Assembly: GCA_020055645.1 (NCBI GenBank)
Contig: CM034546.1
Location: forward strand, 29,326,001-29,390,000
Origin: Tomocerus qinae
Taxonomy: Eukaryota; Arthropoda; Collembola; Entomobryomorpha; Tomoceridae
Length of the DNA: 64,000 bases
Reading direction: 5' to 3'
The notes beneath the pieces are model-generated. The model searched no databases and had not been told where the DNA came from. It saw nothing but the letters and a program-made list of their open reading frames with translations. How positions within the stretch are numbered: position 1 is the stretch's first letter; the number at the start of each line of letters is the position of its first letter. Of the stretch, positions 1 through 64,000 are shown piece after piece. A program made the position numbers and the translations under genes.

Positions 1-243
1 TTGTGTTTTAGTCAGCTTTATTAAAAATTAAAAGGTAATGTTTTATTAACTAATGATTTATTAAATAACTAACTCAATATTTCATAAATCTTCTAAACAG
101 GCATTTTGGTTTTATGAAGATAAAAACATATTCAATAATGTTACATTAATTAGATAAGTGAATATCGCATAAATGTGCTAATAAAATTTATGAAAATAAT
201 TTTGGCATTTTTTTGTATTATAGGACATTACCTTACCTGGAAA

Positions 244-615
244 ATGGCAGTTGCAGCACCTGGTCATGTTATAACGGACATTTATCGCCAAACAACGATG
301 GGCACGAGTTTGGAAGCCACCCTGGAGGAATTATTAAACGATGGAAAAATTCAGGGCACACTGGCCAATAAAATATTATTGCAGTTTGATCGTCATATGC
401 ATTTTGCATTGGCTCATCGGGCGAAACCGAAGCTTCTCTTCAAGGCCAGAAAATTAAACACGTACAAATATATTGACAACATTTGGACTTTCATATTGGA
501 TGATGTAGAATTCCGTGAATATCACTGCCTTCATCGAGTTGACCGTCTCAAAATTATAGCCAGCGTTGGAAAAAATAATCCAGGAGGACCATCGGGAGTG
601 GACCTTTTGGATTAG
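244..615 (+). CDS. TFIIA small (gamma) subunit-like protein
   Basis: General transcription factor TFIIA gamma subunit, which with the alpha/beta subunit stabilises TBP on the TATA box in the nucleus. The protein (123 aa from ATG 244) has the family pattern: IYRQTTMGTSLEATLEELL near the N terminus, then ILLQFDRHMHFALA (helical part), then LNTYKYIDNIWTFILDDVEF and VDRLKIIA (beta-barrel part). The usual length is about 105-110 aa; here there are about 12 extra N-terminal residues and a short Gly/Pro tail. A splice acceptor (TTTTGTATTATAG, ending 223) with a branch-like TGCTAAT about 45 nt upstream suggests a 5' UTR exon before the window. The coding part has no intron. Sequence is divergent at many usually conserved places, so it may be a paralogue or retrocopy rather than the main gene. 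Family call is strong; ortholog status is uncertain. Confidence 0.9.
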   Translation: MAVAAPGHVITDIYRQTTMGTSLEATLEELLNDGKIQGTLANKILLQFDRHMHFALAHRAKPKLLFKARKLNTYKYIDNIWTFILDDVEFREYHCLHRVDRLKIIASVGKNNPGGPSGVDLLD

Positions 616-1518
616 ATTTGATTTAACTAAGTTTTTGTGGATATCTCTGAATTGATTTTGTTTAAGTATGGCTTTAGTGAGCTCTATGCTAATACCTAGT
701 TAAAAATATTTTATACTTATTCACATTTAGCGTACTGCTTATTTATATGCTAATTATTAAATGCAGCTAACATATTATTTGTCAGATTTGGTATTCCAAA
801 TCTTAGTAAAAATATTCCATTTGTAATGACAATTTTTTCGATATTTGTTTATTTACTATAGACTAGTTTTGTGTAGTTTTGGTAAACTTGTGAATTCATG
901 GAGTAATTTTACTTGCCATTTCTATTATTTAATATTTCGTGTACGGAGTGTACTCAGAAATGACACTAGTAATCCACAATCATAGAACATTTTTTTGTAT
1001 GAGAATGAGAAAGTTAATCATTCATACAAACTTAGGGGTTTACTGATGTATGTAATAATTTATCCCTCTAATCGAACGGTTTTCTTCGGAACTTAGAATT
1101 AATAAAATTAAGATTTGCTAATAAATTTTAGGTACTTTTCGTAAAAAATTGTATTTTGTTGTATTAAAACTTGTTTTGGCATCATGACTGGCATATATAT
1201 ATTATTTTAATTCTGTTCCAGACACCTTGCCCTAATAATATTCCTTCTAGATAGAGTTAGTAATAAGCCCATGAATATGAAAAAAATATCTGGCCAAATA
1301 CCTTCTCTGGCTGCTGGAAATAATCAGTTCAGATTATATATTGCATTACAATACAATGCATTTTTGTTCCTGAAGCTGTAAACATTTCAATTTCTTCCCT
1401 GAACAATTATGCTATTTCCGTAGCTAGAACGGCTGTTGGCAGTTATATATCTACAAACTAACACCAACATGAATTCATTTTCATGAAAAACGGGCATACA
1501 TGAATACAAACGTGATTT
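616..1518. other. Intergenic, TFIIA 3' flank
   Basis: AT-rich DNA with no supported gene. It holds possible poly(A) signals (AATAAA near 1098) and no clear repeat. Ends at the TA target dinucleotide of the foldback element. Confidence 0.6.
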
Positions 1519-1520
1519 TA

Positions 1521-3815
1521 TTACCCTCTCACAAAGAGAATGGCCTGCATGCATTTTCGATTAATGTCCAGTGTGCGAAACAACATCCACTACCCCCTCT
1601 ACAAATATGAGAGTTTTCGTTCACACTGTACAGTTCCCATTCAAACTCGTAGACAAAAGAAATTTTCCGAGTCGAGGAAGGCTGACATTATAGGTGATAG
1701 TGGCCAGTGGTAGAAACTGGCACGAACTGAACGGGCAGACAGAAACAGTCCAAAATGGAAGATAATGTCCGCACACTTACAATTTCAGCATTTGTGTCGT
1801 TCTTTTGACATGAGGACGTGTCAAAGGGCAAGTACGACAGGCTAATACACTCAACGCCTCCTATAATAACACCAAGGGCAGTCTCCGCCAATGATGTAAT
1901 GATATAAATTATAAAATTTCGTGTATTGTATTTATTAATTCCGTACTAAATGATATACCAAATTAAATGTTAACAAAAAATATTAGGGACCGTCCATAAA
2001 TAATGTAGGTTTCAAAAATGACGTTTTCTCTTTATGATTGTGTACCAATGAACTATGAATACATAAAAATGTGAGCGAATCGTTTCAATCCAATAAAACG
2101 ATCTAGTAAGAGTCCAGAATAGTAGTAACGCTATTCCTTATACTAGCTTTACTACTATTATGGGCTCTTACTAAATCATTGTATTGGGTTGAAACGATTC
2201 GCTTACAAATTATAAAAAACTACTAAGATTTTAAAAATTATGCTAGGGGTCGTTCATAAATGTGTTTTCCATAAATTACGCTATCATCACTAAACGATTT
2301 AAACTTAAAAATCAACAAATCGTACCTGGGGTTGTTCATAAACGGTGTATTTGTCAGAAGTAATGTAAATCTTTATCAAACGATGTAAAATAAGAAAAAT
2401 TAGCAATAATGATGCTTGATGATGTATGGAAATTACGTAAATATAAATTATTTGTGCATTTTTGCTATAGTTTTTAAAATAAGCAACCAACCTTAGTGAT
2501 GAACTACAAATCAATAAATTGTAATAGGGGTTATTCATAAATGATGTATTTGTCAGAAATTATGCAAATCTCTTGGCTATCAGAGGAAAATTTTGATGCC
2601 CCATACGAACGCATGAGGAATGCCAACACCAACGATTAATATCATCCGAAATGAAGGGATACAGCTGTTACAACTACTTCAAATAATGTCACCAGATAGA
2701 ATCAAAACTGACTGTGATTAGTGGAATTGTTTTTCGATTAGCCAATGAAATTGAAAATTTGGTAAAGATTTACATTATTTCTGACAAATACACCGTTTAT
2801 GAACAACTCCAGGTACGATTTGTTCATTTTTAGTATATCATTATAGTTGGTGTTGACTTTAAAAATTATTGCATGAATGCAACAATAATTCATATTAACG
2901 TAATCTCCAGACAGCATCAAGCATCATTATTGCTAATTTTTCGTATTTTACATCGTTTGATAAAGATTTACATTACTTCTGACAAATACACCGTTTATGA
3001 ACAACCCCAGGTACGATTTGTTGATTTTTAAGTTTAAATCGTTTAGTGATGATAGCGTAATTTATGGAAAACACATTTATGAACGACCCCTAGCATAATT
3101 TTTAAAATCTTAGTAGTTTTTTATAATTTGTAAGCGAATCGTTTCAACCCAATACAATGATTTAGTAAGAGCCCATAATAGTAGTAAAGCTAGTATAAGG
3201 AATAGCGTTACTACTATTCTGGACTCTTACTAGATCGTTTTATTGGATTGAAACGATTCGCTCACATTTTTATGTATTCATAGTTCATTGGTACACAATC
3301 ATAAAGAGAAAACGTCATTTTTGAAACCTACATTATTTATGGACGGTCCCTAATATTTTTTGTTAACATTTAATTTGGTATATCATTTAGTACGGAATTA
3401 ATAAATACAATACACGAAATTTTATAATTTATATCATTACATCATTGGCGGAGACTGCCCTTGGTGTTATTATAGGAGGCGTTGAGTGTATTAGCCTGTC
3501 GTACTTGCCCTTTGACACGTCCTCATGTCAAAAGAACGACACAAATGCTGAAATTGTAAGTGTGCGGACATTATCTTCCATTTTGGACTGTTTCTGTCTG
3601 CCCGTTCAGTTCGTGCCAGTTTCTACCACTGGCCACTATCACCTATAATGTCAGCCTTCCTCGACTCGGAAAATTTCTTTTGTCTACGAGTTTGAATGGG
3701 AACTGTACAGTGTGAACGAAAACTCTCATATTTGTAGAGGGGGTAGTGGATGTTGTTTCGCACACTGGACATTAATCGAAAATGCATGCAGGCCATTCTC
3801 TTTGTGAGAGGGTAA
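1521..3815. mobile_element. 2.3-kb foldback DNA transposon, TA target site
   Basis: Large inverted repeat. The outer sequence beginning TTACCCTCTCACAAAGAGAA at 1521 is matched by its reverse complement ending at 3815, and the flanking dinucleotides at 1519-1520 and 3816-3817 are both TA. This fits a Tc1/mariner-type TA duplication. The arms are visually near-identical over about 1 kb, including mirrored copies of a short open frame (1688-1891 and 3445-3648) that is not a gene. Inside the arms a motif close to GGGGTCGTTCATAAATG recurs (about 1985, 2246, 2331, 2525 and mirrored), suggesting nested smaller foldbacks. A second hairpin about 2104-2170 lies within each arm. The unpaired centre is about 2580-2760. 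No transposase was seen. It sits 260 bp upstream of the zinc-finger gene start. Superfamily assignment is tentative. Confidence 0.8.
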
Positions 3816-4077
3816 TACACATTGCGGTCCACTACTCGAATTTTGTCTCACTTTATTCTGTTAAAGAAAAGGAAAATGAGATCCAGGCCCAACTTATCAC
3901 TTCATCCTTTTCCGCGGCTAATTCAATTCAAACTTGTGTTGAAATGAAAACAATCATGCTTTTCTTCTCCTCTCAGTCTTCTCACTGTCTGCTCTGCGTT
4001 GTATTTTATTGAAAAATAGTTGTTTTTGAAGTTTTTGAGTTTTGCATTGGTAAAATCACGTTTCACCTACCGTTGTC

Positions 4078-7000
4078 ATGAATTTTGCATTTTCAGACGA
4101 CTTTTTAGGACTTTTCACACGTCGGGGACCGCAAGAAGTCAGAAAAAATAATGTTCCAAAAGGTACACGTTACACGTAACGTAATTTACTAATTACCTAG
4201 CGAATTACTAATTACCATAATTGACAATAAACTAAAACTGATGGAAAAGTTTATAACATTGATTTAGTTCATAATATATACATTATTTTTTGTAAGTCAA
4301 CAGATATTTGGAATATTCAATCGTTGATGGTTGAAAAACGGTTGAAATATGCTACCTGCATTTTTCTCGTAACTGTTTTTGCAATTTTTTAAATAAGATG
4401 TTGTTAGTTTGCCTCACCCTATTCATCTTTATCTATGATAACTTACTTATTTTGATATTTTTTACATTACAGAAGCCAATGTTAAACGGCAGAGTAGAAA
4501 AGATAAGAAAAAGAATTCCGTTGAAGAAGAAAACAATGCTGATGCATTTGAAAAAAGAGAGACCGTTTCAGAAAAGTGTGTAGAAAACATTGAAAGTATT
4601 CCTTCGATAAAATGTCTACAATCTACTGAAAAGAAGACGCCAGAAGAGTACGGCGTAAAATCGAAGAAACTTTCAGAAGCTGCTAAACTTCCGGTACAAT
4701 CTAAAAATACAAGTGACAATATTGCCTTAGACGAAGTCTCTTCAAGTTCGAAATCTCCAGAATCTATTAAACAGTCTGTAAGCTCTACCCAACCAAGTCT
4801 TAAGACTGAACAAACTGAAATACAAAAAACTAATGTGGAGCTCCAATCGCATCCGTGTAATGATTCTATTACTCTTAATCAACTTCCAACTCATTGCCAA
4901 CAATCCGGATGCACTGATAGTCTAGCTGAAAACGATAATTGCTTAGTAAGTAAAGACAAAGAAGAAACGCCAAAAAAGTTTTTCGATTTAAAAACGGTAT
5001 TTACAGAACAAGATGCCAACATTTCAACCGAAAATAGTCAACCTTTAACTGAAAATGTCCCTCTTTCTATTGAAAACAACGCTTGTTTGAATGAAAACGT
5101 CATTTCAGCTAAAACAGTCACTCCTGCAACTGGCAATGATTCTGTAACTACTGTAGCAAATAGTTTCCAAACCCCTGACATTAGTTTTACAATCAGTACT
5201 TTAAAAATAGAGAATGGTGATCACGAAAGTTTATCTACAAGTAACCTTAAAATTACTGCAACCAAGAAGCAAAATGCAAGTAGTTCAGTAGTACTGCCTC
5301 AGAAACCTGTTCAAAGGAAATATCAATGTTCGTATTGCAATAAATTGTTTCCATTCCCTAGCAAATTAAAAGCGCATGAACGTGCTCACACAGACGAGAA
5401 TCCCTTTCAGTGCAGATTTTGTGATAAAACTTTTCTTGGCAAAAGTAATTTAAATAGTCATGAAAGAAGTCACTCAGATAAAAAGACTTGTGATAAAAAA
5501 CAGAAATTATCAGACCCGTGTAGTAAACAACATCCAAATAATGTAGTCAAAAAAGGAAAACAAGACGCCCCTGTTGGAGAAGTCATTTCAAAGGAACATG
5601 TGAAGAAAATTGACAATTTTCCTGCGATAAAATGGGAACCATCTGCTGAAAACGAGAAGCCTGTCTTAAACTCTAAGAAACTTTCAGAAGCTACGAAACT
5701 TCCGACAGAGTCTAAATCTGCAAGTAGAGATCAGAACATCGCAAAAGACAAATTTACTGAATTTACTCCCAGCCCAGATTCTCAGGGATTAGTGAAGCAG
5801 GCTAGAAATTCAACAAAGCAAAATATTTCTATCGAACAACGTGAAATACTGAAAACAGAAACTCAGGTGGAGCCCAATTCATTTCCGTGTTTGTCATGTG
5901 GAACTTCTATTAGTCCAAATCCACATACACATCAGAATGAAATTCAAACCGTGGAATCTTTTTGCTGGGACTGCCAACAGTCAGCAGAAAGTCTAACCTG
6001 TCCTGTCATTAATGAAGGTGAAACATCAAATCAATTTTTCGATTTAAAAAATGTATTTTTAGATGAGAATCCTTCCAATTCCATTCCAACTCTAACTGAC
6101 AATGATGCAGTCTTAATAGGAAATATTGAGTTTGAAATTAATAATGGCTATCTTTCAACCAAAAATAACCTAATTTCAACTGAAAATGACCAACTTTCAA
6201 CTGAAAATGACCAGCTTTCGGCTGAAAATGATCAGCATTCGGCTGAAAATGACCAACTTTCAACTGAAAATGACCAGCTTTCAACTGAAAATGACCAGCT
6301 TTCGGCTAAAAAAGACCAGCCTTCGGCTGAAAATGACGCTGCTAAATATGGTTCTCGATCAAATGAAAATGATGCCATTTCAAGTGAAACAGACATTCCT
6401 TCAACTGCTAAGGATTTTAAAATTACTTCGGTCAATAATTTTCAATTCAAAGAAAAGAATTTTAAAATTACTTCGGCCAATAATTTTCAAATCAAAGAAA
6501 AGGATTTTAAAATTACTTCGGCCAATAATTTTCAAATCAAAGAAAAGGATTTTAAAATTACTTCGGCCAATAATTTTCAAATCAAAGAAAAGGATTTTAA
6601 ATTTATTACGAGTGATGTAGACTGCAATGAAGAAAATTTTGCTGAAAGTGGCAGGAAAATTTACCCAACTGAGAAGCCTCTTGAAGAGAAGAATCTTGGG
6701 ACAAGTTCTACAGTGACGGCTAAAAGCCAAGCAAAACATAAATGTTCGTACTGCAATAAATTGTTTTCACATCGTAGTAAACTGCAAGAACACTCTTGTA
6801 CTCATAAAGAAGGAAGACCCTTTCAGTGCAGATTTTGTAAGAAATCATTTAAATATCAATCTTCATTAGCTAAACATGAAATAACTCATGCTGGGAAAAA
6901 GGCAGTAACTTCTGATATACGCGGAAATTCTAATAAAACTCAGCGTGGCACGTTGCTACTGCATTCGAAGACAGCTAATAACTACCCCTCAAAATCTTTT

Positions 7001-8881
7001 ACGTGTCAATTTTGTGAAAAGTCATTTCCTGCAAAATGGCATTTGGAAAATCATACAAGAACTCACACGGGAGAAAAGCCGTTTGAGTGTGAAATTTGTG
7101 GAAAATCATTTACCAGGAATAGAATTTTGAAGATCCATAAAAATAAGGTACATACTTCCAGTTCTGTGGTGAAGTTTACCCCTGAAAATAATGCTAAAAT
7201 TAATTTTTCGAAAATAAATAACAAAAGTTTACCCAAACAAAATTTTAACACTCTCGAAAAACAAGTAACTAAAATTTCCCCAGAAAAAAAGCGCGTCAAC
7301 AACAAGAAATGTGAAATTTCAATTAATAAAGCTCTATCGTGTCCAGTTTGTTTTACGCAGTTCAACCGTTCTTGGCATTTGAAGGTTCATATGCTAAGTC
7401 ATTCTGATAAACAACCTAATGTGAATACTTCAGCAACACCGCCGAAGGAACCTGTGAAAAGGAAACATCAATGTTTGTTTTGCAATAAATCATTTGCAAA
7501 AAATAGTCAACTAAAAATTCACGAACATACTCACACAGGAGAGAAGCCTTATGGATGCAGATATTGCGAGAAATCATTTTCACAAAAACAAGTGCTGGTT
7601 AAACATGAAAGAACTCATACGGGGGAGAAACCTTTCGTCTGTGATATATGCGGAAAATCGTTTACTCAGAGCGGTTCTTTACGAGCACATTCCAAGATTA
7701 TTCATGAGCAGATGTACGATTGCTCAACTTGTGGCAAGGAATTTGTATCGCCTGATTTATTGAAGGACCATCAAAAAGAACATTATAACAATAATCAAGC
7801 AAAATATCATTGTTCCTACTGCAATAAGTCATTTCCGAATTTAAGCCGTCTGAAAATCCATCAACTGTCTCATACTGGGGAGAAACCTTTCGCCTGTAAT
7901 ATTTGTGGGTTAAGAGTTGGCACAAAAAGTAGTCTAAACCGTCACTTGTTAGCCAAACACAATAAAAAAATTAATGATGCCGATGGGTTAGAAATTTCCT
8001 CAGATGAAGAAGGTTCTCTAAATGATGCCCAAAAACAAGAGAAAAGTAAACAAATTTGTAATTCTGGAAGTAAAAATGACGAAGCAGTCAGTCTGAATTG
8101 TTCAATACCTCCCCGGAAATCAGAGTCTCGTAAGAAAAACGCTTCAACAGTAGTGATCTATCGAAAAAAGTATAACTTATGGATTGAAAACGATGTAAAA
8201 CAATATCAGTGTATTTCTTGCAAACAAGAGTTCCAAGATGTTACTGTCCTACAAGATCATGATTGTGGGTACTCCAAAACATTTCGATGTTCACTTTGTA
8301 GCAAGTCATTTGCTGCGAAATGTCATTTAGAAAGTCATATAAGGGTACACACGGGAGAAAAACCGTTTAAATGTGAAACGTGTGGAAAATCATATTCGGA
8401 AAGGTGCACATTGTTGGTGCATGAAAAAACTTCCCACGTCAGTTCTAGTTGTAATATTTGCGGGAAGGAATTTGCAACAAAATATCTGTTAAAGGAACAT
8501 GGAAGAAGTGAACACAGCGGAAATCAATTTGCTTGTAAACAATGTGGAAAAGAATTTAAAACTGTTTATCTGTTAAAACGTCATGAAAAACTTCATACTG
8601 TGGTAAATCCTTTTCAAGAAATTGGTGAGGTTACATCTCCTGCCAATGATCTTCTCCAAAATGTCTTAGCAAAGCCCGCAGAAGAAAACCCACGTGGTAA
8701 CGGTAACAAACGTAAAAAGCCATCTAAGGATAGATTAGTCAGCCCTTCAAAAGATTCTGAAAAAATATTGGATGAAAAAAATAATTCTAAAAGGAAACCT
8801 GCTAAAAGGAAATTAAAGTCTCAGCCAAAACACAAAAGTCCGAAGCATAAACTTAAAAAATATGAATACTTCAATGGCTAG
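4078..8881 (+). CDS. Large multi-C2H2 zinc-finger protein (two exons)
   Basis: Predicted exon 1 is 4078-4162 (ATG 4078, starting MNFAFSDDFLGLF), intron 4163-4472 (GT...ACATTACAG), exon 2 4473-8881. The splice joins phase 1 to phase 1 and gives about 1,497 aa. An alternative is an acceptor at TTTTCAG (4094), with exon 1 extending from further upstream. The protein has about 17 canonical C2H2 fingers and one degenerate finger, with TGEKPF-type linkers, in clusters at about 5320-5475, 6740-6895, 7000-7145, 7335-7415, 7465-7785, 7805-7960 and 8205-8605. Between clusters lie long Ser/Lys/Glu-rich disordered stretches and two in-frame tandem repeats (annotated separately). The C terminus is Lys-rich and NLS-like (about 8690-8880). 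Likely a nuclear DNA-binding regulator; target unknown. A poly(A) signal AATAAA lies near 8973. The fingers are intact, so the gene looks functional. Confidence 0.85.
6160..6345 (+). repeat. 24-bp in-frame tandem repeat (STENDQL repeats)
   Basis: About eight copies of an 8-codon unit encoding S-T/A-E-N-D-Q-L/H-S inside the zinc-finger gene. The period is a multiple of three, so copy-number change keeps the frame. The encoded segment is acidic/polar and probably disordered. Confidence 0.85.
6411..6604 (+). repeat. 45-bp in-frame tandem repeat (DFKITSANNFQIKEK)
   Basis: Four or so near-identical 45-bp units encoding DFKITSANNFQIKEK, the first slightly diverged (SVNNFQFKEKN). High identity between the inner units indicates recent expansion. 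Lies between finger clusters in the zinc-finger gene. Confidence 0.9.
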
Positions 8882-11095
8882 TAACATTTCTGCGAGAAGG
8901 TAAGCTTTCAATAATTTGTAACAACTTTTCTTCAATTATATCAAATACTGCTAGTTTTTTAGCTACTTTAAAAATAAATATTTATATGGATATAAGTTCT
9001 TTGCATCGCAGAAATATCGAACTTTTGTCAAACTCAAGTAATGCGCATTAAACACGACCAATTTATGTAATTATGTATTTATCCCCTTTCTGTGTAGTTT
9101 CTCGACCATTCCATCTATATTAGACTTTTTAGACTTTTTAATTAGGCTTGTAATAATTTCTAAAATATGATCTAAATTAATTATGCCGTATTTATGTCTA
9201 TAAATTGTTTTGAAGTTTATGGAAAGCTAATGCAATTTTTAATTCACAGAATACCATCTGACTGGAACTGCTGTGGGCCATGTTACAGATCACCAACTCA
9301 GAGAAACGATGGATGAAAAATATGAAACCCAGCTTTATGTGATATTTGCGGGGTCATCTACATACAAATCACAATTAATGTCATAATTTACTTTTTTTTG
9401 CATTTTCACAAATAAAATTTTATTAGCTACATACACATAAATGATAATAATGCATACACATATTAACCACGTACATGAACCAACAACGACAGAATTTTAA
9501 ATTTGATTAGAGTTTCCTTATACTATACACATACTAAATTAATTAATTCAATTAAAGCAAGTTGATTCTTCAAAAAAAATCTTAAACAAAAACATTGTTT
9601 ACAAATTTATGTATTAATGTATATTCAATTTATGTTCATTTTTATATTTTTGTAATATATTCAGTAATATTAACTACCTATTAGCTAATCTGATTGTTGT
9701 AGACGATAATGACATACTTATGGCTATGACACATTAATATATTTTTTGATTACACACACGTACAATTATATAATTGATAATGTAAACAAAACAAACGCAA
9801 TAACAAATTGTAACTAAAAAGTACAATTAATTATTTATGAGCTTTCATTCAACATCAAAACATTTAAATATCCTAAGTCAAATCTTATGATCGGAGTGGC
9901 TTAAATACTAAACAACACTTTACAACACTAATACAATTGTTATTACTTAGTAGATACATACTAATTTACACAATAAAGGTAAATTATAATCAGAAGCTCA
10001 AAAGGAAAACTTGTTAAAATTTTTTTGACTACATTTAAAGCAATCCACACACTTAGCTTAAAAATTATAAATATTAAAAAGAATTCCTTTATCATCAACT
10101 GGAGATTTTTGAACTTGGACATGAAAAACTGTATCTACTTTGTATTTTCGAATAAGAGTTGTTTTTTGAGATGTATTAAGAACTGTACTCGTGAGTATTT
10201 TATCGCCACCCTGTCTATAAAAATTATTTCTGTTTTTTCCACAGTTGGAATTATTTTTAAGCAATAGTAAGGGAATTAAAGTGAGATCATGTCTCCTGAT
10301 GTCTCATGTGACAGGATAAATCCTAAATTATACAAAGTAATATATTAAATTGCATGGAAGTGTGACAATGAAATATTACCGTAAGATAATGTAAATGTGA
10401 AATGATAAATCTTCAATTATACAAAGTAATATATTACATTGGAAGTGTAACAATGAAATATTACCGTAATTTGTAAGATCATGTATATGTGAAAGGAAAA
10501 ATCTTAAATTCATCAAAATAATATTACAGTCAAAGTGGAATAAGTAAAGAAATATTGTAAACAGAATTTTAAAACTGTTTTACATTCAATATATTAGCAT
10601 GGAATTGAGATAATTATATAATGCGTTAAAGGAACATAAATCTGTTTATAACAGAAAATATATTGATATAGTATTTCTCTGTATCGAACTGTTTGAAACC
10701 AAGTTAATAAATATTATGACTCCTTTATATTATGTATCCCTGGGATCTAATTGTAGAAATACATTATCATTGACTTTGCACAGGTTATTTCAGTCTTAAC
10801 AGTTTTTAGGAGTGGCTTTATATATCGTTTGATATATTCATGTAAATAGTATATCTGTAATAATCTTTACAGTTAAGCAATTGCTACTATTGGGAGACTA
10901 CTTGTATTTTATGTGTTTTAAGACGTAAAATAATGACCCAGTTTTGTCCGCTTACCAATTCGGTGAATGAGTAAATAATAATATAAACATTTAGTATTAA
11001 CACCTATTAACATTGATCTAGTTTTAAATTCTATCTACATAAGTCTAGGACTTTTCTACTTCTCTTCTACTCCAAAAAATATCCCGAAGATTTTT
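8882..11095. other. Intergenic, AT-rich, with a short tandem duplication
   Basis: No gene supported. A degenerate direct duplication, period about 89-95 bp, occupies about 10310-10520 (shared TATACAAAGTAATATATTA and CAATGAAATATTACCGTAA). The rest is unremarkable AT-rich DNA between convergent genes. Confidence 0.6.
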
Positions 11096-14000
11096 TTAAC
11101 GGGATTTATGGCGATTACTTCTCCTGGGTTTCTTCACTCTTTGCTCTTGTTCCGAATCAGATGAGTCTGAATCGACTGTCGTGATAACCCTTTTATAGTT
11201 TGAAGATTTCTTGCTGGACCCTGATGGTTGAGAAGTTCTGCTTGTGTGGGGACACAGAGTGATTAATTCAATACGACGACCTCGACCTGTATTTCTAGAA
11301 GTGGAAGTGGACGGCGAAGTTGAAGTTGTTGACCCACCGTGGTTTAAATTCCAATTGTCAGCACTACTAGATGCTCCTGGCAAATTTTCAGTAATGACAG
11401 CTCCATTCTCAGCATCCATAGTCGTTTCATCCGAGTTGGCACCATTTATGGCATCTCCTTCTGAATTTTCAGCATTCCCAGCCGTTTCTTCCGAATATTC
11501 AGAATACCCAGCTGATTCTTCAAAATTTTCCGCATTCCCAGCCGCTTCTTCCGAATATTCAGCATTCCCAGCCCCTTCTTCCGAATATTCAACATACCCA
11601 GCCGCTTCTTCCGAATCAGCATCTCTAGCCGCTTCTTCCGAATATTCCGCATACCCAGCCATTTCTTCCGAATTTTCAGCATTGCTAGCCACTTCTTCCG
11701 AATATTCCGCATACACGGCCGCTTCTCCCGAATATTCAGCATTCCCAGCAGCTTCTTCCGAATATTCAGCATACCCAGCTGATTCTTGTGAATTTTCAAC
11801 ATTCACAGCAGCTTCTTCCGAATATTCAGCATACCCAACTGATTCTACTGAATTTTCAACATTCCTCGCAGATTGCTGCAAATTTTCGGAATTTCTGGTT
11901 CTCATTCTCTCATATCTTGGTGGTCTCGCAGTGGACTTCATTGCAAGTGGTCGGTTGATTGCTCTCTGATTCATTAGCGATCTTCTTACTCTTGATTGTG
12001 CAGACGAGATGTTTAAAATGGCTGGAGATGTTGAAGATCGTAGAGAAACTGAATTGGCAGGTGTATTCCTTGAGACCATGTTTGCCTGCGACGAAGATGA
12101 GCCATCAGGCGCATGATTTACAACTATGGCTGATATCGTCGAGCGAGAAGAATTTTCATGTGCATTTGGAATTTGCATTCTCATTTGTCCATTTTCCATT
12201 ACAACATTCACGTCTGTTCTGTTTGATGTTGGTTGAGCGGTGTTTATACGGTAAATTAGTGCTCCCGTACCAATACGACCATACCTATATGCTTCTGCCT
12301 CCAATCGCATGCCGGCAGTCGTAGCGTTATCTTGAACTTCCGATTGTCTAGTTGGCGTTGGGCGAGGATCTGGGTTTGCACGTTCAGCGGGAACCCTTAG
12401 TGTTCCATCGTCATTAATTTCATCCAAGCGCGGAGTTGGTCCAGGTCTGAAATGTCCTCTTCTAATATAGTTTCTAATTTTATTTAAATCCCGTTGACGT
12501 TGAGCCTCAAATTCTTCCGTATTTCTTGGGGTCATTCCCGGCTCAAAGTATACTGTATTTGCATTTGTATTATTTTCAATGCGATTTCTTACTGTCCCAT
12601 CGTCATTAATATCTTGCAAGTTCGGAAGTTCTGATTCTGGGTAACCTAATCTTGAATGTCTCATATCACGGTTCGTGTAGTTTCTAATTCTACTTAATGC
12701 CTGTCGACGTTGGGCCTCTCTGGCTTCTGCTTCCTCCGGAGTTGCTGGTTCTATTTCCGGCTCATAGAGGGTATCTGTACTTGCACGTACAATGGGATTC
12801 CTTACTGATCCATCGTCATTAATATCTTCCAAGTTGGGAGTTTCTGATGGCGGGAGACCAGTTCTTGCACGTCTCATTTCACGGTGTGTATAGTTTCTAA
12901 TTCTACTTAGTTGCTGTCGATGTAGAGCTCTCGCGTCTGAATTCCCTTCCAAATTTGCTGCTGTTGATGTTAACGTCGCTGTAGGAGCTGTATTTACACG
13001 ATCAGCATACATCCTCAATGGTCGGCTGTCCACAACAATTTCTACGTCATCATTGGTTGATGCGGTAGGAATACTGCTGATACGTTCAAGTGCAGCTCTT
13101 CTTTGCTGATTGGCTCGAACTGCTTCAAATTCAGCTCGACGGTTTCTCTCATGTGCTTCCGATAGCAAAGCTACCATGGATGGCGGCGAGCGAGGAGCAG
13201 TTGTTGAAAGGTCAGTAGGATTCAATGATTCTAGTTGATCTCGCACCATATGGCTTCTTATTACTGCACCCAATGTCGAATTGACTCTAGATGAACGATG
13301 GTTGGCTTGAACACCCGACAGTACACTGTTTCTAAATGCTTGAACTTCTGCTCTCAGAGCGCGGTTCCTTAATTCTGCATCAGATGCCCGATTCGCCTCA
13401 GATGACGAAGCACGACGAGTAATAGTGTCGTTTGGAATAATCGGCGCTATCACACTGTTACTGAATTCTCTTACTTCCGCTCGCAGTGCACGGGAACTTG
13501 ATTCCAAATCCGCTACCAAATTTGCTCTGGTTAATCTCGTGCGAGCAGCAGCTGCTGTTCGATCGGTTGGAATTGCAATCACCAATGGGTTTCTTGATGC
13601 AGCGCTTCTACGTCCTGGAGGTGGCATTTCCTCAGTTTCATCTTGCCCATTTTGGGTGTGCCTGTTGACTCTTCTGCGCATTTCGTGTACTACACTTCGT
13701 AATCGATCATTACTTCGAAGATTACGACTATGCTCTTGATGTCTCCTTTGTCGTCTCCTCAATTCTCTTCCTGTTTCTGTCGAACCGTCTTGACGATTTC
13801 GATGAGATCTGTCAGTATTTGGACGAACGTCACGACCCCGAAGTGTTGGCTCTCTGGGTGCATAAGAAGCCAATGAAGCATCTCTCGGGGCAGCATTGGA
13901 CGACCCTGCTTCAGGTTCCACTTCCACTTCTTCATATGATGAAGCAAGATTCTCCGCAGGAGAAATATATATTCTTGCAGAGGCTGTCGACATTGGAGAA

Positions 14001-17000
14001 ACCGGCGGTGGTGGTGGAGCTATGAAAATAAATTCATCCACTTCTCCATTGTTAGCTAACACGACATCTAAGGTCGGTGGTCGCCCTGATTCAACGACTA
14101 GATTTTGTGGGGCTGCTGATCTTCGCAGAGGAGGTGTTCCTCTTGAAGATGATCCAGAACGACGATGAGACTCCGAAGAACGTTGTAATCCAGAACTGTA
14201 GAAATAATAATATTCGTACAATTAGTTTTTCTAAATAAGCAATTTAGTTTTCTCCTTTTAGGTTAAACTAAGACACAGGTTGCAGAGGAGAGTGATGATG
14301 AGGAGGAGGGTGAGGAGGGTAAAGGTGAGGAGGGTGAGGGTTGTGAAGAGGGCGAGGAGTTGGGTAAGGGTGAGGAGGAAGATGAGGAGGTTTTCACTAA
14401 AGTACAGCTATTTAAATGTTTTAAAACTGTATATGTATTAAATTGTGGTAAGTTAGCTTCAATATACACAAAAGGAGTGCACTCGCACTCACCCGAGTGG
14501 GGAGGATAAGGCACATATTAAGACATATATTTGAAATTATTAGTTTGATTTATTTGATATTAATATTTGATATTAATATTAGATAAAATATTTGAAATAA
14601 GCGAAAGGCAATGTCTCGAAAGGCTCGCATTGGACTGCAAGCTACGTAGACACAAAAAATGGTTACTTTCCTTTCCTTTTCAGTATATTTTATTCTAAGT
14701 TCTTCGGCGCGACCATCTACAATATGAATGGAACGAAAGTTAATTCCAATTTTAAAATTTTACACTGCCCCAGTCAGGGGGCATGCAAAAATCAGGTTAA
14801 ATTAATTCCCCCAGTCATGGCAAATGAATTGAACCAGATTGTACCTATTTGTTGTGCCAACAAATCTGTTAAAAGTCGAATTAACAATTACACGGCCATT
14901 AATTGTGCCCATTTTAACCTTTACCTTTGTTTCATTATAAAACATTTTCAAATATATTACTTTTAAATTTATATGTATTATCCTCCCCACTCGAGTGAGT
15001 GCGAGTACACTCCTTTTGTGTGTATTGAGGCTAACATATCACAATTTAATACATATACACTTTTAAAACATTTAAATAGCTGTACTTTAGTGAAAACCTC
15101 CTTATCTTCCCCCTCACCCTCACCTAACTCCTCACCCTCCTCCCAACCCTCATCTTCCTCCTCACCCTCACCCTCATCCTCACCCTCCTCATCCTCACCC
15201 CCCTCTGCAACCTGTGTCTTACTTTAACCTCCTTTTTTAAATTGTAATATCGATATCACTTACGGATTTTCATTTGCATCTGTCATAGTTTCAATAATTC
15301 TTCCCAATCGAGCAATCTCTTGTTCCAAGCTGGCAATTTTTGCCTCCAACAACAATTTGTTCTCCGATTGATCTTGGTATCGTTGCAGAATCTCCAGCAG
15401 TTTACTGTGATCATTCCTACAATACGAAATGAAATTATTAAATAACTAGTAATAGGCCCGTTCTCCGAACGGGAAATGGGCAACCCCTTAATGGGGACGG
15501 TAGATCATGAGTAACATTAAAAGCATTTAATAAAGTATGAAAATTATCAGATTAAAATGATTAAAAAATTCTTCCTGCATTACTGCAACATCCTACTGAC
15601 GGGGAACCAAATACAATACTTATCGAATCAACATAATAATAATAGTCCAAATTCAACATCATTTAACTAAACAGCGAAATTAAAGTAAATGTATTTGAAG
15701 TCCTTTCATCAGCGCCTGATTTTCATTATATTATCATTAATATTATGGACATAATATATAATTTTAAGGGTGTCCGGATATAAGTGCCAAAATAAAAGTG
15801 CCAATTGGCACTCTCAATGTCCATAAGTGTCAATTTCAAAAGTGCCAAAAATTTAAGTGCCAAAGCATTTAATGCCAAAATCCCAAAAGTTTGCTTTGGA
15901 TGATATATTCTAAAATATTTATGCTTTTCTAGCAATTCTATTTGTAGTTCATAGTAAATGGAAGACTAACGAACTTAGATCAATCAAGAAAGCCTTGTGT
16001 AATTTGAATACGCTGATATGTAAACGCTAAGCTGATAAGCTAAAGTCCTAGCTTAGGGAACAAGTATCCTACATTTATTTCTGTTTATCATTTGCCTTGG
16101 CCCCAGTAGTTGAAAAGAAACACCTGCACAGGTATTCCTATATAAAACATGTGTTGTTAAAAACGTAAGATATTGGAAACATGTACAAGAAGATGTACTA
16201 AGAACAACAAATTGCTTGGAAGTTGGCATCATGGTTTTAATTATTATCTAGAGTGAATAAACCGCATCCATCAATTTAGATGTTATTGTCCCATTTCCAA
16301 AGCGAATAAAGTAATTGTTCGCTTATGATCGTTTACTTTAACAGCGGAATGGCAACACCTCAAAAGAAAAGGTACAGGGAGCTTGATGAAAAGATTTCTT
16401 TTCAGGTTGTACAGTATCTCACAAAACCTAATATTATTATCGATTATTTAAATGCATGTACACATTTAGTGGGACGGAATAATCAAGGATGAAAGACTTA
16501 AACTCACATAGGATTATAATTTACAAAGTAATACCCTTGTACATAACATGAGACTTAACAATGACTAATTAAACTTGCATTGGCATTTAATTTCATTGGC
16601 ACTTTTGTTTTTGGCACTTCTCAAAATCTCTGAAAAAAATAATTGGCACATTTGACCGTTGGCACATATATCCGGGAACCAATTTTAAGTCACCCCGTCA
16701 TTTTACATCACCCCGGGTCATTTTACAATACCCCATCATTGTAAATGACCCCGTCATTTAAATTAGTTGTCATTGTAAATGATCCCGTCATTTAAATTAG
16801 CTGTCATTGTAAATGACCCCGTCATTTAAATTAGCTGTCATTGTAAATGACCCCGTCATTTAAATTAGCTGTCATTGTAAATGACCCCGTCATTTAAAAT
16901 ACACGTCATTGTAAATGACCCCACATTTTAAATAGCAGTCGTTTTAAATAATTTCGTCGTTTAGAATCACCCTTTCATTTTGAATAACCCCATTGTTTAA

Positions 17001-19902
17001 ATTTATAAACATCACTTTTTTAAATCCAGTCATTTTAAATAACCTCGTCATTTTAAACATTCCTGTCAGGCTGTCATTTTAAATAATTTCTTTATTTTAA
17101 ATATTCACGTCATTTTAACCTCTTTATTTTAAGTAGCTCTGTTTTTAGCTACCACTATTTTAATCGTCCTCGTTGTTTCTATTGTCTACCTACCCCGTTA
17201 CATTTATTAATCAATCCTATGTCAAGTCAACCTATTCCACAACCTAAAATAAACGTTGCCTTGCTATTAATAGTTTGACTCCGTTGCGGTAGCCCCGTTC
17301 GAGGTGAAAGGGCCGAAGAAAGATGGGTGAAAAAGGTGAAAGAAATGGCGGAGCCCTGCCTGCTTAAATAGTAGGACTTTGTCAATTTTTCAAAATTCAC
17401 TGGCAAAATATTTTCTACTAAAAAATAAAATACTGGAGTGGCTACCGTCTTCATTATTTAGTCGAGTAGCTCAGGGAAAGTTTGATAAAGATCGGATAAA
17501 AACTGTAGGAGGAGTATTTGAACAAAACGTGACAGATCGGAGCGTTTTCTCCAACTCCTTCGATGTTAAAATTCCAAATTCAAAAAACCGTAAAACGATT
17601 TCTATGAAAGATATTGTTTTGAAACTTGAGGTTTGGGATTCTGACTATGATATGAACATCCAGTAAAAATTTGAAAGTCGTAGATTGATGTTAAAGGGGA
17701 AATGAATTGCTATTATTATATAGATTACAAAAAGTTGAGGTATATAATAAAATCAAGTTAATTATTAACTCTGTTTGTGAACTTACACGAGTGTCTTGTG
17801 AATATCGTAAAGCTGAGCGCAATTTGCTGTGCCACAGTCACACTGAGGTAAATCCGATTCTATCCGTGTCAGTTGAAGTGTTTTTTGGAAAACAAACTCT
17901 TCAGATACACTCGGAGGGTAGATCGCAACTATTTTCTCCCGTACGAGACCTTTACGACACGAAGGACATTCAAGCTTCCTAAAATTCAGAATAAACACAA
18001 AATTAAATTAGCGAAATGAAAACATTAATCATTCACATATAAATTGTAACTTGTAATGTGCCGTCACAAACAACTGATAACAATTATATATTTAAAAAAA
18101 ATAATTTTCTAACTTTCTATTTCCTTACACTGTAGTGTAACTGAATCAGGCAAGACTACCATTTATTTGTAATTGGAATTTAATAATAGTTGACTTTAGC
18201 ATACCAATTCACAATTAGAAATATTAGTACCTATGTTTTTTTGCATTGTCGAAATTACCCTTTTAGTTTATAGACTCTGATTATAAAAGCTATTTTGTTT
18301 ACCCTTCCTCTATATATCTCACTATATCTAACCTCTTTCACTCGCCATGTTTATATCTAATTTTAAAGTTTTTAGGCCTAATATGACTAATGACCAAATA
18401 TGCCTTAGGGTGACAATACCTCTCAGGATAACTTCCATCAACGCTAATCAACTATTTTTCTGACTAAATCAATGACTTTGTAGTATTTTCCATCAAAAAA
18501 CCTAACTTCGCATGTAAATTATACAAATACAAACTGTAATTATATCCTGTACATTAGTAAACTGGAACATGATAAATTGTACCTCTTTATTGGGTTGCTA
18601 TCATTAAAACCAACACGTCAAAAATCCTTGTCTGAGTAGAATTTTGAAACTTTAGGATTGGAAACTGTAGTCTCATAGTAACTTCACATTGTTTGAAATC
18701 GTTTGTATATAAAAACATATATTATGTATTAAAATGTAAAGTTCCAGATTAAAGTAAGACAGTACAGTTGCAGAGGTGAAGGAGGGAAGTTGAAGAGTGA
18801 GATGGAAATAAAAAATTTGAATTTTTCTCTCCTCGTTCAATCATCAACTAAGGTAGAGTAGTTTTATTATTATGTAATCAATCAAACTTTCACAAAAGTG
18901 TAATTGGCAGTCAACAAATTGTTTTAATTTAGGTTAGGTTTAAAACAACCCTTTTGGCATTTGAAAATCTTAGCCATTTTACATATTCGGTCTGTATAAA
19001 TTACATAATAATAAAATGGATGTACTGTATGATGCACCTTAGTTGAGAAGTGAGTGAGAAGGGAAAAATTCTCCATTTTTACTTTCCCCCATAGAATACA
19101 GAGATGGGCCAACGCCCCATTTCCTTGCTTTCACCCCACTCTTTTCCCTCTACCTCACTCCTTTCCTTCCACTTCCCTCCTCTCCTTCCATCTTCTTCCT
19201 CTCTTTCCAACTCACTCCTTTCCTTCCAACTCACTCCTTTCCTTCCAACTCACTCCTCTCCTTCCAACCCATTCCTTCCATTCCACCTCACTCCTCTCCT
19301 TCCATACATAACCCCTCTCCCTCCACTCACTCCACCTCCTTCCTCTCCTTCTGCAACCACTGTCTTACTTCAACCAAGTTTGATGGATTGGAAACCGGCC
19401 ATTTTTCTAGTTTCAAATGTCGGCAACTAGCAGACGGATTTGGATGAAAGTTGGTGGGTAGCTTTATTGATGGTTCAACTCAATGATAAATTTTTAGTTT
19501 TCCATTGCGACGTCAAAGTATTTTAAAAATCAGTATTTTACGTGTCGATCTATGATCTAAATGATAGGAACTCTATTGTAAATCGTAATAACATTCAATA
19601 CGTTTAGGGTATTCTATTTTCAGCAGACTTTTTCATTTTTAGTTTTAATGATCTACGTAATAATGATCATAATAATTTTTGACTTACGTTTTCATATGGA
19701 GCCATCGATCCAGACAAGCTCTGTGGAACATATGACCACAACGTGTAGCACAAACGCAAGAACGGTAATCCGGGGTGTCTGGTGGAAGCGGAACTGACGG
19801 TCTAGTACTTGGACCTGGTTGATCATCAAGCTGGTGTACCGCAACATCCTCTGGTGCTGGAGAATCTAGAGTCTCCATACACATAACACACTCGAACCCC
19901 AT
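11096..19902 (-). CDS. RING-H2 finger / coiled-coil / repetitive tail protein (gene B)
   Basis: Likely E3 ubiquitin ligase. Four exons on the minus strand with consistent phases: 19902-19688, 17978-17787, 15416-15264, 14195-11096, giving about 1,219 aa. Exon 1 begins MGFECVMCMETLDSP and ends in CGHMFHRACLDRWLHM. Exon 2 completes the RING with LECPSCRK, so the ligands are C-x2-C, C-G-H-x2-H-x2-C and C-P-x-C (C3H2C3), and adds a conserved CDCGTANC motif. Exon 3 is a coiled coil (SKLLEILQRYQ...ASLEQEIARL). Exon 4 is a 1,033-codon disordered region with internal repeats, ending in an acidic Ser stretch (VDSDSSDSEQE) and a basic NLS-like tail. An acceptor-like TTTTAG just before the ATG suggests a noncoding first exon upstream. 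Paralogous to the gene at 24016-28407 with identical exon phases and a 192-nt exon 2 in both. The RING resembles TRAIP-type fingers, but I do not claim orthology. Introns host several foldback elements. Confidence 0.85.
11450..11880 (-). repeat. Tandem repeat encoding AEYSEEA(A/G)-type units in gene B
   Basis: About fifteen degenerate 27-30-bp units in frame in exon 4, encoding variations of NAEYSEEAAG / YAEYSEEA. The tract is strongly acidic. It is absent from the paralogue at 24016-28407, so it expanded after duplication or was lost there. Confidence 0.85.
12370..12950 (-). repeat. Three ~60-codon repeats in gene B exon 4
   Basis: Three successive units share the pattern (S/N)(R/K)IRNY...R, then a Pro-Glu rich linker, then (L/P)N-L-(E/Q)-D-I-N-D-D-G-(S/T)-V-R or close variants. 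The units are diverged at protein level, suggesting an older expansion under some constraint. I recognise no known domain. Confidence 0.75.
14261..15229. mobile_element. Foldback element in gene B intron 3 (purine-rich arms)
   Basis: Inverted repeat of 969 bp. Left end GGTTAAACTAAGACACAGGT at 14261, right end its near-complement finishing TTTAACC at 15229. Flanking octamers TCCTTTTA (14253-14260) and TCCTTTTT (15230-15237) match at 7 of 8, which suggests an 8-bp target duplication (hAT-like). Arms contain (GAGGAGGGTGA)-type purine repeats on one side and the pyrimidine complement on the other, plus a conserved block around 14400-14515 / 14975-15095. No transposase. It lies between the coiled-coil and tail exons of gene B. 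Confidence 0.75.
15769..16680. mobile_element. Foldback MITE with 9-bp target duplication (Mutator-like)
   Basis: Terminal repeats GGTGTCCGGATATAAGTGCC at 15769 and the complement of GGTTCCCGGATATATGTGCC ending 16680, flanked by a perfect 9-bp direct repeat AATTTTAAG (15760-15768 and 16681-16689). A 9-bp duplication is typical of Mutator/MULE elements. Subterminal TTGGCAC / GTGCCAA motifs recur several times near both ends and could be transposase-binding sites. Length 912 bp, no coding capacity. It lies in intron 2 of gene B. Confidence 0.8.
16690..17135. repeat. 34-bp minisatellite (GTCATTGTAAATGACCCC units)
   Basis: Starts directly after the Mutator-like element. About five clean 34-bp units containing GTCATTGTAAATGACCCCGT at about 16730-16925, flanked by decayed CATTTTAAAT-type units to about 17135. 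Each unit contains a short palindrome (CATTGTAAATG). In intron 2 of gene B. Confidence 0.85.
18746..19376. mobile_element. Foldback element related to the one at 14261
   Basis: Left end contains ATTAAAGTAAGACAGTACAG plus TTGCAGAGG. The right end (complement of GGTTGAAGTAAGACAGTGG plus TTGCAGAAGGAG) matches it, and both match the termini of the 14261-15229 element. The right part is a long C/T tract with CTCCTTTCCTTC units; the left part is partly purine-rich. Boundaries are approximate and I found no convincing target duplication. In intron 1 of gene B. Confidence 0.65.
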
Positions 19903-20398
19903 GCTGGCTGATTTCCTAAAACAATATATAAATTACAGTTTTATTAAATGGTTATTGATGTTCGAGCAATGATTGGAAAAAAGTCATTGTATATAATAAT
20001 ATGGTATTAAAATCAAACAAAGTTTTGACGCGCATTGAATCTTAGAAGACACTATTAAGCCCGAAGATCAATCCCTGAAATGAAAACGAAGTGATTGGCA
20101 AATTGGAGTGAGATTTTACACAAAATTTTGGAAAATGTAAAATCTTTCTGCTTTTGGCAGACTGCTTAATCGGGGATTCTGGCAATAGTCTTCAAAACAT
20201 CTAAAAACAATATTAGCATTGCACTCTCTACCATTCAGATAACTTAAGAGTTCATTGGGTAAGAAAATTTTTGGGCGGAAATTGATAATGAACTAGTTAA
20301 GTAATGTAGCAATGATAACTCCATCCAAAGTCAACCCCAAATTATCTGAATATGAAAAAATAAATATGCAATATATTGGTGCTTATGTAACAAACTTT

Positions 20399-20742
20399 AG
20401 CTGAATTTAGGCAGCGGGATCTAGTTGCCTCCGTTGACCCTCCCCCCTTCCCTTACCCCTAGTTTAGCCACTTAACTTGCTATCTTCGCAGTTTGTCTTT
20501 TGTCATTATTTTTGCCACTTTTTTGACCTAACCTAATTAAAAATAAACATGTTACTTGTTTGTTATGCTTTAAAAAGGAAACAGTTTATTTTTTATTAGG
20601 TTAGGTCAAAAAAGAAGCAAAAATAATGACGGGGGACAACGGGGGCAATAATATATTAAGGTAAAGTGGCTAAACTAGGGGCACCGGGGCAATTGTGGTG
20701 TCTGGCAACGTGGCAACTAGATCCCGCTGTCTAAATCCAACT
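20399..20742. mobile_element. 340-bp foldback element, GCAGCGGGATC termini, copy 1
   Basis: Left arm has GAATTTAGGCAGCGGGATCT. The right arm is its complement with the same order of blocks (GTTGCC, GTTTAGCCACTTAA, then a central AAAATAAACATGTTACTTG). A second copy lies at 30211-30552. Only a weak CAAAC flank similarity was seen, so superfamily is unassigned. Confidence 0.7.
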
Positions 20743-21753
20743 CAAACGTATTTGTCACAAACTTGAATAAATAAAACGTGAAATTTCAAACTATTTTGAT
20801 TCAATTTGTCATTTCAGGGATTATCAGACGTGCTTTTTCCCTGGCTCTGACTGTCAACTGTGTTATTAGCAAGTAGCCATATATATTTCATATTATAGAA
20901 ACAAGAAATGAATAATTTTGAATTTGAGTATTTCTTTAAAACACTTTTTACTTAAACTATATAATAATTTTGACTTGTGCCAACATGACAACTTACAAAA
21001 AGGGTTGACAATTGCTACAATTATATTTGAATTTGAGAAAATATTCAAATATTACATAGTTTGGTTGTCAATATTGAATTAACATTAACAATTCAAAAAG
21101 GTTTGTCATAAAATGACAATCAGCTGTTTGGTAGTTAAAAAATTGCAAGTGACAATTTAATAGATTTTAATGATCGAAAGGAAAAGGACAGTTAATAACA
21201 AAGGTCAAAGAAAATGGATCTTTAAAGAATGAATACGTGAAGGATTAAAACCAGAAAATGAAGAGCGTTTTTTGTATATCTCACCTGTTGTGAATCAGCT
21301 CCGCACTGACTGTTGTTGTGCTCCCTCACAAAGTAAGCTTCGCTAGGAAAAATGCAAGGAGGAAAACAACATGAAAAGATACGAACTATACGAATCACGT
21401 TTAAATAGCTGCTTACCGCCAGAGATAAAGATGAAGAGATGAAAAAAGGGTACGTAGTACGTACTCTTCTGCCTTCGGTGATCAAGAATAAGACGGAGAT
21501 GTTACGCGCAGACTTCGTAGACTTTTGATAGACATTGACATGATGTTACACTTGCACAATGCAAATGTCATGCAAAAGAAAAGTAAGGCGCAGGCGACAA
21601 AGATATGAAATGGAAATATTCTCAGAAATCATCATAATGATGACAAAATGGCAGACAGCATAGGAGAAGGGAGTGATTTATTGCTTCTGCTCCCGGGATC
21701 TTAAGCAGGGGATCACTGTTCGTCTGCAATCTTGATTACCGGAGAAGGAGAAT

Positions 21754-22108
21754 CCCTCATGCTAGTTTCTAGTTCGGCGAACCAAGGTGACTCGGCTCAA
21801 TCGACATTTTTTGACAGACCCGACTCTGCTCCCTGAATTTTTTTTTATAGAACTGACTCTACTCGGTTCGCCCTATTGGATGAGATGGCTCGGCTCGACT
21901 CGCTCAACAATTTTTGCGACCATTTTTATTTTAAAACTACAGGCTTCCTAACCATTTGAATAAGTTTTTTTGAATGGTTCGGTTGGCTCGGCTCGGTTCA
22001 CCAAAATGTTTTTCAGGGTGTGTCTAGGCTCACCCAATGTTATTGAAGGTCAGTGACTCGGTTCAACACAGCTCGAGCTCGACTCGCTCACATAAACTAG
22101 CATGTGTG
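21754..22108. mobile_element. hAT-type MITE, CATGCTAGTTT termini, copy 1
   Basis: Termini CCCTCATGCTAGTTT and AAACTAGCATGTGTG, interior rich in GGCTCGGCTCG-like repeats. Flanking octamers AGGAGAAT (21746-21753) and AGGAGAAA (22109-22116) match at 7 of 8, consistent with an 8-bp hAT duplication. Same family as 33470-33867. Confidence 0.75.
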
Positions 22109-24015
22109 AGGAGAAAGACGGAAAGATGGAAAGTAGAGTTGTTACCTTTCTATAGTAACTTATTTCTGTATGAGCAAGAGCATATAAGTACTGAGCTTTA
22201 ACTTTGAAATGCTAGATTTTAAATTGCAGTTGTTTGTTATTATTTAAGATGATATGCTGAATAAATGACGGAAATACTAACATTTTCTAGTTGAAGAATT
22301 TTCTTATTAGAACCCTGTTAGGGACTGACTTAATTTTTGTATTCTTGAACTCCTGATTTCTATGGAATAAAGCAATGAGGGCATTCCATCGAGAAGAGTC
22401 TCTGAACTCACAGATAGATAGGAGAGAACCCAGCCTTAAGTTCCATATTTGAACGAACGCTATGTATGAGTTTCAATCTATATACTATAGTACATTGAAT
22501 GTAGTCACATGTTACTTTTAAAGGCTAAAGCTTTTCAACACAATACTGCAACGTCTAAAATAATATAAAATAAGTATTGGTTAATTAACGAAAATCAATT
22601 AATGAAAATTCCTATCCTTCCTGATATTAAACTTATTCCTACTTAATTAAACTTAATGTTTTAAAAGATGTACGCAAAAATGTTGATTTAGAATCAATTG
22701 ATTTGCATTTTTAACCCTTTATTACATGACGCATATTGATTTCAACAGCACAATACATTTCTAGTTATACAGCCTAATGCCTTTTCAGACGAATTTCTAC
22801 AAAAATCATACTTATAATTAATTAGATTAGATATTTGAGATGGAGATGGAATACATTTTGTGACGATTACAACAAGTTGTAATTAAATAATATGGAAGCA
22901 TAGGGATACAACTACAAGAACACATTAGGACAATTAGTTACTTCACTTTGACAGCAACATAAATATAATTTCTATTAATTAACTTCTAGCAAATATTTTA
23001 ACGAGACTGGATGTGTTTGCCGCTGGGATTATTTATTTACCTGGTAGGATTATTTCAGTTTAGGTTAGATTAAGCTTAGCCACTAGGAGACTACGACTGA
23101 TTAACCCTTGTTCATTTTAACATATAGTATATAAACCTACATAGAGCCCTTCAAAGAATTCATAATTAAACCAAATTTTAAACTTTTCCCATTGATCACA
23201 CATTAATATTATTATTGATTCTACTATAATGATATACTAATTCATTGATTACTCCTAATGTTAGACAGTTATTTAAATATATGATTGAAGGATGTACTAA
23301 CTGCATTTAGTGTACACTGTAAACACCAAAAAAAACTCTTGACCTTTAGAGTTGAATAGGTCATGAAATATTTCATTAAATTATACAAATTTCTTATAAG
23401 AATAAAAATATATCCTTGTCATGAATGAATTTGTAAACTATACTTGGTCCGATTCAAAATTTATTATTAGACAGACTTTCTAGACATAATACTTTTAACA
23501 ATTTCCATTTCCCATGGCTCTTTTTTAGTATACACTAGACAGTCTTAGAAGCATTACAATAATCGGAACTAAAAAATAGAAACTATTAACATTACACTAG
23601 AAATTCGCAGAAATGACCATATTTACCATCAAAACAATTCATCATAAATAATTACTAACAGTCCATCAAAATTGTGCTTAACTTCTAAAGCTTTTTCACT
23701 AGTAAAGCTTAGGTTTTGGCAATTACTGACTTATATCTATTTCATCTAACGTTCTATACAGACAATATGCAGTTAATAATTAAGCATTGTATATTTAAAC
23801 ATCAATTCATGGGTACAGTCACAATACAATGCTTATTTAACACTTAAAACTATTATTTCTCGTAGTATCAATATCAATGTATGTTACCAATAGCTCAATA
23901 ACAAAAACAAAACCAACTATTTATATGTAATTTCTATCTAAGTTATTTCTATTTCTATTCTAGATCAAATGCAAAACATTTGTACCAATTTTCCTCGGAA
24001 CAAAACTGACGTGGT

Positions 24016-27000
24016 TTAAATTCCTTTACGTCTTTTCAGTTCCAGCTCCTGGTCAGAATCAGATTCCGAAGAATAAGAATTATAATAGTAAGAGCTTGAC
24101 CATGAACTTTCTCTAATAGGTGGAGGAGGTTTGCTTGTAGATTTCCTTGCAAATTCCCTCTGTGGTTTAGTAACTGTGCTAGACGAGGGTGTAACGTTAG
24201 TTGAAGTGGTAGGAATATGCCAAGTTTTATTATCAGTTGACCCTGTTGCTTTTGAAGTTGACTTTGTGGCAATCAATTTAAGTTTCATAGGATTAGAAGA
24301 AGCTGAATCGTTACTTGTTGGAGTATTATTTGTATTATTCCTTGTCCCATGATAATGGTTTGAGCTTGTTGATGGTCTGTTCGCAGATTGACGTGTTATC
24401 AAAGGATAAGAGTCTCTTGGTGGTAGACTAGTAGACTTCAGTGCAAGTTGTCTCATTCTCATTGGTCGGGTAGTAGACTTCAGTGCAATATGTTTAACTT
24501 TATTTGCATGATTTTGTCGAGCTGAATTTGAATTAGGAATATTTTCAGAAGTTCGCTCAGCTGTATTGTTTCTAATAGAAGATGACAAAGTCGAGGGATT
24601 AATTAGATTGATGTCAATCCTTGGTTGAAGTTGACTGTTTGTTTCTCTTGTTGCAGTAGCAGACGGTACTGGAGTATTCCTGACAGGATTAGAAGGTACT
24701 TGATTGTTACTGGAAACAGTTCGGAACGATACTATTGCACTATTCGAATTTCCATTACTTCGTGATCTGGTGTTAGCTGATCCAGGCATGGCTAATCTAA
24801 GTGCATTAGTCACAGCAGCTTCAATTTCATCAGACGCTTGAGAAGATGGAAATTCACGGCTACTAAATACTACAGTTCCCAAATTTTGAGTAGTTGCATT
24901 AGAAGGTGCAGTTGTCGTCGTTGAGCTTGTCGTCACTGAAGTTTGTGGTCGAAGTCGATTCAAGTTCAGTGGAGTGCCTCCATTTTCATTCATAATTCTT
25001 GCTAGTTGGGATGGCGACATAAGCGCAGTAATAATACTACTGAAAATATTATTATCAGCCTCTGAATCTGTAGTGGAAGACGATCCAGTACGTGAAGCAG
25101 TCGGTAAGGGGATCCTAAATTCACCACCATAAGTATTGGGACCGAGACGAAAACGTTCGGTATCATCTGATGAAATTCTAAACATTAATACAGTTTTAAT
25201 TATCAATAAAATGTTTTTTGTTTTAGAATCTGAACGCTTTTATTTTTACTCACTCTGCAGGTCCCGGTTCCCTAGTTTTTTCTCGAGATTCTTGTTTCAG
25301 TCGATCGCACTCATCTTCAAGACTCGCAATTTTTGCCAAAAGCAATGCTTTGTCATCAGCTTGATTCGTAAATCTACGTAGAAGTTCTAGAAGTTTGCCG
25401 TGGTCGGATCTACAAGTGCAAAACAAAATATATTATTTTTGATACACATATTTTGCTTTCATTTACTAGAAATAACTATAAATTCATTTTAGTTAGCATT
25501 ATCATGTAGTTTATTAGGCATCACATTCATTTTAGTGCATTTTAACACTTTTTAGTCAGTATATTTAGTCCGAAGTGCAAATCTTACAAATTTTGTTGTT
25601 GCGAATTCACATTGACAGGACAAGTGACTAATATAAAGGTATAGGAGATACTGGAAACAGAAATTGATATTTTCAAGATGAAACTTACAAACTCCTGTCC
25701 ATATTCACAATAAATAACATTCAGATTTGGAAACTTTTTCGCCTGCTGCTTTTTTATATGAAAGGCTATAGCTCTTCCTAAGTTGCGATTTATTGTCGTT
25801 ATGCTCTTTGGTTTTCCATAAAAATAGGTAAAAATTATATTATACAACAGGAGCACATTTGGAAGTGATATAAATAAGTTTTTTTTTAAATATTTGGGAC
25901 ATAAATATTTAAATATTTAAAAATATTTAAAATATTTTTAAAAAACTTGTACTGATTTCATTTAGGGCGTGAATATTGGCAAATTTGCTGCCTTTTCCTT
26001 AGCTGTCACTTTCGTATTTTTAATTTTCAATCTTAGCAATTATGACAACTGTACAAATTCCATTAATTATCATGATATTAATTATAATATCCACTGAGTA
26101 AATACATAAGAGACCATGCAGGCTCGGAACAAAATGTCACAGCCAAAATTGTTACTTTCAGATTCTAATCTACTTAGTGATATGAAAAAAAAATTTCAGG
26201 ATTTTTTTTGAAAACCCGCCGTTTTTAAGTTATGGCGGTTTTCCGCCTTTTGTCGTTCATCTATGATTCATTTCTAAACTACTTGACCGATTTTCATGAA
26301 ACCGGTGCCATTCTGCCCGCAAACGCTTTCATCACATGGCCCCTTTTTTAGTTTTTAAAATTTTTTTCAAAATTTAGAAAAAAAATTTTTTTGAACGTAT
26401 TTACTAGAACTATTATTAAATGCAATAAAAACGCTAATTCTGACCAAAAATTCAATAATTAGTGTGTATATATCAAAAATAAAGTCATTAAAATGAATGA
26501 ATGAAAATTACTATTGAGTTTATGGTCAGAATTACCGTTTTTATTGCATTTAATAATAGTACTACTAAAAATGTTCAAAAAGTTTTTTTTCGAAATTTTT
26601 CGAATTTTTTTTCAAAATTTTTAAAAAAAATTTGAAAAACTAAAAGAGGGGCTATGAGATGAAAGCGTTTGCGGCCAGAATGGCGCCGGTTTCATGAAAA
26701 TCGGTCAAGTAGTTTAGAAATGAATCATAGATGAAGGACAAAAGGCGGAAAACCGCCATAACTTAAAAAGGGCGGGTTTTCATAAAAAATCCTGAAATTG
26801 ATTTTTTCATATCACTAAGTAGAGTAAAATCTGAAAGTAACAACTTTGGCTGTGACATTTTGTTCCGAGCATGCATGGTCTCTTATATATTTACTCCCAC
26901 TATAAAAACTAATTTCGTACTAAACTGGGGAAAATAAATAACAATTTGTATCTTGAAAATGACCAAGTGAAAATACAGTACGGGTTTACTAATTGCACTT

Positions 27001-28407
27001 CTGGGTATACCATAATTTTTGCTCTGTGTTGCCAAGTTGTCAATTACATTGGATAATAATTTGCTTATTCCTGGAAATGGCAATCGAGAGCTAAAAATTG
27101 TCAAAGTATGTATTAAGTTTAATATATGTAGAATTTTACCGCAACAATATAAACACAATTAGAACTAATATACCATTTACACAATGTTAAATTTTCCTAG
27201 CTATTCATTAATATAATTTCCACAAATTATAAAAGGGCAATGAGTAACGTTTACTTACGCAAGGGTTCTATGAATTACAAAAAGTTGTTTACAGTCTTCA
27301 GTACCACATGTACATTGAGGTAATTCTTTTTCAATATCCTCAAGCTCGTACCTCTTGAAGGTAATAAAATCATCAGATAAGCAAGGAGGATAGATATGGA
27401 AAATCTTTCCCGGAGTCAATACCTTCCGACAAGACGGACACTCCTTTCTCCTAAAAAAGATTGAAATAGTTATTATTCATTCTTTTGAATTAGAATTTTA
27501 TTTAGTGTAGATATATACTAGGTACATGGCTCAATAGTGTCAATAGTCTGAAAGTGCGAAAGTGAAACAAGGACTGAATTATAAAACTCTATTGTAAATG
27601 GAAAAGAAATTAGACCCGTGGCATTTCTTTGCAAGTTATGTGAAACGCGAATTTCGTTTTTGTTTTGTTTTGAATTTGTATCTAAGCAATGGGATAAACT
27701 TTGGATTTGATTTAGCATTTAGCAATGGTGACATTTATTCAGTTGCCAAGAGATATCGTCAATAAAATTTTGAAGATTTCTAAAAACCTTTTATTATTCG
27801 CTTATGGGAATTCTGTCTCCCACGGGTCTAATTTCTTTTCCATTTACGTAAAACGTAAAAAATTGCAATGACACTAAGATTTTAGTTCCGTTTTAAAAAG
27901 TAATTATGTTTCAATTGCCAAAAAGCATCTTTCTTACTAGCACCGTTATTAATTTTTTGTTCCATAATTATTTACTCCCGTATAAATATTAAATATAAAG
28001 TCAAATAAAAACAAAATGTAATCCACCAACTGATTTTATATTTACCGGTTGTTAACTAAAAGCAAAATGGTGAAAAATTATGATAATTGGAATGAAGGAT
28101 TTTTATTATAATTATTTTATTAAATGCACAAGTTGGACATTATTGAAAGAGAATTCTAAATGGGATAAATGACTTACATTCTCTGATGAAACCATCTGTT
28201 AAGACAGGATCTATGGAAAATATGCCCACAGGCTGTGGAACAAATCTTAGATCTGTATTCCGGGGTGTCTTCTGCAGCCCTCTGAACTATTTGCTTTCTT
28301 GATGGTCCTGGCCTTTCAGGCTCTTGCAAATTTGGCGGAACGGCAACTGCAGCTGCTGGAGCTGGGTTTTCCAGCGTCTCCATACACACGATGCACTCGT
28401 ACCCCAT
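24016..28407 (-). CDS. RING-H2 finger / coiled-coil / disordered tail protein (gene A)
   Basis: Likely E3 ubiquitin ligase, tandem paralogue of the gene at 11096-19902. Exons on the minus strand: 28407-28178, 27450-27259, 25409-25254, 25177-24016, all in phase, about 579 aa. Exon 1 starts MGYECIVCMETLENP and carries CGHIFHRSCLNRWFH. Exon 2 supplies KECPSCRK and the conserved CTCGTEDC motif. Exon 3 is a coiled coil (GKLLELLRRF...ASLEDECDRLKQE). Exon 4 is Ser/Thr/Asn-rich and disordered with four KST motifs (ALKSTTRP, ALKSTSLPP, ATKSTSKA, ARKSTSKPP), then an acidic Ser stretch (SSESDSDQELE) and KRRK. An acceptor-like TTTCAG lies 15-20 nt before the ATG, so a 5' UTR exon is expected upstream. 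A donor-like AAAAG/GTAAGAG near 29950 is a candidate. Exon 4 is about a third the length of that in gene B. A foldback element occupies intron 2. Confidence 0.85.
26097..26895. mobile_element. 0.8-kb foldback element, AGTAAATA termini, copy 1
   Basis: Inverted repeat starting AGTAAATACATAAGAGACCA and ending in its complement, with long T/A-rich inner arms and a short centre. Shares sequence throughout with 28991-29811. Flanks CCACTG and CCCACT are only an imperfect match to a 6-bp duplication. Lies in intron 2 of gene A. No coding capacity. Confidence 0.8.
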
Positions 28408-28990
28408 GGTATCAACTATGGCAGCTCTGAAATGATATAAATACAATTAATGCAAACGTAAAAAAAACTGTTGACTGTTGTCAGAACTAAATATTTTGCC
28501 TAAGTGAATAAACGAGAGCTCACCCTCACTAATTACAATATATTGTCATATTGTCCTAGTTGTCCTACTAAATCCAGACAGAAATTATTCTAAAATTTAT
28601 CGACCCTTAAAATATAATATTATTTGTAAATCGAAGTTAATAATTTTGATTGAAGGATAGAAAGAAAATAAAAAATTCCCCATTCGAACATTAATCCGAT
28701 TCGTTTGTATCTATCGTTTCTATGTCCACTTTATTTTAAGCCTGCAATTTCTTCGCAGAGTCGCGGGGGACCTCTGAGTTGGTTGCCCGGCGCCCTGGGC
28801 GCAAGAAAAACCGATATTTGGTCGCCAAAAACGCCCAAAAACCGATATTTGGGCGGAGTCATGGATTAGATCCGCCATAAAGTAAGCTTTGAGCGTCCAG
28901 GTCGCCTAGAAGCCCCTCGGGACTCCCAAAGAAGAAATTGCAGGTCTGCTTTATTCACTATTTAAAAGGTAATTGCTTTTCAAGCGCAAG

Positions 28991-29811
28991 AGTAAATACA
29001 TAAGAGACCATGCAGGCTCGGAACAAAATGTCACAGCCAAAGTTGTTACTTTCAGATTCTAATCTACTTAGTGATATGAAAAAAACAATTTCAGGATTTT
29101 TTTTGAAAACCCGCCGTTTTTAAGTTAAGGCGGTTTTCCGCCTTATGTCGTTCATCTATGATTCATTTCTAAACTACTTGACCGATTTTCATGAAACCGG
29201 CGTCATTCTGCTCGCAAACGCTTTCATCACATGGCCCCCTTTTTAGTTTTTCAAAATTTTTTCAAAATTTTGAAAAAGATTTCGAAAAATTTCGAAAAAG
29301 AACTTTTTGAACGTTTTTATTAGAACTATTATTAAATGCGATAAAAATGCTAGTTCTGACCAAAAACTCAAAAGTGGTTTTCATTCATTAATTTTAATGG
29401 CTTTATTTTTGATATATACACCCTAATTATTGAGTTTTTGGTCAGAATTAGCGTTTTTATCGCATTTAATAATAGTTCTAATAAAAACGTTCAAAAAAAT
29501 TTTTTTTCGAAATTCTTCGAAATCTTTTTCAAAATTTTGAAAAAATTTTGAAAAACTAAAAAGGGGGCCATGTGATGAAAGCGTTTGCGAGCAGAATGGC
29601 GCCGGTTTCATGAAAATCGGTCAAGTAGTTTAGAAATGAATCATAGATGAACGACATAAGGCGGAAAACCGCCTTAACTTAAAAACGGCGGGTTTTCAAA
29701 AAAAATCCTGAAATTGTTTTTTTCATTTCACTAAGTAGATTAGAATCTGAAAGTAACAACTTTGGCTGTGACATTTTGTTCCGTGCCTGCATGGTCTCTT
29801 ATGTATTTACT
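28991..29811. mobile_element. 0.8-kb foldback element, AGTAAATA termini, copy 2
   Basis: Element of 821 bp with 5'-AG...CT-3' ends, flanked by a perfect 6-bp direct repeat CGCAAG (28985-28990 and 29812-29817). Arms of about 400 bp almost meet in the middle. Located upstream of the first coding exon of gene A. The terminus plus 6-bp duplication pattern is the same as for the giant palindrome at 38218. Confidence 0.85.
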
Positions 29812-30210
29812 CGCAAGTAAAAATTTTAAAGTTTAAAAGAAAGAAAAAAATCAGTTTAAAGTGATTTCTAATTTATAGATTCTGCTTTTGTATTAGTTTT
29901 GAAATAAAATGACAATTAGGAATGGTGAATGGGAACTATTCTCTTACCTTTTAGCTAGACGTTGTTTTACTTTTCAACAATATTAACAATTCAGATATGG
30001 TGTATTTTTTGCACAATACGTAAAGATTATTTCCTCCTTTGCGACCTTGAAATTAAAATACCCAATAATTATAATTATTTTCAAATTCAATGATAAATCC
30101 TATATTACACATAAATCTATACATAGTATATATGGTCGTACAATAAGTATTTCCTAAAACTAAACATAACCTAAATAGGTATTGTTAAAACAACCGATGT
30201 ACTCAAATAC

Positions 30211-30552
30211 GGCTGAATTTAGGCAGCGGGATCTTGTTCCCTCATTACCCCTGTTGCCCTCTCCCCCTTTGCTCGTTTAGCCACTTAAGCTGTTATATTT
30301 GTCATTTGCCTGTTGCCCCCGTCACTATTTTGTCTCTTTTTGGACCTTATCTAATTAAAAATAAACATGTTACTTGTTTGTTAGGCTTCAACAATGAAAC
30401 ACTTTATTTTTATAAGGTTAGGTCAAACAGAATTTAAAATAGTGATGGGAGGCAACGGGGACAATATGTTAGATTAAAGTAATAGGTTAAGTGGCTAAAA
30501 ATTAAGGGCAACGGGGGAGGGGACAACGAGATGCCGCTGCCAAATTCTGCCC
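30211..30552. mobile_element. 340-bp foldback element, GCAGCGGGATC termini, copy 2
   Basis: Left end GGCTGAATTTAGGCAGCGGG, right end a diverged complement (GCCGCTGCCAAATTCTGCCC). The same AAAATAAACATGTTACTTG core as the copy at 20399. The right terminus is more mutated than the left. Confidence 0.7.
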
Positions 30553-33469
30553 AAAATAAAGTGGGATATTGTTACTGGTGACTGGAATATTTAATCAACC
30601 ACAAACTCATTTCAATGTATTGAATAAGAAAAGGAGCACAAAAGTTAACTAAACCAAGTTGCTCTTTTTTTACTTTTGGGTTTTCCTTTGCTAAATACTT
30701 GCCTTTTAATTGGAAGTCTTCCGTTTATTACTAATTGGTCTTATGTTTGTGACTGGCGAAGCAGTAAGCTGTGAACTGTGAAGAGATGGTAGTTGAAGAA
30801 GGATGCTCTATTGATTTTCAATCACGATTTCATCACATGTCACAGCTCAGAGCTCAATTCTTAGTACGAAAGGTAAATAAATATATAGGATTAAAATCAG
30901 CTGGAAAAGATTGCTGAATTGGGTTTTATTATAGTGATATTTGACATTCAGTTGCCAGTAATTATAACATTTGATTTTCAGTGCCCATAACATTTTTGAC
31001 ATTACTACACAAATGACTCATGACTTATTCATATCAAATTTAAATTGTTGATTGTTGAAGGCAAGGTATTATAGGGATAGGACTTATAGGAGGATGATTA
31101 GGTCATAGGTAGGACTAAATCACCTGTTGTAGGTAAGGATGTTAATCTTACATCCAATCATATTCTAAGTGTATTGAAAAACACCATAACTTACCAACAA
31201 ATAAGCAACCTCAAGATTGTCACAAGAAATTTTGAAACAATTTCAAAATTGTAAAGTAAAGAGTAATAGATGACAGAGCTGGAGGAATCTGAAGTTGGAA
31301 GTTTATTTTGTTTGGGTTCCAGTGTTAGAATGTTGTTTGTTTTGTGTAGTACAGTAATAGTATACAGATTATACATACATCTCGTCGGAGGAGTTTGAAC
31401 CTTTAAATTTGCCGCCAGACACAATATTATTATGTATTGCGTACGGAAAAGTTTCTTATTGTCCCCAGTCTCCAGTGAAATTATAAAGAATAATGCATAA
31501 AGGTATATTATTGGCTGTCGTGTGGGTTAGTCTTAGTCTCTCTTCACATGCAGTCAGCACTGCCCTGCAGTTAGCTGGCGAAAAATTGGGGTTGTTGAGA
31601 AACTTATCTATTTTGGATATCTTTCCAGTTGGCTATCTGGCTTTAGGCTGGATGGGAAATAGACAATGTTCTGAAGTACCCCAATTTTACAAACACACCC
31701 GACGGCGTACATGACCATATCTGGCTCATCGCACCCAACACCCTGCTTGATAATAATTCAAACAGGGCTTCGCTTCTTCGCTTTTATCTGTATGCATCTA
31801 TTTGCTATAAAATTCACATAGTGGAATTGTATATATGTTTTAAAATGATTTTTCAGAATCTTTTTGAAAAATTAAGAAGTTTAATTATGTACCCAAAAAG
31901 TATACACAGTATTCAGAACCCCAGAAATATACACTGTATCGTCAGTACCCCTTATAATTTAAATACAATGTTCTCAATCAGTACTCCAAATTTGTGTAAA
32001 TTGTACTCCAAATGCTTTCAAAATTAGTTTATCTGATTAGTTGTTTCACCTATAAAACTGTTTTAAAACTTTCTTCCTGAATGCAGTTTACTTATTCTGA
32101 CTTCTTGATTTGCCAAGGAATTATTTCGGATGACTACACATATGAGTTTGGGTAATTATTGAAAATTGGGTTACTTTAAGAACATGGCCTATTGTATTTT
32201 TGTAGCTTTATGTAGGCTGACCATAATTCGACAAAGTGAAAACGGGACCCTATACTCTATACAGTACAGTACTGTATTTAAAAGATTTCGGAGGGGGAGG
32301 GGACACTATCATTATACAATATTATGTAAATGTATGTTGGAAATATTCACCCGAAGCGCGTTCATTTTTTTGACAAAAATAAATATAATTAAAATATGTT
32401 AAAACTATAATTAACTATAATTAAATAATTAAATAATAAATAATTAAACTATAATTAAAATAAATAAAATATGTCTTATTTTTGCCATCATTTTTGGTTC
32501 CGCCCCCCCTTGACCAAATTTCTGGGTACGTGCCTGTTAGAATAGATACTACTCAATTTTTTCCAAAAAAAGGGAATTGTTTCTGAAAACGGGACACCAG
32601 GACAGGTCATCAAAAACGGGACGATGGTCAATTGGTCAGTGTATATTTTATGTATATTGTGAATTTCTATTTATACACCTAGGTTTTTGGGCGAGAAGCA
32701 GCAGTAAACGGTGCCCAAATGACTGTTGTCCCACCACCCATCCATTTTATCTCGGAATATTTAGACGTTACCCACCAATGTTTCATAGGATTTTTCCCGG
32801 ACACGACCTGGAGAGTTCATTCCCACCCTCAACACTCCCAAGGGGGTCTGGGGCAAAATGAAATTTGAACAGATTTGGACAGCTATCGGTATCTCTAAAC
32901 TCTAAAATGCCCCTAGCCACCGTAACCCTGTCCAACCCAAACGGGGTACTTTGAGAAAATCTGCAAATTATGCAAATATGCCATACATTTACATTACCTG
33001 GTGGAAATGATCAAAGGGACCTTCCTTTCCTACCCACATTCTCGCATACATATTAAATACAAAAATATCGATAGGTATAAATTTTAAGCAATTTATTTTT
33101 GAGTGTTTTGTATTTTTTATGTGTGTGTTACTTGACAATGTTTAATAATTTATGCTCATCAACCATCTCCTAGTCCTTACTCATTTTATTAGTACTTAAA
33201 ATTACGAAATATTGCAATTAATTTGTTTCTCATATTTTAAAAATCACAGAAATAAATATGGTGTACTTACAAGGACTAAATATTTACATCATCAAAGCCA
33301 CAATTTTGTCTTAGTACCATTAAGACACACGCCAAACGACAAAAATCTAAGGGCCACGGGTTTGTCATGAGGTCTCTGGTCCAAATATCAACTTTTCCAA
33401 CCATTTCTGCTTTAGTCTTAACTATCGAGTTATGATAGCCTACAAGCTTATTGTACATAGCATTATACC
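30553..33469. other. Gene-poor intergenic DNA
   Basis: I see no supported gene. A 73-codon frame at 31493-31714 starts with a signal-peptide-like run but has no recognisable domain or splice support. Around 32570-32880 there is scattered similarity to nothing I recognise. Confidence 0.5.
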
Positions 33470-33867
33470 CACTCATGCTAGTTTCTGGCTCGGCGAGCCA
33501 GGCTGGTTCGATTTTTCAGCGTCGGCTCGGTCGAAATTTTTTTATAGACCTGGCTCGGCTCGGCTCGCCCTGGCCTTGGCTCGGCTCGCTCAAATATTTT
33601 CCCGTCATTTTTATTTTAAACCTAAAGGCTTCTTAACCATTAGTGGCTCGATTTTTCAGCGAGCCGAGCCGAGCCATGGACCCGGCTCGGCTCGGTCGAA
33701 ATTTTTTGATATACCTGGTTCGGCTCGGCTCGCCAAAATTTTTGTTAATTGCTGGCTCGGCTCGGCTCGCCAAAAAGTTTTTTGAGGGTCTGGCTCGGCT
33801 CTCCTCGCTCAATGTTATTGGAGGTCAGTGGCTCGGCTCGGCTCGCTGACCTAAACTAGCATGTGTG
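33470..33867. mobile_element. hAT-type MITE, CATGCTAGTTT termini, copy 2
   Basis: Termini CACTCATGCTAGTTT and AAACTAGCATGTGTG, flanked by a perfect 8-bp direct repeat ATTATACC (33462-33469 and 33868-33875). Interior carries many GGCTCGGCTCG / CGAGCCGAGCC units that let it fold back. 398 bp, no coding capacity. Same family as 21754-22108. Confidence 0.88.
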
Positions 33868-34034
33868 ATTATACCGACATAATCCATGTGCCAGGCATCG
33901 AAAATCTCTCGTAACCTGCTAGCTATGGAAATCGGACCTAATCCCGCCCACTTTTTGAAGCTCCGTCCTGGTAACCAAGTTGCACTAGAAATCTGGATCC
34001 AAATTTGTAAATGATTTTTCGACGTCCATAGGAA

Positions 34035-34165
34035 CGATTTAGCCTCACTGCAATTCTTGTTTGGTGTACGAAATAGCATCAATGCATTTTTTGTTTGATG
34101 CATTGAGGCTATTTCGTACACAAAACGGAAAGTACATTGAGGCTAAATCGTTTCTTTAAAGGTCA
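34035..34165. repeat. Short inverted repeat (CGATTTAGCCTCA ... TGAGGCTAAATCG)
   Basis: Hairpin-forming sequence with nested blocks: GTACGAAATAGC and ATGCAT are also mirrored inside the outer CGATTTAGCCTCA pair. Probably a small MITE or remnant. No target duplication identified. Confidence 0.6.
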
Positions 34166-34759
34166 TTATATTATTGTATATATGGACATCAGAGAAAATA
34201 TTTTTCTGGTTTCGAAAAAATTATTTTTGTCCTAGTCTGGAACTCTGGGCCAGAGTCTTGCAATATTGTAAATATTTTAAAGTGGGACTATTTCTCTGAA
34301 CTATATTTTTTACAGGGTTGCGTTTTGTCCACTAGACATAACCATTTTGTCCGGATGAAATTAATTTTATCCGGATAAAATCAATTTTTCCAATGCACAA
34401 AAACCATTTTATCCAATTTGTCCACAACTCCCTATCCGGATACCACAACCCTGGTTTATGATGCTATGCCCCGTTTGGCATTTATCTTATAGTAATGTTA
34501 CAAAATAGACTACAAACTTACAACTGCTGCAACTAAATATGGTACTATGGGCGATGTTTCGTAACTCGTAACTCTGTGTACATAGCAACTGTTGGTTGTG
34601 TAACGAGAAGCTCCATTTTCAAGGTAGTCATTGGGCACACACCATCGGGTCCAAATAATTCGTCACAATTTTTAAGAACCTAATTTTAAAAAAATGTAAA
34701 ACATAAATAAAGATGTACGTGCATGCATGGATATAAGTATAATAATATGTACGTTCTGT

Positions 34760-34910
34760 AAGATTTAAAAAAGAACTACTTTTTTACATTTTTCCTTTTG
34801 TGATGTAGCAATTTGCCCCTTTTACTTTACATGTAGTAAAAGTAAAAAAGCAAAAGGGGAATGATTTTTTTAAAGTATAGTGCTTTTGTGAAAAAGGAGT
34901 ATCTTTTTTG
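34760..34910. repeat. Short inverted repeat, T/A-rich
   Basis: Complementary arms around ACTACTTTTTTACATTTTTC / AAAAAGGAGTATCTTTTTT and an inner TTGCCCCTTTTACTTT / AAAGTAAAAAAGCAAAAGGGG region. Likely a small foldback element of unknown family. Confidence 0.5.
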
Positions 34911-35740
34911 TTCACTGTTTTGCCCATCTAATATTATTAGGATCGAAGCTTTGCTTAGTATCCTTATGAATTTGTCGCTGTCACTCTGCCGATCGTCTGG
35001 TCGTCTGGTCGTCCACTAATTTTATTAGCACGTATATCTTTGCAACGACATAACTTATTCCAAAACTGTTTTTTGCATATGGTAGCAAATGTATTCAAAA
35101 GCAACTAGTTATCATTAGAATTCAAATTTGATGCATCCCCTGGTTTGTGGAAATTATATAAATACAGAAGGTGAGTCAGACAGTAGTAGTACGGCAGGTG
35201 AGACAGACACCGTAGTAGCATAGAGGACTGTGGATGAGCTGAGCTATCAAAGAGACTACACACCGCGCTGGTATTAACATGCTATGAAACTGCGGGGAGA
35301 GAAATGCAATATAAAATAGCTTCTCTTTAGTGCAACGATTAGTTGAATGCAATTTTCGTTTCATTGCAACAATATTGTCACTGCATTGTAACCCAAAAAT
35401 GAAAATTGGCTAAAGAAGAGGATTTTTGTCCATTGTGATTAGTTAAATACAGTTTGAAACATTTTATCGTAAAAATTGTCAAAATATAAGAGTTTGAAAC
35501 ATTTTAACGTGAAAATTGTCAAAATATAATGGAAATGGTTGTCCATCTTCACTTCATTATAAATACACGTACGTGTGGGATTCATCAGTGGTGAGTGCAG
35601 TTAACTACAATTATCACAAATCACAATTTAGGTATTGTTTAAATCACAATACTACATTCAATTTCTATTGCAATCCAAAAAATTATTAATCGGGTATAAT
35701 CCTAATCGTGATACTCGATTCTCTCCAGCTTTACAGTCAC

Positions 35741-36054
35741 CTGGTGCGGAATTGAAACTATTTTATAGGACTTTCTCTACAGAACCCAGCTGATACGGGC
35801 AGGGGAAGGGGGAAGGAAGGCTCACTTACCCTCCATTGTTAATATATGGCCTTGATTCTAATGACAAATGATTGTGGCTGAATACATGTGCTACCATCTG
35901 GTGCGGAATTGAAACTATTTTATAGGACTTTCTCTATAGAACCCAGCTGATACGGGCAGGGGAAGGGGGAAGGAAGGCTCACTTACCCTCCATTGTTAAT
36001 ATATGGCCTTGATTCTAATGATAACTGATTGTGACTGAATACATGTGCTACCGT
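35741..36054. repeat. 157-bp direct tandem duplication
   Basis: Two almost identical 157-bp units, beginning CTGGTGCGGAATTGAAACTA at 35741 and again at 35898. Only a few substitutions separate them, so the duplication is recent. No gene content. Confidence 0.85.
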
Positions 36055-36195
36055 ATGCAAAAAGCAGATTTGAAACAAGTTATGTCGTTCCAAAAATATG
36101 CGTGCATTTTATTATCGAAGGACAACCAGACCATCAGAATTTTTTTTTAAATCTCCCGCTTCGATCCTGCGTATACGCTTGTTGCCAGAGTATAA

Positions 36196-36627
36196 AGTCG
36201 GCATGCCGTAAATTATTTTCAAATGCCGCATGCCGTAAATGCCGTAAATGCCGTAAAAGCCGTAAATGCCGTAAAATACATAATACACGGCATTAGCAGT
36301 TTAATAGTAATATTCAACTACTGGAAGAACAAAAAATATAATTTTGATCATTTTATAATAAATGACAACTGTCATAAGTTATAAAATGAGTTTTCACTTT
36401 TCAAAGCTTTTCAGCCACAAGGAGTGGCATATAATGATGTTAATACACAATATTGATATATAAAATCACTGTTAGCGTGTTTTTACTCACTTACCACATC
36501 AATTTATGTATAAAAACAGCTAAAAACGGAAAAAATAATTTACGGCATTTACGGCATGCCGCCAAATACCAAATGCCGTAAATTCTATTTACGGCATTTA
36601 CGGCATGCGGCATTTACGGCACACTCG
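36196..36627. mobile_element. Foldback element with TGCCGTAAA repeats
   Basis: Left part contains repeated ATGCCGTAAATGCCGTAAA, right part the complement TTTACGGCATTTACGGCAT. The central about 250 bp is AT-rich and single-copy. No clean target duplication seen, boundaries approximate. Confidence 0.65.
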
Positions 36628-37153
36628 ACACCTTGCTTGTTGCCAACAGTTTATTAATTATATGTCCATAGTCCATGTCCAACGCCAAATAGATTATAAT
36701 GTTTTGACTAACCAGACTGTTGGAGTTTAGAAGAGCAATTTTGCTGTACATGACCAATTTGCATGCGTGAATTTTCAAAAGATCATAGTTGGCAGCAATT
36801 TTGTATTTTTGAGGTGTGCATCAAACGGTAACGATGCAACAGGGATGGCATACTCGAAATTTTCATCTAATAGATTTCTATGTGTTAACAAATACAGTTT
36901 TTTAATTAGGCCAGATATCAATTATATCAGATGGCAATTTTTCATTCATCAGCATTTTCCACATTGCAAGGTAACCTTACCTATGTACAATTATCATCAG
37001 TACAACTGTAAAATATTTCTATTACTTATACTTTACTTTAGAATCAATTCCTTCAATGTATAAAACAATCACATCTGCCAATTTTATGCCTCGTTTCAAA
37101 GATTTATGGAGGATAACGGCTTGTTTGGCAGTTATCTCATTAACAGTAGTAAT

Positions 37154-37899
37154 TAGGGCTTGTAAACCCGGTTCTGGACGGTTCTGAAAACCGGGTAAAA
37201 ACCCGGGTTTCGGGTACCCGGTAACCGGGTACCCGGTAACCGGGTTTTGTCATTGACCAACCCGGGTTTTCACTAATTAAACACTAAATGCAGATACTAG
37301 GTTTTATGCGTGTTTCAAATATTAAAACTGGAAATAATATCAAAAAATCTATTCTCTTAGTAAGTAGCGCATCGTCAAATTCAATTTCTCATTGTGTGCA
37401 ACAGAAACGTTTTATATCAGACTTCAACGACTACTTGAATTTTGTTAGATAGCAAAAATTGTAAAATAATCCATTCACTTAATTTTACACTTACAATTTT
37501 TCGGAATTATTTTGGTAACTAATAAAAGCGTACCTTGATATAGAAATGTGGGCATTCGAAGGCACGCCTACACTTACATTGTCCAGATTGATTAAAAATC
37601 TAATGAGTTATCCATGATAAGTCACTAGGAAAACATATATTATGTTCCATTACACCCTTTCTTTATATAAACTGACTGAAAATACTGAAATTGATGACTA
37701 ATGTGACGTCTGATGTATTTCATTAAAGATAGATTGTGTTAAGTTAAAAAATATCAATCTAAATTGGCGGTGTACATCATAATTACACGTAAAAAATAAA
37801 CATGTTCAAAACCCGGTTCCGAACCCGGTTCTGAGCCTTCAAAACCCGGTTTTACCCGAAACCCGGGTTTTGAATTTCCGTCCGGGTTTACAAGCCCTA
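37154..37899. mobile_element. hAT-type MITE, TAGGGCTTGTAAACCCGG termini
   Basis: Termini TAGGGCTTGTAAACCCGG and CCGGGTTTACAAGCCCTA, flanked by a perfect 8-bp duplication GTAGTAAT (37146-37153 and 37900-37907). Subterminal regions are dense in AACCCGG / CCGGGTT repeats. 746 bp, no transposase. Superfamily call rests on terminus shape and duplication length. Confidence 0.88.
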
Positions 37900-38066
37900 G
37901 TAGTAATCCAAGCATATTTACTTCGGTCCATCATGCTTCTCCTAAAAACATCTTTTATTATTTTTGCTGGCCTGTTTTACACATGAATGAACTGATGTAG
38001 ACTACTAACTAACCCGTCTTGTATTATTGTTCCAAAACATCCTTTCCTCTATTCACTAGAAAGACA

Positions 38067-38222
38067 ATGAATCATATAGCAGAATACAATAGGCTTATCT
38101 TGGACGAAAACTCGAAGCCGAGAACCAACGTGGGAGGTCCAACTGTTGCAATGATAAACTCAGATATATATCCACCTAAGAATTGCTCATTTTATAAAAA
38201 ATATTATTATATATGTAAGTAG
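38067..38222 (+). other. Possible coding exon next to the palindrome insertion
   Basis: After an acceptor-like TATTCACTAG (ends about 38060), an open frame starts MNHIAEYNRLILDENSKPRT and continues with VGGPTVAMINSD. Its composition looks coding, unlike the surrounding AT-rich DNA. The end of the frame runs into the 6-bp target duplication and the first bases of the giant element, where GTAAGT is created across the junction. I cannot assign a family, and no companion exon was identified. It may be a chance frame. Confidence 0.3.
38212..38217. repeat. Target site duplication, left (TATGTA)
   Basis: TATGTA immediately precedes the AGTAGGATG terminus of the giant palindrome and is repeated in direct orientation at 56436-56441. 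The flanks beyond it are unrelated. Confidence 0.9.
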
Positions 38223-38280
38223 GATGTGGGGTTAAGTTATGGAGCACACACTGGACAAATAGATTCAGTTTCAGCCATCT

Positions 38281-38421
38281 TTATTTAGGGGGAGTGGGCT
38301 GGGCTAGCCAACCCACCCACCCCCAGTCAGTCCCTACCAAAATTGGCGCCAAGTCATGCTTGGCGCCAATTCCTAAGAGCGGTAAAGCCATAAAAGCATA
38401 CAAGCAAGGCAGGAGAGGCAT
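38281..38421 (-). CDS. 46-codon micro-gene at left terminus of the palindrome
   Basis: Mirror copy of 56232-56372, reading outward to the left end. The ORF is intact and differs from the right copy by residue 8 (Tyr here, Leu there). Starts MPLLPCL, has a hydrophobic first 20 residues and a Trp-rich C-terminal part (WGWVGW). AATAAA overlaps the stop codon on the minus strand (38280-38285). Function unknown. A noncoding role for the transcript is possible. Confidence 0.5.
   Translation of the reverse strand: MPLLPCLYAFMALPLLGIGAKHDLAPILVGTDWGWVGWLAQPTPPK
38341..38371. promoter_or_regulatory. Paired TTGGCGCCAA palindromes (hairpin), left
   Basis: AATTGGCGCCAA, 7-nt spacer GTCATGC, TTGGCGCCAATT: a 12-bp inverted repeat whose halves are each self-complementary and match the E2F/DP consensus TTGGCGCCAA. 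Lies inside the micro-gene ORF. Could act as DNA site or RNA hairpin; role is inferred only. Confidence 0.6.
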
Positions 38422-38447
38422 GTTTCCAGCTCGGAGCATCGCACACG

Positions 38448-38482
38448 ACTGAGCTCCTGCTCCCCGAGTGCCGCTATTTATA
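38448..38482 (-). promoter_or_regulatory. Core promoter of left terminal micro-gene (TATA + initiator)
   Basis: On the minus strand, TATAAATAGC at 38482-38473 and the arthropod initiator TCAGT at 38452-38448, with +1 about 32 nt from the first T of TATA. Directs transcription outward toward the element end. Confidence 0.7.
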
Positions 38483-38950
38483 CCTCCCGTCCCCCTACCC
38501 AGGTTGTAGCTCCGCCTTAGTCTCTGCTGATTGGCTGCTGCCGGTCGTCCCCTCCTTCCCTTTGGAATATCCCTATAAGGGCCTACTATACTCTACTATA
38601 AAGCCTCCATGCTGTCACAGTAGTGATGTGATTCCTATGCTGCATGCTTCCCATGCCGCTTCACGATGCTCTGTTAGTACTCTCTACTCCACCTATTGCT
38701 ATTCTCTTGAACTATGCATTCCATGCAGCATGCTTCCCATACTACTCCTTAGTACTCTCCGCTCCACCTATCGCAATTATTTTGAACTATCACTATAACT
38801 ATACACTATGTGTATACTAACTATTCACTATACCTATACACTAGATGTATACTAGTTGTATAAATGAGTAAAACGTTGCTGCTTTGTTTCGAGAACGAGA
38901 GGCAAGCAAAGTGTCAGCCGGTAGTTCTCGACAACACAATGAGTTAATTA

Positions 38951-38984
38951 GCTTGACCATAGACTGAATAGTCAATGGTCAAGC
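38951..38984. repeat. 10-bp inverted repeat hairpin, left arm
   Basis: GCTTGACCAT and ATGGTCAAGC separated by 14 nt, mirrored at 55669-55702. Lies about 470 bp upstream of the micro-gene promoter. Function unknown. Confidence 0.6.
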
Positions 38985-39139
38985 GTTCAATAATGAATAA
39001 AAGAAGAGAGAATAATATTTGCTTGCGCTGTGAGTAGAGGTTGGGAAGAGACTGAGTGAAGATGAGGGTAGCTATTTTTAGATTTCTCCCCCTCTTTCGT
39101 TCACAGAACGTTCTCGATGCCAGATGTTTGTCTAAATCA

Positions 39140-40050
39140 TAGTAGGTATAACTATAGCTGTAGATATTATATATTCATGCTTTTAGGTAATAGATATACT
39201 TATAACTATGGACAGTAGATATAACTATAACATATATAACAATATATTTACAATAATTGTATCAATAAATGAGAATAAATATATTATATATTAATTAACT
39301 ACATGTTATTTATTTACATTAGGCATAATATCATATTTTATTTAATACTAATAGCATATGAATTACATATTATTTAATTGTATTATGCATATTATTATAT
39401 ATTTATAAATTACATACTATATAAAAGCATAAATATTATATAATATTATATATTATTTAATTCTATTACGCATATTATATAATTATATTAAGCATAATAT
39501 TTAATTATATTAAATATAACATAAATATTATATAATAACATATATTATTTAATTACATAAATTAGTTTCATTTACCTCTCATCAATTATTCATATAACAT
39601 TCAGGTAAAAATCTTTGCATTTCATTTTCTCATCTTTAGTTTTCATCAATTGAGTTAATTTTGGAACAACTCCTGGAAATAAATGAAAGAGTGGAAATCT
39701 TTAAAAAAAATTATGGATCGGAAAGAAATGGAAAATTTAACCAAGGAAAAGAAGGTTTTATATTAAAGTAGAAAATATTTCGTTGAAAGTGAGGATACTT
39801 AATGAAAATTTACCGATTTTCATTAAGAAATATAGATTTAGTTCTTGAAAGTGATAGAAATTAGGACATTTTAATGAAAATTACCCAATTTTCATTTAGA
39901 AAATACTAGAATTGATGATGAAAATGTAGTCCATTAGGAAGAAGTTTATTTCAAATAGAAAATATTTCCTTGAAAGTGATGGCACGTAATGAAAATTTAC
40001 CAATTTTCGTTAAAAAATATAGATTTTGTTGTTGAAAATGATGAAATTTA
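39140..40050. repeat. AT-rich low-complexity and ~200-bp degenerate repeats, left arm
   Basis: 39140-39560 is dense in TATTATATAATTATATTA-type sequence. About 39755-40050 holds a degenerate tandem repeat with shared blocks GAAAATATTTC, TTGAAAGTGA and AATGAAAATTTACC. Mirrored at about 54603-55513. No gene. Confidence 0.7.
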
Positions 40051-40093
40051 TGCTCAATATTATAAAAAAAGTGAGCTAAAAACATCGTGAAAC

Positions 40094-40735
40094 ATGCTGA
40101 AAACGGTCAAAAACACCGTAAAACACGATGATCACGACATACAAGCCTGTGAGTTTTCTTTAGGGTCCTCTATTTCGAAATTTATTTACTTTGAAGTATC
40201 TTTCGCTACCTATAACCCAACTCGTGGTGGGGGATTCATTCCCACACCAAAAGAATTAGAAGGGAAAGGTTTATTAAACATAGAAAATAAAGATAACTAT
40301 TGTTTTCTTTATTCTGTCTATGCCCACCTCCACCTCATAAAGGGAAACATGAGGGATAGGGTTAGACCAGAAAAAATATATGGACATGATGGTCCATCCA
40401 AACTACAAATTGGATATTGGGGACCTATCTTTTCCTGTAGCGATACAGGATTTTAGTAAGTTCGAACAGGTTGATAACTTGTCGATTAATATTTATAGCT
40501 ATAATTTAATTAGTGAAGATGCAATAGTTGTCTATCTAATAGTTATTCCAAAAATGTTACTAGGGAAAAGCATATATACTTATTGTTTCTCAAAGAGGAG
40601 GATAAGTTTCATTATTTATTAATTACAAATCTTTCTGCCTTTGTGGGCAACTATGTAGGTAATAAATATGACCTATGTAGGTTTTGTTTAAAAAAAGTTT
40701 ATCGTCAGAAAACCAATTTACGATGCTGAAACTCG
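40094..40735 (+). pseudogene. Decayed polymerase-N-terminal-like domain, left arm (copy 1)
   Basis: Fragments in three frames resemble the intact copy at 41991-43022 in order: a GLLNIENKDNYCFLYSV block (about 40270-40320), a FPVAIQDFSKFEQVDNLSIN block (about 40425-40490), and an LLITNLSAFV ... CRFCLKKVY block (about 40615-40720). In invertebrate large DNA transposons this block order precedes the family-B (protein-primed) polymerase domain; no polymerase motif follows here. At least two single-base frame changes, plus a terminal stop. The same breaks occur in the right arm, so decay preceded arm duplication or was homogenised. Confidence 0.65.
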
Positions 40736-40789
40736 ACGGCAAAGTACTATTGAGCAATATGACGCGTTAGATAATCATATGAAGTTCAC

Positions 40790-41829
40790 AGCATTTTTCA
40801 ACATAAGGCAATACTATCTGAGTGTTCAGAAAAATTTAGTAAAGCTTGGAATTTGAAGTTCATTTCAAATCTAAACATCCCTCAGTAAAGTATATTTTAA
40901 AAAAAATGGGAATAAAGAGAAAATTTAGAATCTCTATCCGTGGATTTTACTAGAACGCCGGTAACAGATCTAGCTGCCTTAGATGATCTCTCTCGAAAAT
41001 GGCAAGCGTGTTTTCCAGCAAATGGAATTTGGAAAGGCACTATTATATTTCTAAAAAATATTCGTAAAATAAGAACTTATTGTATACCATTAGAATAAGT
41101 TCACACAGGCAAAAAGCTATTTGAAGGTGAGAACATATCTCAATATAGAAGGTTAAAGATTCGCAGCAAGTGAATGACCGAAGGGGTAGACTGTCGTCTC
41201 ATGTCTCTTCGTCTCATCTCAAAGTCGTCTGTAATAAATGTCTGCAATAGCTGTCATAAAATAGAAGACAATGGAGAAAAAATCCATCTTACTCCAAACA
41301 ACTATATTACATCACCAAAACGGCTACGAGAAGAATCTTCAGATGAAGATTCGAATCATAGTTCCTCTAAACGCTCAGCAACGAGTGAATGTGACAGTGG
41401 GGATGAATATGATGCTCTCCCGTTACCTGTAATTAAAATGCTTCAACGCGTTGTTTACAACGCGGAATTTGGTTTTGTCAAATTGACAAAAAAACCATTT
41501 ACGACAGCTTCTTAATAATACAATTACGGAGGCTGATGTCTACCCTCCGGAGGAAGATGAAAGTTCTTCCTCGGAAAATGAATCTGGAACGTCCTCGGGA
41601 TCCGATGCTGATGATAAGTCTTCAGCCAGTGAAACTGAAAGCAGTTCAGGGAGCGAATCTGAGAACGGTAGCGAGGAGGATTCCGATGAGAGAGAATCTG
41701 ATAATACCAACGGCTCTGACAGCGAAGAAGACGACGAAAGGGGATGAAGAACTCACTACTGCAGGATTGGACATACTTCGAGTGGTGTTGAAAGCGGATG
41801 AAAAAGAAGGCTCCCGCGTACATAAGTAA
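40790..41829 (+). pseudogene. Decayed zinc-finger plus acidic region, left arm
   Basis: Around 40820-40930, fragments (CSEKFSKAWNLK, then a frame shift, HFKSKHPSVKYILKK) match the first finger of the C2H2 gene in the same arm (CARQFIQACNLKRHF...). From 41174 a frame holds VCNSCHKIEDNGEKIHL, related to another finger of that gene, then SSDEDSNHSSSKRS. At a run of seven A (41488-41494) coding character moves to another frame, a long Ser/Glu/Asp stretch to about 41745. It then shifts again to a frame ending at 41829. The breaks are shared by both arms. It could be a real frameshifted gene, or a decayed relative of the convergent C2H2 gene. Confidence 0.5.
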
Positions 41830-41990
41830 AGATGGGGAGACTACACGCACGCTACTTTGTATGCCCTAGCCGTAAAGTGTGGCAACTTTAACATGCTGAA
41901 GTTATTTAATTTCCAGTATACTATATACCCCTATAATATACAATCCTTTCATTTGGGCTTCAGTCCGACTCCAGACTTTGAAGACTAAAC

Positions 41991-43022
41991 ATGTTCACCC
42001 CAAAGGCTCTCAACGGAGGTATTCTCAAGGTATTAAATTTCTTAATCCTTGAGCTAAAAGATAAACCTCTAATTCCTTTTTTTAAATTTTAGTACAAGTG
42101 CTCTGCTAGGACGTGCTACTATCGTTCTCAACAGATGGAGCAACTAATACTGCACGCTCACAGTGTCCACGCTTGTACCGTTTCAGAGACAGCGTCAATA
42201 GAAAATTATACTTCCACCCTTGGAAAAAGTTTTGACAAGATTCCTACTGCTGAGACGGGGTTTGTGTTCCGTGCAAAGAAGTTGCCAAAGTTTAAAAATT
42301 TAGACGAGATTCAAGATTACTTGCAGCCGCATATAGTAGCAGTGCTGCAGGATATCATTCTCAACGGAGTAGAAGTAATGTTCGCCTTTACAGACTATGA
42401 AGAGAGGCAGGTTAAAACTCCTACATTTACTCTCATCAACATCAACCTTGTGCCATTTCTTCTAAATTCCGCTTTCCAGTTGATAAAGAGGCGGATAAAA
42501 TTAGTCTGGTCTCTGGACGTCTACATAAAGCAGCATTTGCCGCCTTTTTGTTATGGACATCTTGAGAAGCCGTCTGAATTAGAAGGAAGAGGAGGCCTAT
42601 TGAATATAAGAACAAAAGATTATTGTTCTCTAGGACATTGCATTTCTGCAAGTTTAAATCCTCGTGAAGGTCTATCTAAAACTAATCCAATTTACTACTC
42701 CCCTACACTAATTTCCTATGAAAACATAAATAATTATGACTTTTCGAAAATTGAAATTGAAAATAATATTACAATAAATATTTACACGTCAGCGAATGAT
42801 TGTGTATACCCGCTAGTAGTAACTAATCAGAGAGGAGTACCTACAGAGAGACACATCAATTTATTTTTAGTTAGATGTGGGAAAAAGGCGCACTATACTG
42901 TGATTACTAATCTCTCTCTCTTTCTAAAAAATTCTAAATCTAGGATTGATGTTTGTAAATTTTGTCTGAAAATGTTTTTCAATTCTTCAGAATTAGCAGA
43001 TCATCAAATGTTATGCATGTAA
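41991..43022 (+). CDS. Polymerase-N-terminal-like domain protein, left arm (intact)
   Basis: Two exons: 41991-42029 (MFTPKALNGGILK), intron 42030-42092 (GTATTA...TTTTAG), exon 42093-43022, phase 0, about 322 aa. The splice creates a C2H2-like finger YKCSARTCYYR...LILHAHSVHA. Further on are GGLLNIRTKDYCSLGHCI, YDFSKIEIENNITINIYT, VYPLVV, HINLFLV, HYTVITNLSLFL and a terminal finger CKFCLKMFF...ELADHQMLC. This block order is familiar from the region in front of the DNA_pol_B_2 domain in invertebrate mobile-element polymerases. The protein stops just after the finger, so the catalytic part is absent. Might act as a DNA-binding or accessory factor. Function inferred only. Confidence 0.7.
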
Positions 43023-43190
43023 ATTTCTCCCTATAATTGAGTACTGAATTATTTGTAATGAAAACTAAATTCTAAACTAAAATTATTTGTACAATGAAAA
43101 TGTTTTGTAAACTAAAATTATTTGTAATGAAAACTAAAATTATTTGTAATGAAAACTAAAAATTATTTCTAAATAAAATTATTGAATTGA

Positions 43191-45708
43191 TTATAAACAT
43201 CCTTTCTCTTTATGTGCTTCCATTAAATCGCAGTCAGTTGTGCGGAAGGTGCATGTAGAACACTCGGAGAGTTGTTGTTCGTGTTGGAGTATGCAGTGGA
43301 TTTCGTAAGCCGCGCGAGTGAAGAAGCTTTTCTCGCAATATGGGCAGTTGTATGCCGACAGTAGAAAAGGATTCTCACTATAAACATAAAATAGAATTAG
43401 CTAGAAATTGAATTTAGAAAATTAGCTTTAATGAAACTTACTGAAAAACTTTTCGATGCCGTTCCAACTTCTCTTCATTGTCTACTATTCTGTAGCAGGT
43501 ATTACAGATTATTTTTTTATGAGCAAAAGAGACGTGATCTTTTAATACTTTTACTCGGTCATACTTACTCGGGCAGATAGAGCACTCATAGGCCATTATG
43601 TGCGAGTGCATATGACGCTCCTTTTCCTTTCCCCCTTTCCAATCACAATAGGGACATTCATACTTCATTCTATCTGTTAATGTACATAATAACATATAAC
43701 GTAAGACAATAGCACAATAGCATAATAAACTGATAAAGCCTATACCTTTTTTTGATGTAACTTTTTTTCCTTTAGGAACTTCAATAGGCGGCGAGTAGCC
43801 GACTTGCATAATTTTCTCATGATATATAATTTTATGCAACAAGCAGTCAAGCTCCTTCTTAAACTGTTTATTGCAAGGCGGGCATTCAATTACTCCCCTA
43901 TCACAAAAACAAAGAAGGTCGTAATATAAGTAGGGCTCATGTAACTAAGACGAGTCATCGTCTAATAGGATCATATATAGTTAGGAGGGTCGTAATATAA
44001 GTAGGGTTCATGTAACTAAGACGAGTCGTCGTCTAATAGGATCATATATAGTTAGGAGGGTCGTAATATAAGTAGGACTCATGTAACTAAGACGAGTCAT
44101 CGTGTAATAGGATCAGATATAGTTAGGAGGGTCGTAATATAAGTAGGGCTCATGTAACTAAGACGAGTCATTGCCGAATAGGTTCATATATAGTTAGGAG
44201 GGTCGTCATATATAGAGAATAGGTACATATATGTGTATGGAGACTTGCATTGAGAATGGAGTGGGTCTAAGTACTGTACTTACGTTTCCCAAGTGCCTTC
44301 AAGTAGATTTTTATGTTTCACCCTCAGATGACATCGTAAGGTATCCACTCCAATTCCAGCATACTCGCAGTATAGGCATAAATATAGAGTTTGACCTATA
44401 GTAAATATTATATTTATATGGAAAAGAATTAAACGAGAAAACGAAATAAAAATGCTACCTTCAATTTGCGGCCTCTCGGTAAACTGCACTAATTCTTCAC
44501 CGTTTGGGAGAAGAAGTATTTTGCTATGGTAGACGATCTCATGAGCAGCTTTATCCCATTCCACGTTAAACTTCCTCCAACAGAATTGGCAAGGGATGTC
44601 GTTTTTACTTTAATTTAAATAATTTCTTCAAGATTCTTCATACTACGAATATCGTTTAATAAATAATAATACTTACTGCGCGGTGATGCGATGAGTTTTA
44701 ATCTCTTTCACGGTATCTTCAACATGTGTGCAGATAAAGCAAGCAAACTTAACATGAGTAAGCATACAGTGCTTCGCATATTCTTCTTTACTCCCAGTGG
44801 AGAATAGGCATAAAGTGCATTGAAGGGGTTTAAAATGCGCCATCAAATGCTTCTCCATCTTCAGAGGTAGAGACCGCTTCAGTTCACAGTACGGACACAC
44901 AAGTACACCGCAAACTATAAAAATGAAAAGATTATACTATTTTTTTTTTAGATTTTTTACTTTTTTAATATTTAGAATACAAACAAACTACGTTCACCTT
45001 TGGCAGGCCTTATTTTCTTTCTCTCGCCGAGTACATTCTGTTCCTCCGGCGGATTCAATTTTTATATTCCTCAGCGGAGGTATAGTTGACATAATGTTCA
45101 TTGATTTGTAGGAGTTCCTCCAGAGATAGCTCGATTGACGAGAATTGCATAGCATGCACTAGACGAGAATGCTCTCCTTCCACGTGAGCCGCAATTTTTT
45201 TAATTTTATCAAAGACATCTCCGCAGCCGCGGCATAAATAGTGCTGCCTAGGTAACTCTAAAAAAACAAGAGAACAAGTGAATGGAATAGTTACATTAAC
45301 TAGACTTAATCGAAAATCAAAATGAGATTACCTTCAATTAAAGATTGATTAACAGCTACCGTCCCGAATCCTTGCGCTTTCATTCTTTGCCAGGTAACTA
45401 TATTCTTCTCCTTAAAGGTACCTGTGTCCTGCTCTTTACTTTGCGGTTCCTCCGTTTCCCCTACATTCACAAGAACTTCCTCACTATATTCCACTTCACA
45501 CTCTAAATTTATTTTACTGTCAGCGGAATCACTGCTGACGAAAAACTTTACACAGAGGAGCTAAAAGTCCGTGCTTCCTCTTAATTATATTATTTTTAAA
45601 AATATATTTACACTCAGGGTGCTTCGCCAAAAAATGGCGTTTTAGATTGCACGCCTGAATAAATTGTCGGGCACATTCACCACACTGAAGACGCTTAGAG
45701 TTTTCCAT
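43191..45708 (-). CDS. Multi-C2H2 zinc-finger gene, left arm (frame broken in exon 1)
   Basis: Mirror of the eight-exon gene at 48948-51468. In exon 1 the run after CTGTGT is three A instead of five (about 45546-45554), a 2-base loss that shifts the frame. The rest of the exons and splice sites look intact. Finger 7 keeps its first cysteine here (LCLYCEYAG), while the right arm has tyrosine. Converges with the polymerase-N-terminal-like gene. Could be a sequencing or assembly indel. Confidence 0.65.
43920..44215. repeat. ~80-bp minisatellite in C2H2 gene intron, left arm
   Basis: About four units containing GGAGGGTCGTAATATAAGTA and CATGTAACTAAGACGAGTC, within the fifth intron of the left-arm C2H2 gene. 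Mirrored at about 50440-50745. Confidence 0.85.
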
Positions 45709-45974
45709 TTTATTTCACTCTCGGCAGACTACTGATCGACAGAACGGAGAGTAGAGAACAAATAAACTTAAGAAAGAAAGAAAAGAGAGAGCGAAGCGGG
45801 GAATGCGGCGTCCTTTTCAAGCTACGCCCTACTTCCCTTCAATTGGATAAGGGTACTTGGAAGGGAGAAGACTGGCGGTTATTCAAGCACACAGATGTAA
45901 ACCATATGTAACCTTCAAGAGATGCATAATAGCACTTTAAGATACATAGATATTTCTTATTATCATGTTGAAGA

Positions 45975-46645
45975 GACTTTTACTGTATAGAGGAACTTTA
46001 GTTTGGGGGGACTTTTATTATCTAGAGGAGCTATAGTTTGGGGGGGGACTTTCATTATTTAGAGGAGCTTTAGTTTGGGGGGACTTTTACTATATAGAGG
46101 AGCTTTAGTTTGGGGGGACTTTTATTATTTAGAGGAGCTTTAGGTTAGGGGGACTTTTATTATTTAGAGGAGCTTTAGATTGGGGGGACTTTTATTATTT
46201 AGAGGAGCTTCAGTTTGGGGGGACTTTTACTATATAGAGGAGCTTTAGTTTGGGGACTTTTATTATCTAGAGGAGCTTTAGGTTGGGGGGACTTTTATTA
46301 TCTAGAGGAGCTTTAGTTTAGGGGGACTTTTATTACCTAGAGGAGCTTCAGTTTGGGGGGACTTTTATTATTTAGAGGAGCTTTAGTTTGTGGGGACTTT
46401 TATTATTTAGAGGAGCTTTAGTTTGGGGGGACTTTTATTATTCAGAGGAGCTTTAGTTTGGGGGGACTTTTATTATTCAGAGGAGCTTTAGTTTGGGGGG
46501 GACTTTTATTATCTAGAGGAGCTTTAGTTTGGGGGGACTTTTATTATTTAGAGGAGGCCTTATGCTTTAGGGTCATAAAAGTCTAAGATGAGGCTTTATG
46601 CTTTAGGGTCGTATAAGTCTAAGATAAGGCTTTATGCTTTAGGGT
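45975..46645. repeat. 35-bp G-run minisatellite plus 36-bp repeats, left arm
   Basis: About 17 units of roughly 35 bp with the core GGGGGGACTTTTATTA and AGAGGAGCTTTAG, to about 46552, followed by three 36-bp units with GGCTTTATGCTTTAGGGTC. The right-arm counterpart lies at about 48050-48685 with two 36-bp units and a different mix of 35-bp variants. G-runs face C-runs across the palindrome. Confidence 0.9.
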
Positions 46646-47304
46646 CTGCTGAATTTCCAAAATTGATGAAACTATGGAAAGACTAGAAACAAACGCTGTA
46701 AATTCGGCTCTGGGTTGTATGTTTATTCAGTGACCGGTTTCCATATTCTTTTTCAAACTATATAAACAAAATAAACAAAATATTGCATATATTGTTAAAG
46801 TGAAAGGATTTTGCAAGTTGTAATCCAGTTGTTAATTTAAAACATAATTTGATTGCTAAACTGTATTTATGCCATCAGTGAAAGAAAATTACTCTTTACC
46901 TGAATTAATTACAGGGCCATATTCATTTACAATTTGATTAAGAGGTTGAAATCAGGTATAATTCGAATATTATGTGACAGTACTAAAAAATTTTGAAAAT
47001 TCAAATCAATAAATCAACTAAGCCAATGTGTTGATTGTGGAGAGACAATTTAAGCAAGGAGAATGTTTGAAACATCCTCGCGTTCTATAGAAATGAGTCT
47101 AACTTAAAATTTGTGTGTCTATTGAATTGCCCCTAAACTCAACCTTTACATAAAGATATAGGAAAGAAATCATTTTATATAAGTATTTAAACAGTTAACT
47201 TTTTTGTATGATATCACTAAATCCAAATCAGAAATTAAATGTTTATATTTCTGGTTCATACATTGGTCTAGTTCTTCAAGTAAACTTAGCTTAACTATTT
47301 TACC
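46646..47304. other. Inner left arm, no gene
   Basis: AT-rich sequence with no supported gene, mirrored at 47387-48050. Only the pairing itself is notable. Confidence 0.6.
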
Positions 47305-47386
47305 GACTTCAAATATTTTTAATGTTGCAAATGAAACATCAAAAAGTTATTTAGTAATTCCATTCTACAAATGTATACATGGATTT
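47305..47386. other. 82-bp unpaired loop at the palindrome centre
   Basis: Single-copy sequence between TTAACTATTTTACC (ends 47304) and GGTAAAATAGTTAA (starts 47387). AT-rich, starts GACTTCAAATATTTTTAATG. It stays open in one frame through both arm edges, but that frame is itself partly a mirror of the arms, so I do not call a gene. Confidence 0.85.
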
Positions 47387-48049
47387 GGTAAAATAGTTAA
47401 GCTAAGTTTACTTGAAGAACTAGACCAATGTATGAACCAGAAATATAAACATTTAATTTCTGATTTGGATTTAGTGATATCATACAAAAAAGTTAACTGT
47501 TTAAATACTTATATAAAATGATTTCTTTCCTATATCTTTATGTAAAGGTTGAGTTTAGGGGCAATTCAATAGACACACAAATTTTAAGTTAGACTCATTT
47601 CTATAGAACGCGAGGATGTTTCAAACATTCTCCTTGCTTAAATTGTCTCTCCACAATCAACACATTGGCTTAGTTGATTTATTGATTTGAATTTTCAAAA
47701 TTTTTTAGTACTGTCACATAATATTCGAATTATACCTGATTTCAACCTCTTAATCAAATTGTAAATGAATATGGCCCTGTAATTAATTCAGGTAAAGAGT
47801 AATTTTCTTTCACTGATGGCATAAATACAGTTTAGCAATCAAATTATGTTTTAAATTAACAACTGGATTACAACTTGCAAAATCCTTTCACTTTAACAAT
47901 ATATGCAATATTTTGTTTATTTTGTTTATATAGTTTGAAAAAGAATATGGAAACCGGTCACTGAATAAACATACAACCCAGAGCCGAATTTACAGCGTTT
48001 GTTTCTAGTCTTTCCATAGTTTCATCAATTTTGGAAATTCAGCAGACCC

Positions 48050-48685
48050 TAAAGCATAAAGCCTCATCTTAGACTTATACGACCCTAAAGCATAAGGCCT
48101 CCTCTAAATAATAAAAGTCCCCCCAAACTAAAGCTCCTCTAGATAATAAAAGTCCCCCCCAAACTAAAGCTCCTCTGAATAATAAAAGTCCCCCCAAACT
48201 AAAGCTCCTCTGAATAATAAAAGTCCCCCCAAACTAAAGCTCCTCTAAATAATAAAAGTCCCCACAAACTAAAGCTCCTCTAAATAATAAAAGTCCCCCC
48301 AAACTGAAGCTCCTCTAGGTAATAAAAGTCCCCCTAAACTAAAGCTCCTCTAGATAATAAAAGTCCCCCCAACCTAAAGCTCCTCTAGATAATAAAAGTC
48401 CCCCAAACTAAAGCTCCTCTATATAGTAAAAGTCCCCCAAACTGAAGCTCCTCTAGGTAATAAAAGTCCCCTAAACTAAAGCTCCTCTAGATAATAAAAG
48501 TCCCCCAAACTAAAGCTCCTCTAAATAATAAAAGTCCCCCCAAACTAAAGCTCCTCTATATAGTAAAAGTCCCCCCAAACTGAAGCTCCTCTAAATAATA
48601 AAAGCCCCCCCCCCCCAACCTAAAGCTCCTCTAGATAATAAAAGTCCCCCCAACCTGAAGCTCCTCTAGATAATAAAAGTCCCCC
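48050..48685. repeat. 35-bp C-run minisatellite plus 36-bp repeats, right arm
   Basis: Complement of the left-arm array, core TAATAAAAGTCCCCCC and CTAAAGCTCCTCT. One site (about 48604-48617) has a run of about 14 C. Unit order differs from the left arm, so the arrays have mutated separately after the arms formed. Confidence 0.9.
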
Positions 48686-48947
48686 CAACATGATAATAAG
48701 AAATATCTATGTATCTTAAAGTGCTATTATGCATCTCTTGAAGGTTACATATGGTTTACATCTGTGTGCTTGAATAACCGCCAGTCTTCTCCCTTCCAAG
48801 TACCCTTATCCAATTGAAGGGAAGTAGGGCGTAGCTTGAAAAGGACGCCGCATTCCCCGCTTCGCTCTCTCTTTTCTTTCTTTCTTAAGTTTATTTGTTC
48901 TCTACTCTCCGTTCTGTCGATCAGTAGTCTGCCGAGAGTGAAATAAA

Positions 48948-51468
48948 ATGGAAAACTCTAAGCGTCTTCAGTGTGGTGAATGTGCCCGACAATTTATTCA
49001 GGCGTGCAATCTAAAACGCCATTTTTTGGCGAAGCACCCTGAGTGTAAATATATTTTTAAAAATAATATAATTAAGAGGAAGCACGGACTTTTAGCTCCT
49101 CTGTGTAAAAAGTTTTTCGTCAGCAGTGATTCCGCTGACAGTAAAATAAATTTAGAGTGTGAAGTGGAATATAGTGAGGAAGTTCTTGTGAATGTAGGGG
49201 AAACGGAGGAACCGCAAAGTAAAGAGCAGGACACAGGTACCTTTAAGGAGAAGAATATAGTTACCTGGCAAAGAATGAAAGCGCAAGGATTCGGGACGGT
49301 AGCTGTTAATCAATCTTTAATTGAAGGTAATCTCATTTTGATTTTCGATTAAGTCTAGTTAATGTAACTATTCCATTCACTTGTTCTCTTGTTTTTTTAG
49401 AGTTACCTAGGCAGCACTATTTATGCCGCGGCTGCGGAGATGTCTTTGATAAAATTAAAAAAATTGCGGCTCACGTGGAAGGAGAGCATTCTCGTCTAGT
49501 GCATGCTATGCAATTCTCGTCAATCGAGCTATCTCTGGAGGAACTCCTACAAATCAATGAACATTATGTCAACTATACCTCCGCTGAGGAATATAAAAAA
49601 TTGAATCCGCCGGAGGAACAGAATGTACTCGGCGAGAGAAAGAAAATAAGGCCTGCCAAAGGTGAACGTAGTTTGTTTGTATTCTAAATATTAAAAAAGT
49701 AAAAAATCTAAAAAAAAAATAGTATAATCTTTTCATTTTTATAGTTTGCGGTGTACTTGTGTGTCCGTACTGTGAACTGAAGCGGTCTCTACCTCTGAAG
49801 ATGGAGAAGCATTTGATGGCGCATTTTAAACCCCTTCAATGCACTTTATGCCTATTCTCCACTGGGAGTAAAGAAGAATATGCGAAGCACTGTATGCTTA
49901 CTCATGTTAAGTTTGCTTGCTTTATCTGCACACATGTTGAAGATACCGTGAAAGAGATTAAAACTCATCGCATCACCGCGCAGTAAGTATTATTATTTAT
50001 TAAACGATATTCGTAGTATGAAGAATCTTGAAGAAATTATTTAAATTAAAGTAAAAACGACATCCCTTGCCAATTCTGTTGGAGGAAGTTTAACGTGGAA
50101 TGGGATAAAGCTGCTCATGAGATCGTCTACCATAGCAAAATACTTCTTCTCCCAAACGGTGAAGAATTAGTGCAGTTTACCGAGAGGCCGCAAATTGAAG
50201 GTAGCATTTTTATTTCGTTTTCTCGTTTAATTCTTTTCCATATAAATATAATATTTACTATAGGTCAAACTCTATATTTATACCTATACTGCGAGTATGC
50301 TGGAATTGGAGTGGATACCTTACGATGTCATCTGAGGGTGAAACATAAAAATCTACTTGAAGGCACTTGGGAAACGTAAGTACAGTACTTAGACCCACTC
50401 CATTCTCAATGCAAGTCTCCATACACATATATGTACCTATTCTCTATATATGACGACCCTCCTAACTATATATGAACCTATTCGGCAATGACTCGTCTTA
50501 GTTACATGAGCCCTACTTATATTACGACCCTCCTAACTATATCTGATCCTATTACACGATGACTCGTCTTAGTTACATGAGTCCTACTTATATTACGACC
50601 CTCCTAACTATATATGATCCTATTAGACGACGACTCGTCTTAGTTACATGAACCCTACTTATATTACGACCCTCCTAACTATATATGATCCTATTAGACG
50701 ATGACTCGTCTTAGTTACATGAGCCCTACTTATATTACGACCTTCTTTGTTTTTGTGATAGGGGAGTAATTGAATGCCCGCCTTGCAATAAACAGTTTAA
50801 GAAGGAGCTTGACTGCTTGTTGCATAAAATTATATATCATGAGAAAATTATGCAAGTCGGCTACTCGCCGCCTATTGAAGTTCCTAAAGGAAAAAAAGTT
50901 ACATCAAAAAAAGGTATAGGCTTTATCAGTTTATTATGCTATTGTGCTATTGTCTTACGTTATATGTTATTATGTACATTAACAGATAGAATGAAGTATG
51001 AATGTCCCTATTGTGATTGGAAAGGGGGAAAGGAAAAGGAGCGTCATATGCACTCGCACATAATGGCCTATGAGTGCTCTATCTGCCCGAGTAAGTATGA
51101 CCGAGTAAAAGTATTAAAAGATCACGTCTCTTTTGCTCATAAAAAAGTAATCTGTAATACCTGCTACAGAATAGTAGACAATGAAGAGAAGTTGGAACGG
51201 CATCGAAAAGTTTTTCAGTAAGTTTCATTAAAGCTAATTTTCTAAATTCAATTTCTAGCTAATTCTATTTTATGTTTATAGTGAGAATCCTTTTCTACTG
51301 TCGGCATACAACTGCCCATATTGCGAGAAAAGCTTCTTCACTCGCGCGGCTTACGAAATCCACTGCATACTCCAACACGAACAACAACTCTCCGAGTGTT
51401 CTACATGCACCTTCCGCACAACTGACTGCGATTTAATGGAAGCACATAAAGAGAAAGGATGTTTATAA
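48948..51468 (+). CDS. Eight-exon multi-C2H2 zinc-finger gene, right arm (intact frame)
   Basis: Exons 48948-49326, 49401-49661, 49745-49982, 50052-50200, 50264-50375, 50762-50913, 50986-51217 and 51282-51468, with all seven junctions GT-AG and in phase, give about 569 aa. Starts MENSKRLQCGECARQF. About 12-13 fingers of C-x2-C-x12-H-x3-5-H(C) type, for example CPYCELKRS, CTLCLFSTG, CQFCWRKF, CPPCNKQF, CPYCDWKG, CSICPSKY and CPYCEKSF, without TGEKP linkers, plus an acidic stretch in exon 1. The seventh finger has Tyr in place of its first Cys (LYLYLYCEY). A TCAGT initiator-like site at 48921 lies just before the start; no TATA. The largest intron holds an 80-bp minisatellite. Nuclear DNA-binding role is likely; it may bind the element itself (inference). 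Confidence 0.75.
50440..50745. repeat. ~80-bp minisatellite in C2H2 gene intron, right arm
   Basis: About four units containing GACTCGTCTTAGTTACATGA and TACTTATATTACGACCCTCC, inside the intron 50376-50761. Mirror of 43920-44215. Confidence 0.85.
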
Positions 51469-51636
51469 TCAATTCAATAATTTTATTTAGAAATAATTTT
51501 TAGTTTTCATTACAAATAATTTTAGTTTTCATTACAAATAATTTTAGTTTACAAAACATTTTCATTGTACAAATAATTTTAGTTTAGAATTTAGTTTTCA
51601 TTACAAATAATTCAGTACTCAATTATAGGGAGAAAT

Positions 51637-52666
51637 TTACATGCATAACATTTGATGATCTGCTAATTCTGAAGAATTGAAAAACATTTTCAGACAAAAT
51701 TTACAAACATCAATCCTAGATTTAGAATTTTTAGAAAGAGAGAGAGATTAGTAATCACAGTATAGTGCGCCTTTTTCCCACATCTAACTAAAAATAAATT
51801 GATGTGTCTCTCTGTAGGTACTCCTCTCTGATTAGTTACTACTAGCGGGTATACACAATCATTCGCTGACGTGTAAATATTTATTGTAATATTATTTTCA
51901 ATTTCAATTTTCGAAAAGTCATAATTATTTATGTTTTCATAGGAAATTAGTGTAGGGGAGTAGTAAATTGGATTAGTTTTAGATAGACCTTCACGAGGAT
52001 TTAAACTTGCAGAAATGCAATGTCCTAGAGAACAATAATCTTTTGTTCTTATATTCAATAGGCCTCCTCTTCCTTCTAATTCAGACGGCTTCTCAAGATG
52101 TCCATAACAAAAGGCGGCAAATGCTGCTTTATGTAGACGTCCAGAGACCAGACTAATTTTATCCGCCTCTTTATCAACTGGAAAGCGGAATTTAGAAGAA
52201 ATGGCACAAGGTTGATGTTGATGAGAGTAAATGTAGGAGTTTTAACCTGCCTCTCTTCATAGTCTGTAAAGGCGAACATTACTTCTACTCCGTTGAGAAT
52301 GATATCCTGCAGCACTGCTACTATATGCGGCTGCAAGTAATCTTGAATCTCGTCTAAATTTTTAAACTTTGGCAACTTCTTTGCACGGAACACAAACCCC
52401 GTCTCAGCAGTAGGAATCTTGTCAAAACTTTTTCCAAGGGTGGAAGTATAATTTTCTATTGACGCTGTCTCTGAAACGGTACAAGCGTGGACACTGTGAG
52501 CGTGCAGTATTAGTTGCTCCATCTGTTGAGAACGATAGTAGCACGTCCTAGCAGAGCACTTGTACTAAAATTTAAAAAAAGGAATTAGAGGTTTATCTTT
52601 TAGCTCAAGGATTAAGAAATTTAATACCTTGAGAATACCTCCGTTGAGAGCCTTTGGGGTGAACAT
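51637..52666 (-). pseudogene. Polymerase-N-terminal-like gene, right arm (two 1-base losses)
   Basis: Mirror of 41991-43022 with the same small intron. Relative to the left arm it lacks one T in a homopolymer (four instead of five, about 52110) and one A near the 3' end (five instead of six, about 51733), so the frame is broken twice. Otherwise the sequence reads the same. Either inactivated or affected by homopolymer calling. Confidence 0.7.
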
Positions 52667-52827
52667 GTTTAGTCTTCAAAGTCTGGAGTCGGACTGAAGC
52701 CCAAATGAAAGGATTGTATATTATAGGGGTATATAGTATACTGGAAATTAAATAACTTCAGCATGTTAAAGTTGCCACACTTTACGGCTAGGGCATACAA
52801 AGTAGCGTGCGTGTAGTCTCCCCATCT

Positions 52828-53866
52828 TTACTTATGTACGCGGGAGCCTTCTTTTTCATCCGCTTTCAACACCACTCGAAGTATGTCCAATCCTGCAGTA
52901 GTGAGTTCTTCATCCCCTTTCGTCGTCTTCTTCGCTGTCAGAGCCGTTGGTATTATCAGATTCTCTCTCATCGGAATCCTCCTCGCTACCGTTCTCAGAT
53001 TCGCTCCCTGAACTGCTTTCAGTTTCACTGGCTGAAGACTTATCATCAGCATCGGATCCCGAGGACGTTCCAGATTCATTTTCCGAGGAAGAACTTTCAT
53101 CTTCCTCCGGAGGGTAGACATCAGCCTCCGTAATTGTATTATTAAGAAGCTGTCGTAAATGGTTTTTTTGTCAATTTGACAAAACCAAATTCCGCGTTGT
53201 AAACAACGCGTTGAAGCATTTTAATTACAGGTAACGGGAGAGCATCATATTCATCCCCACTGTCACATTCACTCGTTGCTGAGCGTTTAGAGGAACTATG
53301 ATTCGAATCTTCATCTGAAGATTCTTCTCGTAGCCGTTTTGGTGATGTAATATAGTTGTTTGGAGTAAGATGGATTTTTTCTCCATTGTCTTCTATTTTA
53401 TGACAGCTATTGCAGACATTTATTACAGACGACTTTGAGATGAGACGAAGAGACATGAGACGACAGTCTACCCCTTCGGTCATTCACTTGCTGCGAATCT
53501 TTAACCTTCTATATTGAGATATGTTCTCACCTTCAAATAGCTTTTTGCCTGTGTGAACTTATTCTAATGGTATACAATAAGTTCTTATTTTACGAATATT
53601 TTTTAGAAATATAATAGTGCCTTTCCAAATTCCATTTGCTGGAAAACACGCTTGCCATTTTCGAGAGAGATCATCTAAGGCAGCTAGATCTGTTACCGGC
53701 GTTCTAGTAAAATCCACGGATAGAGATTCTAAATTTTCTCTTTATTCCCATTTTTTTAAAATATACTTTACTGAGGGATGTTTAGATTTGAAATGAACTT
53801 CAAATTCCAAGCTTTACTAAATTTTTCTGAACACTCAGATAGTATTGCCTTATGTTGAAAAATGCT
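52828..53866 (-). pseudogene. Decayed zinc-finger plus acidic region, right arm
   Basis: Mirror of 40790-41829, with the same frame changes, including the run of seven A (as T here, about 53163-53169). I see no difference from the left arm within the readable frames. Confidence 0.5.
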
Positions 53867-53920
53867 GTGAACTTCATATGATTATCTAACGCGTCATATT
53901 GCTCAATAGTACTTTGCCGT

Positions 53921-54562
53921 CGAGTTTCAGCATCGTAAATTGGTTTTCTGACGATAAACTTTTTTTAAACAAAACCTACATAGGTCATATTTATTACCTA
54001 CATAGTTGCCCACAAAGGCAGAAAGATTTGTAATTAATAAATAATGAAACTTATCCTCCTCTTTGAGAAACAATAAGTATATATGCTTTTCCCTAGTAAC
54101 ATTTTTGGAATAACTATTAGATAGACAACTATTGCATCTTCACTAATTAAATTATAGCTATAAATATTAATCGACAAGTTATCAACCTGTTCGAACTTAC
54201 TAAAATCCTGTATCGCTACAGGAAAAGATAGGTCCCCAATATCCAATTTGTAGTTTGGATGGACCATCATGTCCATATATTTTTTCTGGTCTAACCCTAT
54301 CCCTCATGTTTCCCTTTATGAGGTGGAGGTGGGCATAGACAGAATAAAGAAAACAATAGTTATCTTTATTTTCTATGTTTAATAAACCTTTCCCTTCTAA
54401 TTCTTTTGGTGTGGGAATGAATCCCCCACCACGAGTTGGGTTATAGGTAGCGAAAGATACTTCAAAGTAAATAAATTTCGAAATAGAGGACCCTAAAGAA
54501 AACTCACAGGCTTGTATGTCGTGATCATCGTGTTTTACGGTGTTTTTGACCGTTTTCAGCAT
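53921..54562 (-). pseudogene. Decayed polymerase-N-terminal-like domain, right arm (copy 1)
   Basis: Mirror of 40094-40735 with identical frame breaks. The conserved blocks appear in the same order on the minus strand. Confidence 0.65.
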
Positions 54563-54602
54563 GTTTCACGATGTTTTTAGCTCACTTTTATAATATTGAG
54601 CA

Positions 54603-55513
54603 TAAATTTCATCATTTTCAACAACAAAATCTATATTTTTTAACGAAAATTGGTAAATTTTCATTACGTGCCATCACTTTCAAGGAAATATTTTCTATTT
54701 GAAATAAACTTCTTCCTAATGGACTACATTTTCATCATCAATTCTAGTATTTTCTAAATGAAAATTGGGTAATTTTCATTAAAATGTCCTAATTTCTATC
54801 ACTTTCAAGAACTAAATCTATATTTCTTAATGAAAATCGGTAAATTTTCATTAAGTATCCTCACTTTCAACGAAATATTTTCTACTTTAATATAAAACCT
54901 TCTTTTCCTTGGTTAAATTTTCCATTTCTTTCCGATCCATAATTTTTTTTAAAGATTTCCACTCTTTCATTTATTTCCAGGAGTTGTTCCAAAATTAACT
55001 CAATTGATGAAAACTAAAGATGAGAAAATGAAATGCAAAGATTTTTACCTGAATGTTATATGAATAATTGATGAGAGGTAAATGAAACTAATTTATGTAA
55101 TTAAATAATATATGTTATTATATAATATTTATGTTATATTTAATATAATTAAATATTATGCTTAATATAATTATATAATATGCGTAATAGAATTAAATAA
55201 TATATAATATTATATAATATTTATGCTTTTATATAGTATGTAATTTATAAATATATAATAATATGCATAATACAATTAAATAATATGTAATTCATATGCT
55301 ATTAGTATTAAATAAAATATGATATTATGCCTAATGTAAATAAATAACATGTAGTTAATTAATATATAATATATTTATTCTCATTTATTGATACAATTAT
55401 TGTAAATATATTGTTATATATGTTATAGTTATATCTACTGTCCATAGTTATAAGTATATCTATTACCTAAAAGCATGAATATATAATATCTACAGCTATA
55501 GTTATACCTACTA
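54603..55513. repeat. AT-rich low-complexity and degenerate repeats, right arm
   Basis: Mirror of 39140-40050. No gene. Confidence 0.7.
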
Positions 55514-55668
55514 TGATTTAGACAAACATCTGGCATCGAGAACGTTCTGTGAACGAAAGAGGGGGAGAAATCTAAAAATAGCTACCCTCATCTTCACTCA
55601 GTCTCTTCCCAACCTCTACTCACAGCGCAAGCAAATATTATTCTCTCTTCTTTTATTCATTATTGAAC

Positions 55669-55702
55669 GCTTGACCATTGACTATTCAGTCTATGGTCAA
55701 GC
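55669..55702. repeat. 10-bp inverted repeat hairpin, right arm
   Basis: GCTTGACCAT and ATGGTCAAGC with a 14-nt spacer, mirror of 38951-38984. Confidence 0.6.
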
Positions 55703-56170
55703 TAATTAACTCATTGTGTTGTCGAGAACTACCGGCTGACACTTTGCTTGCCTCTCGTTCTCGAAACAAAGCAGCAACGTTTTACTCATTTATACAACTA
55801 GTATACATCTAGTGTATAGGTATAGTGAATAGTTAGTATACACATAGTGTATAGTTATAGTGATAGTTCAAAATAATTGCGATAGGTGGAGCGGAGAGTA
55901 CTAAGGAGTAGTATGGGAAGCATGCTGCATGGAATGCATAGTTCAAGAGAATAGCAATAGGTGGAGTAGAGAGTACTAACAGAGCATCGTGAAGCGGCAT
56001 GGGAAGCATGCAGCATAGGAATCACATCACTACTGTGACAGCATGGAGGCTTTATAGTAGAGTATAGTAGGCCCTTATAGGGATATTCCAAAGGGAAGGA
56101 GGGGACGACCGGCAGCAGCCAATCAGCAGAGACTAAGGCGGAGCTACAACCTGGGTAGGGGGACGGGAGG

Positions 56171-56205
56171 TATAAATAGCGGCACTCGGGGAGCAGGAGC
56201 TCAGT
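56171..56205 (+). promoter_or_regulatory. Core promoter of right terminal micro-gene (TATA + initiator)
   Basis: TATAAATAGC at 56171-56180 and TCAGT at 56201-56205, placing +1 (the A at 56203) 32 nt after the first T of TATA, which is the classic spacing. Upstream DNA is unusually GC-rich for this window. The 5' leader to the ATG would be 29 nt. Confidence 0.75.
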
Positions 56206-56231
56206 CGTGTGCGATGCTCCGAGCTGGAAAC

Positions 56232-56372
56232 ATGCCTCTCCTGCCTTGCTTGCTTGCTTTTATGGCTTTACCGCTCTTAGGAATTGGCGCCAAGCATGAC
56301 TTGGCGCCAATTTTGGTAGGGACTGACTGGGGGTGGGTGGGTTGGCTAGCCCAGCCCACTCCCCCTAAATAA
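56232..56372 (+). CDS. 46-codon micro-gene at right terminus of the palindrome
   Basis: A compact transcription unit reading outward: TATA, initiator, short leader, ATG in the context GAAACATGC, 46 codons, stop TAA inside the poly(A) signal AATAAA (56368-56373), then a GT-rich stretch (CAGTGTGTGCT, about 56400) about 27 nt later. Everything fits within the terminal 265 bp. The peptide has a hydrophobic N-terminal 20 residues (MPLLPCLLAFMALPLLGIGA), then a short charged KHD and a Trp/Pro-rich end. This could be a signal-anchored or secreted micropeptide. The ORF is open in both arms despite other indels. Function is unknown, and coding status needs transcript or peptide evidence. Confidence 0.5.
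   Translation: MPLLPCLLAFMALPLLGIGAKHDLAPILVGTDWGWVGWLAQPTPPK
56282..56312. promoter_or_regulatory. Paired TTGGCGCCAA palindromes (hairpin), right
   Basis: AATTGGCGCCAA, spacer GCATGAC, TTGGCGCCAATT. Mirror of 38341-38371. Each half matches the E2F/DP consensus; together they form a 12-bp stem. Confidence 0.6.
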
Positions 56373-56435
56373 AGATGGCTGAAACTGAATCTATTTGTCC
56401 AGTGTGTGCTCCATAACTTAACCCCACATCCTACT

Positions 56436-56441
56436 TATGTA
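56436..56441. repeat. Target site duplication, right (TATGTA)
   Basis: Direct repeat of 38212-38217, immediately after the CCTACT terminus. Confidence 0.9.
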
Positions 56442-57762
56442 ATTAAATTTTAATATGGATTAAATATCCAAAAATGTGCACATTATTTAAATCAATTCAA
56501 AGTGGTATGTACGAATTTCCCAATTTAACACTCACGTGAAAATTTATCTATCCATCGCGCATCGTTAGTAAATTATTTTTAAAAGTGGAATCCAAGGTTT
56601 TGTAACATTTACTCCATTGAATAAAGATTACACGGAGTCCAAGACATCTGCAGGAAAATTAATATAATCTATATTTTATGGAATACATTATCATAATACT
56701 TATTCTACACAATGAAATGCGGTCAATAAGCTAGCTAGATATATCAAGTGCATATGGGTCAATGGGTCATAAACATGGAAGTTTAAATCAAGATGATAGA
56801 AAAATAAGGCAATTTATAGAAAACGGCAGCTTACAGTTACAATAAGGCTGACTGACGGCGGTCTCATAGGGCATCCACATACTGCCATATATTGCAATAA
56901 AACTCCAACATTTAATTTAAACGTACAGTTTCTTCAGTGTAGCTTGTAATTTTGATAGTCAAAATCGTCTGATGGGGTGGATGCTTAAATTTTTCAATCT
57001 CGGCACAAGTAAATGTATTCTTGCACTTTGACTCCAACTACTATTCTTATAATATCGGCATTTTAAAGCTATCTTCCTTAAGGTTAAAAATATTTTATGT
57101 GCTATTTAAACTTTTAGGGTGATCGAATTAATTTTTGGGTTTATGAAAACATCATCTACACAGAAATTGAATATGATATGAATATAATATAATTGAATTG
57201 AATATGGTTGATCCCCCAAGACCCGACCGCATGATTCAGTCTGGACCAGGAGACTTGCAATAAAGTTCATCAAATAAGATTTTTAAAAGCCTGATAATAA
57301 CACAAAATAGAGTGCAAAATTTTTAAAAGAAATAAAACCCTAGAAATGTTCTCAAGAATCGGTTGCAACAACCAAAAAGAAATCCTTCTTTGCCAAAAGA
57401 GAAAAGCTCCTTTATAAAAACAGTTTTTTTGCAATTTGATAATAGCTGCCTCTGCCTACTTATATTTCCACCGATACAACCAACTATTCAAGGATGTATT
57501 TTTCAGCAAACAATTTCGCGCTCCGTGCGATTATTTGCCATTTTTGACTCATTTTCTTCAAAAAATGCCAAAAATTTTCGCGCTACGCATATATACGCGA
57601 ATATATATACTTAAAATATTTATTGGAAGTCTAGCCCCCTCCGAAACTCAGTCCTGAATACGTTCTTGCCAACTAAGTTTTTACAAAAAAGGTAAAGAGC
57701 AAAAAAGTCATTTTTTGCCTTCTGCTGCAGGTAGTATTTAAGCAAAAGTGTACCAAGCCAAG
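56442..57762. other. Intergenic between palindrome and hAT MITE
   Basis: AT-rich, no supported gene or repeat. Confidence 0.5.
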
Positions 57763-57932
57763 CAAGGGCGTATCTAGAATCCAAATTTAGGGGGTGGTTG
57801 AACATGTGACAAAAATTTTCTTATGCATAAAATTACTTTTTATTAAATTTTGAGAAAATATTTAGTTTATTTTGGGAAATTTAGGGGGTGCTTAAGCACC
57901 CTAGCACCCCCTCCCCCCTAAAAACGTCCTTG
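57763..57932. mobile_element. 170-bp hAT-type MITE
   Basis: Termini CAAGGGCGT and ACGTCCTTG, flanked by a perfect 8-bp duplication AAGCCAAG (57755-57762 and 57933-57940). Interior has TTTAGGGGGTG and CACCCCCT blocks that pair. No coding capacity. Confidence 0.85.
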
Positions 57933-57940
57933 AAGCCAAG

Positions 57941-59076
57941 CACACATTAGTGCAAGACAAGTAATTAGTAATTTCATACTCCCTGTGCAATACGGCAGCA
58001 AAATAACTCACACTTCACTGCTACTAAAGCGAATCCCAAATAATGCAAACTCATTTACTTCTAGTTCTCTCGTATGTTGAAATTGCACTTTAGTCGTAAA
58101 ATATTGGTAGTTAATGCAATGCAGATAGGTCTAGATGTGAATTGCATATATAAAAACAGCGTATTATTTCCTCAAAGTGCAAATGTTATACCCTTGGTTA
58201 GGCATTCTAATATTTTGTGGTGGTAGTCACAGATTGTGATAAACAGGTAAAGTGCCTAGCTTGGATATACATTATTTCATTAGGTCCAAGTCAACATATT
58301 CATTAACACAACTGTTTAAGTATAATTAGGTACCTATTTTACATTTAAGGATGTCTTCTCACTTTTGTTTACAGCGATAATAGTTCAAAAAGTCAACGTG
58401 GAGACTCTGTAAATTGAAGTATTTTGCATTGCATGGCTAGGGTTTGTCCGGGCATAGATTATTAGACATAATCTGTTAAGCTGTTTTTATTCATTAATAT
58501 TTAGTCAGGGAATTTCCTCTAGGGTATTTACATTGCCTCTTATTATTAGTTACAAATGATTACATTAGAAATTTTGAGCATTTTCAGGATTTTTACAAAT
58601 AGTAAAGTGATTACATTAATATATTTTCAGGTATAAGTCATAATTCATATAATAATTTTAAAGAAAGGATTAATGAAATAATTCAGATTCAGAGTTATCA
58701 CTATCACATCTCAGCAGGAGTAGAATCTTTTTCTTTTTGCTTACTATTTCTTATTTCTTGGGGAGTGGCATACCACATTTTCTGAGAATTGCCTCAACTA
58801 AGGTTCGTTGTCGACGACGATCCTGGCTGGGATCGGTACCCGATAAGTTTTTACTCTTGGTGACTGCGGAGAAGATGCCCATTTATCTGTAAGTACGTAT
58901 AAAGCGTGCTGAAGCCTACACCAAAGGCCATAATAAAATCATATAATAAGTATGTGGCTCATAGCGGGAACCAGCCCTTAATCATGCATTATTATTGACA
59001 GCAAATTATTTGGAGAGTTTTTTCGTGGATTAAATTGAAGAAGTTGACTATCTAGTAAACTTTGAGTGAGTTTGTC
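57941..59076. other. Intergenic upstream of the SDR gene
   Basis: No supported gene. Presumably contains the SDR promoter, but no clear core element was recognised. Confidence 0.5.
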
Positions 59077-60978
59077 ATGTCCACAACACTCGTTTCAGTT
59101 GTAGCAGGAGGCTTTCGCTATGTACTTGGAATGGTCTATGGAAGTTATCATTTCATCGTAGGGCAAATAATAGGATATAGCAGTGTATTCTTTTTGGAAG
59201 CATTTGTCAAGTTAAAGAAGGTTGATTTACAAGGTAAGTCATTTTACCTGAACTAAATTATCATATACCCAATACCGAAAAATACGTATACCCTCTTAAA
59301 AACTCAAAAAGGTTTTTGAAGCACCTATATAGCTGTTTGTTTTCGTAAACGATTTTAAAAACCATTTACATATCATTTCAAAGTTTCATTTTTCTATTTG
59401 AACTATACAGAAATTCCGTCTAGGAAAGGAGATGTTGCAGTAATCACCGGAGGAGCAACAGGGATTGGATATGAAGCTCTGAAAAAGCTTCTAGCTGCCG
59501 AATTTCATGTTATAATGGGTAAAAATGCCATTTTTTAAATTTAATCTCTTCAAACTTAAGCCGTTCACATTATCTAATGATTTTTCAGGGACAATTCGAA
59601 TAAAAAATTTTTATTCAAGCCTTTATTTTCACATTATCAGTATACATTATCTAGTTTTGCGGAAATGCATCCACATCTCTCTATCTAATTTACTACTTGA
59701 CTATTTAAATTTACTGCTAAATATTATTTTATCATAACGTAGCATGACAATATTTATTGCTGCAAACTGTTTGGCGTTTTATGTTCAAGGGGTCAGAAAT
59801 CTGGAAAAGGGAAAGCAAGCAAAAGCTAAAATACGTGAAGAAGGCATAACAACTGGCATCCTTGAGTATTTAGAATTAGAATTAACCTCATTGGACTCAA
59901 TACGAAAGTTTTCCGAAATGGTTTTGGCGAAAACAAACAAAATACACCTTCTAATTAACAACGGTACGTTGTTGGAGTCGGATTAGTAAATAAATAATGA
60001 TAAATAATGAAATAAATTAAGTGGAATGTACCCGTTTGCTTATAGCTGGAATTATGATGGTCCCTTTTGCGATTACTAAAGATAATATAGAGTCTCAATT
60101 TCAAGTTAACTATTTAAGCCACTTTCTGTTGACCAATCTTCTACTGCCAACTATTATAAAAACAGGAGCTACATCAGACAAATGCTGCAGAATAATAAAC
60201 TTATCTTCAACTGCTCATTTTGGAGGAAACATTAATTTTGATGACCTTCAGAACAGGCAAGAAAGTCTTGTACCATCTGATTATTTACAAAACTCTTTCT
60301 ATAAAACTTTCATGTTCATTATGTAAATGCGATGTCTCTGAACATACCAATTGAGTTTTTTTCTGTTTTCAGGAAGATGCATTCTTCTTACAAAGCCTAT
60401 TTTGACTCAAAGTTGGCTATTATAATGAACACAAAATACCTGGACAGACAAATGGTAGAAGCAGCAACTAATGTTCGAGTATATTCCCTGCACCCTGGCA
60501 TTATACCAACTAAATTATTTGATGGGAATAGTTTGCTAAAGTTAACAAAACATATGGCTCGATTCTCACGTATCTTTCGGGTAAAATGCTTGTATGCAAA
60601 TACATTGTACTATGTAACAAACAACTAAGAAAATGTCCCAGTGTTTATCCATTAGGAAAACTGATACATGCTAATCAAATGAAAAAATTCCCAATAAGTT
60701 TACAGTTTGCAAATACATGCTCATCTCAATTCAAAAAAAAATCAGGGTAATGATGTTGGAATTAATTAATCAATTTTTAGAATGAAAAAGATGGAGGAGA
60801 AGCAATAATATATGCAGCCCTCTCTCCTGATATTGAAAACACCGGTGGAATTTTCTTATTGAATAATAAACAGTACCCACCGAATCGCACAGCGGATGAC
60901 AAAAGTCTTCAAGAAAGGCTCTGGCAGGTTTCACTAAAATTGGTTGGGCTCAATGTAATACATAAAAACATGTATTAA
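59077..60978 (+). CDS. Short-chain dehydrogenase/reductase, DHRSX-like (six exons)
   Basis: NAD(P)-dependent oxidoreductase of the SDR superfamily, probably membrane-associated. Exons 59077-59233, 59411-59518, 59790-59963, 60046-60256, 60373-60580 and 60781-60978 give about 351 aa, with all phases consistent. The N terminus is hydrophobic (residues about 10-45). Exon 2 has the cofactor motif TGGATGIG (TGxxxGxG). The NNAG motif is split by intron 3 (INN / AGIMMVPF). Exon 4 carries INLSST with the catalytic Ser. Exon 5 has YFDSK, the YxxxK catalytic pair, and VYSLHPGIIPTKLF. Exon 6 has LSPDIENTGGIFL near the C terminus. The block order best fits DHRSX among families I know. Intron 4 appears to use a GC-AG pair (AACAG/GCAAG). 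Reading on from there gives 23 extra codons and a stop, so the GC donor is favoured. The TTG 15 nt upstream is in frame, but ATG 59077 is the natural start. Confidence 0.88.
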
Positions 60979-61789
60979 GATTTTTATGTGAATATTATTT
61001 GTAAACTATCGATGCATGAGATATAAATTAATAGTATATTATTGTGTAGTACTCTGTAAATGTCTGTTATGTTGTTTAATACTTTTAAGTAGGGCCCGAA
61101 TAATTACTTATTTCTAATTCTGAGATTTACTAAAGTCTAGTAAGGTAAGGCTTCTGGATGTTTTTATTTCACCCTTATAAGTCGATGTAAAAAGTTGTTT
61201 TTGGTAGGAAATGGGAATTATCCGAAACTATAGTGATAATATCTCCGACAAAAACACCCTTGGCTCAGCTTAGCTTTTGATCCGGCATATTGTCGCCAAC
61301 ATCATATTAACCTTTTACGCGGCAGTCTACTAGTTTGCCAAAATAATGACAATGAGTGATTACACGACTGATTTCAAATCAAAACATTGATCAACTTGTT
61401 TACTTCTTTTATTTTTATAGTTTAGCAGTTTTTCTTGGCTTTAACCTTCCACGAAAACGTATTTACGATTTAAGTAGGATGAATGACCAGTGTAAAAAAT
61501 TTACCACTTTTTAGGCTTTTTTACCATTACAGTGGTAAAAATGCACTTAATAGTAAAAATCCATTTAATGGTAAAAATGGAATTTAGCGATTTGTTAGAC
61601 AGATTAGTATATTAATATATATATAAATATTTCTGACTCACAGATTTACAGAAGAAATAAGAAGCGTTGTTGTAATATTGAGACTGGCGTCTAAACAGTC
61701 TAAAGTATGTTTATGCTTTACTACCTGGAATACCCCGTAACGAATACCAAATGCATTGGTACCAGTAAGCATTTGCTTGCAGTATTTCT

Positions 61790-62155
61790 TTCTAGAACCA
61801 GTGTTGTACTGTTGACCACTTTTTTGCATTTTGACCGGGCCACTGGTCAAAATGGTCAAAATGGTCGAAATGGCTAAAATGGACAAAATATCAGTATACA
61901 GTTACTTAGGCTAGCAAATGAAATTTAAAATATTTAGAGAATGAAAAATGGCCTAAAACCAATGAAACACTATTCTACTAACATCAGACTACAAAATGAC
62001 ACTCTCTAATCATTTTTAACTGCAATCTTTAGAAAGTTGTATTTGTTGTTTACTGTTGCAGTAAAAGCTACCTTGGGGTCTCAATTAACCCCTAACAGGC
62101 ATTTTGACCATTATGACCATTATGACCACTAGTGGTTTTAACCACTGCACAACAC
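61790..62155. mobile_element. Foldback repeat with CCAGTGTTGT termini
   Basis: Left ACCAGTGTTGTACTGTTGAC, right complement of ACCAGTGTTGTGCAGTGG. Subterminal TGGTCAAAATGG / GACCATTATGACC repeats pair. The terminus looks hAT-like, but I found no 8-bp duplication. Confidence 0.6.
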
Positions 62156-63046
62156 TGGTTAAGTGTATAACGTCTTTGCCCCCTCCGAAATCGATTTCTA
62201 AATACGGTACAATAAGGTGCCTTTTATTAAATTTCGTCTCACTTTCATTTAGCATTATATCACGTCTTCATTCAGTTTGTGACAAAAGGGTATTGTGAGA
62301 CAGAATGAACTTCTTCTACTTTAATAAAAATCATTATTTCTTTAAAAATGTCAGCCTGATCCCGGCAGCTCCAATATTTTAAGACATGTGGCATTCAACC
62401 TAAAGGATTTTTTCAATATATAAAATTTCGTCAAAAGTTTTGTACTGCTTAGTTTTAATAGGTCGAAATTTAGAGAAACCAACATTTAAGGTATTGAAAT
62501 TCAGCCACCGGTAAATTTCGGTCAAAATTATTTTTATAGAAATGATCTTAAGGATTACATCTACTTGCTGTATAAATATCAAGCTCCCGTACTTGGAAAT
62601 ACACAGATTAAAACTTCTATGAAAATTCTTATGGAAAATCCCATGTTAACCGTTTTTAAGGTTGATTTAACTGGTATTTTTTGTGACACGGGGTTTGTGG
62701 AATAGAATTTCATTTTTAACCCTAGAGTTTTATGCATTTCTCTATTTCTTAAAAGGAAAACAACTTAATTAACCCAATTGGGTAAAAAATAATACCCAGT
62801 TGTGGTAAATAATGAAAAATCGAAACCTTATGTTAGTTTGATTTTCAACAACTGGTCGTATCCATGCAACATTTTTTTGTGTGCGAGATAAAGAATTAAA
62901 TAATTCCATTAGCTTAGCATTGCTATCCTTCGATGGTAATACAGAAACCTCCCCAATCATGTTATTTTCTGTTGTGAGTCTTATACTATTATATTAGAAT
63001 CTGCTATTGTCTTTCAATGCTTTTCTCAAGAACTATATTTTACTAA

Positions 63047-63412
63047 GTTAATATAATTCTTATGACAGTATGAAAATCTAGCTGTATAGTCTAAATAGAG
63101 TATTTTTTGGATAGCTTTAGTTGTAAGTTTTAGTCACATGTATGCTGACACTGTCACGTACGACGTACATGTATAACGTTTCATCAACGTGACTCACGTG
63201 GTGACAAAGCTTACTTTTCTCAGTAAAGTGCACTGCAGTGGCTGTTAAGTTAATAATTCTTATGGCAGTATGAAAGTCTAGCTGTAGTCTAAATTAAATA
63301 GAGCTTTATACGTAAGTTGTAGTCACACATTATTGCTACCGTGACGTATAACCTTTCGACAAAACGTGACTCACGTGGTGGCAACTTTTCTCAGTGCAGT
63401 GGTTGTTAATAA
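63047..63412. repeat. ~190-bp diverged direct duplication
   Basis: Two successive units share CTTATGRCAGTATGAAARTCTAGCTG and ACGTGACTCACGTGGTG, then TTTTCTCAGT and GCAGTGG. The copies differ by several indels, so the duplication is older than that at 35741. Confidence 0.75.
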
Positions 63413-64000
63413 ATAATACAGTTAAACATTATTCCATTTCATGCCTACTTCAAAGACATTCATACTAAAATGAAATAGAAGCAATTTTAATGTTTAAATA
63501 CTTTTTGTGATAGAATACCATTATAGTAATCATATAATATTACTCAGGAAGTAGGCAGCTGATAAGATGGTCAGATAGATTAATGAATGACAGTAAGGTG
63601 ATGAGACAAGTGTATGAAGCTGGTGGTGGACACTGAGGCCGCAGACGGGTAGTTGCTATATATGTACTATTTAGAAATATAAGGATGGAAAATTAATGTA
63701 TTTATCTTTTAGTGATTAATTTTCGATTTAATGTTTAAATTATATAGCTAAAACATTACAAATTGTCAAAAAAATAGCTACTATATTTCAATCATAAATT
63801 TACCATTAGACCGTCCGTACAGGACGTCTATTCGTGGGAAACATAATTGGTTGAAAATTGCATTTTCAGCTAATCATTGTGGTCTACACTGCACTGTTCA
63901 TAGTGAAGAAGGATTTTTAAATCCACTGGGAATATTTTGGTTGTAATAAGTATTATTTTGCTACACTTGAGTGTTTAAATTATCTTAATGTAAAATTTAT

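What the first reader, a model, noticed from the sequence alone, without database searches (positions are those of the whole stretch)
38218..56435. An 18-kb mobile element that is 99.5% palindrome
Seen directly: 9-kb inverted arms, near-identical, separated by only 82 bp and ending exactly at a 6-bp target duplication. Known Polintons have terminal repeats of roughly 0.1-1 kb around a unique gene block; here the whole gene content is inside the repeats. Inference: the element arose from a head-to-head dimer or by template switching of a linear hairpin or protein-primed intermediate, and now propagates as a giant hairpin-capable unit. A transposon type whose whole coding content sits in mirrored arms would be unusual.
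Basis: partly seen in the sequence, partly recalled or inferred. Interest (0 to 1): 0.93.

Follow-up and report, generated by a model that had tools for sequence, protein, structure and literature searches.

The report
Fold-back palindromic Polinton-like element
An 18-kb mobile element is a real mirror image of itself, most likely made when one half of a virus-like transposon folded back on a 9-base seed; this copy looks like a one-off, but the same genome carries a separate family of mirrored elements, with a polymerase gene in each half, that has spread.

Summary
Arms 38218-47304 and 47387-56435 mirror each other around an 82-bp loop, between TATGTA duplications and unrelated flanks; outside a 35-bp array they differ by nine small events in 7.75 kb.

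The window element is a solitary rearrangement. Its arm is one end-half of conventional Polinton-like elements; the nearest (C1:79.21-79.24 Mb, TSD TATGTT) carries it once at 98-99.6%. 1 of 8 loci with an arm-internal probe is mirrored. The centre is another repeat (X). Native X has a 9-bp inverted repeat 82-83 bp apart (4 of 6 copies), exactly where the mirror starts: a snap-back signature. Fold-back before integration is favoured, not proven.

Unexpectedly, the genome also holds a mirrored PolB family. C1:67600607-67613550, the one copy read throughout, has 6.5-kb arms 99.4-99.8% identical, an open 1448-aa PolB frame in one and a broken one in the other. In 15 of 28 loci the PolB probe is an inverted pair. 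Seven of 8 family members whose ends I read have different 6-bp duplications. Mirrored elements with coding arms do transpose here, though this one apparently has not.

The parts
38212..38217 (.). left copy of the 6-bp target site duplication, TATGTA
38218..47304 (+). left arm (read as the self-templated copy)
   Evidence: colinearity with X lies on the other arm
38218..39203 (+). terminal part shared with both ends of conventional relatives (their TIR, about 0.9-1.2 kb); starts AGTAGG
40091..40456 (+). 121-codon open frame; overlaps a stretch that resembles a small N-terminal piece of the PolB of the mirrored PolB family (34% over 58 aa); no catalytic PolB
42093..43022 (+). 309-codon open frame, weak C2H2 finger at its end (below cut-off); shorter in the right arm, which has a 1-base indel there
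43438..43944 (-). C2H2 zinc-finger-like open frame (zf-C2H2_4 1.2e-5, just under cut-off)
45975..46556 (+). 35-bp tandem array, left copy (the least symmetric part of the arms)
46645..47304 (+). end portion of repeat X, left-arm copy
47296..47304 (+). 9-bp seed, TATTTTACC
47305..47386 (.). 82-bp unpaired loop; colinear with X on the right-arm side
47387..47395 (+). 9-bp seed partner, GGTAAAATA
47387..48046 (-). end portion of repeat X, right-arm copy (colinear with the loop)
48099..48688 (-). 35-bp tandem array, right copy
47387..56435 (-). right arm (read as the original half)
56436..56441 (.). right copy of the 6-bp target site duplication, TATGTA

Best explanation
The element is a non-autonomous, palindromic derivative of a Polinton-like element. 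A parent carried an insertion of repeat X next to the 35/36-bp array of one end-half. During replication of its linear DNA, a strand that starts at the right terminus and runs inward stopped, or was broken, inside X. Its 3' end GGTAAAATA paired with TATTTTACC 82 bases upstream on the same strand and primed synthesis back over itself to the terminus. The hairpin was copied into an 18.2-kb duplex with the same terminus at both ends, and an integrase of Polinton type inserted it with a 6-bp duplication. Shown: mirrored arms, TSD, single-arm relatives, the X centre, the 9-bp native inverted repeat, which arm is colinear with X, no second locus with the junction. Inferred: that fold-back happened on an extrachromosomal linear molecule, and that the integrase acted in trans. 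This copy shows no sign of having multiplied in this assembly.
For: Arms, loop and TSD. Arm present once in the TSD-flanked 79.2-Mb relative and in other relatives. Six X copies with five different flanks start at the same base, within one. Native X has the 9-bp inverted repeat at 82-83 bp in 4 of 6 copies read. Loop plus right arm are colinear with X, the left arm is not: the polarity expected of a terminus-primed strand that snaps back. The 79.2-Mb relative has two different ends (AGTAGGATGTGG and AGTAGGGGGGTA), while the window has the right type at both ends up to the TSD, which favours a palindrome formed before insertion. A separate family shows that mirrored DNA is inserted here with 6-bp duplications: 7 of 8 members whose ends I read.
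Against: No X-bearing single-arm parent was found in the assembly, which an in-place event would explain more simply. The different ends of the 79.2-Mb copy may be peculiar to it: three other relatives have ends 96-97.5% identical. The 35-bp arrays of the two arms differ much more than the rest. Two of six X copies have a changed 9-bp repeat. No reads, no second individual and no related species could be examined.
Confidence: 0.6

Rival explanations
1. In-place conversion: a complete element with X inserted at this site first; replication or repair folded back in X and left through homology between the two terminal repeats, replacing the left half by a mirror of the right half and keeping the old duplication.
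For: Explains the TSD and the absence of an X-bearing parent elsewhere. Terminal repeats of about 0.9-1.2 kb in relatives give enough homology. Arms differ from each other far less than from the 79.2-Mb relative, so mirroring is much younger than the split from it.
Against: Needs a second switch at the terminal repeat; if the parent had two end types like the 79.2-Mb relative, the outermost left bases should be left-type, and they are right-type to the last base.
Confidence: 0.3
2. Assembly artefact: one arm is a fold-back or a mis-join.
For: A single assembly without reads; one other palindrome (C9) has mirrored flanks and could be such a case.
Against: Flanks are not mirrored, the TSD is exact, and both arms carry private differences. 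Other mirrored elements with their own TSDs exist in the genome.
Confidence: 0.05
3. The mirrored 18-kb element is itself a propagating transposon type, with other copies lost or missed.
For: A separate PolB family does this in the same genome.
Against: 1 of 8 loci with the arm probe is mirrored (9 of 9 candidates scored; the copies at 40.06 and 40.12 Mb, 63 kb apart in opposite orientation, are counted as two elements); no second locus has the junction; 0 of 4 loci of the other half are mirrored.
Confidence: 0.05

Closest known systems
Polinton/Maverick elements
   Same: 6-bp target duplication, AGT-type termini, terminal inverted repeats; other elements in this genome have PolB, and one read in part has an rve-like frame (below the curated cut-off). 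PMC8097293 (passages) gives 6-bp TSDs, (AGT)2 end motifs, TIRs 46-1447 bp.
   Different: Here the inverted repeat is the whole element apart from 82 bp; no catalytic PolB or integrase was detected in the window arms.
Symmetric recombinants of adenovirus and palindromic deletion forms of yeast linear killer plasmids (both recalled; searches did not bring them up)
   Same: Protein-primed linear DNA that turned into an inverted dimer of one end, in the adenovirus case with foreign DNA at the centre (recalled)
   Different: Extrachromosomal there; here integrated with a TSD, and a related family has multiplied
Foldback/Galileo-type elements (PMC3573991, start of abstract in listing)
   Same: Long, internally repetitive inverted repeats
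   Different: Galileo is placed with the P-element group in that abstract; the ends and 6-bp TSD here are of Polinton type
Palindromic insertions as scored in pangenomes (PMC11202377, passages)
   Same: That paper defines a class of insertions with TIRs over more than 90% of their length
   Different: The Mavericks it describes in those passages are conventional, with TIRs and separate PolB, integrase, ATPase and capsid genes

Membership tests
Polinton/Maverick (window element) | 6-bp target site duplication | tested here: met
   TATGTA on both sides
Polinton/Maverick (window element) | terminal inverted repeats with AGT-type ends | tested here: met
   AGTAGG at both ends; relatives have AGTAG ends
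Polinton/Maverick (window element) | protein-primed PolB gene | tested here: not met
   no PF03175 match between C1:29364218 and 29382435 among 83 listed (91 of 108 candidates scored); only an N-terminal-like piece
Polinton/Maverick (window element) | retroviral-type integrase, ATPase, protease, capsid genes | tested here: not met
   10 of the 30 left-arm frames listed were scanned against Pfam (some as sub-stretches): zinc-finger matches below cut-off and chance-level ones; smaller or split exons not excluded
Polinton/Maverick (window element) | unique gene block between the terminal repeats | tested here: not met
   only 82 bp is unpaired
Polinton/Maverick (mirrored PolB family) | PolB of the organellar and viral type | tested here: met
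   PF03175 E 2.3e-14 for L032:3373-4896
Polinton/Maverick (mirrored PolB family) | integrase gene | tested here: inconclusive
   in the one copy read throughout, the only frames of 120 aa or more lie in the PolB span; no rve search was run on it; a conventional relative has an rve-like frame, E 1.9e-6, below the curated cut-off
Polinton/Maverick (mirrored PolB family) | 6-bp target site duplication | tested here: met
   7 of 8 members whose ends were read; C9 has mirrored flanks instead
Foldback (FB/Galileo) elements | P-superfamily transposase | not tested
   no transposase match in the 10 frames scanned; no dedicated search made

The most novel reading that the evidence does not exclude
This genome hosts a class of mobile elements whose unit of inheritance is a single arm: a PolB gene with one Polinton-type end, carried as a near-perfect palindrome, each displaced strand folding into a full-length hairpin that restores a single replication origin, with integration supplied in trans by conventional Polintons. 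The window element is an independent fresh birth of such a palindrome, caught with its 9-bp seed still readable.
Probability: 0.45. Interest if true: 0.87.

Novelty: new variant of a known kind. Interest (0 to 1): 0.72.

Why it matters
It gives an integrated example in which the birth of a giant palindrome from a virus-like transposon can be read base by base (donor repeat, seed, polarity, insertion footprint), and it led to a family in which mirrored, gene-bearing elements have multiplied. Long perfect palindromes are usually thought unstable (recalled), so a lineage that lives as one bears on how protein-primed elements replicate, how half-genomes can become satellites of full ones, and how repeat libraries may misread such elements.

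Tried and rejected
Considered and rejected: simple read fold-back (flanks unmirrored, exact TSD, private changes in both arms); two separate head-to-head insertions (one TSD pair around the whole, X mirrored too); an ordinary element with long TIRs (three relatives have 0.9-1.2 kb); X as a Helitron (the TC start did not hold in all six copies). X resembles a Penelope-like retroelement by motifs that I recall, but Pfam scans of two of its frames and a PDB search of one gave no support, so I leave it as X. PDB search of the PolB piece gave nothing useful. A scan of viral contigs with that piece found no relative. PHROGs added only weak transposase-like hits to the integrase frame. Paper searches (20 of 44 listed; 20 of 58; 12 of 37; 7 of 7; none; 5 of 5), in open-licence PMC only and seen as listings, showed no paper on palindromic Polintons; searches did not bring up the recalled adenovirus and yeast plasmid cases. 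The first TSD look at 51.6M and C4 failed because the ends lay outside the fetched stretch; with further stretches they were found. The host was not identified.
Full report
Observation. Self-BLAST and a global alignment of the arms confirm the palindrome: left arm 38218-47304, loop 47305-47386, right arm 47387-56435. TATGTA lies directly outside both ends. From 38218 to 45970 there are nine differences; the 35-bp array differs more; the inner 658 bp are identical. Polarised against the nearest relative, private changes fall in both arms, and both arms together differ from that relative at about 30 substituted positions, far more than from each other, so mirroring is younger than the split from it.

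What the arm is. Conventional relatives carry it once. The 79.2-Mb copy (TSD TATGTT) matches 38216-46646 in one half at 98.2-99.6%, with an insertion at 39335, and its other end matches only the terminal region (38280-39507) plus a 52-bp piece. Relatives at 33.7, 40.1 and 5.8 Mb have TIRs of about 0.9-1.2 kb, 96-97.5% identical, and their own TSDs GTTGCT, TATGTA and ACCATT. An internal probe (42135-42900) finds 9 matches at 8 loci; only the window is an inverted pair. A probe from the other half finds 5 matches at 4 loci, none paired. The arm frames are small, several with C2H2-like fingers below Pfam's cut-off; one stretch resembles a short N-terminal part of a Polinton PolB at 34%. No PF03175 match lies within the element.

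What the centre is. The loop and inner arms belong to repeat X. Six X copies read start at the same base, within one, with five different flanks (two copies share theirs). In X the sequence of the right arm runs on through the loop; the left inner arm is not colinear. At the switch point native X has TATTTTACC, 82-83 bases, GGTAAAATA in 4 of 6 copies read; two have small changes there. The central 292 bases of the window fold as single-stranded DNA at -121 kcal/mol against -22 for shuffles, as a palindrome must. The probe across the array/X junction has 33 matches genome-wide; only the two in this element cross the junction by more than 8 bases.

Mechanism. A strand beginning at the right terminus and growing inward, ending in GGTAAAATA, can fold on TATTTTACC and copy itself back to the terminus. 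That gives exactly this molecule and fixes which arm is the original. The 6-bp duplication then comes from integration. The alternative is fold-back in place with exit through the terminal repeats. The nearest relative has two different ends whereas the window has one type at both ends to the last base; this favours a palindrome made before insertion, conditionally, since other relatives have matching ends. Against it, no X-bearing parent was found.

A mirrored family in the same genome. The PF03175 search gave 83 matches, with six convergent pairs a few kb apart by my reading. C1:67600607-67613550 (12,944 bp), the one copy that I read throughout, is a complete palindrome: arm segments of 5.2 and 1.0 kb are 99.8% and 99.4% identical, broken by a 48-bp stretch present on one side only, with an imperfect hairpin at the centre, AGTAGT ends and TSD TTTGTT. 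One arm has an open 1448-aa PolB frame; in the other the span is broken into frames of 1076, 279 and 127 aa. A probe from the PolB 3' end toward the centre matched 28 loci by my grouping: 15 are inverted pairs around a common centre, 5 have the centre-proximal segment in one orientation only, and 8 lack it apart from bits of at most 52 bp and are single; 40 of 67 candidates were scored, so these are lower bounds. The centre matches 30 places, 10 of them over at least 250 of its 309 bases; 23 of 30 match on both strands, which by itself says little since the query is self-complementary. In three further copies the inner 3-4 kb is self-complementary at 99.0, 97.1 and 99.1%. In a PolB piece from four palindromes (of the 15) each arm is 99.7-100% identical to its own mirror and 82-93% to other copies. 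Not every copy is so even: the two arms of C3:45.94M lie at 94% and 88% from the probe and must have drifted apart. Ends were read in eight members: six with the inverted PolB pair and two (41.4M, 136.0M) known only by mirrored ends around the family centre. TSDs are TTTGTT, TGTTCT, CTAAAT, ATGAAT, CATTAT, CTAATT and ATGCAT for seven; the eighth, on C9, has mirrored flanks and no evident TSD. A shared centre with different TSDs means that these transposed as palindromes; near-identical arms mean that the mirror is renewed in each cycle or kept by conversion after insertion, which I cannot tell apart. A conventional relative at 112.5 Mb has an rve-like frame (E 1.9e-6, under the curated cut-off) and weak adenovirus-protease and A32-ATPase matches; the mirrored arm showed only PolB among frames of 120 aa or more, so integration in trans is likely but inferred.

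Comparison. Vertebrate Mavericks have TIRs of 46-1447 bp, 6-bp TSDs and (AGT)2 ends (PMC8097293, passages). The ends and TSD here are of that kind; the architecture is not. By features the window element is not a full Polinton (no PolB, no integrase detected) but a derivative mobilised like one. I recall symmetric adenovirus recombinants and palindromic yeast plasmids as the nearest in mechanism; no call confirmed them.

Verdict. Real, well explained as a fold-back event, solitary in this assembly; the surprising part is the mirrored PolB family beside it.

Noticed in passing
L029:718-5935, L030:835-6010 and five further pairs: A 5.2-kb non-autonomous family with AGTAGG ends, 1.9-kb inverted arms around a 1.4-kb centre; flanking 6-mers of the two copies read match (ACTAAC; CACACT).
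   Followed up: partly
C9:30240-42630 (L047, L048): One mirrored PolB palindrome has its flanking DNA mirrored as well: a chromosomal inverted duplication or an assembly fold-back.
   Followed up: partly
window 1519-2571 / 2766-3817: Inverted repeat with 1,053-bp arms, 96.8% identical, 194 bp apart.
   Followed up: no
window 26096-26896 and 28990-29812: Two related repeats, each itself palindromic (85% and 95%).
   Followed up: no
L025:800-7279: Two copies of repeat X in inverted orientation with at least 2.3-kb arms.
   Followed up: no
C1:79211603-79235280: TSD-flanked Polinton-like element whose two ends are of different subtypes, as if recombinant; it also carries an insertion of about 3.7 kb with an RVT_1 match.
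   Followed up: partly
C1:136042859-136048505 and C1:41421867-41435810: A short (5.6 kb) and a divergent (13.9 kb) element, each with mirrored ends around the family centre and its own TSD (CTAATT; ATGCAT); interiors not read.
   Followed up: partly
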